A stretch of 64,000 nucleotides of DNA from Mesostigma viride (Eukaryota; Streptophyta; Mesostigmatophyceae; Mesostigmatales; Mesostigmataceae). The stretch covers positions 581,808-645,807 of the forward strand of contig RPFO01000130.1 of the NCBI GenBank assembly GCA_009746045.1. The letters are read 5' to 3'. The notes below the pieces were generated by a model. It had not been told where the DNA came from and searched no databases. It was given only the letters and a program-made list of their open reading frames with translations. Of this stretch, positions 1-64,000 are shown piece after piece; position 1 is the first letter of the stretch, and each line of letters starts with the position of its first letter. Both the position numbers and the translations under genes were made by a program.

Positions 1-810
1 CTGCTGCTGGAGCTGTGCTGCAACGGCGGAGGTGGTGGAGGTGGTGTGTTGCTTGAGCATGTCCGCCCAGGTCTGGGTGGGAGGAGCATCGCCACTGAGC
101 CGGGCCAGCGGGGGCTGGCTTGGCGGCAACGTCCTTTACCGCCTGGGCGGTGAGGCCTTCGGTGTTTTGCAGGCACTCGATGGCGATGGCGTTGTCCTTG
201 AGGCGCTGGTCGATGTCGCGGAGCGGCTGGGCGGTGATGGCGTCGGAGGTGGGGGTGGTCGGCCGTGGAGGAGGCGAGGAGGGTGGAGGTGGCGGTGGAG
301 ATGGTGGAGAGAAGGGGGAGCTCGGCAGCCAGCGTGCTGCCCATGGCTGCCACATCTGCAGCCAGGGGGGCCACGTGCTGCGCGAGGGCCTCCTGGGTTA
401 TGTAAGGAGTGAGCGGATCATGGAGGCCTTCGGTCAAGGTGGTGGTGAGGGGCTTGGGGGGCCAAAGCTCCTCGAGGGAGCGTCCAAGAAGGGAGAAGAG
501 GGGGACTGAATTGCTGAAGGTGGGGGATGGCGGCGCTGTGGAGGCTTGCTGCCGAACAGTGCATATGAAAAGAAGGCACTGCGGAGGCGGCCCTGGTGGC
601 GGAGCTGCATGCACAGCTCGATAAGTGAGTCCACTCGCGATCCAAAAAACACGTAGGCCAGGCTGCGGTCGTGGTTGAGCTGGTCAAAAAAGCCGGGCTG
701 GCTGGCGTCAAAGTCGAACGCTTCCCAGTTTGGCTTGGCAGGGCGACTGCGCTTGGGCTCAGGCGACGCCTGCGGCCGGGCGAGGCGAGCCCAGGGGGCG
801 GGACAACCAC
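1..810 (-). pseudogene. Decayed gag/ORF1-like retroelement remnant
   Basis: Reading the minus strand from about 810 to 1, protein-like sequence appears in successive frames. The first block (about 780-540) reads through motifs such as NWEAFDFDASQPGFFDQLN and DSLIELCMQLRHQG. A second block in another frame (about 500-240) holds LFSLLGRSLEELWPP and LTPYITQEALAQHVAPLAAD. A third (about 250-100) holds DAITAQPLRDIDQRLKDNA, and a fourth TQTWADMLKQ near the left edge. The frame changes mean at least two or three frameshifts, so it is not a working gene as it stands. Coiled-coil-like, Ala/Gln-rich sequence with no recognised enzyme domain fits a gag or LINE ORF1 product, which is inference. It could instead be a fragment of a cellular gene that runs off the window edge. 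Confidence 0.4.
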
Positions 811-2335
811 TAGTGCTTGGCTAGTGGCGCCGCTGCCTACTGGGCCGGAGGGCGAAGCTGCATGCAGCCGGAGCTGCAGAATTATAAGTATTTTCAGGGC
901 TGAGCGCAGCCGCCAGGCTGCGTTGCGCGGACTGAGCGTTTGCTCGTCATATATTGCGTAATAGCTTCGGAAAATTATATCAGCGTGTGCGTCTTACAAA
1001 GACGAAGCGATTGTGATATTCACGGCCGAATTTGGTGCCCAAACGTGAAAGTTACGAGCTCCGCCGTCAGCCATGGCTACCTCGTGGCTCGTGGGGCAAC
1101 ACTCTTCGCAACGTGACCCCGGCCCAAGGAAAATGGGGTCACTTTGCAAAAAGTTTGGGCTCGTGGTTGGTGCGAGCTAAGTGGTTGGTGGACTGCTATG
1201 GTGGACTGCCGATGCAGAACAAGAAGAGGTGGCAGACGATTTTCCAGGCTCACACGCCAGCCCCTGTGGGCAAGCCCCCCCCCCCCCAGGAGGAAGGGGC
1301 GCTTTGCTGAGTAGCGTAGTTAGGATTTTCTAGATTAGCTTAGGGTTAGCTTAGTTAGGCTTTGCGGCTCCGCCCGGCCACCTTCATCCGCCCAGCAAGG
1401 AATACGTACGTGCTACATGATCGATCTCCCAACGGAGTCATGTTATAATTTAATTTTAAAATAATTTTTTTAACTCAAACAGCCTGTACCCGGTGACTCT
1501 CCCAACTGTGGAGGCACGGTGAATGAGTGCATGAAAAAATTGGGAAGCCTCTAGTATACTGCAAGTATACTATTATACCTATCGGCAACGACCTGTAATG
1601 TGTGCAGATCAGGCAATCATGCGCACACTAGAACAGTTGTGAACATCAATGAGACAACCAGCGCAGGCCAGAAATGCGAGAGAATCCGGACCATGGTAGC
1701 TCGAGCTAGCCTGCCGTTATCTTCTCCGCGTTTTCAAACTTGTCGTTCAGGATGATGAATATGAATGGAGATGGAAATCGGTGTAGCCTTGTTCATTGAA
1801 AGTATGGCTGGCTTCTGCTCTAGGAGCGATCCTAGATGACCTAGACGGTGGGGCCGGAAACATCCTACTTGATCAGGGCGTGTGTTTCGAGCCTAACTGG
1901 CCGGGAGTGTCTAGTGGTGAGCACCATTGCTGCGCGATCGCTCTCCCACCATTTACGAGGAAATACCCGCAAATGGAGAAAGGCCGAAAAGGTCTAGCTA
2001 GTCAGTCATTATGTTAGCCATTCAGTGTTTCCAGACGTCCAAGAACTGCACAAGGTGCTAATGCAAAATCCGTAGGACATCACTTTCAAATGTTCGGCGT
2101 GAACCAACCGCCCACGTATAAAAGCATCATGTATTCTGTAGCGACGCGACGGTGGGGACAACGAATCCAGTGCCAAGCTCGGAACGGCCGCAAAGGAGAT
2201 CTGGCATCACAGGGTTTAGATGCTCGGAGATACTACGCGATCCAGCGCTGGTCCACGACCTCAGTGCTGATAGAGCTTCGGGCAGCACCGAACAAACGTG
2301 GGTGACATTGCCAAAATCACCGGACTTGACGGAGC
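811..2335. other. No gene seen
   Basis: AT-rich intergenic-looking sequence with scattered short open frames only. No splice-consistent exon, tandem array or mobile-element end was recognised on either strand. Confidence 0.4.
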
Positions 2336-2604
2336 ATAGTGTCTCGGTCATTAATTAATAAGCGTGACTGCGTCACGTGGGTGCCAATACAGAGTAAAGG
2401 AACCTTCAACCCTATATACACAGCGAGAAGGAGGGTCGAGGGCGCCCTGGCTTCTCTCACTGCCGCAAGTGGGCAGGCCACAGAGTGCTCTCTCCACAGC
2501 ATGGTGCATCATGCCGGGGCGCAACACTGTGGGTGCATACAACCAGTGCAATACCATAGGTAGGCTGACACATCTCGGTCATACACTTTTAATTTAATAA
2601 TTAA

Positions 2605-2623
2605 CACGTAACAGCGTTACGTG
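2605..2623 (-). other. LINE 3' UTR hairpin, variant with compensatory change
   Basis: An 8-bp perfect stem (CACGTAAC / GTTACGTG) with a 3-nt loop. The sister hairpins at 2668-2686, 3577-3595 and 23102-23120 have the stem CACGTGAC / GTCACGTG. The G-C pair at stem position 6 is replaced here by A-T on both arms, which keeps the pairing. Confidence 0.65.
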
Positions 2624-2667
2624 AGCATAAGTCCTCAGTACAGTCGAGTTGGATTAGAATACATAAA

Positions 2668-2686
2668 CACGTGACTGCGTCACGTG
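2668..2686 (-). other. LINE 3' UTR hairpin
   Basis: Perfect 8-bp stem CACGTGAC / GTCACGTG with loop TGC, a few nucleotides from the 3' tail in every copy of this LINE. LINE reverse transcriptases are known in some families to recognise a 3' stem-loop; that role is inferred here. Confidence 0.6.
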
Positions 2687-2754
2687 AGCATAAGTCCTCA
2701 GTGGGAGGGGAACATGGGATGGAATGGATGATGCTAGCTATCTACCTGGCTTCA

Positions 2755-3620
2755 TCCCCTTTGGTTTGCACATTAGCGTGACCTCTTCAAGGTCGTCATT
2801 CTGACGATCCTGACCTACAGCGCCGAGACCTGGACACTGACACAGGAGCTGGAGCAACGACTCGACGGCACCGTTGACCACCAAGATGCTGCGCAAGGCC
2901 CTTAACATCCCCTTTGGTTTGCACATTAATAATGAGGATTTGTACGCTGATTTGCCCTATGTTTCCCACATTTTTAGGCACCTGGCCCGCACAGATCAGG
3001 TAGATACATCAGATAGACTAGCGGGCACCAAGCCCGCCCAGCCTGGGCGATATGTCCTCACCTGGCGTGCCCCAGGCCGCGCGCGGCAGGGCCGCCACCC
3101 GTGGACTTTTCGTGATAGACTCGGCATGGACATGTGCTACCCTAGACGTGACGGGCTCACACCCGGGCAGCCTCCTGGTTTGTCTGTATAATATGGAGGC
3201 AGATGCATGGTACGCAAGGATAGATGGCAAGTAGTAATGAAGGAGACCACCCCCAAGTCTGTGGGGGCTCCGCGCGTGACCGCGTATGACATTCATAAGT
3301 AAGTAAGTAAGTAAGTACTTGCGTGTCATGCGCAAAGGCATGCCACGGAGTACTATGCTAATCTCATTAGAAAAATAATTACACAAAAGTTTAAACAAAT
3401 ATCGTCTGCATCATCCCCCAACCGTTAAGCACTAGTTGGGGATGTAATCCTCATCCGAGCTGTCCTCTACATTCATAGCGATTCGGGCCGCGGTGCCCAC
3501 ACCCCTGTAACTAGGACCTAGATAGCTTACACCATCCATTCCATCCCATGTTCCCCTCCCACTGAGGACTTATGCTCACGTGACGCAGTCACGTGTCTAT
3601 TCATTAATTAATTAATTAAT
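2755..3620 (+). mobile_element. 5'-truncated LINE copy A, interrupted
   Basis: Plus-strand sequence matches the C-terminal LINE protein region and 3' UTR seen in copy B (23083-24070, opposite strand): the ETWTL motif region, the ARTDQVDTSDRLAGTKP region, then the 3' UTR, the hairpin at 3577 and an ATTA tail to 3620. The reading frame is broken: the conserved RRLGLAGH segment is deleted near 2970 and a stop falls near 3188. A 171-bp insertion at 3298-3468 splits the 3' UTR. The 5' junction near 2745 is rearranged, with a short stretch copied from about 2908. Confidence 0.75.
3298..3468 (-). mobile_element. 171-bp retroelement 3' end nested in LINE copy A
   Basis: This segment is absent from the other two copies of the same LINE 3' UTR. 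It is flanked by identical 9-bp repeats ACATTCATA at 3289-3297 and 3469-3477, the mark of a target-site duplication. Read on the minus strand it ends in a (TTAC)n tail, and its start encodes a short Asp/Ser-rich tail followed by a stop. It is probably a 5'-truncated member of another LINE or SINE family. A related stretch with the same tail-adjacent sequence lies at about 63140-63187. Confidence 0.75.
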
Positions 3621-3874
3621 GGAGGCAGATGGTGCGCAAGGATAGATGGCAAGTAGTGATGAAGGAGACCACCCCCAAGTCTGTGGGGGCTCCGCGTGTG
3701 ACCGCGTATGGCATTCATAGCGATTCGGGCCGCGGTGCCCACACCCCTGTAACTAGGACCTAGATAGCTTACACCAATGATCCATTCCATCCCATGTTCC
3801 CCTCCCACTGAGGACTTATGCTCACGTGACGCCGTCAAGTGTCTATTAATTAATTAATTAATTAATTAATCTCG
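3621..3874 (+). mobile_element. 5'-truncated LINE copy, 3' end only
   Basis: Directly follows the tail of copy A. It starts in the last codons of the LINE ORF (GGAGGCAGATGG region), runs through the 3' UTR, a hairpin at 3823-3841 with one mismatch, and a (TTAA)n tail of about 28 bp. It is uninterrupted at the point where copy A carries the 171-bp insertion, which fixes the pre-insertion sequence. Confidence 0.75.
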
Positions 3875-3967
3875 GTCATAGTCTTTGACAAACAAACGAT
3901 TCAAGAGTTCAACAAGAGTCTTAATGAAATTAACATGTTAAGAACAAAGACGGGAAAAACGATGCAA

Positions 3968-4360
3968 CTAGCTAAGAAGAACACCACATTTCGCCGTGTG
4001 GTCCGAAAGGTGACTGTGAATATTGGGGTAGTGAATAAAAGGAATGTGCCGGTATTTAGGATCCTTGCGCTTATCATAGATAGCCCCACGCCAGCCCTTC
4101 TTGTTATGTGTAATGCTAAGATCGAGGTGATTGCAACTAGTATCCTCCAACGTGAGCTTTAATGTGAGGGACGCTTGCGGGTAGATGCCAGGCAGACCAG
4201 CTGTGATACTGTACAAATGGGTTGCAAAATCAGGGTTGTCGAAAGCAGTGACATCATCAATGTATCGACATGTGTGGATAAAACGCCTGATGAGAAAATC
4301 GTCATTTGAGGCAATGAGATTCTCCATGAATGCAAGTTGTGAACATTGCCATTGTTCCAT
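3968..4360 (-). pseudogene. Reverse transcriptase remnant with YIDD box
   Basis: The 130-codon minus frame contains FIHTCRYIDDVTAFDNPDF, with the RT catalytic box as YIDD. It is followed by KLTLEDTSCNHLDLSITH and YDKRKDPKYRHIPFIHYP. The arrangement (RYIDD, a hydrophobic LDL strand, then a basic YDKR segment) fits Penelope-like or related non-LTR reverse transcriptases. The flanking upstream region to about 4780 shows matching fragments in other frames, so the copy is broken. Family assignment is uncertain. Confidence 0.55.
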
Positions 4361-6020
4361 GGATCAACAGCCCAGGTCGATAAGCAGTGACCATGGAAGT
4401 TTGGATCTCAAAGAAGTGGCTATGTTTTGTGGAGCTCCTCCCTCCAGTAGGCACAGTTTGTTGTGACGTTTGTCATCAGATGTGCAGATCTTGGAAAGGC
4501 CTGTCCAGCATATATTGACGAAATTTGAAAGGCAAGGCCGCGAGGGAACATAAGCCACTTGTTGTCAATAACGATAGAAGATGCATCAAATATCTTTTGG
4601 GGGCATAACAGGAGGTGCATGTGGAAATGCCGGTGTTAACTTTAATACAAGAATTGCTTTCGAAGCAGCAAGACATAAACAACCTCATGCTGTCAACCAA
4701 TGCCCAGAACTCATTAAACACTACTGCAAAACGTGATTCATCCATGATGCTATGCATGGAAATGGATATGCCAACCAATCACGTACAATTAGGGTGCATC
4801 ATAATCAGGGAGGATTTTACCAAGTTGCAAAGCGACCCAAAAACCCAGGGGTCCTCTCGCGAAGCATTGCGGTCTATGTTGGCTTGGCGCCAGAAGCATG
4901 CCGGCGACGGTATCCCATGGGAGCCGTCCTCGCGAAGCGTTGTACGTACACGACTAACAACAGGGACATGCACACAGAAAAGGCTACTGCGTTGCAACAA
5001 ACATTTACGCATACCGCGATGTAAGCCATCTCACCTTTACCCAGGCCTCAAACAAGGGGAGAACCAGGAACTGGAAAAACCCTGATTTGTGGCCATTGGA
5101 GATTGTGCAAACAGGCAGACGTTGAAAACATCTGTGAGGCAGAGGTGGGCACCCCCAGGTAAGAAAGCTGTTGTTGTTGACTATGTGTCAGTACCATGCC
5201 ACACAAGCAAGGCTCTGCTAGCCCAGAACTACTGCGCAGATGACACTTGCAGATAATCACAATAGAAGACAGCGCAAGTGAAATGCAAGCTCTGGAGGTG
5301 CCAACTATTTGTAAGGTGCGCCGGCACTGAAAAGGGTACGGTCAAACATTGGTCAGAAAGGTTGCCGAGTGGGCGTGCTCTTACTGGTGTCCACTTAACT
5401 GCAGCAATTGGACCATTTTAAAATGCACTGATGTCGTGCATGGCGCGGAGTCAACTTCTCGCTGCACTTGGAGCCTGTCAACCAATCCACGCCGCTGCCA
5501 CAAAAGCGTCCGGCGGATGCCAGTCTCCGGGGAAATGTGCACCATCGTGCGTAAAGCTCCAACCGCAGGGGACTCCTATGCCCCAAACCATGACTGCCTC
5601 CACAGGTGCTGGCTGAGTATCACTATTCTGAGGACTGGTGACGCAGGCATAGATTTATGTGCCACATAATTGTAATGAACTTTCCCTGTTTGTCTCATTC
5701 ACCCCGCCGTTTCCTCCCTCGTCCACCTCCGTCCCGGCACCTGCTTTTGCTACTCATTTGGTGTGTGGTGTTAGCAGGTGCACATGCATGCCCAGATGCA
5801 TGGGAGCGATACGCGCGTGCGCACCATTGTCATGTGCATACGTGCAAGTGCATGCGTTCTTGTCTGCGTGTGGCGACCCTAAGGCCTGTGCTTGCGCATC
5901 CAACTATTTGCCTTGTTTCTTGCCCAAGGCAACAAAGAGGTTGCGAAAGCCAGCGGTACGGCAGCGTGTCTGGCATTGTCTGAAGGTACGCTTCGACTGG
6001 AAGCGGCAATAAATGGGAAA
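4361..6020. other. No intact gene seen
   Basis: 4361-4780 may be frameshifted upstream sequence of the reverse transcriptase remnant. Beyond that only short overlapping open frames occur, none with a recognised domain or convincing splice sites. Confidence 0.35.
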
Positions 6021-6026
6021 AGGTAG

Positions 6027-6248
6027 AGGACCAGTTGAATGTACTGGTGGGAAGAGGACCAGTTGAATGTACTGGTGGGAAGAGGACCAGTTGAATGTAC
6101 TGGTGGGAAGAGGACCAGTTGAATGTACTGGTGGGAAGAGGACCAGTTGAATGTACTGGTGGGAAGAGGACCAAGTGAATGTACTGGTGGGAAGAGGACC
6201 AGGTCAATGTACTGGTGGGAAGAGGACCAGGTCAATGTACTGGTGGGA
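6027..6248. repeat. 28-bp minisatellite, about 8 copies
   Basis: Near-identical 28-bp units beginning GAGGACCAGTTGAATGTACT. The last units vary at one or two positions (TTGAAT to GTCAAT). Confidence 0.9.
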
Positions 6249-6769
6249 CGAGCGGTGGATGGGGCCGACTGGGTCAGCCGGGGCGGGGAGGGTTGGCACT
6301 AGGGCATGCTGATCATGGTAGACCAAGGCTGGATGGAAATGCCAGGGCAGAGGTAAGTCCTGTCACGAGACAGCATTATCCTTTCATGCCAATGGATGCA
6401 TGTCAACAGGCGCTGACAAAATCTCACCGAGCTGCAGTTGGTAGACGGTAAGGTGCCAGGTAGGCCGCCAGAAGCACCACGCCAGCACATGCAATGTGAG
6501 GCATCCATTAGCGCCACCCATAAAGGGAACGTGGAGACATCCGGCACATCAATTTGAGGCATGCACGACACATGCTCGAGGCATGACAGTTAGAGTCGAC
6601 AGTGATAAGGGACACAGCGTTTTCTCGTGTTGCTACTGAACACACTTGAGGCAGCAGAGAAGACACATCAGGAAGACAATAAAAGGGAAGAATAGAAACC
6701 AAGTCAAGCAGCTCTAGCTCGATGTCAGTACGATGGCGATGACGACTCTGGCGATGATCTAGAGCTGGA

Positions 6770-6845
6770 TTAAAGTTTGGGGCATGGATTAAAGTTTGGG
6801 GCATGGATTAAAGTTTGGGGCATGGATTAAAGTTTGGGGCATGGA
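6770..6845. repeat. 19-bp tandem repeat, about 4 copies
   Basis: Four direct copies of ATGGATTAAAGTTTGGGGC. Confidence 0.9.
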
Positions 6846-6866
6846 TGACTGGCGTTGGAATTGCAC

Positions 6867-6904
6867 CTTGACAGTAACTGGCATTATTATGCAGGAGGTC
6901 CAGG
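6867..6904 (-). CDS. Possible phosphodiesterase exon (LDLLHNNASYC)
   Basis: A 38-bp segment bounded by TTGCAG and AAG|GTGCAA on the minus strand encodes LDLLHNNASYC. This resembles the C-terminal helix of PDE catalytic domains, where a leucine-rich helix precedes an Asn-x-x-Tyr-Trp segment. It lies downstream of the last confident exon at 9715, with no linking exon found, so it is only a candidate. Confidence 0.25.
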
Positions 6905-6956
6905 CTGCAATGAGGGGGCCAACCCTTAGCCAATACGAGCCAGAAGCCCAGTTGCG

Positions 6957-7047
6957 AATGTAGAAAGTTGAAAAAGAAGCAGGAAACGGGTGCGCAGCAC
7001 CGCCTAGAAAGTTGAAAAAGAAGCAGGGAACGGGTGCGCAGTACCGC
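6957..7047. repeat. Direct duplication, about 49 bp x 2
   Basis: The segment starting GTAGAAAGTTGAAAAAGAAG is present twice in tandem with a few substitutions. Confidence 0.8.
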
Positions 7048-7150
7048 CCTACGATTACTTACTCTGGCTCCACAATCAAGCTCACCCAATCTTACGGCCA
7101 AGAGGATTCACAATCTTTCCTACTGCTTGATACGACTACGTAACCCACAA

Positions 7151-9262
7151 GATGCACACCTGTTGGACTAGAGAACTACATGGAAGCAGCACAGCCAGGG
7201 ATACGACGTCGTCTCTACGAGATGCGTCCTCTTCTCTGTCCCGATGCACACCTGTTGGACTAGAGAACTACATGGAAGCAGCACAGCCAGGGATACGACG
7301 TCGTCTCTACGAGATGCGTCCTCTTCTCTGTCTCGATGCATACCTGTTGGACTAGAGAACTACATGGAAGCAGCACAGCCAGGGATACGACGTCGTCTCT
7401 ACGAGATGCGTCCTCTTCTCTGTCTCGATGCATACCTGTTGGACTAGAGAACTACATGGAAGCAGCACAGCCAGGGATACGACGTCGTCTCTACGAGATG
7501 CGTCCTCTTCTCTGTCTCGATGCATACCTGTTGGACTAGAGAACTACATGGAAGCAGCACAGCCAGGGATACGGCGTCGTCTCTACGAGATGCGTCCTCT
7601 TCTCTGTCTCGATGCATACCTGTTGGACTAGAGAACTACATGGAAGCAGCACAGCCAGGGATACGACGTCGTCTCTACGAGATGCGTCCTCTTCTCTGTC
7701 TCGATGCATACCTGTTGGACTAGAGAACTACATGGAAGCAGCACAGCCAGGGATACGATGTCGTCTCTACGAGATGCGTCCTCTTCTCTGTCTCGATGCA
7801 TACCTGTTGGACTAGAGAACTAGATGGAAGCAGCACAGCCAGGGATACGATGTCGTCTCTACGAGATGCGTCCTCTTCTCTGTCTCGATGCATACCTGTT
7901 GGACTAGAGAACTACATGGAAGCAGCACAGCCAGGGATACGATGTCGTCTCTACGAGATGCGTCCTCTTCTCTGTCTCGATGCATACCTGTTGGACTAGA
8001 GAACTACATGGAAGCAGCACAGCCAGGGATACGATGTCGTCTCTACGAGATGCGTCCTCTTCTCTGTCTCGATGCATACCTGTTGGACTAGAGAACTACA
8101 TGGAAGCAGCACAGCCAGGATACGACGTCGTCTCTACGAGATGCGTCCTCTTCTCTGTCTCGATGCATACCTGTTGGACTAGAGAACTACATGGAAGCAG
8201 CACAGCCAGGGATACGATGTCGTCTCTACGAGATGCGTCCTCTTCTCTGTCTCGATGCACACCTGTTGGACTAGAGAACTAGATGGAAGCAGCACAGCCA
8301 GGGATACGATGTCGTCTCTACGAGATGCGTCCTCTTCTCTGTCTCGATGCATACCTGTTGGACTAGAGAACTACGTGGAAGCAGCACAGCCAGGGATACG
8401 ACGTCGTCTCTACGAGATGCGTCCTCTTCTCTGTCTCGATGCACACCTGTTGGACTAGAGAACTACATGGAAGCAGCACAGCCAGGGATACGACGTCGTC
8501 TCTACGAGATGCGTCCTCTTCTCTGTCTCGATGCATACCTGTTGGACTAGAGAACTACATGGAAGCAGCACAGCCAGGGATACGACGTCGTCTCTACGAG
8601 ATGCGTCCTCTTCTCTGTCTCGATGCACACCTGTTGGACTAGAGAACTACATGGAAGCAGCACAGCCAGGGATACGACGTCGTCTCTACGAGATGCGTCC
8701 TCTTCTCTGTCTCGATGCACACCTGTTGGACTAGAGAACTACGTGGAAGCAGCACAGCCAGGGATACGACGTCGTCTCTACGAGATGCGTCCTCTTCTCT
8801 GTCTCGATGCATACCTGTTGGACTAGAGAACTACATGGAAGCAGCACAGCCAGGGATACGACGTCGTCTCTACGAGATGCGTCCTCTTCTCTGTCTCGAT
8901 GCACACCTGTTGGACTAGAGAACTACATGGAAGCAGCACAGCCAGGGATACGACGTCGTCTCTACGAGATGCGTCCTCTTCTCTGTCTCGATGCACACCT
9001 GTTGGACTAGAGAACTACATGGAAGCAGCACAGCCAGGGATACGACGTCGTCTCTACGAGATGCGTCCTCTTCTCTGTCTCGATGCACACCTGTTGGACT
9101 AGAGAACTACATGGAAGCAGCACAGCCAGGGATACGACGTCGTCTCTACGAGATGCGTCCTCTTCTCTGTCTCGATGCATACCTGTTGGACTAGAGAACT
9201 ACGTGGAAGCAGCACAGCCAAGGATACGACGTCGTCTCTACGAGATGCGTCCTCTTCTGTGT
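7151..9262. repeat. 92-bp minisatellite, about 23 copies
   Basis: About 23 near-identical 92-bp units; one copy near 8118 has lost one base. On the minus strand, the strand of the phosphodiesterase gene, many units contain a good splice-donor consensus, CAG|GTATGC. Other units have CAG|GTGTGC. The unit has no multiple-of-three length, and the short repeated open frames in it are not a gene. It lies downstream of the last placed phosphodiesterase exon. Confidence 0.95.
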
Positions 9263-9412
9263 CTCCTCTTGTTGCACCACACGGAGAAGATGCCGCGGAT
9301 ACCAGCATAGGTGAAGCGGGAATCCAAGCGCGGCTGCCCTGTGAAGTATTATCTGGCATCTTGCAAAGCTTTGAAACGAACAAAGGAATAAACCGAGCGA
9401 CTGATGGGGGAG

Positions 9413-9417
9413 GGGGG

Positions 9418-9452
<35 letters not shown>

Positions 9453-9600
9453 GAGGAGGAGGAGGAGGAGGAGGAGGAGGAGGAGGAGGAGGAGGAGGAG
9501 GAGGAGGAGGAGGAGGAGGAGGAGGAGGAGGAGGAGGAGGAGGAGGAGGAGGAGGAGGAGGAGGAGGAGGAGGAGGAGGAGGAGGAGGAGGAGGAGGAGA
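9413..9600. repeat. (AGG)n microsatellite with G run
   Basis: A poly-G run followed by about 57 perfect AGG triplets. Six-frame homopolymer open frames here are artefacts of the triplet. Confidence 0.97.
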
Positions 9601-9628
9601 TCTTGTTGCTGTCAACCACTAAGCGCGC

Positions 9629-9660
9629 TTGCGTATGACCTGGGCACTTTATTGTCGGCG
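9629..9660 (-). other. Decayed copy of phosphodiesterase exon 10 end
   Basis: On the minus strand, GACAATAAAGTGCCCAGGTC repeats the end of exon 10 (GACAACAACGTGCCCAAGTC, 9739-9719) about 80 bp downstream of the real donor. The donor itself is lost here. Confidence 0.6.
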
Positions 9661-9714
9661 CATGCAGGGGATGCCAGCATGTCTGAAACAAATAGAGAAC
9701 AGCGCGGGGTGTAC

Positions 9715-12700
9715 CTGTGACTTGGGCACGTTGTTGTCGATCCGGTCCATAAATGGAGAAATCTTTAGACCGGCTTTCCGCTCAGCATCTGGTTCCCAAA
9801 ATGCAGATCGAGGTAGCAAACATGTCACGCCATGAGGTATATTGGGTTAAGCAGGAAGTTGAATGGCAAAGGAGAAAGCAACAGGAAATCTTAGGCAAAG
9901 GAGGGCCTACCTTTCAAAGATGGACAGCCGTGCGAATGGTAAAAGACTGGGATCTGACTGAAGCCCACGGCAAAGGAGAGAGATGCAACCACTGCTGCTG
10001 TTGTTCAAGAAAGGGGCGGCAAGTAGAAATGAAAATTGCTCCCTCACGCCCCCAGTTGCAATATTATTCGATCATCCGGCGGGACCCAATAGCTGTAGCT
10101 CTCGAGAAAACGGTTCTGCCCCATGCAACCTGCATCCTCACCTCCCTGGTTGTAGAACTCTTCGATCACCTGCTGGGACCACAGTTGATGATGAGGTAAT
10201 GGCTTGGCCGCATGGCTGTAAGGAACAACCCGTGGAAACACAATGAGGGTGCCGTGCGGGATGCTCAGCGGATCCGACCTTGGGGTGATGAAAAAAATGC
10301 CACAGTCAAGCAAACGGTTGGCAAGTCTTCCTGTACACTCACAGATTTCAAGCATGGGCAACTCATGCCAAGTTACAAGGTGAACAGACCCAGGACGACA
10401 TCTGTTTCGTAAAAGAAAGCAGACATGTCAACACTATACAGTACATTGAAATGCATATATATAATATGCACGCTAAATGTCAAGCACATACATAGATGTG
10501 GACTTCACTGCCTTGACATGACAAACACAAGCAGGCCCCTGGCCCCTGGGCAAATTACGACGAACATGGCAAGCTGGGTATCCCATGGTTGCACCCTGGC
10601 TAGGCATCCTGTCAAAAGTCAGATCATAGCCAATTGCCATTAGTTGTCAAGCATTTTCATCCCATATGGTCGCCAGCACGTTTCGAGCACACGAACCGAC
10701 AACAGATGTTTCATCCCTGCAGAAGGTACACACGGTATCCTGATATCCTGAAGACTTGAAGTTATACTATGTTCCACGCAGACGAAAAACATCCGCCCCG
10801 CCCTCCCCAACATGACAGAAAGAAACTCTGCATCGTAACTTCCTACGAATGGGTGGAAATTATACACTTCGGTGTATACAGGTACCCAACTTCGGCCAGC
10901 AAAGGTGCCATCTGCAGCGCAAATGCATGACACCCATTCCACCTACTGACTTGCTATCGGCCAACATGTCTGTCGCACACACCCGATGTCCGCCACCTTG
11001 AGCGCGACCTGCAGCAGCAAAGTGCGGTCAGACTCCTTGGTCGGGTCCCAGGGCACGTCCTGGGACGCCCTGGTCTTGAACTGGTCAAGGATGCCAAAGT
11101 GGTGCTTTAGGTCGGTCGCGAGCACAACGTCGATCACCAGCCGACGCAGCTCGCAGAAATCTCGCTCACTCAGGCCCTGAAGCAGGGATCAGGCACGAGC
11201 CAGAAACAATCAGCCCTGAAGGGGGAATCGACCGCGACCGTGTGGTGGTGCCGTGATACCGAGATCACGTTGGGTGGATCCTTTCGAGGTGAACAAACGC
11301 GCTAACTCACGCCAGACGGTGCGAGAGGGGGCGGAGGGGTGGCAGAAGGAGATGCCAGGGTTATTCTCTGTGACTGGCTTCTTGCAAATCCTCTTGTTCC
11401 AAGCATGGGGACATATTAACGTGTGTGGGTAATGAGATGGTGTGCAGCATGCCTCAGGAGGAAACAGCAGAGAGGATTGGGAGTGACACACCGGATTGAC
11501 CCATGTGGTTGCAGGGATTGCAGATGTGATGCTTCTAACGACGTGGCACCATGCACAAGGACGCTGTAGTCATTTCCTGGGCAATGTAGTGCACACAGGG
11601 TTGAGCCTGTCTTGAGCGGGCATACCTCCCGCTGCTTGGCAGCGCTCGCTGCATAGCAGCAGCTGCGACACTTTGTTGCGTTGCAGCAGCTGCGACACTG
11701 CAGCAATACTTGAAACAGTTGGCGAGAGACCGGACTACGGTGGAAAAAAAGCACATTTTGGCGAATTAATTAATTTTTGGGGTTTCGAGTAACATATTTT
11801 GGTCCGTGCCGCTCGAATATGGACCATTCCTGGGATGTGACATGCAGATTCTGAGTGCCCTTATCAAGATCTATCGATTGCACAACTAAAACTTTTGTTT
11901 GGACCCCCCAACGAGCTACTTGGTCTGTCTTAGCTTTGGCCCATTTGATGCTTAAGTATCGGCTTACAGCAATTTTCACCTGTCTGGTAGGCCTACTATC
12001 GCTCAACTGAAAACGGACTTTCCGGAATCGAAGGTAAGATCCAGGATCCTCTCGCGGAGATCTGTCGATTGCGCTACTCCAAATAAAATTCGAACTTGAT
12101 TCTTGAGCCCCAGTCTACGATTGTAGTCCGGTCTCGAGGATCGCCAAGTGTTTCACTTGCAGTTGCTACCAAATGCTAGCAGGACACCCACCTCCAGAAA
12201 GTTGCAGTGCTCGTTGCAGTAGAGCAGCTGAAAGGCCTCCGCCAGGTGGAAGTTCTCCAGCGGTGACTCATCGTTGTAGATGGTCGCCAGCTCGTCTCTC
12301 GTGCGGCTCAGGAAGTCGTTGTTCACGCCTGCGCAGGACGATTGTAATTTGCGTGGATCATTGGCCCCGTGCCCATTAGAAAAGTCACAAGCTAAATTCA
12401 ACATGAGCTCATAACACTTGCCATTTCAAGAGACACTGGGCCATGGAGTACAATGGCGGGGGGGCAAGTGCGAGGGTGCAACCCACAGGCACTCTGGGGC
12501 ATATTAAGGACAAGACAGGCGAGCGGTGGGGTTAGGCTTCAGGGGTCCCCCATCAGTCAACCAGGTGGGTGGTGCACTGGTGAGTTGAAAGTCGAGCACC
12601 CCAAGCTTGAAAGCATCGGACTTTTACGTTACCGCCGTATCGTTGTAACAAGCTTTCTGAACCTATCAGCCACAGCGATCCATCGCATAATAAAGAGATT

Positions 12701-15700
12701 TCTCAGCAAGCCGCGGACAGCAAACCTTGTTCACGGTAGCTGGCGTAGTGGTCAACCACGGACCCTTCCCGTTCTGTGCCAAGGTCAGGAAACAAGAGCA
12801 ACAGGACCAATTCCCCAAGTTGCACCTCCCGTAGGCACCCCTACCAAATTGGGGCACCCAGAACTGTCCTTGCCCCAAACTAGACACCCACTTCAGTGGA
12901 CCTCGCATCCAGGCGGTCAGTAGTAGCAGTCATAATGCACCCAGAGCAAAACCAAGTGTGGGCAATGGACCACCCGATAGGGAGGTGTTTCGCCCCCAAC
13001 CTGATTTTATTCGACAAGCCTTCCAGCAGTGCCCAGGTCCGGGCCCAAACTTTGGTGAGCCCCCTGGGGAGCGACAGAACACAGCCTTGAGCTGCCGTGA
13101 CGGGACAACTCTTCTTGAGGTGAAGGAGCAATTGTTCTCTTCCAGCGTCCACCACAGCCACACCCCCAGCAAGAAGCCTGCAAGCAAACCCTGCCTGGCA
13201 CATTTGCTTGTCAACATGCCTGGGTGTTTGTAGTCATGCACCAGAGCCGCGCAGACCACCGCAAGCTTGTCAAGGGGCTGAAGGTAGCCGCCCACCCCGC
13301 TGTCCCTCAGCAGGTGGCACAGGCTGGCGCTGACGTCAGCGACGTGCGCCGCATTGTGGTAGGGCTGCGGCTGCATGCGGCTGGGGAGCCAGCAGGAAAA
13401 GGCAAGCGCATGTGCGGCAGGTTTTGTTATCAAGGACAAGATCTCTTTACGGCTGCACGCGGCAGATGCAATTGAAGTCCAGGTATGCCCCACACAGGAC
13501 AGGACGGACACGCAGTGGCAGGATGGACACCCATCGGTGGCTGCCATGCTGTATCTATGGGTTTTGGAGGTCCTTGGAAGAGGGGGGGGGCAAAGAGGGA
13601 GATGCCAGCATGAGGGGCAGGTGGCAACAAATGCAAGCACCCCATGCACAACGGTGGTATAACGGGCAGGTGGCAACAAATGCAAACACCCAACAACAAT
13701 TGTGACCAGGCAGGGTGAGAAGTGAGCTATCGTGCTAAGAACGGAACAGAGTAACAAGCGACAAGCGACCATTGACACCAGGGCGGAAGAGCGACCGAGG
13801 GTATTGTGCAGCAGAGCCAGGCATGTGCCGCATGACAAAGCGTAGAACGAGCCAGGCACGGATGAACTCTGTTTTCTAACCAAGCCATCGTAGCAGGGCG
13901 CCAACAAGAGCGGCATGACAGCGACAACGTGCGACACGGGGCATGGAACGCCCTCCAGGAAAACAGTCAGAGAGATTCCGGAGATGGAAACAAATCCAGT
14001 TCTCCGGAATCTATCAAGTATTCCCTGTAGTGTCCTGATATCATGTGCTGGCGGAAGGACGCGCACCTGCCGATTTCCTGGAGAAAATTTGCCAGCTTGC
14101 TCTTGTGAAGGCCAAACTCCTGGATCAGCCCCAACCGGGTGAACACCGTGAAGCCCACCAGCGGCACGGCGCGCGTGGGGGAGGCGTGCGCCAGCGCGAG
14201 CGTGTCAAAGTCCCAGTACCCGACCTTCCCCAACAGCGCCACCTGCTGCTGGAGTGGCTCACCCAACGCTGCCACCTGGCGGCAAACGGGGCAGTCACTA
14301 GTGCCCTCTACATCAGTGAGTTCCCCTGGCGAGGGTTCACGCCCCCCTCCCAGGAGATCCGTTGGGGACCGGCCAGCCTGAGCGGAGCAAGTATGTGTCA
14401 AGGAGGCATCCTGCAACCCCACAGCCTCGGCCGCCAATGCATCCCCAGGGGGCGCCGCCGCAGCCAGCGCAGCAACGGCGTGAAGCCTCTCCACCGCTCC
14501 ATAGTCCATACAGGGTGCGCCTTGCCGGCACAGCCGCACCGACGGCTTCGGCACACAAGCCTCCACGGACTGGCTCTTTCCCGCCAGTGAGGGCGACGCG
14601 GCCTGTGCCACCAGGGGCCCACGCGGGGTTGTCCAGGAGGAAGAGGTGGCCGGCGGACTTGTCAGGTGCCGGACCAGGGCCTTCTCGCTGTCTGCACGAT
14701 CACTGAGACGACCCCTCCCATCACTTTCACATATTCCCATATTTTCCATGCCCTCGCCGCTCCCCCCATCCGTGTCCTGGAGGGAACTCTCTACAGTGGC
14801 CGCCTCTTCTGACGATTCCACGCGAGGGGCCTTGCCACCGTGTACGCTCTGGCCGGCAGCCGCAGGGCCTGGCGGGGGATTTCGACGATAACGCCTCACG
14901 TCCAGGGACGGCCACCGCCCGGTCGCCAGCAGGCGGATCCAGCGGCTGGTTTCCCGGTCCACGCGGTGCCTGGGGGTGAAGCGCTTGTTATCGCTGCCGC
15001 CGCCGTCCGATGAGGCCATGTCCATGTCATCGAGGAAGTGCGGGCGGTGCAGGTCATCCGAGGTTACTAGGGCCAGCATGTGGTGCTGCTGGGGCAACGA
15101 CAAGACGTCCCCCGGCTTGAGGCATTTCATGATGGTTGTCAGCTTTTCCAGGGGGGTGCCCATGTCGACCTGGGGCCAGAGAAGGGACTCCTCGTGCGCC
15201 AGTGCGGCGAGTCGTATCTCCAGCGCCTGCAGGGGGGTGACCGTGTGGCCAGCACAGAAGAACTATACACGGGTTGGGCGACTTATGGATCCTGTCAACG
15301 ATAATGATACGGCTCAACGAGAAGATGGTTATAAAAGGCAAAATAAAAGAACGCAATGGGGGTACCCAGCTCATGCCAAACAACATGGCCAGGATGCCAC
15401 TATTTGCTGTCAGGTTTGAAGTCGACCCCCCATATCACTCATCAGATGCCCCTGCCGTCGCCCTCCAGGCCGCACACAGGCTCTGGGCGCTTGCACGCAC
15501 CCAGACATAGCCCCAGCCCCTCCTCCCACTCACTCCCTACCCCATGCACCCCCCCCACCCCACCCTTCACCCCCACCCCCACCCCCTACTCACCCCATCC
15601 AGTCCACTCCAGCCCCCCTCCCACCCACGAACCCCCCCCCCCCCCCAACCCCCCCCCCCAGCCCACCACCTGATCCCACTCCACCCCACACACAACACAC

Positions 15701-18700
15701 AGCGGTGGCTATGCTGATCAGGGGACATCTAGGACAATACCTAAGTAAGAGGAAGTGGCAACGGCAATAATTAAAAACACAGGTTAAAGAATGACACTAG
15801 CTAAGTAAGGGCGATTACCAAGTAACACTTCCATGGCGCGGAAGTATGCCAGTGGTCAGGCAAAACATCCAAAGTCACAATAGGGATCCACAGAGTGCGG
15901 GGCCCCCCACCTCATTAGCTGCAGATGCCTCGTCCAGCTGGATGCCTTTAGCGGTGAGCACACTACTCAGCCACAGGGTGGATAGGCACATGGCCAGCGC
16001 GCCCACGATGGCCATGACCACGCCCAGCCCCATGCAGAGGGCGAGGCCAAAGTCGCGCGAGTGCTCGATCCCCCCCCACATCTCTCGACGGGGCACGACG
16101 AGGAAAACTACCAGCTGCAGTCCCTGGTGCTGCAAGGGGACGCTGTTGATGTAGTGGGGGCCGCTCCCGCTGATGTGAACGACGGCCTTGATGGACTCGG
16201 TGTGCATGCGATCACCGTATGTGCAGTTTATGTATCTGCAGGGATGCCACAGAGGATGTCGGTTCAGGCAGTGGTTCGCTACACTGCAGGTTTACAATCT
16301 GTTGGAACGAATAGGTGTAATCCTGGATGGAGGTACACAAAAGCCATTGATTGCCCTGTGAAAGCAGACCCATGTGTGGGCATCGTGCTGAAACTCAAGC
16401 ACTTGAACACATAGGTACGGTTGAATAGCGATGTCTAAGCCATATTTAGGTCCAGGGCAAAAATGGAGCAGTGTAGAAAAGGTTAGAATTGCTATAGCCT
16501 CGATGACGGACATGGGGTGCGAAAGCAGATAGCAGGGGATGGTCTGTGACAAAGACCACCTCCGAGTCAACGGCGATGGGGGGGATACAACAGCATCTCT
16601 TAGAACCATAAGAGATGACGGCATTAACCTTGCAAATACGGCACGGCCTAGAAACCGAGCCCGGCCCCTGCATATATCCAAAAACAAGCAGTGGTAGTAT
16701 CAGCGATAAACCCACCCAGGGTACAAACATACAGGCGCTGTAAATATACACTACGACAACGATGGTATTGTCTGCAGCAAACCAGCCAAGGAGGGGCCAC
16801 ATGGTCGCTGCAAATACAGGATGAATCAGCCAAGGGAACGCACATGGACGCCTCGCGGATGACCAGGTCGGAGGAGTTGGTGGCTGGCACAAAACGTGGT
16901 GGGGCGGGGAATGGCATCGGCAGGAACAACGTTCCATTGGACGCGGTGACCATGTTCATGGCCCGGCCCAGCGTGATGAACATGCGGCCGCCGTAGTCGC
17001 GCACCAGCGTGGTCGACTGGGTCATGTTCTGCAGCTTGGACGAGATCGAGGTGACTGACATCACCGCGGAGGTGGCACCGCTCGTATCCTTGAGAGCTCC
17101 GGCCACGAACAGGTAGGGCTGGAAGCCGTTGTCTGGGAAGGGGGAGCAGAGAAGCCACGCAGCAATAACACGCAGCAATAATGTAGGGATGAGGGGCATA
17201 TTGGCCACAAACAGGTACTGTGGGGCTGGAGGCCGTTGTCTGCGTGGATCAAATGGCAAGGGGGGACATGACTAGCCATAAAAGACAGTTATAAATGCTA
17301 CGAGAGCCTGCAAAAGGGTAATGCGATTCACCAATCTATATTGAAATGTCTGTGCGGAAGGGCTGGTGTAAACCAGGAAATGGCCGCTATTTAGGCACGA
17401 AATGTTCCCATAAGGGGGAAGGAAACACAGCCGCTGTAGATGAGGTTATTAACAATAAGCAATGGATGCGAGTCTGGACGAAAACAGCAGCAGCTGAACT
17501 AATGATGAGTGGTAGCATGCAGCGGCGATAGCACTCAAAACGGCCTAAAAGCAGCATGGCAGGGGCCGAAAAAATTATGGTAGAAAAGTGTCGATATTTA
17601 TAATCAAGAACCCGCAAACAAGGCAGTGGCCGGGCGTGGGTAGCAAAGGAGCTCAAAAACCCTTCGTTGCAACACAACCACACTCTCGCTAGACCAATAC
17701 CACGAGTGAGCCCCGTGTGGTCCCACCACGGTTCCTCCCTTGCCACCATGTGCTGTGCATTACAACAGGACAAAACAGGGCACGGATACGCGGCCAACAA
17801 GAGAGGGAGACATGGACCCTGTGGGGTAATGAATGACCTCCCCACATACAGGAGCTGTTTAGCTGCCAACTAGCTGGCCGAGCACACATCAAGCGCCGAT
17901 CACACGCGCATCCAAGTGCCGCGCACGCGCGCATTTAAGTGCCGCAAACGCGCGCATCCAAGTGCCGAGCACGCCCGCATCCAAGCGCCGAGCACGCGCG
18001 CATCCAAGCGCCGAGCACGCGCGCATCCAAGCGCCGAGCACACGCGCGGGATCCTTTGTTCCACTTGCCAACCACGTACCGACGGCCACGCTCCAATAGA
18101 AGACGTTCTTGGGCATCCGGCGCCCCACCAGCCAGATCGGGTTGGTCAGCGTGGAGCCGATCCCTGGGAAGTACCCCGACCCCGCCCATGGGACGGGGCA
18201 ACGCTCCGCGCACACTTTGCCGGAGGGACCCTGGGTGAGTGGGTCCCCTGTGGCCGGGTCAGGTACATACATATACAGCACCGCGATGCTGTCGTTCTTG
18301 GGGGGCGGCAGCGCCACAGCTTCACTGCTGCGGAGCACGGCTTGCTCCGGGCCGTTGCGGCGGTAGCCCGCGTAGCAGCCCACGCCAGAGAGCACCATCA
18401 CCGTCGTCATGTCCTTGTACGTGTTGAACACGCCCCACAGGGGGGGCAGCACGGGCCCTGACATGGTCTCCCACGAGTAGTCGGTGTAGAGGCCCCCCAG
18501 GGACACATAAAGGGCGCTCGCGGCCACGGACATGCGGTCCAGGAGGTTCTGCGGACGCGAGTGATGCATGGGCAGGTCAGACCAAGGGGGGCGGGGGCGG
18601 CGCACCATGTGAGCAGGATTTGATCCAACCCTTGGAGGAGGGGGGGGCGGGGGAGGCGGCATAGTCAGCAGGATTCCATCCGGGCCCACAGTCAGCAGGC

Positions 18701-20638
18701 CTCCATCACCGTGGGGGAGCGGGGCGGAAGGCCAGCAAGGTACCATCACATCTTATCAATCAAATAATGCATATATGAGCGTGACCGAGAAGGATCATGG
18801 CGTAGCCTGCAGGGTGATGGGTGACAGTTGACGATGCTGTCGGTGAAATTTTGGAACCAACATCCAACGTTGCGGACTCCCCCCGCTGTGATCCTGCCGC
18901 AGTGATTGTGACCAACCGTTTAAATGATTGGCGGTAGACCGGATTACCTGATTAAAAAAGCACACTTTGCCAAATTAGTTATCTTTTAGCAGGGTGAAGA
19001 TCAGTTTTTGATCCCTGCCTTTTGGATTTGGACCTTTTCTGGCATGGAAACAGCAGATTCGGAGAGTGCTCATCGAGATCTATCGAATGCGCTACTTAAC
19101 GTTGGTGTTGGACCCCCCCGTGTCCTACTTGCCCGGTCTTAACTTTGGCCCATTTGCTATAGGGGCACAGCATGCAGCCAAATTCACCTGTCTTGCTTGT
19201 AGCCCTACTATATCACTAAACCGGAAACCGACTTTTGAGTGCCGAGGCAAGATCCACGATCGTCTCGCGGAGATCTGTCGATTGCAGCAGTCCAAATAAA
19301 GTTTGGGGGTGGTTCCCGAGGCCCAGATTACGGTGGTAGTCCGGATGACCGCCAATCGATTCAGTTGGCAACAGCAAACGCGCAGCCACAAATGGAAATA
19401 CCGTCCAACGCACCCGGCTCCCTGCCCGGTGCATGGCAGCCCCTGTCAGATGGACACTCCCTGTATAATGCACACAGTCTTCATGCACTGCCACATGTGA
19501 GGAAAACTGTCACATCGTATTGGGGTATGCAGTTCCTCTCACAAACACTGGCCGGCACTGTGGTCAATAAAATCACGCATCAAAGAGCAATATACTTTTT
19601 CATCGGAGCAGAACTGGCCGTCACTGGACGATCTGTCGAGCCAGGTCCCTTTACTGGCCAGGGAAGCCCCTCACCGTTTAGGATAAGCCCCTATACCATC
19701 ATTATTTATTTGCCTTTGAGTATGCGCATAGATAGGTCACCGTATCCTTCAATTCTGAGCAATCTTTGGCTCCCTGACCGGGTTGGGGCAAGCATGTAGT
19801 TACTAAAATTATACAAATACAGGTAGGGTAGTAGTAACTTGTAAGAAGAGACGGCTGAATACAGGGCAAACGGTCATAGGTGGCAAAATACTGTGTGATG
19901 CAGGTCATTTAGTTGAGGGCCACGTACTTGGGGCTGGCTTATCATAGATCAGAAAGCACAGCACAAGTCAATGTGGCCGTGTTGCAACTTTCATGGCTAT
20001 TGCAACTTCATGGCTGAAACATAAAGCCCACAGAGGCTGCACCCGTGAGGCCGTGACCAGGCACATATATTATTTCCATCCAGCATGATGCTGGAGCATA
20101 ATGGTTTACAATTCTCTGGAATTCACTAGTTAGCGTCTAGACTCACGTTGCCGATTGTTTTTCCATCTATGGTCTTGATTTCAAAATTTCAGAACCGGCA
20201 TTTTTGTCAGGCCTGTTTCAATCAATCAAAGGGCCATTCCCTATTTTAATAATAGTCGTGAGGAGTCTAAAGCTACTAAAGCTTACTGAATGTTTAAATT
20301 CCAAGAGTGCTCAGAAGTCACAAGAAGACAGCAGCTTACTAACACATGGCGCCACAGATGTCGTAACTGGAGGAGGATAGGAAGAATTGTCGTCAGCAGA
20401 GGTACGTTACCTTCAATTCTTTGACCGCTCCCACAGCTACGTCCTCGCGAAGCTGGGCCGACATTTTATCGAACGAGTCATCCGTGGCCTTCAACGATAT
20501 CTTCCACGTGGCACCAGCCGTCAGCAAGATGACAGCCGCAATCACTATTACAAGAACCAGGCGAGCTTTGAGCATGAAATTTCTGCGAAATGAGGGGTTT
20601 GACCCAAGCGAAAACAGGCGCGCCTGTAGGCGTTCCAT
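9715..20638 (-). CDS. Cache-sensor membrane receptor fused to cyclic nucleotide phosphodiesterase
   Basis: Ten exons join in frame (minus strand): 20638-20411, 18548-18080, 17132-16844, 16235-15911, 15226-14067, 13380-13220, 12328-12192, 11176-10983, 10215-10142, 9788-9715; 1037 codons. Seen: a transmembrane helix at residues 27-46; an extracellular region to about 390 ending in the Cache-like strand LQLVVFLVVPRREM; a second helix at 391-415; a 370-residue linker rich in Gly, Ser and Pro; then a class I PDE domain from about 795. Its motifs are YHNAAHVADV (831-840), HDYKHPG (872-878), YNDESPLENFHLAEAF, ATDLKHHF, KVADIGHAAKP, EEFYNQGD, SPFMDR and the invariant Gln as KSQ (1037). The family hydrolyses cAMP or cGMP; here an external ligand probably controls it (inference). 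Canonical HDxDHPG has Asp where this has Lys875. Intron 6 uses a GC donor (CAG|GCATGT). The remaining 60-80 residues of the domain were not placed. Start: first ATG before the helix; an upstream exon is not excluded. Confidence 0.9.
11719..12147. mobile_element. MITE-like element, copy 1 (phosphodiesterase intron 7)
   Basis: About 430 bp with imperfect terminal inverted repeats. The left end reads TTGGCGA-GAGACCGGACTAC and the reverse complement of the right end TTGGCGATCCTCGAGACCGGACTAC. It is homologous over its whole length to the segment at 18926-19357. There is no coding capacity. It ends only about 45 bp from exon 7. Confidence 0.7.
12395..13205. other. Phosphodiesterase intron 6 sequence, no other feature seen
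   Basis: Intron between exons 7 and 6 on the minus strand. No tandem array was recognised. Confidence 0.5.
13614..13692. repeat. Imperfect direct duplication, about 50 bp
   Basis: GGGCAGGTGGCAACAAATGC occurs twice, followed by related CACCC-rich sequence. It lies inside an intron of the phosphodiesterase gene. Confidence 0.7.
15536..15675. repeat. C-rich low-complexity tract
   Basis: Irregular runs of C with CCCAC and ACCCC units in phosphodiesterase intron 4. Confidence 0.85.
17185..17250 (-). other. Exon-edge copy of phosphodiesterase exon 3
   Basis: On the minus strand, GCAG followed by ACAACGGCCTCCAGCCC repeats the start of exon 3 (ACAACGGCTTCCAGCCC at 17132) with its own AG acceptor, about 105 bp upstream. 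A frameshift follows, so this copy does not continue the reading frame. Confidence 0.7.
17886..18047. repeat. 23-bp minisatellite, about 7 copies
   Basis: Units of about 23 bp around GCGCGCATCCAAGCGCCGAG, in phosphodiesterase intron 2 immediately after exon 2 (ends 18080). Confidence 0.9.
18926..19357. mobile_element. MITE-like element, copy 2 (phosphodiesterase intron 1)
   Basis: Diverged copy of the element at 11719-12147 with long imperfect inverted ends: GATTGGCGGTAGACCGGATTACC on the left and GATTGGCGGTCATCCGGACTACC as the right-end complement. The shared interior includes CTCGCGGAGATCTGTCGATT. No target duplication is obvious. Confidence 0.7.
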
Positions 20639-23071
20639 TGCCGCTAGGTAGCATGCCGCGCACGCGCGCGCAGGTTCATAAGATTTTTCTTCGTCCGCGT
20701 CGAGGCATTATTCCTCACGACGTCCCTGCACGGCAGGCACTGCCTCAATTAGCATGACCAAAACGGTCCACTGTAGAATCTAAAATACTAAACGTAGCTT
20801 TTCAGTTGCATTCATGCGATCCTGCCTCGATCAGCAGCATCCCTACAAGCTAAGACATGCTGAGCACGTCCCGGCGCCGATTTGTAATAACCGGCAAATA
20901 TGGTAAGAAAAAGAGCAGGCCCGCGCGCGGCCGGGAAGCCCCGCAATTAGTTCCACTGCCAGAAATCAACGTGCACCACTCCCTCAATTCCCTAGCTAGC
21001 AGGGTAACTGAAACGTTAGCATATAGCTGCAGTAGTGAGATGGAAATAAGAGGAAATAAGTAATAAAATGGGATTCATACACGGATATCAGGGCCGGGCA
21101 AGCGAACAGCTTCAAACTGGGTGGGAGACGTGTCTGCATGCAATGAGCGACGATGACGGCGATCTACGTGGGCATACTACCTAACTATTGCCCAAAATTA
21201 TTAATCGCCCAAATTTATTGCCCAAAATTACAATGCAAATTCTCTCTGACCCCAAGCATGGTAGTCGGTAGACGGAGACGTTTGGTCGTCTCCTAATAAT
21301 TATTATGCATTGAAAAGGCGGGCAGGCGCTTCCTCAGCGTACATACCGATGAGCATCGTATTTTCGGCCGTGGCAGTTGCGAACCCCCTGAGTCCACGTT
21401 TAAGTTTCCCAGGTTTCAGATCTTGAGTCCCTTCAGGTTTCGAGAATAACGCGAATGCTAGGGATTTCCGTGATATTTTTAGCCAGGCGTCTTCAGCTAC
21501 ATGACGTGTACAGTTTATGTACAGTTTACCAGGTATGTACATGACGTGTACAATTGATTAAAAGTACAGGGAGTAATAAATGTACCCAACAGGCTGACCC
21601 AGCAGGCTGACCCAACAGGCTGACCCAACAGGCTGTACCCTTTTCTAAACGTGAATGTAAAATATTCCGGGTAAATGGGTATTTTTGATATTAACCAATA
21701 GGAATAGCGTTAGGTGAAGAGGTACCACGTATCGACCAGCTGGTTACCAACTGTGTGTAGTGTGATAGGCGATATGTTTAGAATGGAAAGTATTGACGTC
21801 CATGCAGGTTTGCGGCTATGGTGTTGCAGAAAACTGACTGGCGCAGGAGCATTGATGCATGGATTCGTTCCAAACTTTATAGGCACAATTTATACGTCAT
21901 AAAGATGCTATAGACCTAGCTACTGCGCAACCTCTAACGAGGCACGTTATTATATCGGGCTGGTTTTTATTGCGTCAACACGCGTTTACTACCACGGGGA
22001 TGCCGATGAAGCTAGCACTTGGTATTTGCCGTTGTATCATTGAATGTTTCGCAACGAGTAAGTTTATTATGATGTATATCTCATATTTCATCAGCGGTGT
22101 GTGCCAGGAAAGCCTCGGGGCATCGTTTCTGTCATGAGCTTGCTACCTGTCAGCCAGCCTTTTTTGCGGTAATTCGACCTGGCGCAGTTTGCTGTCGCTG
22201 GCGATGCCTTCAAGGAGGTTCAGTGGTTTCATCGTTCGGTCAGTAATCCCGGACTCATTATCGAGGTTTCGTGATCTTGAAGTTCCTTCCTTACTACTTT
22301 TTTGTAATGGTTTGTCGTGGTGGCTGCGTACAACCAATTCGCCCAGTTTTTCATCCGTTTTTTTCATGGTTAGCTGCGTCTGCACCCTATATACTTGAGT
22401 AGCGATCGATGTAATGTTTAAATATGTTGTGCATGGTATTGTGATGGGCTTTCTTGCCTAAATTCTTTTGGAAAGATGGTATCCTGGCCTGAGGTTTTTG
22501 TTAGCTTTTGCGGCTTTGTTAGTAGAGGACACCCCATAGCCAGTTAGCAGCTACTTTTGTTAGTAGAGTACACCCCATAGCCGGTTAGCAGCTAGTATGA
22601 TAAAGCCCAGCATACAGGGAGCACGAGAAAAAAGTGAGCATCATGTTTGGCTTGTGTGGTTTCAAGGGTGTGCCCTTACCATGCTATGATACGTACGAGT
22701 GTGACTGTGCATAGGCGTGGTTATCTATCTTTATGTGCTATGATGGATTTTCTTCAGCCTGGAATGGACGTAATTAGCATGTTTGATAATCCATGATCTT
22801 TTTTGTTGCTATGGGATAAGAATCTAGCTTTGTGATGCTAGCAGGCGTCACCAGCCAAACTGTCCGCTATTTGTAGAGGGGACTTATTTTTAGAGCTTGC
22901 AGCTGGGTCCCTGGGACACCCCATGATGTCAGTGTTCAGAGGCCCTTAATAGCTTCCCATTCAACTGCCTTGGCAAGACCAGGACCAACAAACATGATTT
23001 GACATCCAATATTGCATTATAGGTGTCTCTTGTCTCGCACCCTACGCACCCCCTGCCAGGGGGTGCTATAT
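20639..23071. other. Intergenic, upstream of the phosphodiesterase gene
   Basis: AT-rich sequence without a recognisable gene. It holds a short tandem repeat of CAGGCTGACCCA units at about 21588-21640 and two near-identical copies of a TAGAG(G/T)ACACCCCATAGCC motif near 22523 and 22563. The promoter of the phosphodiesterase gene should lie in its first few hundred bases, but no clear motif was seen. Confidence 0.4.
21588..21640. repeat. 12-13-bp tandem repeat, about 4 copies
   Basis: Repeats of ACAGGCTGACCCA, the last one reading CAGGCTGTACCC. Confidence 0.85.
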
Positions 23072-24081
23072 TTAGCACCCATTAATTAATTAATTAATAG
23101 ACACGTGACTGCGTCACGTGAGCATAAGTCCTCAGTGGGAGGGGAACATGGGATGGAATGGATGGTATATGCTATCATCTAGGTCCTAGTTACAGGGGTG
23201 TGGGCACCGCGGCCCGAATCGCTATGAATGCCATACTTGGTCACACGCGGAGCCCCCACAGGCTTGGGGGTGGTCTCCTTCATCACTACTTGCCATCTAT
23301 CCTTGCGCACCATCTGCCTCCATATTACAGACAAACCAGGAGGCTGCCCGGGGGTGAGCCCGTCACGTCTAGCGTAGCACATGTCCATGCCGAGTCTATC
23401 ACGAAAAGTCCACGGGTGGCGGCCCTGCCGCGCGCGGCCGGGGGCACGCCAGGTGAGGACATATCGCCCAGGCTGGGCGGGCTTGGTGCCAGCTAGTCTA
23501 TCTGATGTATCTACCTGATCTGTGCGGGCCAGGTGCCCGGCTAGGCCCAGGCGCCTGTGCCTAATAATGTGGGAAACATAGGGCAAATCAGCGTACAAAT
23601 CCTCATTACTAATGTGCAAACCAAAGGGGATGTTAAGGGCCTTGCGCAGCATCTTGGTGACGGCGCCGTCGAGTCGTTGCTCCAGCTCCTGCATCAGTGT
23701 CCACGTCTCGGCGCCGTAGGTCAGGATCGTCAGAATGACGACCTTGAAGAGGTCACGCTTGACGATCCGGGGTAGGGCGGGGTTGCTCCACCAGCGGCGG
23801 TGGTCATGGAGGTGCGCCCACGCCATGCCGATCCGTGTCGTCATATCGTCCTCGCAGTCGGGAAGCCAACTGCCGAGCAGCTTGAAGCGGCCTGAAGGAG
23901 GGTAGTTGACCTCGGCATCGTCTAAGAGGCGGAGTGTGGGTGGGGGCCCTGCCATGCCGAGGGCCAGGGCCTCCGTTTTGGGGCTGAGTTCTAGACCAAC
24001 CGCCCGAGCCTCGAGCGCCAGGCAGTCCAGCCAAAGTTGGGCAGACTCCGGCTTCTCGATGAGCGTGATGTTAGCACCCAT
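23072..24081 (-). mobile_element. 5'-truncated LINE copy B with target duplication
   Basis: An insertion of about 990 bp flanked by identical 11-bp repeats TTAGCACCCAT at 23072-23082 and 24071-24081. Minus-strand order: the end of the reverse transcriptase ORF, the 3' UTR, the CACGTGAC hairpin at 23102-23120, and a (TTAA)n tail. Classic target-primed reverse transcription structure: a clean 5' truncation and a simple 3' tail. Confidence 0.9.
23179..24070 (-). pseudogene. LINE reverse transcriptase C-terminal fragment
   Basis: The open minus frame covers the region after the RT catalytic core: LIEKPESAQLWLDCLALEARA, then KTEALALGM (thumb region), LTYGAETWTL, and RRLGLAGHLARTDQ, a segment typical of LINE C-termini. 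It lacks the catalytic YADD region because the element is 5' truncated, so it cannot be active. Residues before LIEK in the open frame are flanking DNA, not element. Confidence 0.85.
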
Positions 24082-24242
24082 AGGACATTGCAACATGACC
24101 TAAGACATGACCCCCAAGGAGGTCCACATATGTGTGTGCTTTGGTCCTTAGTAGTATGGGCAGGCTGTAACCCGGTCGCTCTACGGCCGGCCCCAGTACT
24201 TGTCTACCAGGTTATTGCGTGCGACTAGGTGCGCACTAGACA

Positions 24243-27035
24243 GAGTTGTAATCTACAGATTAATTAATTTATTGATTAATTAGACTCGTGCTCCCGTTGG
24301 GGAGTCACGGAGCATCAACCCCGATGGATGGATGGATGGGTGCAAACAGTCCTACCGGGCTAATCTATCTACATCAGCTACCTACAACATCTATCTAATA
24401 ATAACAGCATCACTAACTACAACATCTATCTAAACAGCAGCACGCTACCCTAGGGGAGCTGTCTGGCGTGCCTCCCGCGGGTTTGCACACGCGGGCGCTT
24501 CCCCACAGGGGGGGGCTCGTTGTCCTCTATGACCTGGGCCCACTTGGCCTTGTCCATCATCTTCTTCCAAATCACGGAGAGGCCTAGGCCCCCCATGTCC
24601 TCTACTAGCTGTTCTTTGAAGGTGCGGGCCTTGCGGCGTCTAACATCACGGGGCCCGGCCCACGTCAGGAGGTGCCGGCCAGGCTGAGCTGGTCGCAGTC
24701 CCGCGGGGGGGCCACGTGAGGTGTCTACCTGGTTGGTGCGAGCTAGGTGCCCTACTAGCTGCAGGCGCCGCTGCTTATGATGGTGCTGGTGATATATGGC
24801 ATGCCCTGGTACAGGTCCTCATTGCGGACATGAGCAGCATATCCTACTCTGAAAATGGATCGCAGCATGTTGGTGACCGCGCCGTCCAGCTTGCGGGCCA
24901 GGTCGGCAGTGAGGGTCCACGTCTCGGCCCCATACGTAAGAACAGGAAGGACGAGGGCCTTAAACAGGCCCCGTATCTCGATCTTGCCCAGGGGCTTGCG
25001 CCACAGGGCCCGGTACTGGCGTAAAGCGTGCCAGGCGAGGGAGATGCGGTGGTCCACATCAGCCTCACAGCTGGGAAGCAGGCTGCCCAGCAGCTTAACG
25101 CGGTCCCGATACAGGACTCGAGAGCCGTCGATCTAGGAGATAGAGGGGTGGCGGTGAGTGGGTGAGCCCAACCGCCAGGGCCTCTGTCTTCTTGCTGACC
25201 TCAAGCCCCACTGCACGGGCCTCGATAGCCAGGCAGTCAAGCCTGATGTCTGCACGTGCCCAGTGTCCTCCAAGAGGGTGGTGTCGTCTGCGTAGATGAT
25301 GTCCGCCAGCCGAATCTCCGTTTCCGCTCCGCCATGCCAGAAGTGGTTAGCAACCTGCACCCCTGGTTCCCTACCCACGATGCGGGCAAATCGCTTGCGC
25401 GCCTGAATCAAAAAATGTTACGTATTCGACCACAACAATGAACAGGTAGGGCGACAGCAAGCAGCCCTGCCACAGGAGGGGTGGCATGCCCGGGCAAAAT
25501 TTCCTGGAACCGCGGTACCAGAGAGGGTTGTCCCAGGGGCTGACGGTGGTGGATTTTCGCAGGGCCCATGGTTAACCGCGGGGTTTGAGGGTAAAAAACT
25601 TGCCGGTGGCGGTTCGTGGGCCCTGGGTGATCAGAACCGTGGTTTACTACATGCCAGTAGAAATCTGCCACGTGTAATATGTTAGACTAGGGCTGTACGT
25701 CACGCCGGGTTGGCTCAGGACCGTGGTAACCTATGGACCAGTAGAAGTATGCCACGTGGATAATGTTGTAGGTACTGTACCTGTGCCTGCCACGTGGCTT
25801 TTCCTGGCCGCCACGTGCGAAGTCACTTGAACCATCAGGCGCATGCCACGTCATCATGTGCATCATGTGTGCGTCAGGTGTGTGCATCATGTGGGTTTGT
25901 TTTGAGGGCTGTTGCCACGTGGCAGAATAATGGAGTACGGAGAGAGAAGAATAGTAGTAGAATGTTCAGTTTAGTGGGTAGTAGGGATAGTTACCGCAAA
26001 TAGGAGTCCGAGGGGGTAACCATGGTACCGGCTCTCGGGCTTGCCGGCGGCAGCCGGCGGGTACCATGGTCCTGGACGCTACCGTGGTACCAGCAGCGTT
26101 GAGTGCCGGTTGCGGTCCACGCGTCATGGTTGGACCGCGGGCCCGGCCGCCTTTTTTGTCCGGCGGTGGTGGTTTTTGTGACCGCGGACCCTTGGCTGGA
26201 TGCCACCCCTCCTCCTGCCACACACCCTTCTGTAAAGGGCATGGTGGCGTGGTCCCGTAAGAAGTGCGCACCGAAGTGGTGGACCCTTCATACAGGTTGC
26301 GGATGACAGCAATAAGGGGGCGGGGGATCCGGAACAGCTCGAGGATGTCCCAAAGCGCAGGCCAGAAAACCGAATCGAAGGCTTTGATGAAGTCCACCAG
26401 CACAAGGTGCAAAGGGGACTCACCAGGCTGAAGGCGTTGCAGTTCCTCCACCAGTCGACGTCGGCGAGTAGCGAAGAGCGCCTGTACTGTGTTGCGACCT
26501 GAACGGAAGCCGTGCTGAGTCTCGCTGAGGTGACCGTCCAGGGCCGTGCGCAGGCAGTTCAGCATGAGCAGCATAAGAAGCTTGAGGGGGGCACTTTGAA
26601 TGCACACCCCTCTGTAGTTACCGGGGTCGGCTGGCGACCCCTTGTTCTTGTACAGCATTGTGCGAAAACTGTGTTAATTGCCAGGCCGCTGGAGGCGGTT
26701 GCGACGACAGCAGAAGGCGGTTGCAGATGTCCCGGAAGAGCAGCATAACACCTGTGTCCTCGAATTCGGCTGCAAGTTTCACAACTGCGGCGGGAATCTC
26801 GCCGGAGCCGGTGGCTGCGTCATAACGCAGGCGCTGGACCGCCTCCGTGACCTCGCGAGAGGTGAAAGGAGGCATGTCGGACGGGTCGCCAAGTGGGCCG
26901 ATCAGCGGGGGGACTAGGTAGCTAGTCCGCCGCTGACCTAGGCGGGGCCGGGGGCCTAGCGGGGCCGGCCAGGGCGGCCGGGCGGGCGGCGCGGCTGGGA
27001 GCAGGGGCGGGGGCGGCGCAGCTGTCCCCACCACC
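24243..27035 (-). mobile_element. LINE element 2, frameshifted and split by a hAT-like insertion
   Basis: Minus-strand pieces in order: RT fingers start at about 26890 (FTSREVTEAVQRLRYDAATG); frameshift near 26650; YKNKGSPADPGNYRGV and HGFRSGRNTVQALFATR; LVDFIKAFDSVFW; then the 740-bp insertion at 25474-26213; then QGCLLSPYLF at about 25460; ADIIYADDTTLLED (catalytic YADD) at about 25290; LTYGAETWTL at about 24930; an AT-rich (ATTA)n tail at 24257-24282. The family differs from LINE copies A and B in sequence but has the same C-terminal plan. Its C-terminal part is also frameshifted. Confidence 0.85.
25474..26213. mobile_element. Non-autonomous hAT-like DNA transposon, 740 bp
   Basis: Perfect 14-bp terminal inverted repeats (AGGAGGGGTGGCAT at 25474-25487, ATGCCACCCCTCCT at 26200-26213), flanked by a perfect 8-bp duplication CCTGCCAC (25466-25473 and 26214-26221). 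An 8-bp duplication and GGGGTGGCA-like ends are features of the hAT superfamily. It interrupts a LINE reverse transcriptase: on either side the frame reads CPLQKGVWQ and GCLLSPYLF, which join in frame if the element and one duplication are ignored. Inside it are many CCACGTGG palindromes and GC-rich inverted segments but no transposase. Confidence 0.9.
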
Positions 27036-28123
27036 TCGGCCGTGGCGCCGCGGCCCAGGTACGAAGCCGCTTGGCTGGGGCGCCAGGGACGTCGTGGCGG
27101 TGGGGCCGGCCGAGGCCGTCCGGGTGCCCGAGGCGCTTGTACCAGAATCTACAGATGTTGCTTGATTGTTCTAGAAATAAGTTGCATGCCCAAATATAAT
27201 TTCTGGCCTGCGCTGGTTGGACATCTCCTTGATAATCTCTCAGACAACTACCCTAGTCCTTCCACGGCGTTGGATCGCCATGCGTCCAGGCATAGTTGTC
27301 TCACTTCTAATATAATTTCCCCAAGCGCACGCAGGCGGCATACCCAACCCTGAAGATGTACCTGAAGACATGTTGGGGCAAGCCACGATACTCATTTGAC
27401 TCTCATGTCGCAAGGTACTTGGGAAAGCATGCACTCGAAGCATGCGCAGTGACTCGTTCTTTCTATCATTGAACTAGATCCTGATGAAATCTTCGCTTTA
27501 CTTTCCAAGCGCATTCTGCCGATGAATTCATGACAGTACTGGATTATCAACACAATGTGCACTATGTCACATCAAGGGCCGCCATTGCACGGGTGAATAT
27601 GGGCGGCCCTTTAACACAGCCAGCTATTACCTGCCACACGCCGGCGCTTTTGCCGCTAGCGCGGATTTTTAACTGTGCCGAAACCTCGTGAGCTCCCAAG
27701 GCAATATATGGTTTAAAAAAGGGGTGGGCAATATGACTTGAAGGGTCGATGTATGCGTGGTGGGTGCGCTGCTGTCATAGCCAAGGTGCTCCCCACGGCC
27801 CACGCCACCAACATGACGCAAGCCAGCAGTCAGGATGTCAATTACATAAGGGGAGCTTGTTAGCTACTTGAACCACAAGGACAGGGCCGCGGCTCCCTAG
27901 CCTGACTACTATGCCATCGACTGCAATTCCGCTTGGTACTTCCCTCTCTGGTTCCCGAGCTGTAGGAGTGTCTATGGCATTGTGTTGTTAATGGGACAAC
28001 CAGCACAGGCCTGACATCAGACTGCATCAAGCCGGCAACATCTAAAGTTTTTCCTGTCGATCACTGGTTCTGTATGGCCCAGGATGGCAAGTGATGCCAC
28101 TAAGATCATTCAGTGTACATTTG
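27036..28123. other. Intergenic, nothing recognised
   Basis: The left part is GC-rich and may be more upstream sequence of LINE 2. The rest shows no gene, array or element end. Confidence 0.35.
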
Positions 28124-31100
28124 TCAGTTTGAAGAGTATGTATTGGGATCCACAGGCGGCGCAAGCATCTTCCCGGGGTTCTCTTTGTCAGTAGCTTTCC
28201 TTTTCTGTGTTACAGCACATTCCCAACGACAACCATTAGAAGGCCAAAGAAATAGAAGGCAGCAGGTGAGCCATGATGGACACAGCCCCAGGGGCGCATT
28301 CTATGGTGATTAAAACTGTCAATATCTTTTGTAGTTGTCTTGAGTTTAATCATTGGAAGGCCAACACATTTGAACACATAATATTACTACGTACAGAGGA
28401 ACTGACGAGAGAAACTTGCTATTGAATATTGGGCTTGTCTTCGTGCATCCTGCCTAGAAGGAACATGAAATCAATACAGGTGTTGTTACCAGGACTTCAC
28501 AACATGTAATGCGTGGCATTACACAAACAGTTTGGTAAGACAGTCACAAGGCTACAACAAGTGCCAAACTGCGAGCAGCCTGCTTCAAACCATGCAAAGT
28601 CTCGGACCTTCAAGCCTCAGGAGTTTGCCACTGGCTAGGATGACACTCAATCTCCTGTCCATCAGTCCATCCCTAACACCAAATTCCAAATCACTTCAGT
28701 GTCATTCTTTTTCCACCAGTGCAGTTCTGTCGCCCTGAATGCCAGCTGGCAATTACATTGCTACCACGCAGAGAGAAGGCACAGTTATATGCGGGAGCCG
28801 GCGTGAGCAACCTCCCAAGTCTATTTCACGATGGCCCAATGCTTGAGCTTCCGATGGTCTAGGCCATCGCTAGCCCATGCAAGCGAGGTAACTTGGCCCA
28901 TCACTACATGATAGGTGCATATCACTTAACAGTGTATCGAACGGAACAGCTTCAGCCTGCGATCACTGTCACGACGCATGCATGGGCCACAAGGGCACAA
29001 CGGCCATGCATGGGCACTTGGACACCCCCTATACAGTAAAGTACTTCCAAGTACAACAGTTAAGATTGATGACATGACTGCATTCGAGACTAAAGGCGTA
29101 AAGGCGTACACCTAACAAACAGCACACGTTCCCAGTTCGATCAGCGATATCTGTATTACGTTCTCACCTTATTCCTCCGCAGCGCTGCCTTGCGGTCTCC
29201 CAACAGCGCGCGCAGCTGGTCCACCTGCCCAGCATGCGCGCCAAGGCAGATATGGCGCATGCATGTCAACACGGACGCACGGGTGGAAATGCATGCGTGC
29301 CAACTCATGCATGTGGAGACCCATCGTGTCCCCAGGCCCTCAGTCTGTAGGCAACCCAGCCAATATCAGCCCCCGGTCACCGTTGCCATGCATGCACAAC
29401 GTGGGACCTCAGCCTTGCATGCACTCATACATCAAGGGTACGTGCATGCACTCATACATCGAGGGCGTGCGCATGCACTCATACATCGCGCGTGTGTGCG
29501 TGAAGCAGTGCAGCTGATGTACTGCATGATCTGATCACGATCGATCTACCAATTGGTATGAATGGAATTGATTGGCTACATCGAATGCGAATAATGGATT
29601 GGTGATGGTCCATGCTTGTCCGCCGCAAACGCCAAAACACGGGGGATCAAGACACATGCAGCTTTTACAAAGGAAAACCCAAGTAGATAACCCATACAGG
29701 TAACCCATATAGATAACCCATACTATAGATAACCTAGATAGATAACCCATACTATAGATAACCCATACATGATACATAACCCATGTAGATAACCCATACA
29801 GACAACCCATGTAGATAACCCATAATGATAACCCATATAGATAAACTAGATAGATAAACCATATAGATAACCCATATCCTACCCTATAAACCGAGCTTCT
29901 CAACGGTCATGGAAAATAATTACGTCGAAAAATTTCGTCGAAAAATTCGCCATTCGCACCTACTTAGTTCTCAGAGTTGGGATATGCAAAAGGTATTGTG
30001 ACGGGATCCAACTACAGCTGGGTCTATTTGACGGGAGCAACTTGACGTGTTTTACCTGACATGATCACGAGGATCGTGAGAGAGATTTGCTGAACTCCAC
30101 CGCTGGACAGGATTGACGGGATCGACGGGATTGACGGGATTGACAGGATTCAGTGATTGGCGACTGCTAGACGGAATACTGTTGACGGGATAAACTTGAC
30201 GGGATTCTACTCCACGGGATTCTTTTTCACGGGATTCTACTCGACGGGATCCGCATAGGGGGACTGGAAAGGTTGTAGAGGGCGGAAATGCGACCGGCGA
30301 CGTTTAGGTTGAGTTGAGTGGAGTTTCCCGCGCCGGTTGTCCGACAGGGTTATTAATAGTGGATCCAAAGACCGGCGACGTGGGAATGCGACCTCTTGAT
30401 AGCGCGTGGAAGTCATCTATGGCAGATCAAAGGGTTAAGGGTGGGAATAGCCTGGGCCAGTGGGGGTCGAATTTAGATAGGACCGACGTCTCACGTCTTG
30501 CAAAAAAGCGACCTTTTAATTAGGGGCGGAGCCCTACGGGATACACTTGTCATCTATAGATAACCCATAAAATAACCAACCCATAGTAGTATATAGATAA
30601 CCCATACAGAAAACCCATATAGATAACCCATAAAGATAACCCATAAAGATAACCCATATAGTGATAAATTAATAAACACGTAGACTGTATAGATAACCCA
30701 TATAGATATCCCATAAAGATAACTCATACAGAGAACACACCAAAGGGAAGCCAGCTACCATGTGACCCATATATATCCACAAAGAAAACTAATTTCTTCA
30801 CTTAATCTTATAGGGTATAACGCGAGCCAGATTGGCACTCTTAGCACTAATTGGAAATCTGGTCGAGGAACCAGCCAAGGCATTCAAGGCCTTCCGAGTT
30901 CCAAGTTGCCCACTGACGCCATCTCTGGCAGCCACTCGCCTGCTCGCTGGTGCCGTTGATGGGGATCACATCCGACGGTGCTGCTGTGCTGGCATACCGG
31001 GTGCCGCACGTCATGCACGCCCCATCGGTGACCGCCCGCAGCGCCCGGTCACTGAACAAGTGGCCGCAGGACGCGAGGGCAGAGAAGCTGCGCCGTTCGC

Positions 31101-33375
31101 AATGTGGCCGCAGGCAACCATGGAGCGATAGAAACAACGCCAGTGAGCAGTGCCATTAATGAGTTTCGGACAAGGAGAGCTATACATGACCCTCCTACCT
31201 TGTGTTTGCCTTTCAAAGGCACTCCCGGTTCGAGTAGTATGCGCCCTCATCTCACGCCACAAAGTGCGTTCACTCACGCTACAAAGAGCATTTCAACTGT
31301 CCCCCCCATGCGTGCACAAGGGCACCGTGCATCTTCCCCAGCGCACTTCTGCTGAGAAGCATGGGCGACAGACCAAACGCAAATGCGTGCTAGGATCATG
31401 TATTGCAGACTTGGGCTAGCCACAGTCGCGATGCACCCAATGCAAACGAGCGCTACAAAGCACGAGACCAGCAGGGAAGTTCCAACGCGTCGCCAGGGGT
31501 ATGCCATATGTACATGGACTAAGGCTGAGCACTCGAGCGTGCACGAGACGAGACAGGTCCCGTCACGACATGTCGGTCTCGTCACGACATGTGCTTAGAC
31601 AACTGTCACGACATGTGCTTTGACAACTGTCACGACATGTGCTTTGACAACTGTCATGACATGTGCTTTGACAACTGTCACGACATGTGCTTTGACAACT
31701 GTCACGACATGTGCTTTGACAATTGTCACGACATGGGCTTTGACATGTGTCAAAGCAAATTAGGCGCGGTCAAGCCCAGCAATGGGTCAGGCCCAGGGTG
31801 CACCAAGCCATCCAATTAATCACCCAATAGAGACACTCACCCATAGGCCCCCCCCGCCACCACCCCGGACACTGGGCAGATGATCTGCTGGCCGACAGCT
31901 GGCGTCGCCCCCTTCGTGCCAGCAGGCCCTTTGCTGCCCCTCGAACCCGACACACTGCTGGCCTCCGCACAGCTGGTCCCCCTGCCAGTCGCAAGCACGG
32001 CCGTGTCCGCAGCATCGACACCTGAGGACCCTGAAGAGGCGACACTAGTGGAGCCTTGGTTTGTCGCCAGTCGCGTGTCCTGGCTCGTGGCCGGTGGCAT
32101 ATCCTTGCCGTCGCGGGACCCGCTGGCTGCTGCCACGTCCTGGAACGTGGGCCGCACCACAAACACGTCCTGTGGCACCGCTCGGTGGCACACGGCGTGT
32201 GAAGACCAAACCCAAGTTCCTCACAGCAAATGAGCACGTGGCGGCATGCTCGGCAGGCTCGGCCGCAAGTTTCATAAACATAAGCATCAAAATGGTGCCA
32301 AGAGCAAGAAACTAGCTGGTAAGCCAAACCATGGAAGTACCGGAACCCCACTCATTGAATCCGGTCAAGATAAGCCCCAGCACACCCTGGCCACCCTGAC
32401 AGCATCACTACGAGCTGTAATTTCTGGTTGAAATGACAAGGCCCATCGTTTGCAGTTCGCTTGAGGGGGCCGGTCTGAAGCATGCCGTGGAAAGAAATTA
32501 TGGTGCGGGCAAAACAGACGGTGCCTCGATACACACATTAAAGGCGAACTGGGTCACATGACAAACCATCCTCAGAGATGCTACGTGCCACCTGCCCTTC
32601 ACAGCCGCCAGCACGCGCAGGCCACCAGCCACCAAGGTAACCCCACGGTTTACCTTCCAGGTAACTCCACGGTTTACCTTTAGGGAGTGGATGTGGCTGA
32701 ACTCGCCCGACTGCCTCCAGTTCTGGCATTTCCACTGCACAAGACAAATCAAAGTCAAGGGAAGGATGAAGCAGAAGAAAATGCAACAGAGTCCCAAGAA
32801 ATGAGTACAATGAGGCTCCCTCACGTTGAAATGATTTTTCTTGCCTCCCACCACGCCCTTTACCCCCTGCTGATCTGTCCAGCCTGCCAACATGAAACCA
32901 CCACAGGCAGGCCTTCACACGACCAACTGATTTTATGAATTAATACAATCCTCCACATAAGTGGCCAATATCTGGGTAACAGTCATAACACAGGTGGCAT
33001 GAACAGATGATGGCGCTCCCTGGCCAGCAGCTCATTTACCCTGGCCAGCGAAACAGGGCGCCGTTGTTCCACGCAAGCCCTCAAGGCACCGCTGTGAGCA
33101 GATGAGTTGCATTGGTAACAGCAACCAACAAAGCTATACACCACCCTCCCGTGCATCCACCCGGGTGGTGTCGTCCAGCTGTGCGCGCGCGTGGCATTAG
33201 TAGATGCGATGTATTAAGATAAACAGATTGTTATACCGCACTAGAATATCTTATAAGCACCCACCCGGGTGGCATCGTCCAGCTGTGCGCGCGCCAGCTC
33301 ATCGCGGTCCAGCAACGCCTCCAAAATTGCCTCGCGGTTGTAGCTGTGGCGCGCGCAACCCCACACGGGCGGCAG

Positions 33376-33435
<60 letters not shown>

Positions 33436-35783
33436 CGCGGTTGTAGCTGTCGCATATGCATCCACACATGGGCAACTGGCACAATCACACCGGCATGCCT
33501 CGCGGCTGTGGCTAACTAACCTGAGCCTATGCAACGACAGCAATAGCACATGGCAAGGAGCGGCGATGTTTGCATATTTGCAACTTTAGAGAAGAAAGGT
33601 CACGGATTATAGGACATTATGTTTCGCAGAGACCTGTACATACAGTGACCAAGCACCAAGACGTAGACCAGGAATGTAAATTGCCATGGGTGGGCTGCAT
33701 TAACCAGTTAACCAAGAAAGCCATGAAGACCGCCGCTGTCTTATACTTGAGCTAACTCAAGCAACAGCATATCCCCACATGGCGTGCTGTGATGCAGTCA
33801 CTGCAGTGGCATGCACAGCAAAGGGGGTGATGCGACAGTTGCTTCGAACATGCACAGCCAAAAGGCTGGCGAACGACACGGGCATCCAAAGCATGACAAG
33901 GACACCGGGCAGACCTTGATCCGGGAGTCCTAGTCAGGCGCACTATTCCTGCCAATGCCTGTGGATCGGGCAGCTCTGCTCCTAATCTTTGGCTTCTGCA
34001 CATGCAATTGTAAAGTTTACCCGCAGTTTGCATTTGTGGAAGTATCTGAAAGTATCTTAAAAAGGTGAGGTCATCGTCATGCCACACGCCCACGATCACG
34101 TCACCATGAGACAGGCACACCATTCAGGCAGGCATGCGCCTACTCACAGCCTCCCCAGGTAGCACGCCATGATAGGGTCCCTGCACAGGGAGGGGGCGGG
34201 CGGAGACATGGCGCACAAGCAGACAGGTTCCTGTCAATGCACCAGAAAAAAAGGAGGCAGGCAATAAAACTGATTGCTGGTCACGGTACCCTTGGTCACT
34301 GTACTCTTGGTCACTGTATGCTGTCACCAGCTACCCACACGTTGGTCCCCACGCGATGCGGTCTATGTGCTATTAATTAATGAATCCTCCCTTGCGTGAC
34401 ATGCTCCTCACCGCATGCACTGCTGGCTCATTCCTGACCTGTATATTCCTGATGCACGAGCTGAGCTTCCGAAAGTCGAGAGCCCCAACAATTCCATGGC
34501 AAAAGAGTGCCGGCTCCACGCATGTGCACGACGGCCGTTCTCCCCACCCTCCCCCCGCACCTACCAGCTGCTAGCGAGTGGGATAAAAAAAGAGCCTCCA
34601 GCTAAAACAAGCAAGCTCTTGCGGGAGGTGGGTACCTGAGCGGCTCGCCCGAGATGCTGCAGCTTTCCCAGCGCGCGTGGGATGCCAGCTGGCGCGCCAG
34701 CTTGTCCCGCCCCTGCTCCACCGGAGCAAAGTCATCCGCCACCTGCTCGCGCGCGCGCAGCCAGGTCAATGGGGGCGCCTTTTTCAAGGCTACTGCTATT
34801 GAATGACCAACGAGGCATAAGCTTCCGATCTCCAGCAGAGATGAGGCTTTCAGGGGACAAGTTGGGTGCAAGGCCTGCCTGTGACCAGACATAGGTTGGC
34901 CAGGGAGCCCATGGAGGATCGCTGACAGTATCAGGGAATGCCGTGTAGCCCGCAGGATGATGTCACATGCGCGCGGGGGGGGGGAGGGGAGGCGGGCGCG
35001 CACACCCCAAAGTCTCCTACTAGTACGCAAACAACGCGTGAATGAGGCGTGCACACCTAATGGTTTCATCCGTAAACAATCCGAGGATGCAGGCGTGAAG
35101 CGGAAACTAACATGCCCCTGGAAGAAGCCGAGCACGCTACCCAGTCAGTCTCCATCTCCCTTGTCTAACTTACCCCACCTTGGTAGGGTAAAGTGGGTAT
35201 CGGGTATGTGGGAAGGGGTGCGCCGATGCACGGACGGCCCGTGACATATACAGCCGCCCACGTATACGCCCCCCAACATAAACACACACACAAATGGAGA
35301 GGGAGGGAGGGAGGGAGGGAGGGAGGGAGGGAGGGAGGGAGGGAGGGGAGGGAGGGAGGGAGGGGGGGGAGGGAGGGAGGGAGGGAGGGAGGGAGGGAGG
35401 GAGGGGGAGGGAGGAGGGAGGGAGGGAGGGAGGGGGAGGGAGGGAGGAGGGAGGGAGGGAGGGAGGGAGGGAGGAGGGAGGGAGGGAGGGAGGGAGGGAG
35501 GGAGGGAGGGAGGGAGGGAGGGAGGGAGGGAGGGAGGGAGGGAAGGAGGGGCGGCACAGCCAGCGAGAGAGATTTGGGAAGGAAAGCAACGGGGGAATAA
35601 ATGGCCGTGCCGCGAAAAGCAAAAAGCAAAGTAAACGAGGACTAAGCCTCTCATAAAATTAGCCATGTCCATTACCTGTCCGCCCCGTGTCGACCGCATT
35701 CCACTGTTGGCATTGGCAAGTCGCCAAGACGTCCCGCGCAGTATGTCCGTCCTGGACATGATGGTCCCACCGTCAAGCCCCAT
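28124..35783 (-). CDS. RTF2: Replication termination factor 2 (RTF2), complete, 9 exons
   Basis: Exons (minus): 35783-35676, 34742-34636, 34180-34148, 33343-33265, 32734-32678, 32169-31841, 31087-30940, 29224-29168, 28204-28124; 999 bp, 332 residues, all phases agree. Seen: the N-terminal signature MGLDGGTIMSRTDIL; a first RING-like half RWESCSISGEPLRDPIMAC (Cys64, Cys78) and LGRLYNREAI; HIHSLKDVF; CPVSG (Cys226); a second half SCGHLFSDRAL (Cys245, His247) and CMTCG (262-266); DVIPINGTSEQ; a basic tail KRKATDKENPGK. Known: RTF2 acts in the nucleus at replication forks, controlling stalled-fork stability and, in yeast, site-specific termination. A Ser/Thr/Ala-rich insert of about 80 residues separates HSLKDV from CPVSG. 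Intron 7 has a GC donor (CAG|GCGAGT). The exon 5 acceptor could also be 12 or 24 bp further in. Head to head with the TTLL gene. Confidence 0.93.
29680..29885. repeat. Degenerate GATAACCCATATA repeats (RTF2 intron 8)
   Basis: Irregular tandem units of 9-16 bp based on TAGATAACCCATA. A second array of the same family lies at 30555-30730. Confidence 0.85.
30100..30250. repeat. GACGGGATT repeats (RTF2 intron 8)
   Basis: Interspersed and tandem copies of TTGACGGGAT and related 10-12-bp units. Confidence 0.75.
30555..30730. repeat. GATAACCCATA repeats, second array (RTF2 intron 8)
   Basis: Same unit family as 29680-29885, about 700 bp away within the same intron. Confidence 0.8.
31565..31755. 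repeat. 24-bp minisatellite, about 8 copies (RTF2 intron 6)
   Basis: Units based on CTGTCACGACATGTGCTTTG followed by ACAA; the unit includes the palindrome ACATGT. Confidence 0.92.
32630..32681 (-). repeat. Tandemly duplicated splice donor of RTF2 exon 5
   Basis: On the minus strand the exon end AAG|GTAAACCGTGG is followed 24 bp later by a second AAG|GTAAACCGTGG. Both donors are in the same frame, so use of the second would add eight residues (VNRGVTWK) without a stop. Confidence 0.8.
33158..33193 (-). other. Exon-edge copy: end of RTF2 exon 4
   Basis: CACCCGGGTGGTGTCGTCCA repeats the exon 4 end and donor region (33261-33280) with two changes, about 100 bp into the intron. Confidence 0.75.
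33376..33434. repeat. (CA)n microsatellite
   Basis: About 29 CA dinucleotides. It lies between the real start of RTF2 exon 4 and a copy of that start (33435-33460). Confidence 0.97.
33435..33512 (-). other. Two exon-edge copies: start of RTF2 exon 4
   Basis: CCTCGCGGTTGTAGCTGTCG at 33434-33453 repeats the exon 4 start with its acceptor (33330-33348, CAG|CTACAACCGCGAGG on the minus strand). A weaker third copy, CCTCGCGGCTGTGGCT, lies at 33498. Confidence 0.75.
35294..35555. repeat. (GGGA)n microsatellite (RTF2 intron 1)
   Basis: About 260 bp of GGGA tetranucleotides with occasional GGA and GGGGA interruptions. Proline-rich open frames on the minus strand here are repeat artefacts. Confidence 0.97.
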
Positions 35784-37448
35784 GGTGTCCACGAGACGAA
35801 GAAGCCTTCTCTGGGTTGAAACTACCTAACTTGACAGCTCACGCGGTTCCGGGTACAAACTGCAGCAGCGAGCTTGCTAAATTCTGTTTAGAGACTTGCG
35901 AAATCCTCGTGCACAGCATGCCGCCCGGCAAGCGCGGATATCACTCCCCTACTCTTTTATCCTGACATGCCCATGCCAGTCTCTTCAATCGGGATTGCCG
36001 GTGTTTGTGGTCAGCATCCTTAACTCTGTGGCAGCTTTTGATCGAGTACCTTGGGCACGAGGCCATGCTTTGCATGCATGTTTGGTTTTTAGACTACAGT
36101 TATCGTGGAAGAGGACAATATGAATGCTAGTGGTTGTTGGCAAAGAAGTACAGGTTATTGCCGGTAACTAAGCAGCACTAGTGGGATTATCCAGGTGCCC
36201 ACTGAAACCTTCATGGATGTTTGTAAATTTGTGATCATCCACTCACTAATCAGGTCAATAGAAAATCATTTCATAGCACTTACTGCACTTATGATCGATA
36301 AAATAATAATTGACGATTTGACGTCGCAATATGATCGAGGACTCGCTACCTGCTAGTCGCTACGGTTTTAAAGGAGTCAAGGAAAAGCACCCCCTACAGT
36401 ATCACGTGCAAGGCTGTGCAAGGTGCCTAGATCGCGCACGTGGGACCTGGGAAACTGGAAACTATGGGCGCCCGGGTTATTCTAAACCTGCCGCACGTCT
36501 CAAACGCTACGGTTTGGCAAAGAGTTTGCGGTAGCAGCTGTTACCCATTCGCAGGAAGAGCTTTGCCATGTAACTCCAGGGTGGGTGGAACTACGGTAGA
36601 CGTAGCCGTTGACCAACGCGCCCACAAAATTTATCCACGTTCACGCAGGGTTCACGTGGATTTTCGCTGACAAAGCGCGTTTGTTGGTAAAATAATGGCG
36701 AACGTCATTATGATGATGGTACGCACATGCGCGATGTAGATGTCTCATGTGCAAAGGTAGTAAACCTGTTTTATTGCGACGTAAACACTATACAATAAAG
36801 CGAAATTCGCGATCGAGCCCCGTCTTGCTTAGGCCAGCCGCTCCTTGCGCTCGCAATTAGGTCACGGAATGCTAGCTAGCAACTGAGCGATTGAGGATAA
36901 CTGTGGCCTGCAGGCTTGACCCCGTCTACGGTAAGTGCTTCTTTTTTGCAGGAATCGGGAAATATTTGTGAACCCTGGCTGCTAGGCATGCATCAAGCGG
37001 CATCCCGTTGAGTGTATGTTTTCAATACTCTCAATACATGAACTAAGCTTGCTATTGTATCTTTTCCGCGTGAGCACTGGTCACATCGTACAGGACAATG
37101 AGGCCTGCTGAAATTTACTCTTGCATCCTTAAGCCAGTCTGGCGTCAGTTTCTCAATTATGCAGTGGATACATTCATGTCGTGTGGGTGCAACAGGTCCC
37201 AGTGTACCGTCGTTCTTCCGGCGCATGCCATGGTCTCCTCGACATTGTTGCGAGACAACTCCAAATTCACATTGGACAATGCCGGGACAGTTTGCACATA
37301 ATACAGTGCGGACCCGCTTTTGAAATGCAAGCCATGCGCATCTTATAGAAAATGATTGGCACCAGCATCTTGTGGTTGCTGCGTAAATTAAGTTCTTCAT
37401 CACTGGCAAGGGTTTCGCCAATATAATTGCAGAAGTCACGTCATCACC
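35784..37448. promoter_or_regulatory. Divergent intergenic region between RTF2 and the TTLL gene
   Basis: 1665 bp separate the two start codons, so both promoters must lie here. No TATA box or known operator could be assigned with confidence. The sequence is AT-richer than the exons and free of tandem arrays, unlike the introns on either side. Confidence 0.45.
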
Positions 37449-40400
37449 ATGTCCGCTCCTGGGTCTCCCTTCGCGCAAAAAAGGTCCAGTTTCAAAGGAA
37501 CTACCACGGGTAATGTCTCTTCGCCAAAAGCTGACGTGGCACCCCGTGGAAGCTCTGGAGGCGGTGTCCGGCGCAACCCATCCACCTCCGCCGCCTCCCC
37601 GGCAGCTGTCGCCAGCAAGGCCCCTGGGAGGGGCAGCACGCCTGCCAAGGAGGAGAGGCCGGGCAGCGACACGGCGCGCGACCAAGACGGTTCCGATGAC
37701 GAAGCCGAGGGATCCACCCCCGCCCAGCCGGCGAAGAAGAAGTGGAAGAAAGTGCGCATCGCGGTCAACTTGTCTGCCTGCAAATACGACGTCTGTAAGT
37801 GATTCCTCACCACCCTATTGGTGCGCCCGCCACTCTATGGGTGCCCTCATTGCCTTTTATACTAGGGACTTCACACAGAGCATTTACCTTAAGGCTTACA
37901 GCATGTGTGTGAAGGCATCCAGCCTACCACGGCCTGGTACTGGTTTCATATGGCTGGCCAGTAGTGCTGACAGTCGTACAACCACCCTTTCACCTGCACT
38001 AGCCACCACCACCTGCTATTCATGCAGTGCAGCTCCGTACACTCCAGTAACCCAGCCATGTGACCACCACAGCAACCCGACCACCCGCCCGACCCTACCA
38101 CAATGCACCTTGACTTGGTCCCATCCTACACAAATGCACGGTGAGGTGCTTGTTTTGCCACATTTTTCTGTATCTATGCCGCCTGTCTTTCCCCCAATGA
38201 TGACCTAACTTACCACCAAACCATACCCAACCCAACCTATCTCTTGCTACCCAACCATAGGCTTATCCTGGCCCATGCCCCCCCATTCTCACCCTGTACC
38301 CACCCTATAAGCACACCCAGCACCCTGTGACCCACTCAAAAAACGTCCCTGTAGCCCTGATCGTTCCTACTACTGCACTGTGCACTAGGCTCGTAGAGCG
38401 AATGGGACGGTGCCTAGCAACCAGCCACCAACCCACCCACCCACCCACCCACCCACCCACCCACCCACCCACCCACCCACCCACCCACCCACCCACCCAC
38501 CCACCCACCCACCCACCCACCCACCCACCCACCCACCCACCCACCCACCCACCCACCCACCCACCCACCCACCCACCCACCCACCCGCCTGCCGACTTGC
38601 TTGCCAATAAGTTCCTTGTACCCTTAAGGCTTTTCTCCCCCTGTCGCATGCAGCACGCATCGTGCTGGCCGAGCTCATGCAAACGGGCCCATATCGCACA
38701 TGCTTCCCTTTTTTTCCCCTCACATGTCACATGCAGTGCGCATCGTGCTGGCCGAGCTCATGCAAACGGGCCCATATCGCACATGCTTCCCTTTTTTTCC
38801 CCTCACATGTCGCATGCAGTGCGCATCGTGCTGGCCGAGCTCATGCAAACGGGCCCATATCGCACATGCTTCCCTTTTTTTCCCCTCACATGTCGCATGC
38901 AGTGCGCATCGTGCTGGCCGAGCTCATGCAAACGGGCCCATATCGCACATGCTTCCCTTTTTTCCCCTCACATGTCACATGCAGCGCGCATCGTGCTGGC
39001 CGAGCTCATGCAAACGGGCCCATATCGCACATGCTTCCCTTTTTTTCCCTCACATGTCACATGCAGTGCGCATCGTGCTGGCCGAGCTCATGCAAACGGG
39101 CCCATATCGCACATGCTTCCCTTTTTTCCCCCTCACATGTCACATGCAGTGCGCATCGTGCTGGCCGAGCTCATGCAAACGGGCCCATATCGCACATGCT
39201 TCCCTTTTTTTCCCCTCACATGTCGCATGCAGTGCGCATCGTGCTGGCCGAGCTCATGCAAACGGGCCCATATCGCACATGCTTCCCTTTTTTCCCCCTC
39301 ACATGTCGCATGCAGTGCGCATCGTGCTGGCCGAGCTCATGCAAACGGGCCCATATCGCACATGCTTCCCTTTTTTCCCCTCACATGTCGCATGCAGCAC
39401 GCATCGTGCTGGCCGAGCTCATGCAAACGGGCCCATATCGCACATGCTTCCCTTTTTTCCCCTCACATGTCGCATGCAGTGCGCATCGTGCTGGCCGAGC
39501 TCATGCAAACGGGCCCATATCGCACATGCTTCCCTTTTTTCCCCCTCACATGTCACATGCAGCGCGCATCGTGCTGGCCGAGCTCATGCAAACGGGCCCA
39601 TATCGCACATGCTTCCCTTTTTTCCCCCTCACATGTCGCATGCAGCGCGCATCGTGCTGGCCGAGCTCATGCAAACGGGCCCATATCGCACATGCTTCCC
39701 TTTTTTCCCCCTCACATGTCGCATGCAGCGCGCATCGTGCTGGCCGAGCTCATGCAAACGGGCCCATATCGCACATGCTTCCCTTTTTTCCCCTCACATG
39801 TCACATGCAGCGCGCATCGTGCTGGCCGAGCTCATGCAAACGGGCCCATATCGCACATGCTTCCCTTTTTTCCCCTCACATGTCACATGCAGCGCGCATC
39901 GTGCTGGCCGAGCTCATGCAAACGGGCCCATATCGCACATGCTTCCCTTTTTTCCCCTCACATGTCACATGCAGCGCGCATCGTGCTGGCCGAGCTCATG
40001 CAAACGGGCCCATATCGCACATGCTTCCCTTTTTTCCCCTCACATGTCGCATGCAGCACGCATCGTGCTGGCCGAGCTCATGCAAACGGGCCCATATCGC
40101 ACATGCTTCCCTTTTTTCCCCTCACATGTCACATGCAGTGCGCATCGTGCTGGCCGAGCTCATGCAAACGGGCCCATATCGCACATGCTTCCCTTTTTTC
40201 CCCTCACATGTCGCATGCAGCACGCATCGTGCTGGCCGAGCTCATGCAAACGGGCCCATATCGCACATGCTTCCCTTTTTTCCCCTCACATGTCGCATGC
40301 AGTGCGCATCGTGCTGGCCGAGCTCATGCAAACGGGCCCATATCGCACATGCTTCCCTTTTTTCCCCCTCACATGTCACATGCAGCGCGCATCGTGCTGG

Positions 40401-43400
40401 CCGAGCTCATGCAAACGGGCCCATATCGCACATGCTTCCCTTTTTTCCCCCTCACATGTCGCATGCAGCGCGCATCGTGCTGGCCGAGCTCATGCAAACG
40501 GGCCCATATCGCACATGCTTCCCTTTTTTCCCCCTCACATGTCGCATGCAGCGCGCATCGTGCTGGCCGAGCTCATGCAAACGGGCCCATATCGCACATG
40601 CTTCCCTTTTTTCCCCTCACATGTCACATGCAGCGCGCATCGTGCTGGCCGAGCTCATGCAAACGGGCCCATATCGCACATGCTTCCCTTTTTTTCCCCT
40701 CACATGTCACATGCAGCGCGCATCGTGCTGGCCGAGCTCATGCAAACGGGCCCATATCGCACATGCTTCCCTTTTTTCCCCTCACATGTCACATGCAGTG
40801 CGCATCGTGCTGGCCGAGCTCATGCAAACGGGCCCATATCGCACATGCTTCCCTTTTTTTCCCCTCACATGTCACATGCAGCGCGCATCGTGCTGGCCGA
40901 GCTCATGCAAACGGGCCCATATCGCACATGCTTCCCTTTTTTTCCCCTCACATGTCACATGCAGCGCGCATCGTGCTGGCCGAGCTCATGCAAACGGGCC
41001 CATATCGCACATGCTTCCCTTTTTTTCCCCTCACATGTCACATGCAGTGCGCATCGTGCTGGCCGAGCTCATGCAAACGGGCCCATATCGCACATGCTTC
41101 CCTTTTTTTCCCCTCACATGTCGCATGCAGCGCGCATCGTGCTGGCCGAGCTCATGCAAACGGGCCCATATCGCACATGCTTCCCTTTTTTTCCCCTCAC
41201 ATGTCACATGCAGTGCGCATCGTGCTGGCCGAGCTCATGCAAACGGGCCCATATCGCACATGCTTCCCTTTTTTTCCCCTCACATGTCGCATGCAGTGCG
41301 CATCGTGCTGGCCGAGCTCAAGTGGAAGGAGGTGGGCGACGAGAGCGACTGGCACGTCTGCTGGATCGACACGTCCGTCTCCCTCGAGCGCGTCATGCGG
41401 CTCGCGCCCTACCAGGTACAACCGTATAGGACCACACAGGCTCACGAAGGGTAGGCTAGGGTAGGCTAGGGTAGGCTAGGGTAGGCTAGGCTAGGCTAGG
41501 CTAGGCTAGGCTAGGCTAGGCTAGGCTAGGCTAGGCTAGGCTAGGCTAGGCTAGGCTAGGCTAGGCTAGGGTAGGCGAGGCGAGGCGAGGCGAGGCGAGG
41601 CGAGGCGAGGCGAGGCGAGGCGAGGCGAGGCGAGGCGAGGCGAGGCGAGGCGAGGCGAGGCGAGGCGAGGCTAGGCTAGGGTAAGGTAGGGTAGGGTAGG
41701 GTAGGGTAGGGTAGGGTAGGGTAGGGTAGGGTAGGGTAGGGTAGGGTAGGGTAGGGTAGGGTAGGGTAGGGTAGGGTAGGGTAGGGTAGGGTAGGGTAGG
41801 GTAGGGTAGGGTAGGGTAGGGTAGGGTAGGGTAGGGTAGGGTAGGGTAGGGTAGGGTAGGGTAGGGTAGGGTACGGTAGGGTAGGGTACGGTAGGGTAGG
41901 GTAGGGTACGGTAGGGTAGGGACGCGAATGGTAAAGCAGGCGATGCGGGTAGACAGGCAATACAGGTGGATAGTCAACGAAGGTAGATAGGCAAAACATG
42001 GTAGATAGGCAACAAATGTGGATAGGCAACAAGGGTAGATAGGCAACTAGGGTATATAGGCAACAAAGGTGTATAGGCAACAAGGGTAGATAGGCAGCAA
42101 TGGTATATAGGCAGCAAAGGTGGATAGGCGACAAATATAGATAGGCAACAACACACTTGGTAGGCAACATAGAGGATAGGCAATGTGGCAGATAGGCAAC
42201 CCAGTAGAATGGCACAATAACTAGATAGGTAACACAAGCAGTTTAGTTAGGCTGCAACAGTACTTGAGCAAGGATTGTCTGGCGATGCAAGTGGGTGGGA
42301 GATGTAAGTAGATAGGCGAACACGTAGGGTAGCACAGACTTTGTAGGCTTCGTACGGACGGGCACGCTCTATATAGGCCATATACTTAGTAAAACAGGCA
42401 GCCTAGCAGAAAGTAATGCTTGTTGGGCCTGCGCCAATTCATGCCTCTCTATCTATGGGTTTAGTTGTTCTATCAGTAGTAAATAATTACTCACTGTTGG
42501 TATATAATTACTGACTGTTGGTGTATGATTACTCACTGTTGGTATATGATAACTCACTGTTGGGATATGACTACTCACTGTTGGTATATGATAACTCACT
42601 GTTGGGATATGATAACTCATTGTTGGGATGTGATAACTCACTGTTCGTATATGATAGCTCACTGTTGGGATATGATTACTCTCTGTTGGTATATGATAAC
42701 TCACTGTTGGCGCATCCGCCCCTACCATGGCATGCGCAGCATGGGATGATCGCGGCACGTTGTCGCCTTACTACCCCCCACGCGCGCCGACCTTGCTTCT
42801 CTTGGGGCACCGCATTCACCCCTCCCACGGCATGGTAGACATTCACATGGTGTTATTCTATGGTTATCCGATCGTGTTGTTGTGTTTGATCCGATCGTGT
42901 TGTTGTGTTTGATCCGATCGTGTTGTTGTGTTTGATCCGATCGTGTTGTTGTGTTTGATCCGATCATGTTGTTGTGTTTGATCCGATCGTGTTGTTGTGT
43001 TTGATCCGATCGTGTTGTGTTTGATCCGATCGTGTTGTTGCGTTTGATCCGATCGTGTTGTTGTGTTTGATCCGATCGTGTTGTTGTGTTTGTTCCGATC
43101 GTGTTGTGTTTGATCCGATCATGTTGTTGTGTTTGATCCGATCATGTTGTTGTGTTTGATCCGATCGTGTTGTGTTTGATCCGATCGTGTTGTTGTGTTT
43201 GATCCGATCGTGTTGTTGTGTTTGATCCGATCGTGTTGCTGTGTTTGTTCCGATCATGTTGTTGTGTTTGATCCGATCATGTTGTTGTGTTTGATCCGAT
43301 CGTGTTGTTGTGTTTGATCCGATCGTGTTGTTGTGTTTGATCCGATCGTGTTGTTGTGTTTGATCCGATCATGTTGTTGTGTTTGATCCGATCGTGTTGT

Positions 43401-46400
43401 GTTTGATCCGATCGTGTTGTTGTGTTTGATCCGATCGTGTTGTTGTGTTTGATCCGATCGTGTTGCTGTGTTTGTTCCGATCATGTTGTTGTGTTTGATC
43501 CGATCATGTTGTTGTGTTTGATCCGATCGTGTTGTTGTGTTTGATCCGATCGTGTTGTTGTGTTTGATCCGATCGTGTTGTTGTGTTTGATCCGATCGTG
43601 TTGCTGTGTTTGATCCGATCGTGTTGTTGTGTTTGATCCGATCGTGTTTTTGTGTTTGATCCGATCATGTCGTTGTCGTCGTTGTGTTTGTTTCCCTTTG
43701 GCACGTGGTATGCCCCTACCCCACACACAGCGGATGCACCATTCGCCGGGCATGCAGGACATGGGGATGACCTTTGTGTGCCGTTGCATGGACACTACAT
43801 CCCCCACGTGATGCTATTGGACATGTGTGCAGCGCATCAACCACTTCCACGGCATGCTGGACATCTGTCGCAAGAAGCCGCTCGCCCGCAACATCGGCCG
43901 CCTGCGCACGCTCTACCCGAACGATTATGGATACACGCCCCGCACGTTTGTACTGCCGGGAGAGTAAGTGACTCATCTCCTAAGCCAATAAGGCACTTGC
44001 ATGTAGCTTGGCCAGCGCATCGTTCACGCTAGGGTAAATAACCCGCGTTGAACTGAACACACGCTCGTGCTGCCGGGAGAGTAAGTGAACCCTTCTCCCC
44101 ACGACATCTAATCTTTTGAGCTGTACATGGGGATGCCGGATCTCGGAAATCCTATGGCTTGCTTGCTTGATGCTCACGCAGACTGATTGGGTGTCCCATG
44201 CAGGCTTGCTACCCAAACCCCTTAGCGTCGCGTGCTGCTCTGTGCGTGGCATGCCAGCCTCTGCCAGGCGTGCGAGGCTGCAGCAAGATGTGCCTACATC
44301 CTGTCGCCGTCTTTTGGTGTGCTGTCGCCGTCTTTTGGTGTGCTTGGTATGCCGCTATCCCATGGCTACACTTTCCAAGCAACATGCACTACTACTGCAT
44401 GCACTATGCACTGTACAGTGTACAGTGCACTGTAACATGTGCACGATACAGTGCGCTATAATATATGCACCATACAGCGATCCAACTACCTGGTACAGTT
44501 TCTGAAGGTCCAAGAGAGGCATGGGGGTGTTTGTCACGTTTGCAAGCATCCATGACATGCTCGTGGGGACTTTAAGAATTACAATATTCTCTGGATTTCC
44601 ACAAATGTCCGCGAAAGCGCGATGCCTTCGTCCACGTCGGTTACTGGTGTCCACCGTGTCGCCGCTCCCATTCTTGCACACGCCGTGCCTTCCTCGCACT
44701 CAAACACGCCGTGCCTTCCTCGCACTCAAACACAGCGTTCCTGTTTTCCCCCCTAACCCTTCCCGTCCCGCCTGCGTGACCCAGGATGCAAGAGTTCCTC
44801 GCTCAGTTCAACTCCAAGAAGACCAAGACGTACATCCTCAAGCCCGATGCAGGGTGCCAGGTATGCCCCCGTTGCTTGCAACCGCACGGGCCTTGGTTAG
44901 AAGCCAAAGTGCATGCCCAGAGCATGGGCCAGTTGCTCGGACAATGGCATGCTGTTGCTTATATTTACTACTCTGCTTTTTTTTTCTTGCCGGAGCATGA
45001 TGCACGGAGCCTGTTCGAAGGAGGCTACCAGCTACCTGCGTAGCACCCGCCGTCGCCCCGCTCGCCAACCCTGATGGTAGCACCCGCCGTCGTCCCGCTC
45101 GCCAACCCTGATGATAGCACCCGCCGTCGTCCCGCTCGCCAACCCTGATGGTAGCACTGGCAGTCGTCCCGCTCGCCAACCCTGATGGACAGTAGCATCC
45201 GCAGTAGTCCAGCTAGCCTACCCTAATGGACAGAGTTCCCGCGATGGTTCGATGTCCGACACTGTTTCCAGCAACCTCGTTCTTTGGCCCACCTGCGTTG
45301 CTTCCATTGTGCGTGCGTGTGTGTCTGTGTGTATTCGTGTGTATTCGTGTGTATTCGTGTGTTTTCGTGTCTATTCGTGTCTATTCGTGTGTATTCGTGT
45401 CTATTCGTGTCTATTCGTGTCTATTCGTGTCTATTCGTGTCTATTCGTGTCTATTCGTGTCTATTCGTGTCTATTCGTGTCTATTCGTGTCTATTCGTGT
45501 CTATTCGTGTCTATTCGTGTCTATTCGTGTGTGCACGTTTGTGCGTGGTGTGTGATTGTGTCCACGCGTGTGCGCGCATGTGCGTGCGCAGGGCAAGGGC
45601 ATCTCGCTGGCGCAAAGCGCGCAGGAGGTGATCCGCAACTTGGACGCGATCGGCACGCAGAACGTTGTGGCCCAGCGCTACCTGTCCAAGGTGAGAGCGC
45701 ATCATCCATGGAAGCCACAAGGTGAGGGGCGACGGCCCAAGATGAAAGCGCATGATCCGTGCTGGCCACCAGGTCAGGCGTGATGGCCCACAAGTCACCA
45801 TGGCTGCCAGTGAGCACCGGCCAGCTGCGCCCTCTGTGCTAGCCATGCCAGCCTGGCTGCCTGCTCACCCGCCCACTAGCCGACCAGCCCGCCCACCTGC
45901 TGGGTTACTGGACCCATACACCACCACCTCCCCCGCATCCACCACCTTGCAACCTGCCTGACTCGCCCGCGCTGGCAAGTGCTCGCGCGACCTGCCTGCC
46001 TTGCTCCAGCTGATTTTTCCCCGCTCTTTCCTCTTCACTTGCCCCCTACTTAATACCCCCCATCACCAATACCTCTGCTACCCCCCCCCCCCCCTTTCAG
46101 CCGCTGCTCATCAATGGCTTCAAGTTTGACATGCGCATCTACACGCTGACCACGAGCGTGGACCCGCTGCGCGTCTACGTCTACAAGGAGGGGCTCGCGC
46201 GGTTCTGCACGTCAAAATACATCAAGCCGAAACCCGACAACCTGGTGCGTGCTGCGTAGAGTCCATCACGCCGAAACCCGACAACCTGGTGCGTGCTGCG
46301 TAGAGTCCACCACGCCGAAACCCGACCACCTGGTGCTGCGTAGAGTCCATCACGCCGAAACCCGACAACCTGGTGCGTGCTGCGTAGAGTCCATCGCGCC

Positions 46401-49400
46401 GAAACCCGACAACCGTGTGCGTGCTGCGTAGAGTCCATCACGCCGAAACCCGACCACCTGGTGTGTGCTGCGTAGAGTCCATCACGCCGAAACCCGACAA
46501 CCTGGTGCGTGCTGCGTAGAGTCCATCACGCCGAAACCCGACCACCTGGTGCGTGCTGCGTAGAGTCCATCACGCCGAAACCCGACAACCTGGTGCGTGC
46601 TGCGTAGAGTCCACCACGCCGAAACCCGACAACCTGGTGTGTGCTGCATAGAGTCCATCACGCCGAAACCCGACAACCTGGTGCGTGCTGCGTAGAGTCC
46701 ATCACGCCGAAACCCGACAACCTGGTGCGTGCCGCGTAGAGTCCACCACGCCGAAACCCGACAACCTGGTGCGTGCTGCGTAGAGTCCACCACGCCGAAA
46801 CCCGACAACCTGGTGTGTGCTGCATAGAGTCCATCACGCCGAAACCCGACAACCTGGTGCGTGCTGCGTAGAGTCCATCACGCCGAAACCCGACAACCTG
46901 GTGCGTGCTGCGTAGAGTCCATCGCGCCGAAACCCGACAACCTGGTGTGTGCTGCATAGAGTCCATCACGCCGAAACCCGACAACCTGGTGCGTGCTGCG
47001 TAGAGTCCATCACGCCGAAACCCGGCAACCTGGTGCGTGCTGCGTAGAGTCCACCACGCCGAAACCCGACAACCTGGTGCGTGCTGCGTAGAGTCCACCA
47101 CGCCGAAACCCGACAACCTGGTGTGTGCTGCGTAGAGTCCATCGCGCCGAAACCCGACAACCTGGTGTGTGCTGCGTAGAGTCCATCACGCCGAAACCCG
47201 ACAACCTGGTGCGTGCTGCGTAGAGTCCACCACGCCGAAACCCGACAACCTGGTGCGTGCTGCGTAGAGTCCACCACGCCGAAACCCGACAACCTGGTGT
47301 GTGCTGCGTAGAGTCCATCACGCCGAAACCCGACAACCTGGTGCTGCGTAGAGTCCATCACGCCGAAACCCGACAACCTGGTGTGTGCTGCGTAGAGTCC
47401 ACCACGCCGAAACCCGACAACCTGGTGCTGCGTAGAGTCCACCACGCCGAAACCCGACAACCTGGTGTGTGCTGCGTAGAGTCCATCACGCCGAAACCCG
47501 ACAACCTGGTGCTGCGTAGAGTCCATCACGCCGAAACCCGACAACCTGGTGCGTGCTGCGTAGAGTCCATCACGCCGAAACCCGACAACCTGGTGCTGCG
47601 TAGAGTCCATCACGCCGAAACCCGACAACCTGGTGCTGCGTAGAGTCCACCACGCCGAAACCCGACAACCTGGTGTGTGCTGCGTAGAGTCCATCACGCC
47701 GAAACCCGACAACCTGGTGCTGCGTAGAGTCCATCACGCCGAAACCCGACAACCTGGTGTGTGCTGCGTAGAGTCCACCACGCCGAAACCCGACAACCTG
47801 GTGCTGCGTAGAGTCCACCACGCCGAAACCCGACAACCTGGTGTGTGCTGCGTAGAGTCCATCACGCCGAAACCCGACAACCTGGTGCTGCGTAGAGTCC
47901 ATCACGCCGAAACCCGACCACCTGGTGCGTGCTGCGTAGAGTCCATCACGCCGAAACCCGACAACCTGGTGCTGCGTAGAGTCCATCACGCCGAAACCCG
48001 ACAACCTGGTGCTGCGTAGAGTCCACCACGCCGAAACCCGACAACCTGGTGTGTGCTGCGTAGAGTCCATCACGCCGAAACCCGACAACCTGGTGCTGCG
48101 TAGAGTCCATCACGCCGAAACCCGACCACCTGGTGCGTGCTGCGTAGAGTCCATCACGCCGAAACCCGACAACCTGGTGCTGCGTAGAGTCCATCACGCC
48201 GAAACCCGACAACCTGGTGTGTGCTGCGTAGAGTCCATCACGCCGAAACCCGACAACCTGGTGCTGCGTAGAGTCCATCACGCCGAAACCCGACAACCTG
48301 GTGTGTGCTGCGTAGAGTCCATCACGCCGAAACCCGACAACCTGGTGCGTGCTGCGTAGAGTCCACCACGCCGAAACCCGACAACCTGGTGCGTGCTGCG
48401 TAGAGTCCATCGCGCCGAAACCCGACAACCTGGTGTGTGCTGCGTAGAGTCCATCACGCCGAAACCCGACAACCTGGTGCGTGCTGCGTAGAGTCCATCG
48501 CGCCGAAACCCGACAACCTGGTGTGTGCTGCGTAGAGTCCATCACGCCGAAACCCGACAACCTGGTGCGTGCTGCGTAGAGTCCATCGCGCCGAAACCCG
48601 ACAACCTGGTGCGTGCTGCGTAGAGTCCATCAGGCCGAAACCCGACAACCTGGTGTGTGCTGCGTAGAGTCCACCACGCCGAAACCCGACAACCTGGTGC
48701 GTGCTGCGTAGAGTCCACCACGCCGAAACCCGACAACCTGGTGCGTGCTGCGTAGAGTCCATCGCGCCGAAACCCGACAACCTGGTGCGTGCTGCGTAGA
48801 GTCCATCAGGCCGAAACCCGACAACCTGGTGCTGCGTAGAGTCCATCACGCCGAAACCCGACCACCTGGTGCGTGCTGCGTAGAGTCCATCACGCCGAAA
48901 CCCGACAACCTGGTGCTGCGTAGAGTCCATCACGCCGAAACCCGACAACCTGGTGCGTGCTGCGTAGAGTCCACCACGCCGAAACCCGACAACCTGGTGC
49001 GTGCTGCGTAGAGTCCATCGCGCCGAAACCCGACAACCTGGTGTGTGCTGCGTAGAGTCCATCACGCCGAAACCCGACAACCTGGTGCGTGCTGCGTAGA
49101 GTCCATCGCGCCGAAACCCGACAACCTGGTGCGTGCTGCGTAGAGTCCATCGCGCCGAAACCCGACAACCTGGTGCGTGCTGCGTAGAGTCCATCGCGCC
49201 GAAACCCGACAACCTGGTGTGTGCTGCGTAGAGTCCATCACGCCGAAACCCGACAACCTGGTGCGTGCTGCGTAGAGTCCATCGCGCCGAAACCCGACAA
49301 CCTGGTGTGTGCTGCGTAGAGTCCACCACACCGAAACCCGACAACCTGGTGTGTGCTGCGTAGAGTCCATCACGCCGAAACCCGACAACCGTGTGCGTGC

Positions 49401-52400
49401 TGCGTAGAGTCCATCGCGCCGAAACCCGACAACCTGGTGCGTGCTGCGTAGAGTCCATCAGGCCGAAACCCGACAACCTGGTGTGTGCTGCGTAGAGTCC
49501 ATCACGCCGAAACCCGACAACCGTGTGCGTGCTGCGTAGAGTCCATCGCGCCGAAACCCGACAACCTGGTGCGTGCTGCGTAGAGTCCATCGCGCCGAAA
49601 CCCGACAACCTGGTGCGTGCTGCGTAGAGTCCATCACGCCGAAACCCGACAACCTGGTGTGTGCTGCGTAGAGTCCATCACGCCGAAACCCGACAACCGT
49701 GTGCGTGCTGCGTAGAGTCCATCGCGCCGAAACCCGACAACCTGGTGCGTGCTGCGTAGAGTCCATCACGCCGAAACCCGACAACCTGGTGCGTGCTGCG
49801 TAGAGTCCACCACGCCGAAACCCGACAACCTGGTGCGTGCTGCGTAGAGTCCACCACGCCGAAACCCGACAACCGTGTGCGTGCTGCGTAGAGTCCATCA
49901 CGCCGAAACCCGACAACCTGGTGCGTGCTGCGTAGAGTCCACCACGCCGAAACCCGACCACCTGGTGTGTGCTGCGTAGAGTCCATCGCGCCGAAACCCG
50001 ACCACCTGGTGCGTGCTGCGTAGAGTCCACCACGCCGAAACCCGACAACCTGGTGCGTGCTGCGTAGAGTCCATCGCGCCGAAACCCGACCACCTGGTGC
50101 GTGCTGTGTAGAGTCCATCGCGCCGAAACCCGACAACCTGGTGCGTGCTGCGTAGAGTCCATCGCGCCGAAACCCGACAACCTGGTGCGTGCTGCGTAGA
50201 GTCCATCACGCCGAAACCCGACAACCTGGTGTGTGCTGCATAGAGTCCATCACGCCGAAACCCGACAACCTGGTGCGTGCTGCGTAGAGTCCATCACGCC
50301 GAAACCCGACCACCTGGTGCGTGCTGCGTAGAGTCCATCACGCCGAAACCCGACAACCGTGTGTGTGCTGCGTAGAGTCCATCACGCCGAAACCCGACAA
50401 CCTGGTGCGTGCTGCGTAGAGTCCATCCCGCCAAGGTCCCACAACCACCTGGTGCGCGCTGCATTGTAAGGTGCATCACGCCAACACCCGACCACCGTGT
50501 GTCAGCCTACATAAAGCGTTCTAAGGTGCATCAGCCCATGACCCGACAACGCGTGGGTGGCACAACCAGCACAGTCGTGGGTGGATGCATGGGCGGCCAT
50601 GGGTGGCACATGCCCCTGCATGCTCAGTGACCTGCACTCCTTTGTATATCGGCACGTAAACGGCACCGCATGCTCACTGACCTGCACTCCTTTGTATATC
50701 GGCACGTAAACGGCACCGCATGCTCACTGACCTGCACTCCTTTGTATACCGGCACGTAAACGGCACCGGGGTCTCTGCACGCTCCACTGTGCGCGTCGGG
50801 GTGGCGTCAGGGGTGGGTGCCTGGCTGCCTGCCCGAGTGCAAGTCACTGCTGCACCCTGGAGCTTCCCAGGGGTACTGCAGCTCAGAGGAGGTAGTGGCT
50901 CACATGGCTGGCAATTGGTTCGATACGACTCTGCAGATGGCTTATATCTATACTAGTCCAGATGTGGGATATGATGAGGTGCCGGTATGGCTGGCATACC
51001 GCTTGGCAGCATAGGGCTTTCCCCAACTGGCCGTGCACGAGTCATCTCACTGGCCATGGTGTTCCTGCACCTGCACCCAGCGTCGCTATAACATGTCCTT
51101 CCCTAACGATCACACCCACTGGACAAGGTGTTCATGCACCTGACCAACTGCGCCATGTGCTTGCATTCGCCTTTGTTACTCATTCCTTTAACGCCACACC
51201 CACAGGACAAGGTGTTCATGCACCTGACCAACTATGCCATCAACAAGCACAACGAGGAGTTCCACTTTGCGACGGGCGCGGAGAGCTCAGAGGACGACAG
51301 CAAGTGGTGGGTGAGGGGGCCATGAGATAAATGCAGTGTGAGATGAATGGATGGTGCGGGTGAGGGGTGAAAAGGGCAGGGGACATGTGCACCGGTGAGG
51401 GCAGGGGCATGAGTACCGATGAGGGCATTGGCATGAGTACCGGTGGGACCATGGGAGAGGCTGCAACTGTTACGATGGGCTTGTGGAAGGAGACTGCACT
51501 ACGAGAGGCAGCGGCCGGTGAAAAGTGTCTGGTCTTGAATGCCTGGGGCAAGAAAGCGCTTAGGAAGGCGCGGCAGATTGTCAGGTGGTCCCTGCCGGCG
51601 CTCCCCTCTCATCGCAGCAGGCATCCTTGTGTTGTCTTTTAATTGAGATTACCGCTGTGGCTTCCTTCTTGCGGATGAGTGATGACCCAGGCTTGTGTCG
51701 GCGCTGATGCTCGTGGCGGCGGGCGCCCCTGCCCTCACATCCGCGTATGCTAGGGATGCTAGGGATCGTTGACTTGGCCTACCCTTGCGCCCTCTGCGGT
51801 GGCGGGCGGCACCCACGTGCGTTTTCCTTACCCCTTGCCAGCCCGCCGGAGCATGACCAGCGGATGCAGCACCCGTCCTTGTCGCTGACGATGCAAGCCC
51901 GCGTGTGTGTTGTCCCTTCTGCTTGCGATGGGGGGGCGCAGGAGCATGACCAAGCTGATGCAGCACCTGCAGAAGACACAGGGCATCGATCCTGACGAGA
52001 TGTGGATGTCCATCGCGGTATGAGGGATTAGGGAAAGTGTGGTTATCACATTTGGCCTTCTGCTTAGGTTAACCTTTTCATGCATGCAGGTTGAGCGCAC
52101 GGTCTGGGATCACCGTCGCAGTCTCTGATCTAATAGGTTAGGATGATTAGCACATCAGCCGGGACCACTAGACATACCCAGCTGGCTGGTCTCTATACGT
52201 TTGTGATTGTGACCCCCCCACACTCTTGTATGATGTGCCACTGCAGCACCACATCATGATGGATCCCCACGCATCGCCGATGCTTATACCTCAATGTCTT
52301 CTCTGACGCGCGGCACATTGGAGGCCTGGTGGCCAAGGCCTTCATTAGTGCTGCAACCTATGTAATAGGACCTTTGGCTATTCTATCTGTGACTTGCGTA

Positions 52401-55400
52401 CACTATTCATTGCAGGACCTGGTGGTGAAGACCGTCATCATCGCCGTGCCTGATCCAACCTGACCCACTGGCTATTATGTATGGACTCATGTACCCTTGC
52501 ACCGTGGGCTCCAGGACCTGGTGGTGAAGACCATCATCATCGTCGTGCCCCAGCTCATCTTCAACTACCGCTCGAGTGGGGGCCACGAGGCCTCCTCCTC
52601 CGTCTACGGGTCTCAGTGCTTCGAGCTGCTGGGCTTCGACATCATGCTCGACGAGAAGCACCGGCCGTGGCTGATTGAGGTGGGTGCCGTTAGATAGGGT
52701 ACAGCTAGGTGTGCTATAGTATAGGTGCTATAGTATAGGTGCTACAGTAAAGGTATAGGATACAGCTAGTTGTGCTATAGTAAGCACCGTATAGCCTGGC
52801 GTGCATGTCTGCCACCTGCTGGGCTTCGGCCTCGTGATCGTTTGTTAGTTCCCAGAGGTGGACCATTCCCCGTCCCACATCGTCAAGGCCCTGCTTGGCC
52901 TATGCCCATCAGCCCGCCTTTCTCTCGTTCTGTTTCCAGCCCATTCACCAGGGCGCGCTCGGCCTCCCTCACCATGGACACGTTGCTGGACCTGGCGCCC
53001 AACGTCTGACCCTCCTTTCCTCAAAAGTGGCGACCGTGGGAAATGGTAGAAACGCACGCTGACACCCACTCAGTTACGCCGGGGTGGACCGCTCGCCCTC
53101 CACGGTGGACACCCCCCTGGACCTGGCCATCGATGCCTTTCCCACCCTTCCTCACTACCACACTTGTCCCCACACACCTGCTTGCCCCTGCACCCCCAAC
53201 CTCAGGTGAACCACTCACCTTCCTTCACGGTGGACACCCCACTAGACCTGGCCATCAAGCGTGCACTCATCAGCGACACGCTCAAGATGGTGATCGACAC
53301 CAAGGCGGTCGGCCGGCTCAAGAGCGAGGAGAAGGAGATGCTGGCCTCCCGGCTGTACGCGTCGCGCCAGATGAAGGGGGGGACGTCTGGCAGAGAGGTG
53401 AGCGCCGCAGTGCCTGACAAGCCATAGGGCAATAAGGAGGTGGGTCCATTGTGCATGCTATAGGGGACAGGTACATGCTAGGAGGAGGTGGGTCCATTGT
53501 CCATGCTATAGGGGACAGGTACATGCTAGGAGGAGGTGGGTCCATTGTGCATGCTATAGGGGACAGGTACATGCTAGGAGGAGGAGGGTCCATTGTGCAT
53601 GCTATAGGGGACAGGTACATGCTAGGAGGAGGAGGGTCCATTGTGCATGCTATAGGGGACAGGTACATGCTAGGAGGTGGGTCCATTGTGCATGCTATAG
53701 GGGACAGGTACATGCTAGGAGGAGGTGGGTCCATTGTGCATGCTTAGGGGACAGGTAGATGCTATGAGGAGGTGGGTCCATTGTGCATGCTATAGGGGAC
53801 AGGTACATGCTAGGAGGAGGTGGGTCCATTGTGCATGCTATAGGGGACAGGTAGATGCTATGAGGAGGTGGGTCCATTGTGCATGCTATGGGGGACAGGT
53901 CCATGCTAGGAGGAGGTGGGTCCATTGTGCATGCTATAGGGGACAGGTACATGCTAGGAGGAGGTGGGTCCATTGTGCATGCTATAGGGGACAGGTACAT
54001 GCTAGGAGGAGGTGGGTCCATTGTGCATGCTATAGGGGACAGGTACATGCTAGGAGGAGGTGGGTCCATTGTGCATGCTATAGGGGACAGGTACATGCTA
54101 GGAGGAGGTGAGTCCATTGTGCATGCTATGGGGGACAGGTACATGCTAGGAGGAGGAGGGTCCATTGTGCATGCTATAGGGGACAGGTACATGCTAGGAG
54201 GAGGTGGGTCCATTGTGCATGCTATAGGGGACAGGTACATGCTAGGAGGAGGTGGGTCCATTGTGCATGCTATAGGGGACAGGTACATGCTAGGAGGAGG
54301 TGGGTCCATTGTGCATGCTATAGGGGACAGGTACATGCTAGGAGGAGGTGGGTCCATTGTGCATGCTATAGGGGACAGGTACATGCTATGAGGAGGTGGG
54401 TCCATTGTGCATGCTATGGGGGACAGGTACATGCTAGGAGGAGGTGGGTCCATTGTGCATGCTATAGGGGACAGGTACATGCTAGGAGGAGGTGGGTCCA
54501 TTGTGCATGCTATAGGGGACAGGTCCATGCTAGGAGGAGGTGGGTCCATTGTGCATGCTATAGGGGACAGGTCCATGCTAGGAGGAGGTGGGTCCATTGT
54601 GCATGCTATAGGGGACAGGTACATGCCATGAGGAGGTGGGTCCAGTGTGCATCCTATAGTGGACAGGTACATGCTAGGAGGAGGTGGGTCCATTGTGCAT
54701 GCTATAGGGGACAGGTACATGCCATGAGGAGGTGGGTCCAGTGTGCATCCTATAGTGGACAGGTACATGCCATGAGGAGGTGGGTCCAGTGTGCATGCTA
54801 TAGGGGACAGGTACATGCTAGGAGGAGGTGGGTCCATTGTGCATGCTATAGGGGACAGGTACATGCTATAAGGAGGTGGGTCCATTGTGCATGCTATAGG
54901 GGACAGGTACATGCTTGGAGGTGGAGGTGGGTCCATTGTGCATGCTATAGGGGCTCTAGCCCTGCTACGAGGGGCTTATGTGCGACACCGGCCTGGCCTT
55001 TGCGTCACCTTCGCTCGCCCACTGGATTGGTGCCGTCCACAGGATTCGGATGCGCGCAGGCGGCTGTTTATGGTGTAGGGTTTGGGGCGTCAGGGGTCAG
55101 GGGGCAGGGGGCAGGGGGCAGGGGGCAGGGGGCAGGGGGCAGGGGCAGGGGGCAGGGGGCAGGGGGCAGGGGGCAGGGGGCAGGGGCAGGGGGCAGGGGG
55201 CAGGGGGCAGGGGGCAGGGGGCAGGGGGCAGGGGTTTAGGGGCTAGGGGCCAGGGGCCAGGGGCCAGGCGCCAGGCGCCAGGGGCTAGGGGCTAGGGGCT
55301 AGGGGCTAGGGGCTAGGGGCTAGGGGCTAGGGGCTAGGGGCTAGGGGCTAGGGGCTAGGGGCTAGGGGCTAGGGGCTAGGGGCTAGGGGCTAGGGGCTAG

Positions 55401-58400
55401 GGGCTAGGGGCTAGGGGCTAGGGGCTAGGGGCTAGGGGCTAGGGGCTAGGGGCTAGGGGCTAGGGGACCGGGGCTAGGGGCTAGGGGCTAGGGGCTAGGG
55501 GCTAGGGCTTAGGAGTTAGGTGCCACCCACAGCTCTGCTTACCCGGCTATGCCTCACGCTGCTGAGTTTTCTCTTTTTCCTGACTCGATGACGCCATCGA
55601 CTTTTGCCGCAGGACGAGGACGCGCGGGAGCGTGCGCGCGCCCAGAAGGAGGCGGTGCAGGCCAAGAGGGACAAGATGGAGCTCGCGAATCTGGTGGGTT
55701 ACATGGGCTGGATAGATGGACAAGGCGGTGCAGGCAAACTGGCAAAGAGGGACACGATGGAGCTCGCGATTCTGGTGGGTGTGCAGTCAGGCAAATTGTT
55801 GGGAATGGCTGGTGTATGGGTTTATGGATGTGTCAACGCAAGCCGAAGGGCGACAAGAGGGAGTGCGCCCATCTGGTCGGTTGAGTCACCTGAGTGGTTG
55901 CGATTCCTGGTAGGGGCGGTCTGTGGGTGAGGCGGCGTAAGCAGACGAGGGACAGAAACGGGGGTCGCAAACCTGGTGGGTTCCACGAGCTGGATAGGCA
56001 TCATCACTCAAGCGGTGGGTGGGCGGGTGGGCGGGTGGGTGGGTGGGCGGGTGGGTGGGTGGGCGGATGGGTGGGTGGGCGGGTGGGTGGGTGGGCGGGT
56101 GGGCGGGTGGGTGGGTGGGCGGGTTGGTGGGTGGGTGGGCGGGTGGGTGGGTGGGCGGGTGGGTGGGTGGGCGGGTGGGTGGGCGGGCGGGTGGGCGGGC
56201 AGGCGGGTGGGTGGTCGGGTGGGTGGGTGGGCGGGTGGGTGGGCGGGCGGGTGGGAGGGTGGGTGGGCGGGTGGGAGGGTGGGTGGGGGTGGGTGGTGGG
56301 TGGGTGGGTGGGTGGGTGGGTGGGTGGGTGGGTGGGTGGGTGGGTGGGTGGGTGGTGGGTGGGTGGGTGGGTGGGTGGGTGGGTGGGTGGGTGGGTGGGT
56401 GGGTGGGCGGGCGGCGGGCGGGCGGGCGGGCGCGGGGCGGGCGGGCGGGCGGGCGGGCGGCGGGCGGGCGGGCGGCGGGCGGGCGGGCGGGCGGGCGGGC
56501 GGCGGGCGGGCGGGCGGGCGGGCGGGCGGGCGGGCGGGCGGGCGGGCGGGGTGAGGTGACGAAAGCAGAATTGCGACGAAACGGAGTGTTGGCCCTCAAG
56601 CTTTGAAGTTGGAGTGGATGTCGGTGTGGCGGCACCTCGGAACGTGGCAGCACTGTGGATAGTTCAGCAGTGATAGATGGGAAGGTGAGAGGTCAGAGCA
56701 GCTATAGGTGAGAGGTCGGGGCTTGTCTGCATACCCTTGAAGCTTACCCATACAAATCGTTTGTGTATGAGATCGTCCCATGCCCAACAACGGGGCAGAG
56801 CTTTGCATTTCGATCCACAATAGCTTGTCTTGCTTTCTGGCGTATACTGCTACAGACAGCACCCTCGTCATCAACCACCAGGTTGTTCCACACCCAAATC
56901 TTACCCTCCCTTACTCTGTTCCTATCCTCACCTACTTAAGCACTGTGGCTTGTCGCTCGGCTCACACTTTAGATTGAATCCCGCAATCCCGATTCACGTA
57001 CACGAGCACCCTCGTACGTATCTCCCCCTCCCCGAATATACAGCGCGGTCGCCATCGAAGCCTGCGGATGCTTGCAGTACCTTTAGCTGTGAGTCCCCTG
57101 CCACCCCCTCAGGGCTAACTAGCCGCCCACGTACCCCCACGTCACGTGCTCTGTTTCCACGGGGTATCCCACACCGCCCATCCCCACCACCTCCCCGCCA
57201 CCAGGGCAACTACTTCCCCGCCTACCCCCTGCCCGACGAGAAGAAGATGGCCAAGTATGCGGAGCTGCTGGCAGCTGCCGAGAAGGTCTTCCACGGTGAG
57301 GGGTGGGGAGGGGAGCTGAGCGTGGGGGTGGCAACGTCTTCCACGGTGAGGGGAGGGGGGGGGGAGCTGAGCGTGGGGGTGGCAAGGTCTTCCACGGTGA
57401 GGGGAGGGGGGGGGAGCTGAGCGTGGGGGTGGCAAGGTCTTCCACGGTGAGGGGAGGGGGGGGGAGCTGAGGGGGGGGTTGGCAAGGTCTTCCACGGTGA
57501 GGGGTGGGGAGGGGAGCTGAGCGTGGGGGTGGCAACGTCTTCCACGGTGAGGGGTGGGGGGGAGGGAGGGTTGAGGGTGGGGTTGGCAAGGTCTTCCACT
57601 GTGAGGGGTGGGGTGGGGGGCTGAATCAGGGGGCTGAGTCAGCTCAGGGGTTCAGACGCTGGTAACAGACGCAAGCAGGTGGAACCATCCCAATATAGTG
57701 CTCAAGGCATGTGGAGCCATCCCAATATAGTGCTTAAGGCATGTGGAACCATCCCAATATAGTGCTTAAGGCATGTGGAACCATCCCAATATAGTGCTCA
57801 AGGCATGTGGAACCATCCCAATATAGTGCTTAAGGCATGTGGAACCATCCCAATATAGTGCTCAAGGCATGTGGAACCATCCCAATATAGTGCTTAAGGC
57901 AGGTGGAACCATCCCAATATAGTGCTCAAGGCAGGTGGAACCATCCCAATATAGTGCTCAAGGCATGTGGAGCCATCCCAATATAGTGCTCAAGGCATGT
58001 GGAACCATCCCAATATAGTGCTTAAGGCATGTGGAACCATCCCAATATAGTGCTCAAGGCATGTGGAACCATCCCAATATAGTGCTTAAGGCATGTGGAA
58101 CCATCCCAATATAGTGCTTAAGGCATGTGGAACCATCCCAATATAGTGCTTAAGGCATGTGGAACCATCCCAATATAGTGCTCAAGGCATGTGGAACCAT
58201 CCCAATATAGTGCTTAAGGCATGTGGAACCATCCCAATATAGTGCTTAAGGCATGTGGAACCATCCCAATATAGTGCTTAGTGCATGTGGAACCATCCCA
58301 ATATAGTGCTTAAGGCATGTGGAACCATCCCAATATAGTGCTCAAGGCATGTGGAACCATCCCAATATAGTGCTTAAGGCAGGTGGAACCATCCCAATAT

Positions 58401-61400
58401 AGTGCTCAAGGCAGGTGGAACCATCCCAATATAGTGCTCAAGGCATGTGGAACCATCCCAATATAGTGCTTAAGGCATGTGGAACCATCCCAATATAGTG
58501 CTTAAGGCATGTGGAACCATCCCAATATAGTGCTTAAGGCATGTGGAACCATCCCAATATAGTGCTCAAGGCAGGTGGAACCATCCCAATATAGTGCTTA
58601 AGGCATGTGGAACCATCCCAATATAGTGCTCAAGGCATGTGGAACCATCCCAATATAGTGCTTAAGGCATGTGGAACCATCCCAATATAGTGCTTAAGGC
58701 ATGTGGAACCATCCCAATATAGTGCTTAAGGCATGTGGAACCATCCCAATATAGTGCTTAAGGCATGTGGAACCATCCCAATATAGTGCTTAAGGCATGT
58801 GGAACCATCCCAATATAGTGCTTAAGGCATGTGGAACCATCCCAATATAGTGCTCAAGGCATGTGGAACCATCCCAATATAGTGCTTAAGGCATGTGGAA
58901 CCATCCCAATATAGTGCTTAAGGCATGTGGAACCATCCCAATATAGTGCTTAAGGCATGTGGAACCATCCCAATATAGTGCTTAAGGCATGTGGAACCAT
59001 CCCAATATAGTGCTTAAGGCATGTGGAACCATCCCAATATAGTGCTCAAGGCATGTGGAACCATCCCAATATAGTGCTTAAGGCATGTGGAACCATCCCA
59101 ATATAGTGCTTAAGGCATGTGGAACCATCCCAATATAGTGCTTAAGGCATGTGGAACCATCCCAATATAGTGCTTAAGGCATGTGGAACCATCCCAATAT
59201 AGTGCTTAAGGCATGTGGAACCATCCCAATATAGTGCTTAAGGCATGTGGAACCATCCCAATATAGTGCTTAAGGCATGTGGAACCATCCCAATATAGTG
59301 CTCAAGGCATGTGGAACCATCCCAATATAGTGCTTAAGGCATGTGGAACCATCCCAATATAGTGCTTAAGGCATGTGGAACCATCCCAATATAGTGCTTA
59401 AGGCATGTGGAACCATCCCAATATAGTGCTTAAGGCATGTGGAACCATCCCAATATAGTGCTTAAGGCATGTGGAACCATCCCAATATAGTGCTTAAGGC
59501 ATGTGGAACCATCCCAATATAGTGCTCAAGGCATGTGGAACCATCCCAATATAGTGCTTAAGGCATGTGGAACCATCCCAATATAGTGCTCAAGGCATGT
59601 GGAACCATCCCAATATAGTGCTTAAGGCATGTGGAACCATCCCAATATAGTGCTTAAGGCATGTGGAACCATCCCAATATAGTGCTTAAGGCATGTGGAA
59701 CCATCCCAATATAGTGCTCAAGGCATGTGGAACCATCCCAATATAGTGCTTAAGGCATGTGGAACCATCCCAATATAGTGCTTAAGGCATGTGGAACCAT
59801 CCCAATATAGTGCTTAAGGCATGTGGAACCATCCCAATATAGTGCTTAGTGCATGTGGAACCATCCCAATATAGTGCTTAAGGCATGTGGAACCATCCCA
59901 ATATAGTGCTCAAGGCATGTGGAACCATCCCAATATAGTGCTTAAGGCATGTGGAACCATCCCAATATAGTGCTTAAGGCATGTGGAACCATCCCAATAT
60001 AGTGCTTAAGGCATGTGGAACCATCCCAATATAGTGCTTAAGGCATGTGGAACCATCCCAATATAGTGCTTAGTGCATGTGGAACCATCCCAATATAGTG
60101 CTTAAGGCATGTGGAACCATCCCAATATAGTGCTCAAGGCATGTGGAACCATCCCAATATAGTGCTTAAGGCATGTGGAACCATCCCAATATAGTGCTTA
60201 AGGCATGTGGAACCATCCCAATATAGTGCTTAAGGCATGTGGAACCATCCCAATATAGTGCTCAAGGCATGTGGAACCATCCCAATATAGTGCTTAAGGC
60301 ATGTGGAACCATCCCAATATAGTGCTTAAGGCATGTGGAACCATCCCAATATAGTGCTTAAGGCATGTGGAACCATCCCAATATAGTGCTTAAGGCATGT
60401 GGAACCATCCCAATATAGTGCTTAAGGCATGTGGAACCATCCCAATATAGTGCTTAAGGCATGTGGAACCATCCCAATATAGTGCTTAAGGCATGTGGAA
60501 CCATCCCAATATAGTGCTTAAGGCATGTGGAACCATCCCAATATAGTGCTTAAGGCATGTGGAACCATCCCAATATAGTGCTTAAGGCATGTGGAACCAT
60601 CCCAATATAGTGCTTAGTGCAGTGGTGAGTTCGAGACACATAGGAGCCTCTCACTTCGTCTGCAAGCAGCTGCCTGCTGCCCCAAGTGCGCGGGGAGAAA
60701 TGTCGGACTAAACCCTAAACCCTAAACCCTAAACACGGGCGAACTAGGGCTGCCCCTAGTACGCGGGCAGAAATGTCGGACGTGTTGCCGGTGTGTTGCC
60801 GCAATGTCAGGCGTTGCCTGTCCAGTTGTCTCACCTTGTCAGCGTCGTGCCTGCTCAGGGCCTGGAGAGTACCTGGATGCCAAGTCGGTATCAGCCACTG
60901 CAAGGAGTGAAGATATCTAAAGCTGACCGTCTGTTCCTACAACCCATGCCCCACCCACCTGCACCAACCCCCTCCCCCCCGCCCCATCACTGGCAGACTA
61001 CTCATACCAGATGAAAGTGCGCAACACGCTGGACAAGACGCGGCAGCAGAGGGTGGAGATGGACAAGGCGCAGGACGAGAAACTCAAGGCTCGCGTGGCT
61101 GGAACCAAGGCCGCCGCTGCGGCCGCCGTGGCCGCGGCTGGGTCCGCCGCCCCCGCGTGGCTGCGACAGCCGTCAGGGGACCAGCAGCCACAGGCCACAA
61201 TGACGTCATTGAGCGCGCCCGTCCCCGCGGCCTCCGTCACTGCGGGCGTCGCGGCCATGAGCATGAACGACACCGACGATGACATCACGATGATGTCATC
61301 ACCGCAGGCCGCGGGGGGCGCAGCCAGGGATGCGCAGGCGGCAGCGGCAGCGGCACTTGTCAAGACCACAGGTGGGGCGGGGGCGGCGCGCGTGCACGTG

Positions 61401-62638
61401 CCGTCGCTTCACCTGCCGGACGCCACGGGCGGGCGGCCGGACGCATCAGCGGCGGCGGAGCAAGTTCTAGAGGACGTCGATGACGACAGGGAAGATGCCA
61501 GCATGAACGACAGCGACGAGGAGATAGGCAGGCAAGCGCAGGGGGGGATGTCGGCCAGGGGGGGCGGCGCGGTGGATGATGCAAGCAGTGTCCAGGGGGG
61601 ATCGGATGAGGACGTGGAGGGAGAGTATCACGACGACGATGACGGGTTGCGGTGGCACCCTGGCGCGTCCTTCCCAGGGGGGGCGCCGAGCTGGGGCCAC
61701 GGCGGTCGGCATGACCTGGAGGAGCTGGGTGAAGAAGAAGCGATGGAGGAGGAGGAGGAAGGGGAGGTGATTGATTCAAGGTTCACCGCGCCGCTGCAGC
61801 CGCACCAGCAGGAGGCGCTGCCGGTGCCAGAATCAGAGAGGCGGCGCGAGGGGCCACAAAAGGCGGACTCGGCGCCCAAGCCTCAAGCGGCTCAGTCAAG
61901 TGCAGAGGTGCTCAACATCCTCACGAGCATGCTGGTCGGGAACACCGCCGCCGCCGCCGCCGCCGCGACCAACACAAACAGCAATAACATCAACAATAGT
62001 GCTGGTAAGGGCATGCCCGGCAAGCCTCCCTCGGCCCCCTCGTCGCATCACCGAGGGGAGACCCCAGTGACCCACGTCGCCGTCGACTGCTCCCCCCAGC
62101 ACACCAGGGAGGGCGGGAGCGTGAGCTCGCGCCACAGGGGGGGCGGCCACCAGGCTTCCCCCGGCCACCACCACGCGGCGCTGCGAGGGAGCTCCTTCTC
62201 CGGAAGCAGCGGCGGCGTTGTGGCGGGAAGCAGCGTAGCCACAGCCGCTGGCCTCACAGGCAATGACCGGTATGGCCACGCGGGCGGCACGGACGCGAGC
62301 TCTAGTCCCATCAGGGCGCCACGGCCAGGGTCCTCCTCGGTGTACGGCGCGGCGCCAGGTGGCGACGGCCACGCGGACGCAAGCAGGAGGCCCTCGGTCG
62401 GTGCGCCCTTGGAGCCCGGCAGGAAGATGAGCGCGGAGCGAGGCAAGCCTCTCACCCCCACGCGGTCCACCAGCGGGAGCGCTGCATCGCCCTTCTCGGT
62501 CGCACCTATGCCCCAGCACCGGAGGCTCTCGCACACGGACGTGGGGGGGGAGCGCAGGGCGGAGGCGGGGGGGGGGGGACCGCGCACGCCACCGAGGAAC
62601 CCGAGTGGGAGCGGCGTGCTGTCGCTGCAGGCGGAGAG
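37449..62638 (+). CDS. TTLL6/13-like tubulin polyglutamylase, 3' end not found
   Basis: Exons: 37449-37794, 41297-41415, 43833-43963, 44785-44860, 45592-45690, 46101-46244, 51206-51306, 51942-52017, 52515-52679, 53206-53397, 55613-55693, 57205-57295, 60997-62638; phases agree, 1087 codons, ending in phase 2 at a GT donor. The TTL (ATP-grasp) domain runs from about residue 102 to 475: [58 protein letters not shown] (263-273), [17 protein letters not shown] (311-321) and [20 protein letters not shown] (403-422), with Asp406, Glu419 and Asn421 expected to bind Mg-ATP. Known: such enzymes add glutamates to tubulin tails, mainly on ciliary axonemes; elongating polyglutamylation is inferred from similarity to TTLL6/13. 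Exon 13 (546 codons) starts with a charged coiled-coil-like segment, then a disordered Ala/Gly/Ser/Asp-rich tail. Only about 13% of the 25-kb span is coding. Confidence 0.94.
38428..38586. repeat. (CCCA)n microsatellite (TTLL intron 1)
   Basis: About 39 CCCA tetranucleotides, just before the 83-bp array. Confidence 0.97.
38645..41320 (+). repeat. 83-bp minisatellite carrying the TTLL exon 2 acceptor, about 32 copies
   Basis: Each unit contains pyrimidine-rich CTTCCCTTTTTT, CCCCTCACATGTC, the acceptor GCATGCAG and the first 24 bases of exon 2 (GCGCATCGTGCTGGCCGAGC onward), then diverges where the real exon continues. The last unit runs directly into exon 2 at 41297. Units differ mainly in T/C run length (82-84 bp) and in T, C or A after the acceptor. 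No stop codon occurs in any of the three forward frames. Confidence 0.95.
41450..41925. repeat. Three adjoining pentanucleotide arrays (TTLL intron 2)
   Basis: GGCTA (about 41455-41570), then GGCGA (about 41571-41670), then GGGTA (about 41684-41925). Neighbouring arrays differ by one or two bases of a shared GG..A pentamer, with mixed units at the borders. Confidence 0.95.
41950..42240. repeat. Degenerate GATAGGCAAC repeats (TTLL intron 2)
   Basis: Irregular 15-17-bp units based on GTAGATAGGCAACAA. Confidence 0.85.
42488..42715. repeat. 21-bp minisatellite, about 11 copies (TTLL intron 2)
   Basis: Units starting ACTCACTGTTGGTATATGAT. Confidence 0.92.
42865..43680. repeat. 23-bp minisatellite, about 36 copies (TTLL intron 2)
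   Basis: Units built on GATCCGATCGTGTTGTTGTG, some 3 bp shorter. Rare variants (TTCCGATC, GTTGCTG) recur about 227 bp apart, which suggests a higher-order duplication of about ten units. Confidence 0.93.
44055..44092 (+). other. Exon-edge copy: end of TTLL exon 3
   Basis: CGTGCTGCCGGGAGAGTAAG at 44067 repeats the exon 3 end and donor (GTACTGCCGGGAGAGTAAG at 43950-43968) about 117 bp into the intron. Confidence 0.75.
45044..45190. repeat. 36-bp tandem repeat, about 4 copies (TTLL intron 4)
   Basis: Units ending in CCCGCTCGCCAACCCTGATG. Confidence 0.9.
45330..45530. repeat. 10-bp tandem repeat GTGTCTATTC, about 20 copies (TTLL intron 4)
   Basis: Starts as GTGTATTCGT units and becomes uniform GTGTCTATTC. 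Confidence 0.95.
46222..50435 (+). repeat. 44-bp minisatellite carrying the TTLL exon 6 donor, about 97 copies
   Basis: The unit is the last bases of exon 6 (GCCGAAACCCGACAACCTG), the donor GTGCGTGCT, then GCGTAGAGTCCATCAC. A 38-bp variant lacks GTGCGT. The first copy is the true exon end at 46244. The first donor-flanking codons read into TAG after five codons in the exon frame, so skipping the real donor would normally truncate the protein. Variation is concentrated in a few sites (ATC/ACC, GCGCC/ACGCC, CAACC/CCACC, CCTGGTG/CCGTGTG). Confidence 0.95.
50612..50768. repeat. 50-bp tandem repeat, 3 copies (TTLL intron 6)
   Basis: Three near-identical units including CATGCTCACTGACCTGCACT and CGGCACGTAAACGGCACCG. 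Confidence 0.9.
51055..51165 (+). other. Exon-edge copies: start of TTLL exon 7
   Basis: GACAAGGTGTTCATGCACCT at 51122 repeats the start of exon 7 (51206) and continues ACCAACTGCGCCATG, but its acceptor AG has become TG. A weaker copy GGTGTTCCTGCACCTGCACC lies at 51058. Confidence 0.75.
51845..51885 (+). other. Exon-edge copy: start of TTLL exon 8
   Basis: GGAGCATGACCAGCGGATGC at 51848 resembles the exon 8 start (GGAGCATGACCAAGCTGATG at 51941) and also continues with CAGCACC. Confidence 0.65.
52412..52460 (+). other. Exon-edge copy: start of TTLL exon 9
   Basis: GCAG followed by GACCTGGTGGTGAAGACC repeats the exon 9 start with an intact AG acceptor, then TCATCATCGCCGTGCC, before a stop-containing divergence. 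It lies 100 bp before the real exon at 52515. Confidence 0.8.
52810..53142 (+). other. Several decayed copies of TTLL exon 9 end and exon 10 start
   Basis: CTGCTGGGCTTCGGCCTCGT at 52816 resembles exon 9 (CTGCTGGGCTTCGACATCAT). Three stretches resemble the exon 10 start (GTGAACCACTCACCTTCC...): around 52856 (GAGGTGGACCATTCCCCGTC), 52965-53008 (ACCATGGACACG...CTGGACCTGGC) and 53080-53132 (CGGTGGACACCCCCCTGGAC). Each is diverged to a different degree. Confidence 0.7.
53430..54950. repeat. 48-bp minisatellite, about 32 copies (TTLL intron 10)
   Basis: Units built on GGTGGGTCCATTGTGCATGC and TATAGGGGACAGGTACATGC. Because 48 is a multiple of three, long 16-residue-periodic open frames occur on both strands; these are artefacts. 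Each unit contains a donor-like GAG|GTGGGT. No clear exon 10 sequence was seen in it. Confidence 0.95.
55085..55515. repeat. GGGGGCA and GGGGCTA heptamer arrays (TTLL intron 10)
   Basis: Two adjacent 7-bp arrays with short transitional units (GGGGCCA, GGCGCCA) between them at about 55240-55285. Confidence 0.95.
55715..55980 (+). other. Exon-edge copies: end of TTLL exon 11 plus intron start
   Basis: GACAAGGCGGTGCAGGCAAA...GAGCTCGCGATTCTGGTGGG at 55717-55780 repeats the second half of exon 11 and its donor. A second, more diverged copy at 55937-55995 (GACGAGGGACAGAAAC..., CAAACCTGGTGGGTTCCACG) also keeps downstream intron sequence GAGCTGGATAGG. A possible third lies at 55845-55885. Confidence 0.75.
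56010..56552. repeat. (GGGT/GGGC)n tetranucleotide array (TTLL intron 11)
   Basis: Mixed GGGT and GGGC units passing to pure GGGT (about 56285-56405) then pure GGGC (to 56550). Confidence 0.97.
57275..57605 (+). repeat. 50-bp repeat carrying the TTLL exon 12 donor, 7 copies
   Basis: Unit: the last bases of exon 12 (AAGGTCTTCCACG), the donor GTGAGGGG, then G-rich sequence with GAGCTGAGCGTGGGGGTGGC. The first copy is the real exon end at 57295. Confidence 0.93.
57676..60622. repeat. 32-bp minisatellite, about 92 copies (TTLL intron 12)
   Basis: Very uniform units containing GGAACCATCCCAATATAGTG. Most variation is a C/T difference in GCTCAAGG versus GCTTAAGG, plus rare CAGG, GAGCC and TTAGTG variants. 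No long open frame and no exon sequence were seen in it. Confidence 0.96.
60712..60734. repeat. Interstitial telomere-type repeat (CCCTAAA)3
   Basis: Three units of CCCTAAA, the Arabidopsis-type telomere repeat found in many green algae. The flanks on both sides share GCGGG..AGAAATGTCGGAC, so it sits between two short direct repeats. Confidence 0.7.
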
Positions 62639-63319
62639 GTGAGTGGCGGCTTGGCTAGGATATTAAAGAGAATGGCTGGCAAAGTTGTAGCAGCAGGGTG
62701 AGGGCATGCGGGTGGATATGGCGTGGGCCATCACTTTGCAAGGCACCTGCCGTGGACACCAAGCTTTTACAGCTAGCCTTACTATCGGGCACGAGGTAGT
62801 TTGTTTGTCACACGCATGGTGTAGGAGGGCATGGGAGTATTCCCTGTGCTTTCTTCAAGTAGTGGGCGCAGCATATTAGACGGGGCAGGTTCGTGGTCTT
62901 GTCCGTTGCTGGCCTGTTGAGCGGGTGACGTCGTGTGTGCGAAAGCCAACACGTGTCCGGTGACGTCGTGTTGGCTTTCGCACTGACGTTTCATTCCTGA
63001 TTTCAACGTCGTGTGGCAGCGCTTGTGTTCGCAGGCATGCTGGGTAGATGGTTGATCGGGTCAGGCTGGTTGGCAGTCTTGGGACTGCTGTTTGGGGGTG
63101 TCAGAAGGGGTGGTTAAGCATGTGCCGCGTGGCAGGACCTGTTACTTAAGTAATTAAGTACTTGCATGTCATGCGCATGGGCATGCCTGTTTCTTAAGTG
63201 GCAGATCCAGCATTACAACAGCCATTCAACCCCACGCAGGCCATTTTCTGAGCCGTTCTTCCCTCTAGCACCCAGCATCGTGTTTGCTATCATGCAAAGG
63301 ACGGGATTGTATCGGCTAT
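62639..63319. other. TTLL intron 13 or downstream sequence
   Basis: No following TTLL exon was placed with confidence. Contains a perfect inverted repeat (62938-62982) and, at about 63140-63187, sequence related to the 171-bp element at 3298-3468. Confidence 0.4.
62938..62982. repeat. Perfect inverted repeat, 16-bp arms
   Basis: TGCGAAAGCCAACACG and its exact complement CGTGTTGGCTTTCGCA, separated by about 13 bp, each arm flanked by GTGACGTCGTG-like sequence. It could form a hairpin; function unknown. Confidence 0.8.
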
Positions 63320-63371
63320 GCCCTGTCCTCACGTGTCTATTAATTAATTAATTAATTAATGCCCTGTCCTC
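63320..63371 (+). mobile_element. Minimal 30-bp LINE insertion with target duplication
   Basis: ACGTGTCTAT followed by (TAAT)n at 63331-63360 equals the very last 10 bases and tail of the LINE copies at 3591-3620. It is flanked by identical 11-bp GCCCTGTCCTC at 63320-63330 and 63361-63371. It is an insertion truncated almost to nothing. Confidence 0.8.
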
Positions 63372-64000
63372 GACATGCCCTGTCCTCGGCTATGCCCCGG
63401 GGGTCACCCTTGCGATGCGTTGGTGTAAAGCATCCAGCAGCCACTCCTTGGCTTCACCGCCGGAGCCAACATAAGGATCAGCAATTGAGCTAGTGAGATG
63501 TCATGATTGTCTTGGCGGCAATCTGCATTAATGTTCAGATTGACAGTGAAGTGCCACGTGGTCATCGTGTTTCCTGCCAGTGATTATCATGTTGGTACAT
63601 GGAGATGCCTGCTGATGATGATGGCTGCACCCTGCGGGTGGGCATTCTTTTCAGGGAAATCGGCTGGTTTGACAGGAGGCCTCGCTGGGGCGCACTTCAT
63701 AAGGGGATTCCATAGAGCAAATCACCCACCCATCTGCGTGTGTTCTCATGCATGGCCAGCATGGACGCGAGTGTGTAGGTTGGTCTCGATGTGGATTCTG
63801 GTTACTATAGCAGGGCATGAACTTTGGGCCGAAAAAGTGCTTACTGTTATGTGCTTCTCCGTGTCTTCATTTGCGCTGGTCTTTCGTCGTTGCCTATCCT
63901 GTGGGCAGGGTGCCGCTGAAAGTGCGGGCTCCAGGCCAAGGCCCCGCAGAGGGAGGCATATGATCCCATTACAAAACACCAGCCATGTGTAGTTTGCGTC
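63372..64000. other. No gene placed
   Basis: A possible last TTLL exon starts after GTGGGCAG at about 63908; in the required phase it would read 18 codons to a TGA at 63959-63963. This rests on one acceptor and the phase only. Confidence 0.2.

Follow-up and report, generated by a model that had tools for sequence, protein, structure and literature searches.

A minisatellite of 97 units spans an exon-intron boundary in a TTLL gene of Mesostigma viride

The TTLL gene and the array at the end of its exon 6

The window (the whole 64-kb stretch of Mesostigma viride DNA that we analyzed) contains a TTLL6-like gene and, nearby, a phosphodiesterase gene. The exon chain of the TTLL gene includes 12 GT-AG introns, and its translation is that of the deposited M. 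viride protein Mv11928 for the first 933 of 987 residues. This match supports the preliminary description of the locus, which had named a TTLL gene, with exon 6 as the source of a tandem array. The junction between exons 6 and 7 (46244/51206) is part of the same chain. The features around it are:

41297..41415, + strand: TTLL exon 2 (exon chain compared with Mv11928)
46101..46244, + strand: TTLL exon 6, whose final 25 bases belong to unit 1 (chain agrees with Mv11928, 933/987 amino acids)
46220..50432, + strand: minisatellite of 97 units (44 or 40 bp) at the donor edge of exon 6, with the modelled true donor first (TRF, unit splitting, and motif count)
50424..50560, + strand: roughly three units, longer and decayed, that close the array on its 3' side (sequence reading; the last match ends at 50559)
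51206..51306, + strand: TTLL exon 7 (exon chain compared with Mv11928)

The minisatellite is real. TRF reports an array at 46220-50432 with a period of 44, 97.2 copies, and 93% matches. Splitting it gives 97 units, in agreement with the roughly 97 tandem donor copies first proposed. The length is 44 bp in 80 units and 40 bp in 16; the final unit continues into the decayed copies. Allowing up to 3 mismatches, the motif GCCGAAACCCGACAACCTGGTG has 97 matches in the window, all of them on the + strand and within the array; in 100 shuffles, the mean was 0.00 matches. Rfam gave no match at gathering thresholds, and a scan of viral contigs for the array unit gave 0 matches, as expected.

Unit 1 is the modelled junction of exon 6 and intron 6, so by the gene model the repeat unit spans the boundary and the end unit is the authentic boundary. 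The unit had been read as the end of exon 6, its GT donor, and the start of the intron, which is correct, but not with the 19/20 split given: its exon part, CATC...CCTG, runs to 25 bases (46220-46244) and is followed by 19 bases of intron. Position 6 of the unit is A in the exon and C or G in the other 96 copies. Measured from the modal unit, edit distance averages 1.32, 2.83, 1.38, and 1.42 in successive quarters of the array, with the decayed units at the 3' end.

Long-read assemblies tend to err at tandem arrays, which might suggest that the array, or else its length, is an artefact. However, the 97 units fall into 27 distinct types, and repetition is low at lags of 1 to 12 units. Also, the published M. 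viride assembly, from which this window probably comes, is described as using 113x PacBio data with a read N50 of 11.2 kb, well above the 4.2 kb of the array, together with optical maps (PMC6947507). Decayed single copies at other exon edges (see below) are unlike the product of a misassembly. We consider an artefact very improbable.

The end of exon 6 encodes the pattern Y..P...N[LIV]....MHLTNY, which is found in 119 of 120 TTLL proteins (the best 120 of 2009 hits, which include the Mesostigma protein and many isoforms of a few bivalve genes). Because the junction residues match so widely, the end of the exon must be older than the array. On the same grounds, we rejected the idea that the exon took its end from the array.

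Introner elements are repeated, dispersed, and mobile sequences that carry splice signals. The array resembles them in being a repeated sequence with splice sites within an intron. But it is local: none of the 97 unit matches in the 64-kb window lies outside the array. Its first unit is coding sequence shared with those 119 of the best 120 TTLL proteins, and the other arrays in the gene match their own exons, so each array is derived from its own exon. It is most unlikely that this is an introner-like mobile element with its own splice sites.

Decoy donors and their shared stop codon

By direct count, all 97 units have GT at the donor position. An automated alignment gave a lower count of intact GT at this edge (64/98), which we attribute to gaps placed in the shorter or altered units. 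According to the gene model, the true donor is the first of the series, as had been proposed, so the other 96 units are decoys. Half of these (48/96) retain the true donor's sequence from -3 to +6 and the other 48 are altered, while the stretch from -19 to +19 is identical to that of the true donor in 39/96. Because 39 decoys match the true donor over 38 bases, local sequence cannot separate these donors, and position or wider context must do so. In this gene, splicing must single out the correct site from look-alikes, and for many of these the only difference is position.

Use of a downstream donor would lead to a premature stop, as first suggested. The original claim was that most donors are followed by TAG within five codons, and it holds more strongly than stated: after all 96 downstream donors, the same TAG lies five codons on, because each decoy reads through the first bases of the intron (GTG CGT GCT GCG TAG). 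The mis-spliced RNA would presumably decay.

Could the array be a splicing switch, in which regulated or noisy use of downstream donors tunes the level of TTLL via truncated, decaying transcripts? This had been raised in the preliminary description. The 48 decoys that match the donor from -3 to +6, the 39 that match it from -19 to +19, and the stop at the same codon in all 96 would suit such a switch, and an intronic minisatellite in C. elegans is described as enriched near multiple splicing decisions (PMC4039745). But with a single shared stop, 97 sites would be no better than one. Furthermore, the same structure recurs in a second gene and at numerous unrelated edges, which is better explained by a mutational process. 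A switch therefore seems very unlikely.

Copies of other exon edges

The exon 6 array had been treated as a single odd case, which was too narrow: an acceptor array, numerous further edges, and another gene are involved as well. In the TTLL gene, these copies (by edge alignment unless stated otherwise) are:

38642..41320, + strand: 83-bp array in which the exon 2 acceptor edge is present 32 times (TRF-type array listing and edge alignment)
42710-42735, 42807-42842, and 43728-43762, + strand: three decayed copies of the exon 3 acceptor edge (AG in 1/3)
44060..44096, + strand: copy of the exon 3 donor edge, GT intact, 31/36 identical
45737..45756, + strand: copy of the exon 5 donor edge, with AT in place of GT (array listing and edge alignment)
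51111..51156, + strand: copy of the exon 7 acceptor edge lying 84 bp upstream, with TG in place of AG, 43/46 identical
51048-51093, + strand: weaker copy of the exon 7 acceptor edge
51844..51873, + strand: copy of the exon 8 acceptor edge, AG lost
52413..52450, + strand: copy of the exon 9 acceptor edge, 99 bp upstream, AG intact
52322-52345 and 52242-52275, + strand: weaker copies of the exon 9 acceptor edge
52856-52911, 52958-53005, and 53083-53131, + strand: three copies of the exon 10 acceptor edge (AG in 1/3)
55714..55990, + strand: three copies of the exon 11 donor edge (GT in 3/3)
57283..57624, + strand: 50-bp array with 6.7 copies at the exon 12 donor edge (array listing and edge alignment)

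In the phosphodiesterase gene, edge alignment identified:

17203..17242, - strand: copy of the exon 3 acceptor edge, AG kept
11665-11624, - strand: copy of the exon 7 donor edge
10095-10037, - strand: copy of the exon 9 donor edge
9657-9623, - strand: copy of the exon 10 donor edge

The copied boundaries include both donor (5') and acceptor (3') edges. The exon 2 and exon 12 arrays also span a boundary, with the authentic boundary, by the gene model, as an end unit. At exon 2, AG is present in 32/32 copies and the true acceptor (exon start at 41297) is the last; at exon 12, the true donor is the first, and GT is present in 6/6 intron copies. Thus, in the deposited model, the true site lies on the exon side of both of the large arrays (exons 6 and 2). 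The 83-bp unit is free of stop codons, but by shuffling the chance of this is 0.06, so we rejected coding selection on it.

To quantify the recurrence, we compared 40 nt at each edge to the adjoining intron. With a score of at least 14, a threshold that was chosen after inspecting the data, 14 of the 44 edges have a copy (10/24 in TTLL and 4/20 in the phosphodiesterase gene). The exon 5 donor is not among these because its copy includes just 5 exon bases. No edges reached this score in the reverse-complement control (0/44) or against the wrong-side intron (0/40). Two of the 44 edges scored 15 and 14 against another intron of their own gene, and the score of the exon 12 donor of TTLL, which is one of the 14, was reached by 1 of 100 random introns. 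Using 30-nt exon windows and a score of at least 13, copies were found for 12/44 windows at the junction versus 1/39 at 45 nt inside. Deeper windows gave single hits (such as 1/33 at 60 nt and 1/23 at 105 nt), as did reverse-complement windows (1/43 at 15 nt and 1/33 at 60 nt).

Perhaps junctions are not special: if duplications are common across introns, then those that cross a junction would be an ordinary sample that stands out because the exon copy is conserved. Consistent with this, same-strand copies exist for 34 of 345 intron-internal windows, and of 17 intron arrays in TTLL with a period of at least 10 (listed by hand from the array search, with overlapping rows merged), 13 do not touch a junction. 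On the other hand, the edges (14/44) exceed the intron-internal windows (34/345; Fisher p 0.0002, in a small test that is biased by conservation). This is about a 3-fold excess, perhaps less, as copies are easier to detect where the exon sequence is conserved. Similarly, 4 of the 17 arrays overlap a junction versus 0.83 expected (p about 0.006; also a small test). We think that an ordinary sample of duplications is quite plausible, at somewhat below even odds. A bolder proposal is that junctions are hot spots of tandem duplication in Mesostigma, so that introns across the genome grow as exon edges are copied repeatedly, and that in both large arrays the true site is picked by position alone, as the nearest across the exon; this we consider doubtful.

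A probable boundary-spanning minisatellite and its known relatives

We propose, with a probability of around 0.8, that the exon 6 array is a boundary-spanning minisatellite of the "mirage" type that is tolerated because the exon-proximal splice site stays in use. A short tandem duplication would have arisen across the junction of exon 6 and intron 6. The duplicate of the junction would then have been amplified and homogenised within intron 6, while coding selection held the exon copy in place. Similar duplications seem to recur in TTLL and the nearby gene, on both donor and acceptor edges. If the gene model is right, the exon-proximal site (the first donor or the last acceptor) would go on working. 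The likely reason is exon definition: plausibly, the sites that are closest across a short exon are paired, as the introns are long. Where flanking introns are long, a preference for the sites closest across the exon has been described (PMC9225289). This explanation is compatible with junctions not being special, which concerns the cause of the excess at edges.

The exon 6 array offers a natural experiment in how splice sites are chosen, and its mirror image at the exon 2 acceptor could separate two rules. If the first site to be made is used, then the first acceptor should be chosen; if the site nearest across the exon is used, it should be the last. The arrays also suggest a route of intron growth in a lineage that is distant from amphioxus and human, which are the groups with boundary minisatellites described in the papers cited below.

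The closest parallels are the amphioxus mirage minisatellites, described in Adh3, globins, troponin C, and PGBD5 (PMC3087553, PMC3902484). These are also tandem repeats across an exon-intron boundary, whether 5' or 3', and many of their units keep AG or GT. For amphioxus, RT-PCR suggested normal splicing (PMC3087553, PMC3902484), while here site use is taken from the gene model. The host is a streptophyte alga instead of a cephalochordate, and 14/44 edges of two genes are affected. The two large arrays have 97 and 32 units, whereas one amphioxus globin gene is described with 6 and 3 units of 150–160 bp.

Human genes in segmental duplications also have minisatellites on exon-intron boundaries, and 27 intron modifications were reported after inspection by the authors (PMC2812944). 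Those repeats, described as averaging 30-bp units repeated 4 times, can create new introns and alternative transcripts (PMC2812944), whereas the Mesostigma arrays enlarge existing introns. The same difference applies to the Rogers model, in which introns are gained when AG/GT proto-splice sites are duplicated in tandem (as cited in PMC3087553), although it too involves tandem duplication of coding sequence around a splice-like site. Genes with dual-specific splice sites, such as human UBC, likewise have a tandem array of splice sites within one gene, but their units are coding and their isoforms vary in unit number (PMC10809524). The Mesostigma donor unit is intronic: its 44- or 40-bp units contain an in-frame TAG, so the array lacks the coding, frame-keeping unit of the UBC type. 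Boundary-spanning minisatellites were thus already known, and Mesostigma is a further case, with far more units than in the compared cases for which these papers give counts.

The TTLL gene and its exon 6 donor array

The TTLL gene has 13 exons and 12 GT-AG introns, although where exon 13 stops is uncertain; introns 1 and 6 of the exon chain are 3502 and 4961 bp. The translated chain contains a TTL domain (PF03133, E = 3.7e-79), and TTLL6 is the nearest solved structure to the gene product (8t42, E = 4.2e-104). In the protein database, 576 query residues match the deposited Mesostigma viride protein Mv11928 (eukprot jgi/Mesvir1) at 100%, and the full exon chain equals Mv11928 over the first 933 of 987 residues. 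Past residue 933, the deposited model leaves the open frame (61000–63992), and its C-terminus is doubtful. We infer that this model belongs to the published M. viride annotation, which is described as built from predictors, homology, and PacBio and Illumina transcripts (PMC6947507). Three arrays, one of them trailed by decayed units, copy exon edges of this gene:

46220–50432, + strand: 44-bp repeat, 97.2 copies (TRF), at the exon 6 donor edge
Beyond 50424, 3' of the donor array: about three decayed units, longer than the array units
38642–41320: 83-bp array, from the exon 2 acceptor edge
57283–57624: 50-bp array, copying the exon 12 donor edge

A unit-by-unit split of the donor array resolves 27 unit types among 97 units, of which 80 measure 44 bp, 16 measure 40 bp, and the final one merges into decayed sequence, so both this split and TRF bear out the roughly 97 tandem copies of the preliminary description. 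A 22-base unit core, at up to 3 mismatches, matches 97 times in the window, always on the + strand and within this array. Unit 1 comprises 25 exon and 19 intron bases. The unit is donor-derived, as had been proposed, but not split into about 19 exon bases, the GT donor, and 20 intron bases. The modelled donor is that of unit 1, which agrees with the earlier claim that the true donor is first in the series.

GT is present at the donor position in 97/97 units. Counting the true donor, 49/97 units share the stretch from -3 to +6, and 40/97 are identical from -19 to +19. The variants from -3 to +6 are CTGGTGTGT (26 units), CTGGTGCTG (16), CGTGTGCGT (5), and CGTGTGTGT (1). The exon copy of the unit has AAG; in the remaining units, the middle base of this triplet is C or G. 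With exon 7 joined on, all 96 downstream donors lead to the same stop at codon 310, the fifth past the junction; a stop within five codons had been claimed only for most donors.

The residues encoded by the unit's exon copy fall in Y..P...N[LIV]....MHLTNY, which is found in 119 of 120 TTLL proteins (the best 120 of 2009 matches, including Mv11928 itself and many isoforms of a few bivalve genes). The sole exception, P0057, carries Q where the motif has [LIV]. Because its residues sit in a motif shared this widely, the exon sequence predates the donor array.

The exon 2 acceptor array and other edge copies

At exon 2, the modelled acceptor is last in the series. AG is kept in all 32 upstream copies, but just 3/32 are identical to the true acceptor over positions -50 to +21 (6/32 over -20 to +23), so these copies match the true site less strictly than those of the donor array do. 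Also unlike the donor array, 11 of the 32 upstream acceptors would give an in-frame insert that is stop-free through exon 6. Three reading frames of the array are open, giving ORFs of 1067, 947, and 933 aa; the probability of a stop-free 83-bp unit by chance is about 0.06.

The exon 6 array is not isolated, as there are further edge copies in the TTLL gene and in a second gene. TTLL exons 3 (both edges), 5, 7, 8, 9, 10, and 11 have single or few decayed copies. The second gene encodes a phosphodiesterase (Mv11926) on the minus strand, with 11 exons mapped exactly and one intron that begins with GC. Copy distances were analyzed for 17 of the 44 edges, with a score cutoff of 13, and 16 of the 17 had a copy scoring at least 13. 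The closest copy lies 44–122 bp from the original at 15 of these 16 edges, which matches the expectation for short tandem duplications, and 566 bp away at phosphodiesterase exon 7. More distant copies are also present; outside the arrays, the farthest is one of exon 3, at 1122 bp.

Other repeats and elements in the window are:

5081–5040: last phosphodiesterase exon, 42 bases and 4.6 kb off, which may be a model error
7151–9265: 92-bp repeat, 23 copies, inside the phosphodiesterase model's long final intron
25969–26673, minus strand: reverse transcriptase fragment (PF00078), a retroelement between the two genes
53435–54953: 48-bp repeat, 32 copies, in TTLL intron 10, with AGGAGGTGGGT within the unit (the exon 10 donor edge scores only 8 against this intron)
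57675–60616: 32-bp repeat, 92 copies, in TTLL intron 12, source exon not found
60708–60734: CTAAACC, 3.9 copies, also in TTLL intron 12, a circularly permuted telomere repeat of the plant type

Specificity of the edge copies

We aligned 40-nt exon edges to the adjoining intron. At a cutoff of 14, which was chosen after the scores were seen, 10/24 TTLL edges and 4/20 phosphodiesterase edges have copies. No edge reached 14 in the reverse complement of the same introns (0/44; top score 13) or in the intron across the other side of the exon (0/40; top score 12), and 2/44 scored 14 or 15 in the remaining introns of their own gene. Among 100 random introns, none reached the edge score for 13 of 14 edges, and one did for exon 12. 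The signal drops away inside exons: windows with copies fall from 12/44 at the junction to 8/43 at 15 nt, 3/43 at 30 nt, 1/39 at 45 nt, and 1/33 at 60 nt, with sporadic single matches beyond. Reverse-complement exon windows gave 0/44 at the junction and sporadic single matches deeper.

Of 345 windows that lie inside introns but outside TRF arrays, 34 have a same-strand copy (some of these are probably edge copies themselves) and 5 an opposite-strand copy. Edges exceed these windows in copy rate (p = 0.0002), but this excess is biased, as conserved exons keep a match better than introns do. Also, 4 of 17 arrays with a period of at least 10 overlap a junction, versus 0.83 expected (p ~ 0.006). 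Junctions may be special sites for duplication, but two genes are a small sample.

Position of the true sites and known relatives

A tandem duplication within an exon would mostly damage the protein, and one within an intron would be mostly harmless; one across the junction would be harmless provided that the exon-side splice site keeps working. Such a filter would, by itself, leave the true donor first and the true acceptor last. As for splicing, where flanking introns are long, the sites closest across the exon are reported to be favored (PMC9225289). This preference is consistent with both arrays, while a "first made, first used" rule would fit the donors but not the acceptors. The nearest site across the exon may be chosen at both arrays.

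No boundary arrays in algae or plants are reported among the titles listed from the open-licence literature, and this is likely, though not certainly, the first such case in algae. Human genes within segmental duplications are described as having variable minisatellites on exon-intron boundaries (PMC2812944). In amphioxus, two papers describe "mirages," which are tandem repeats that span exon-intron boundaries on both the 5' and 3' sides and apparently leave splicing undisturbed (PMC3087553, PMC3902484). In the features that could be tested here, the Mesostigma arrays agree with the mirages.
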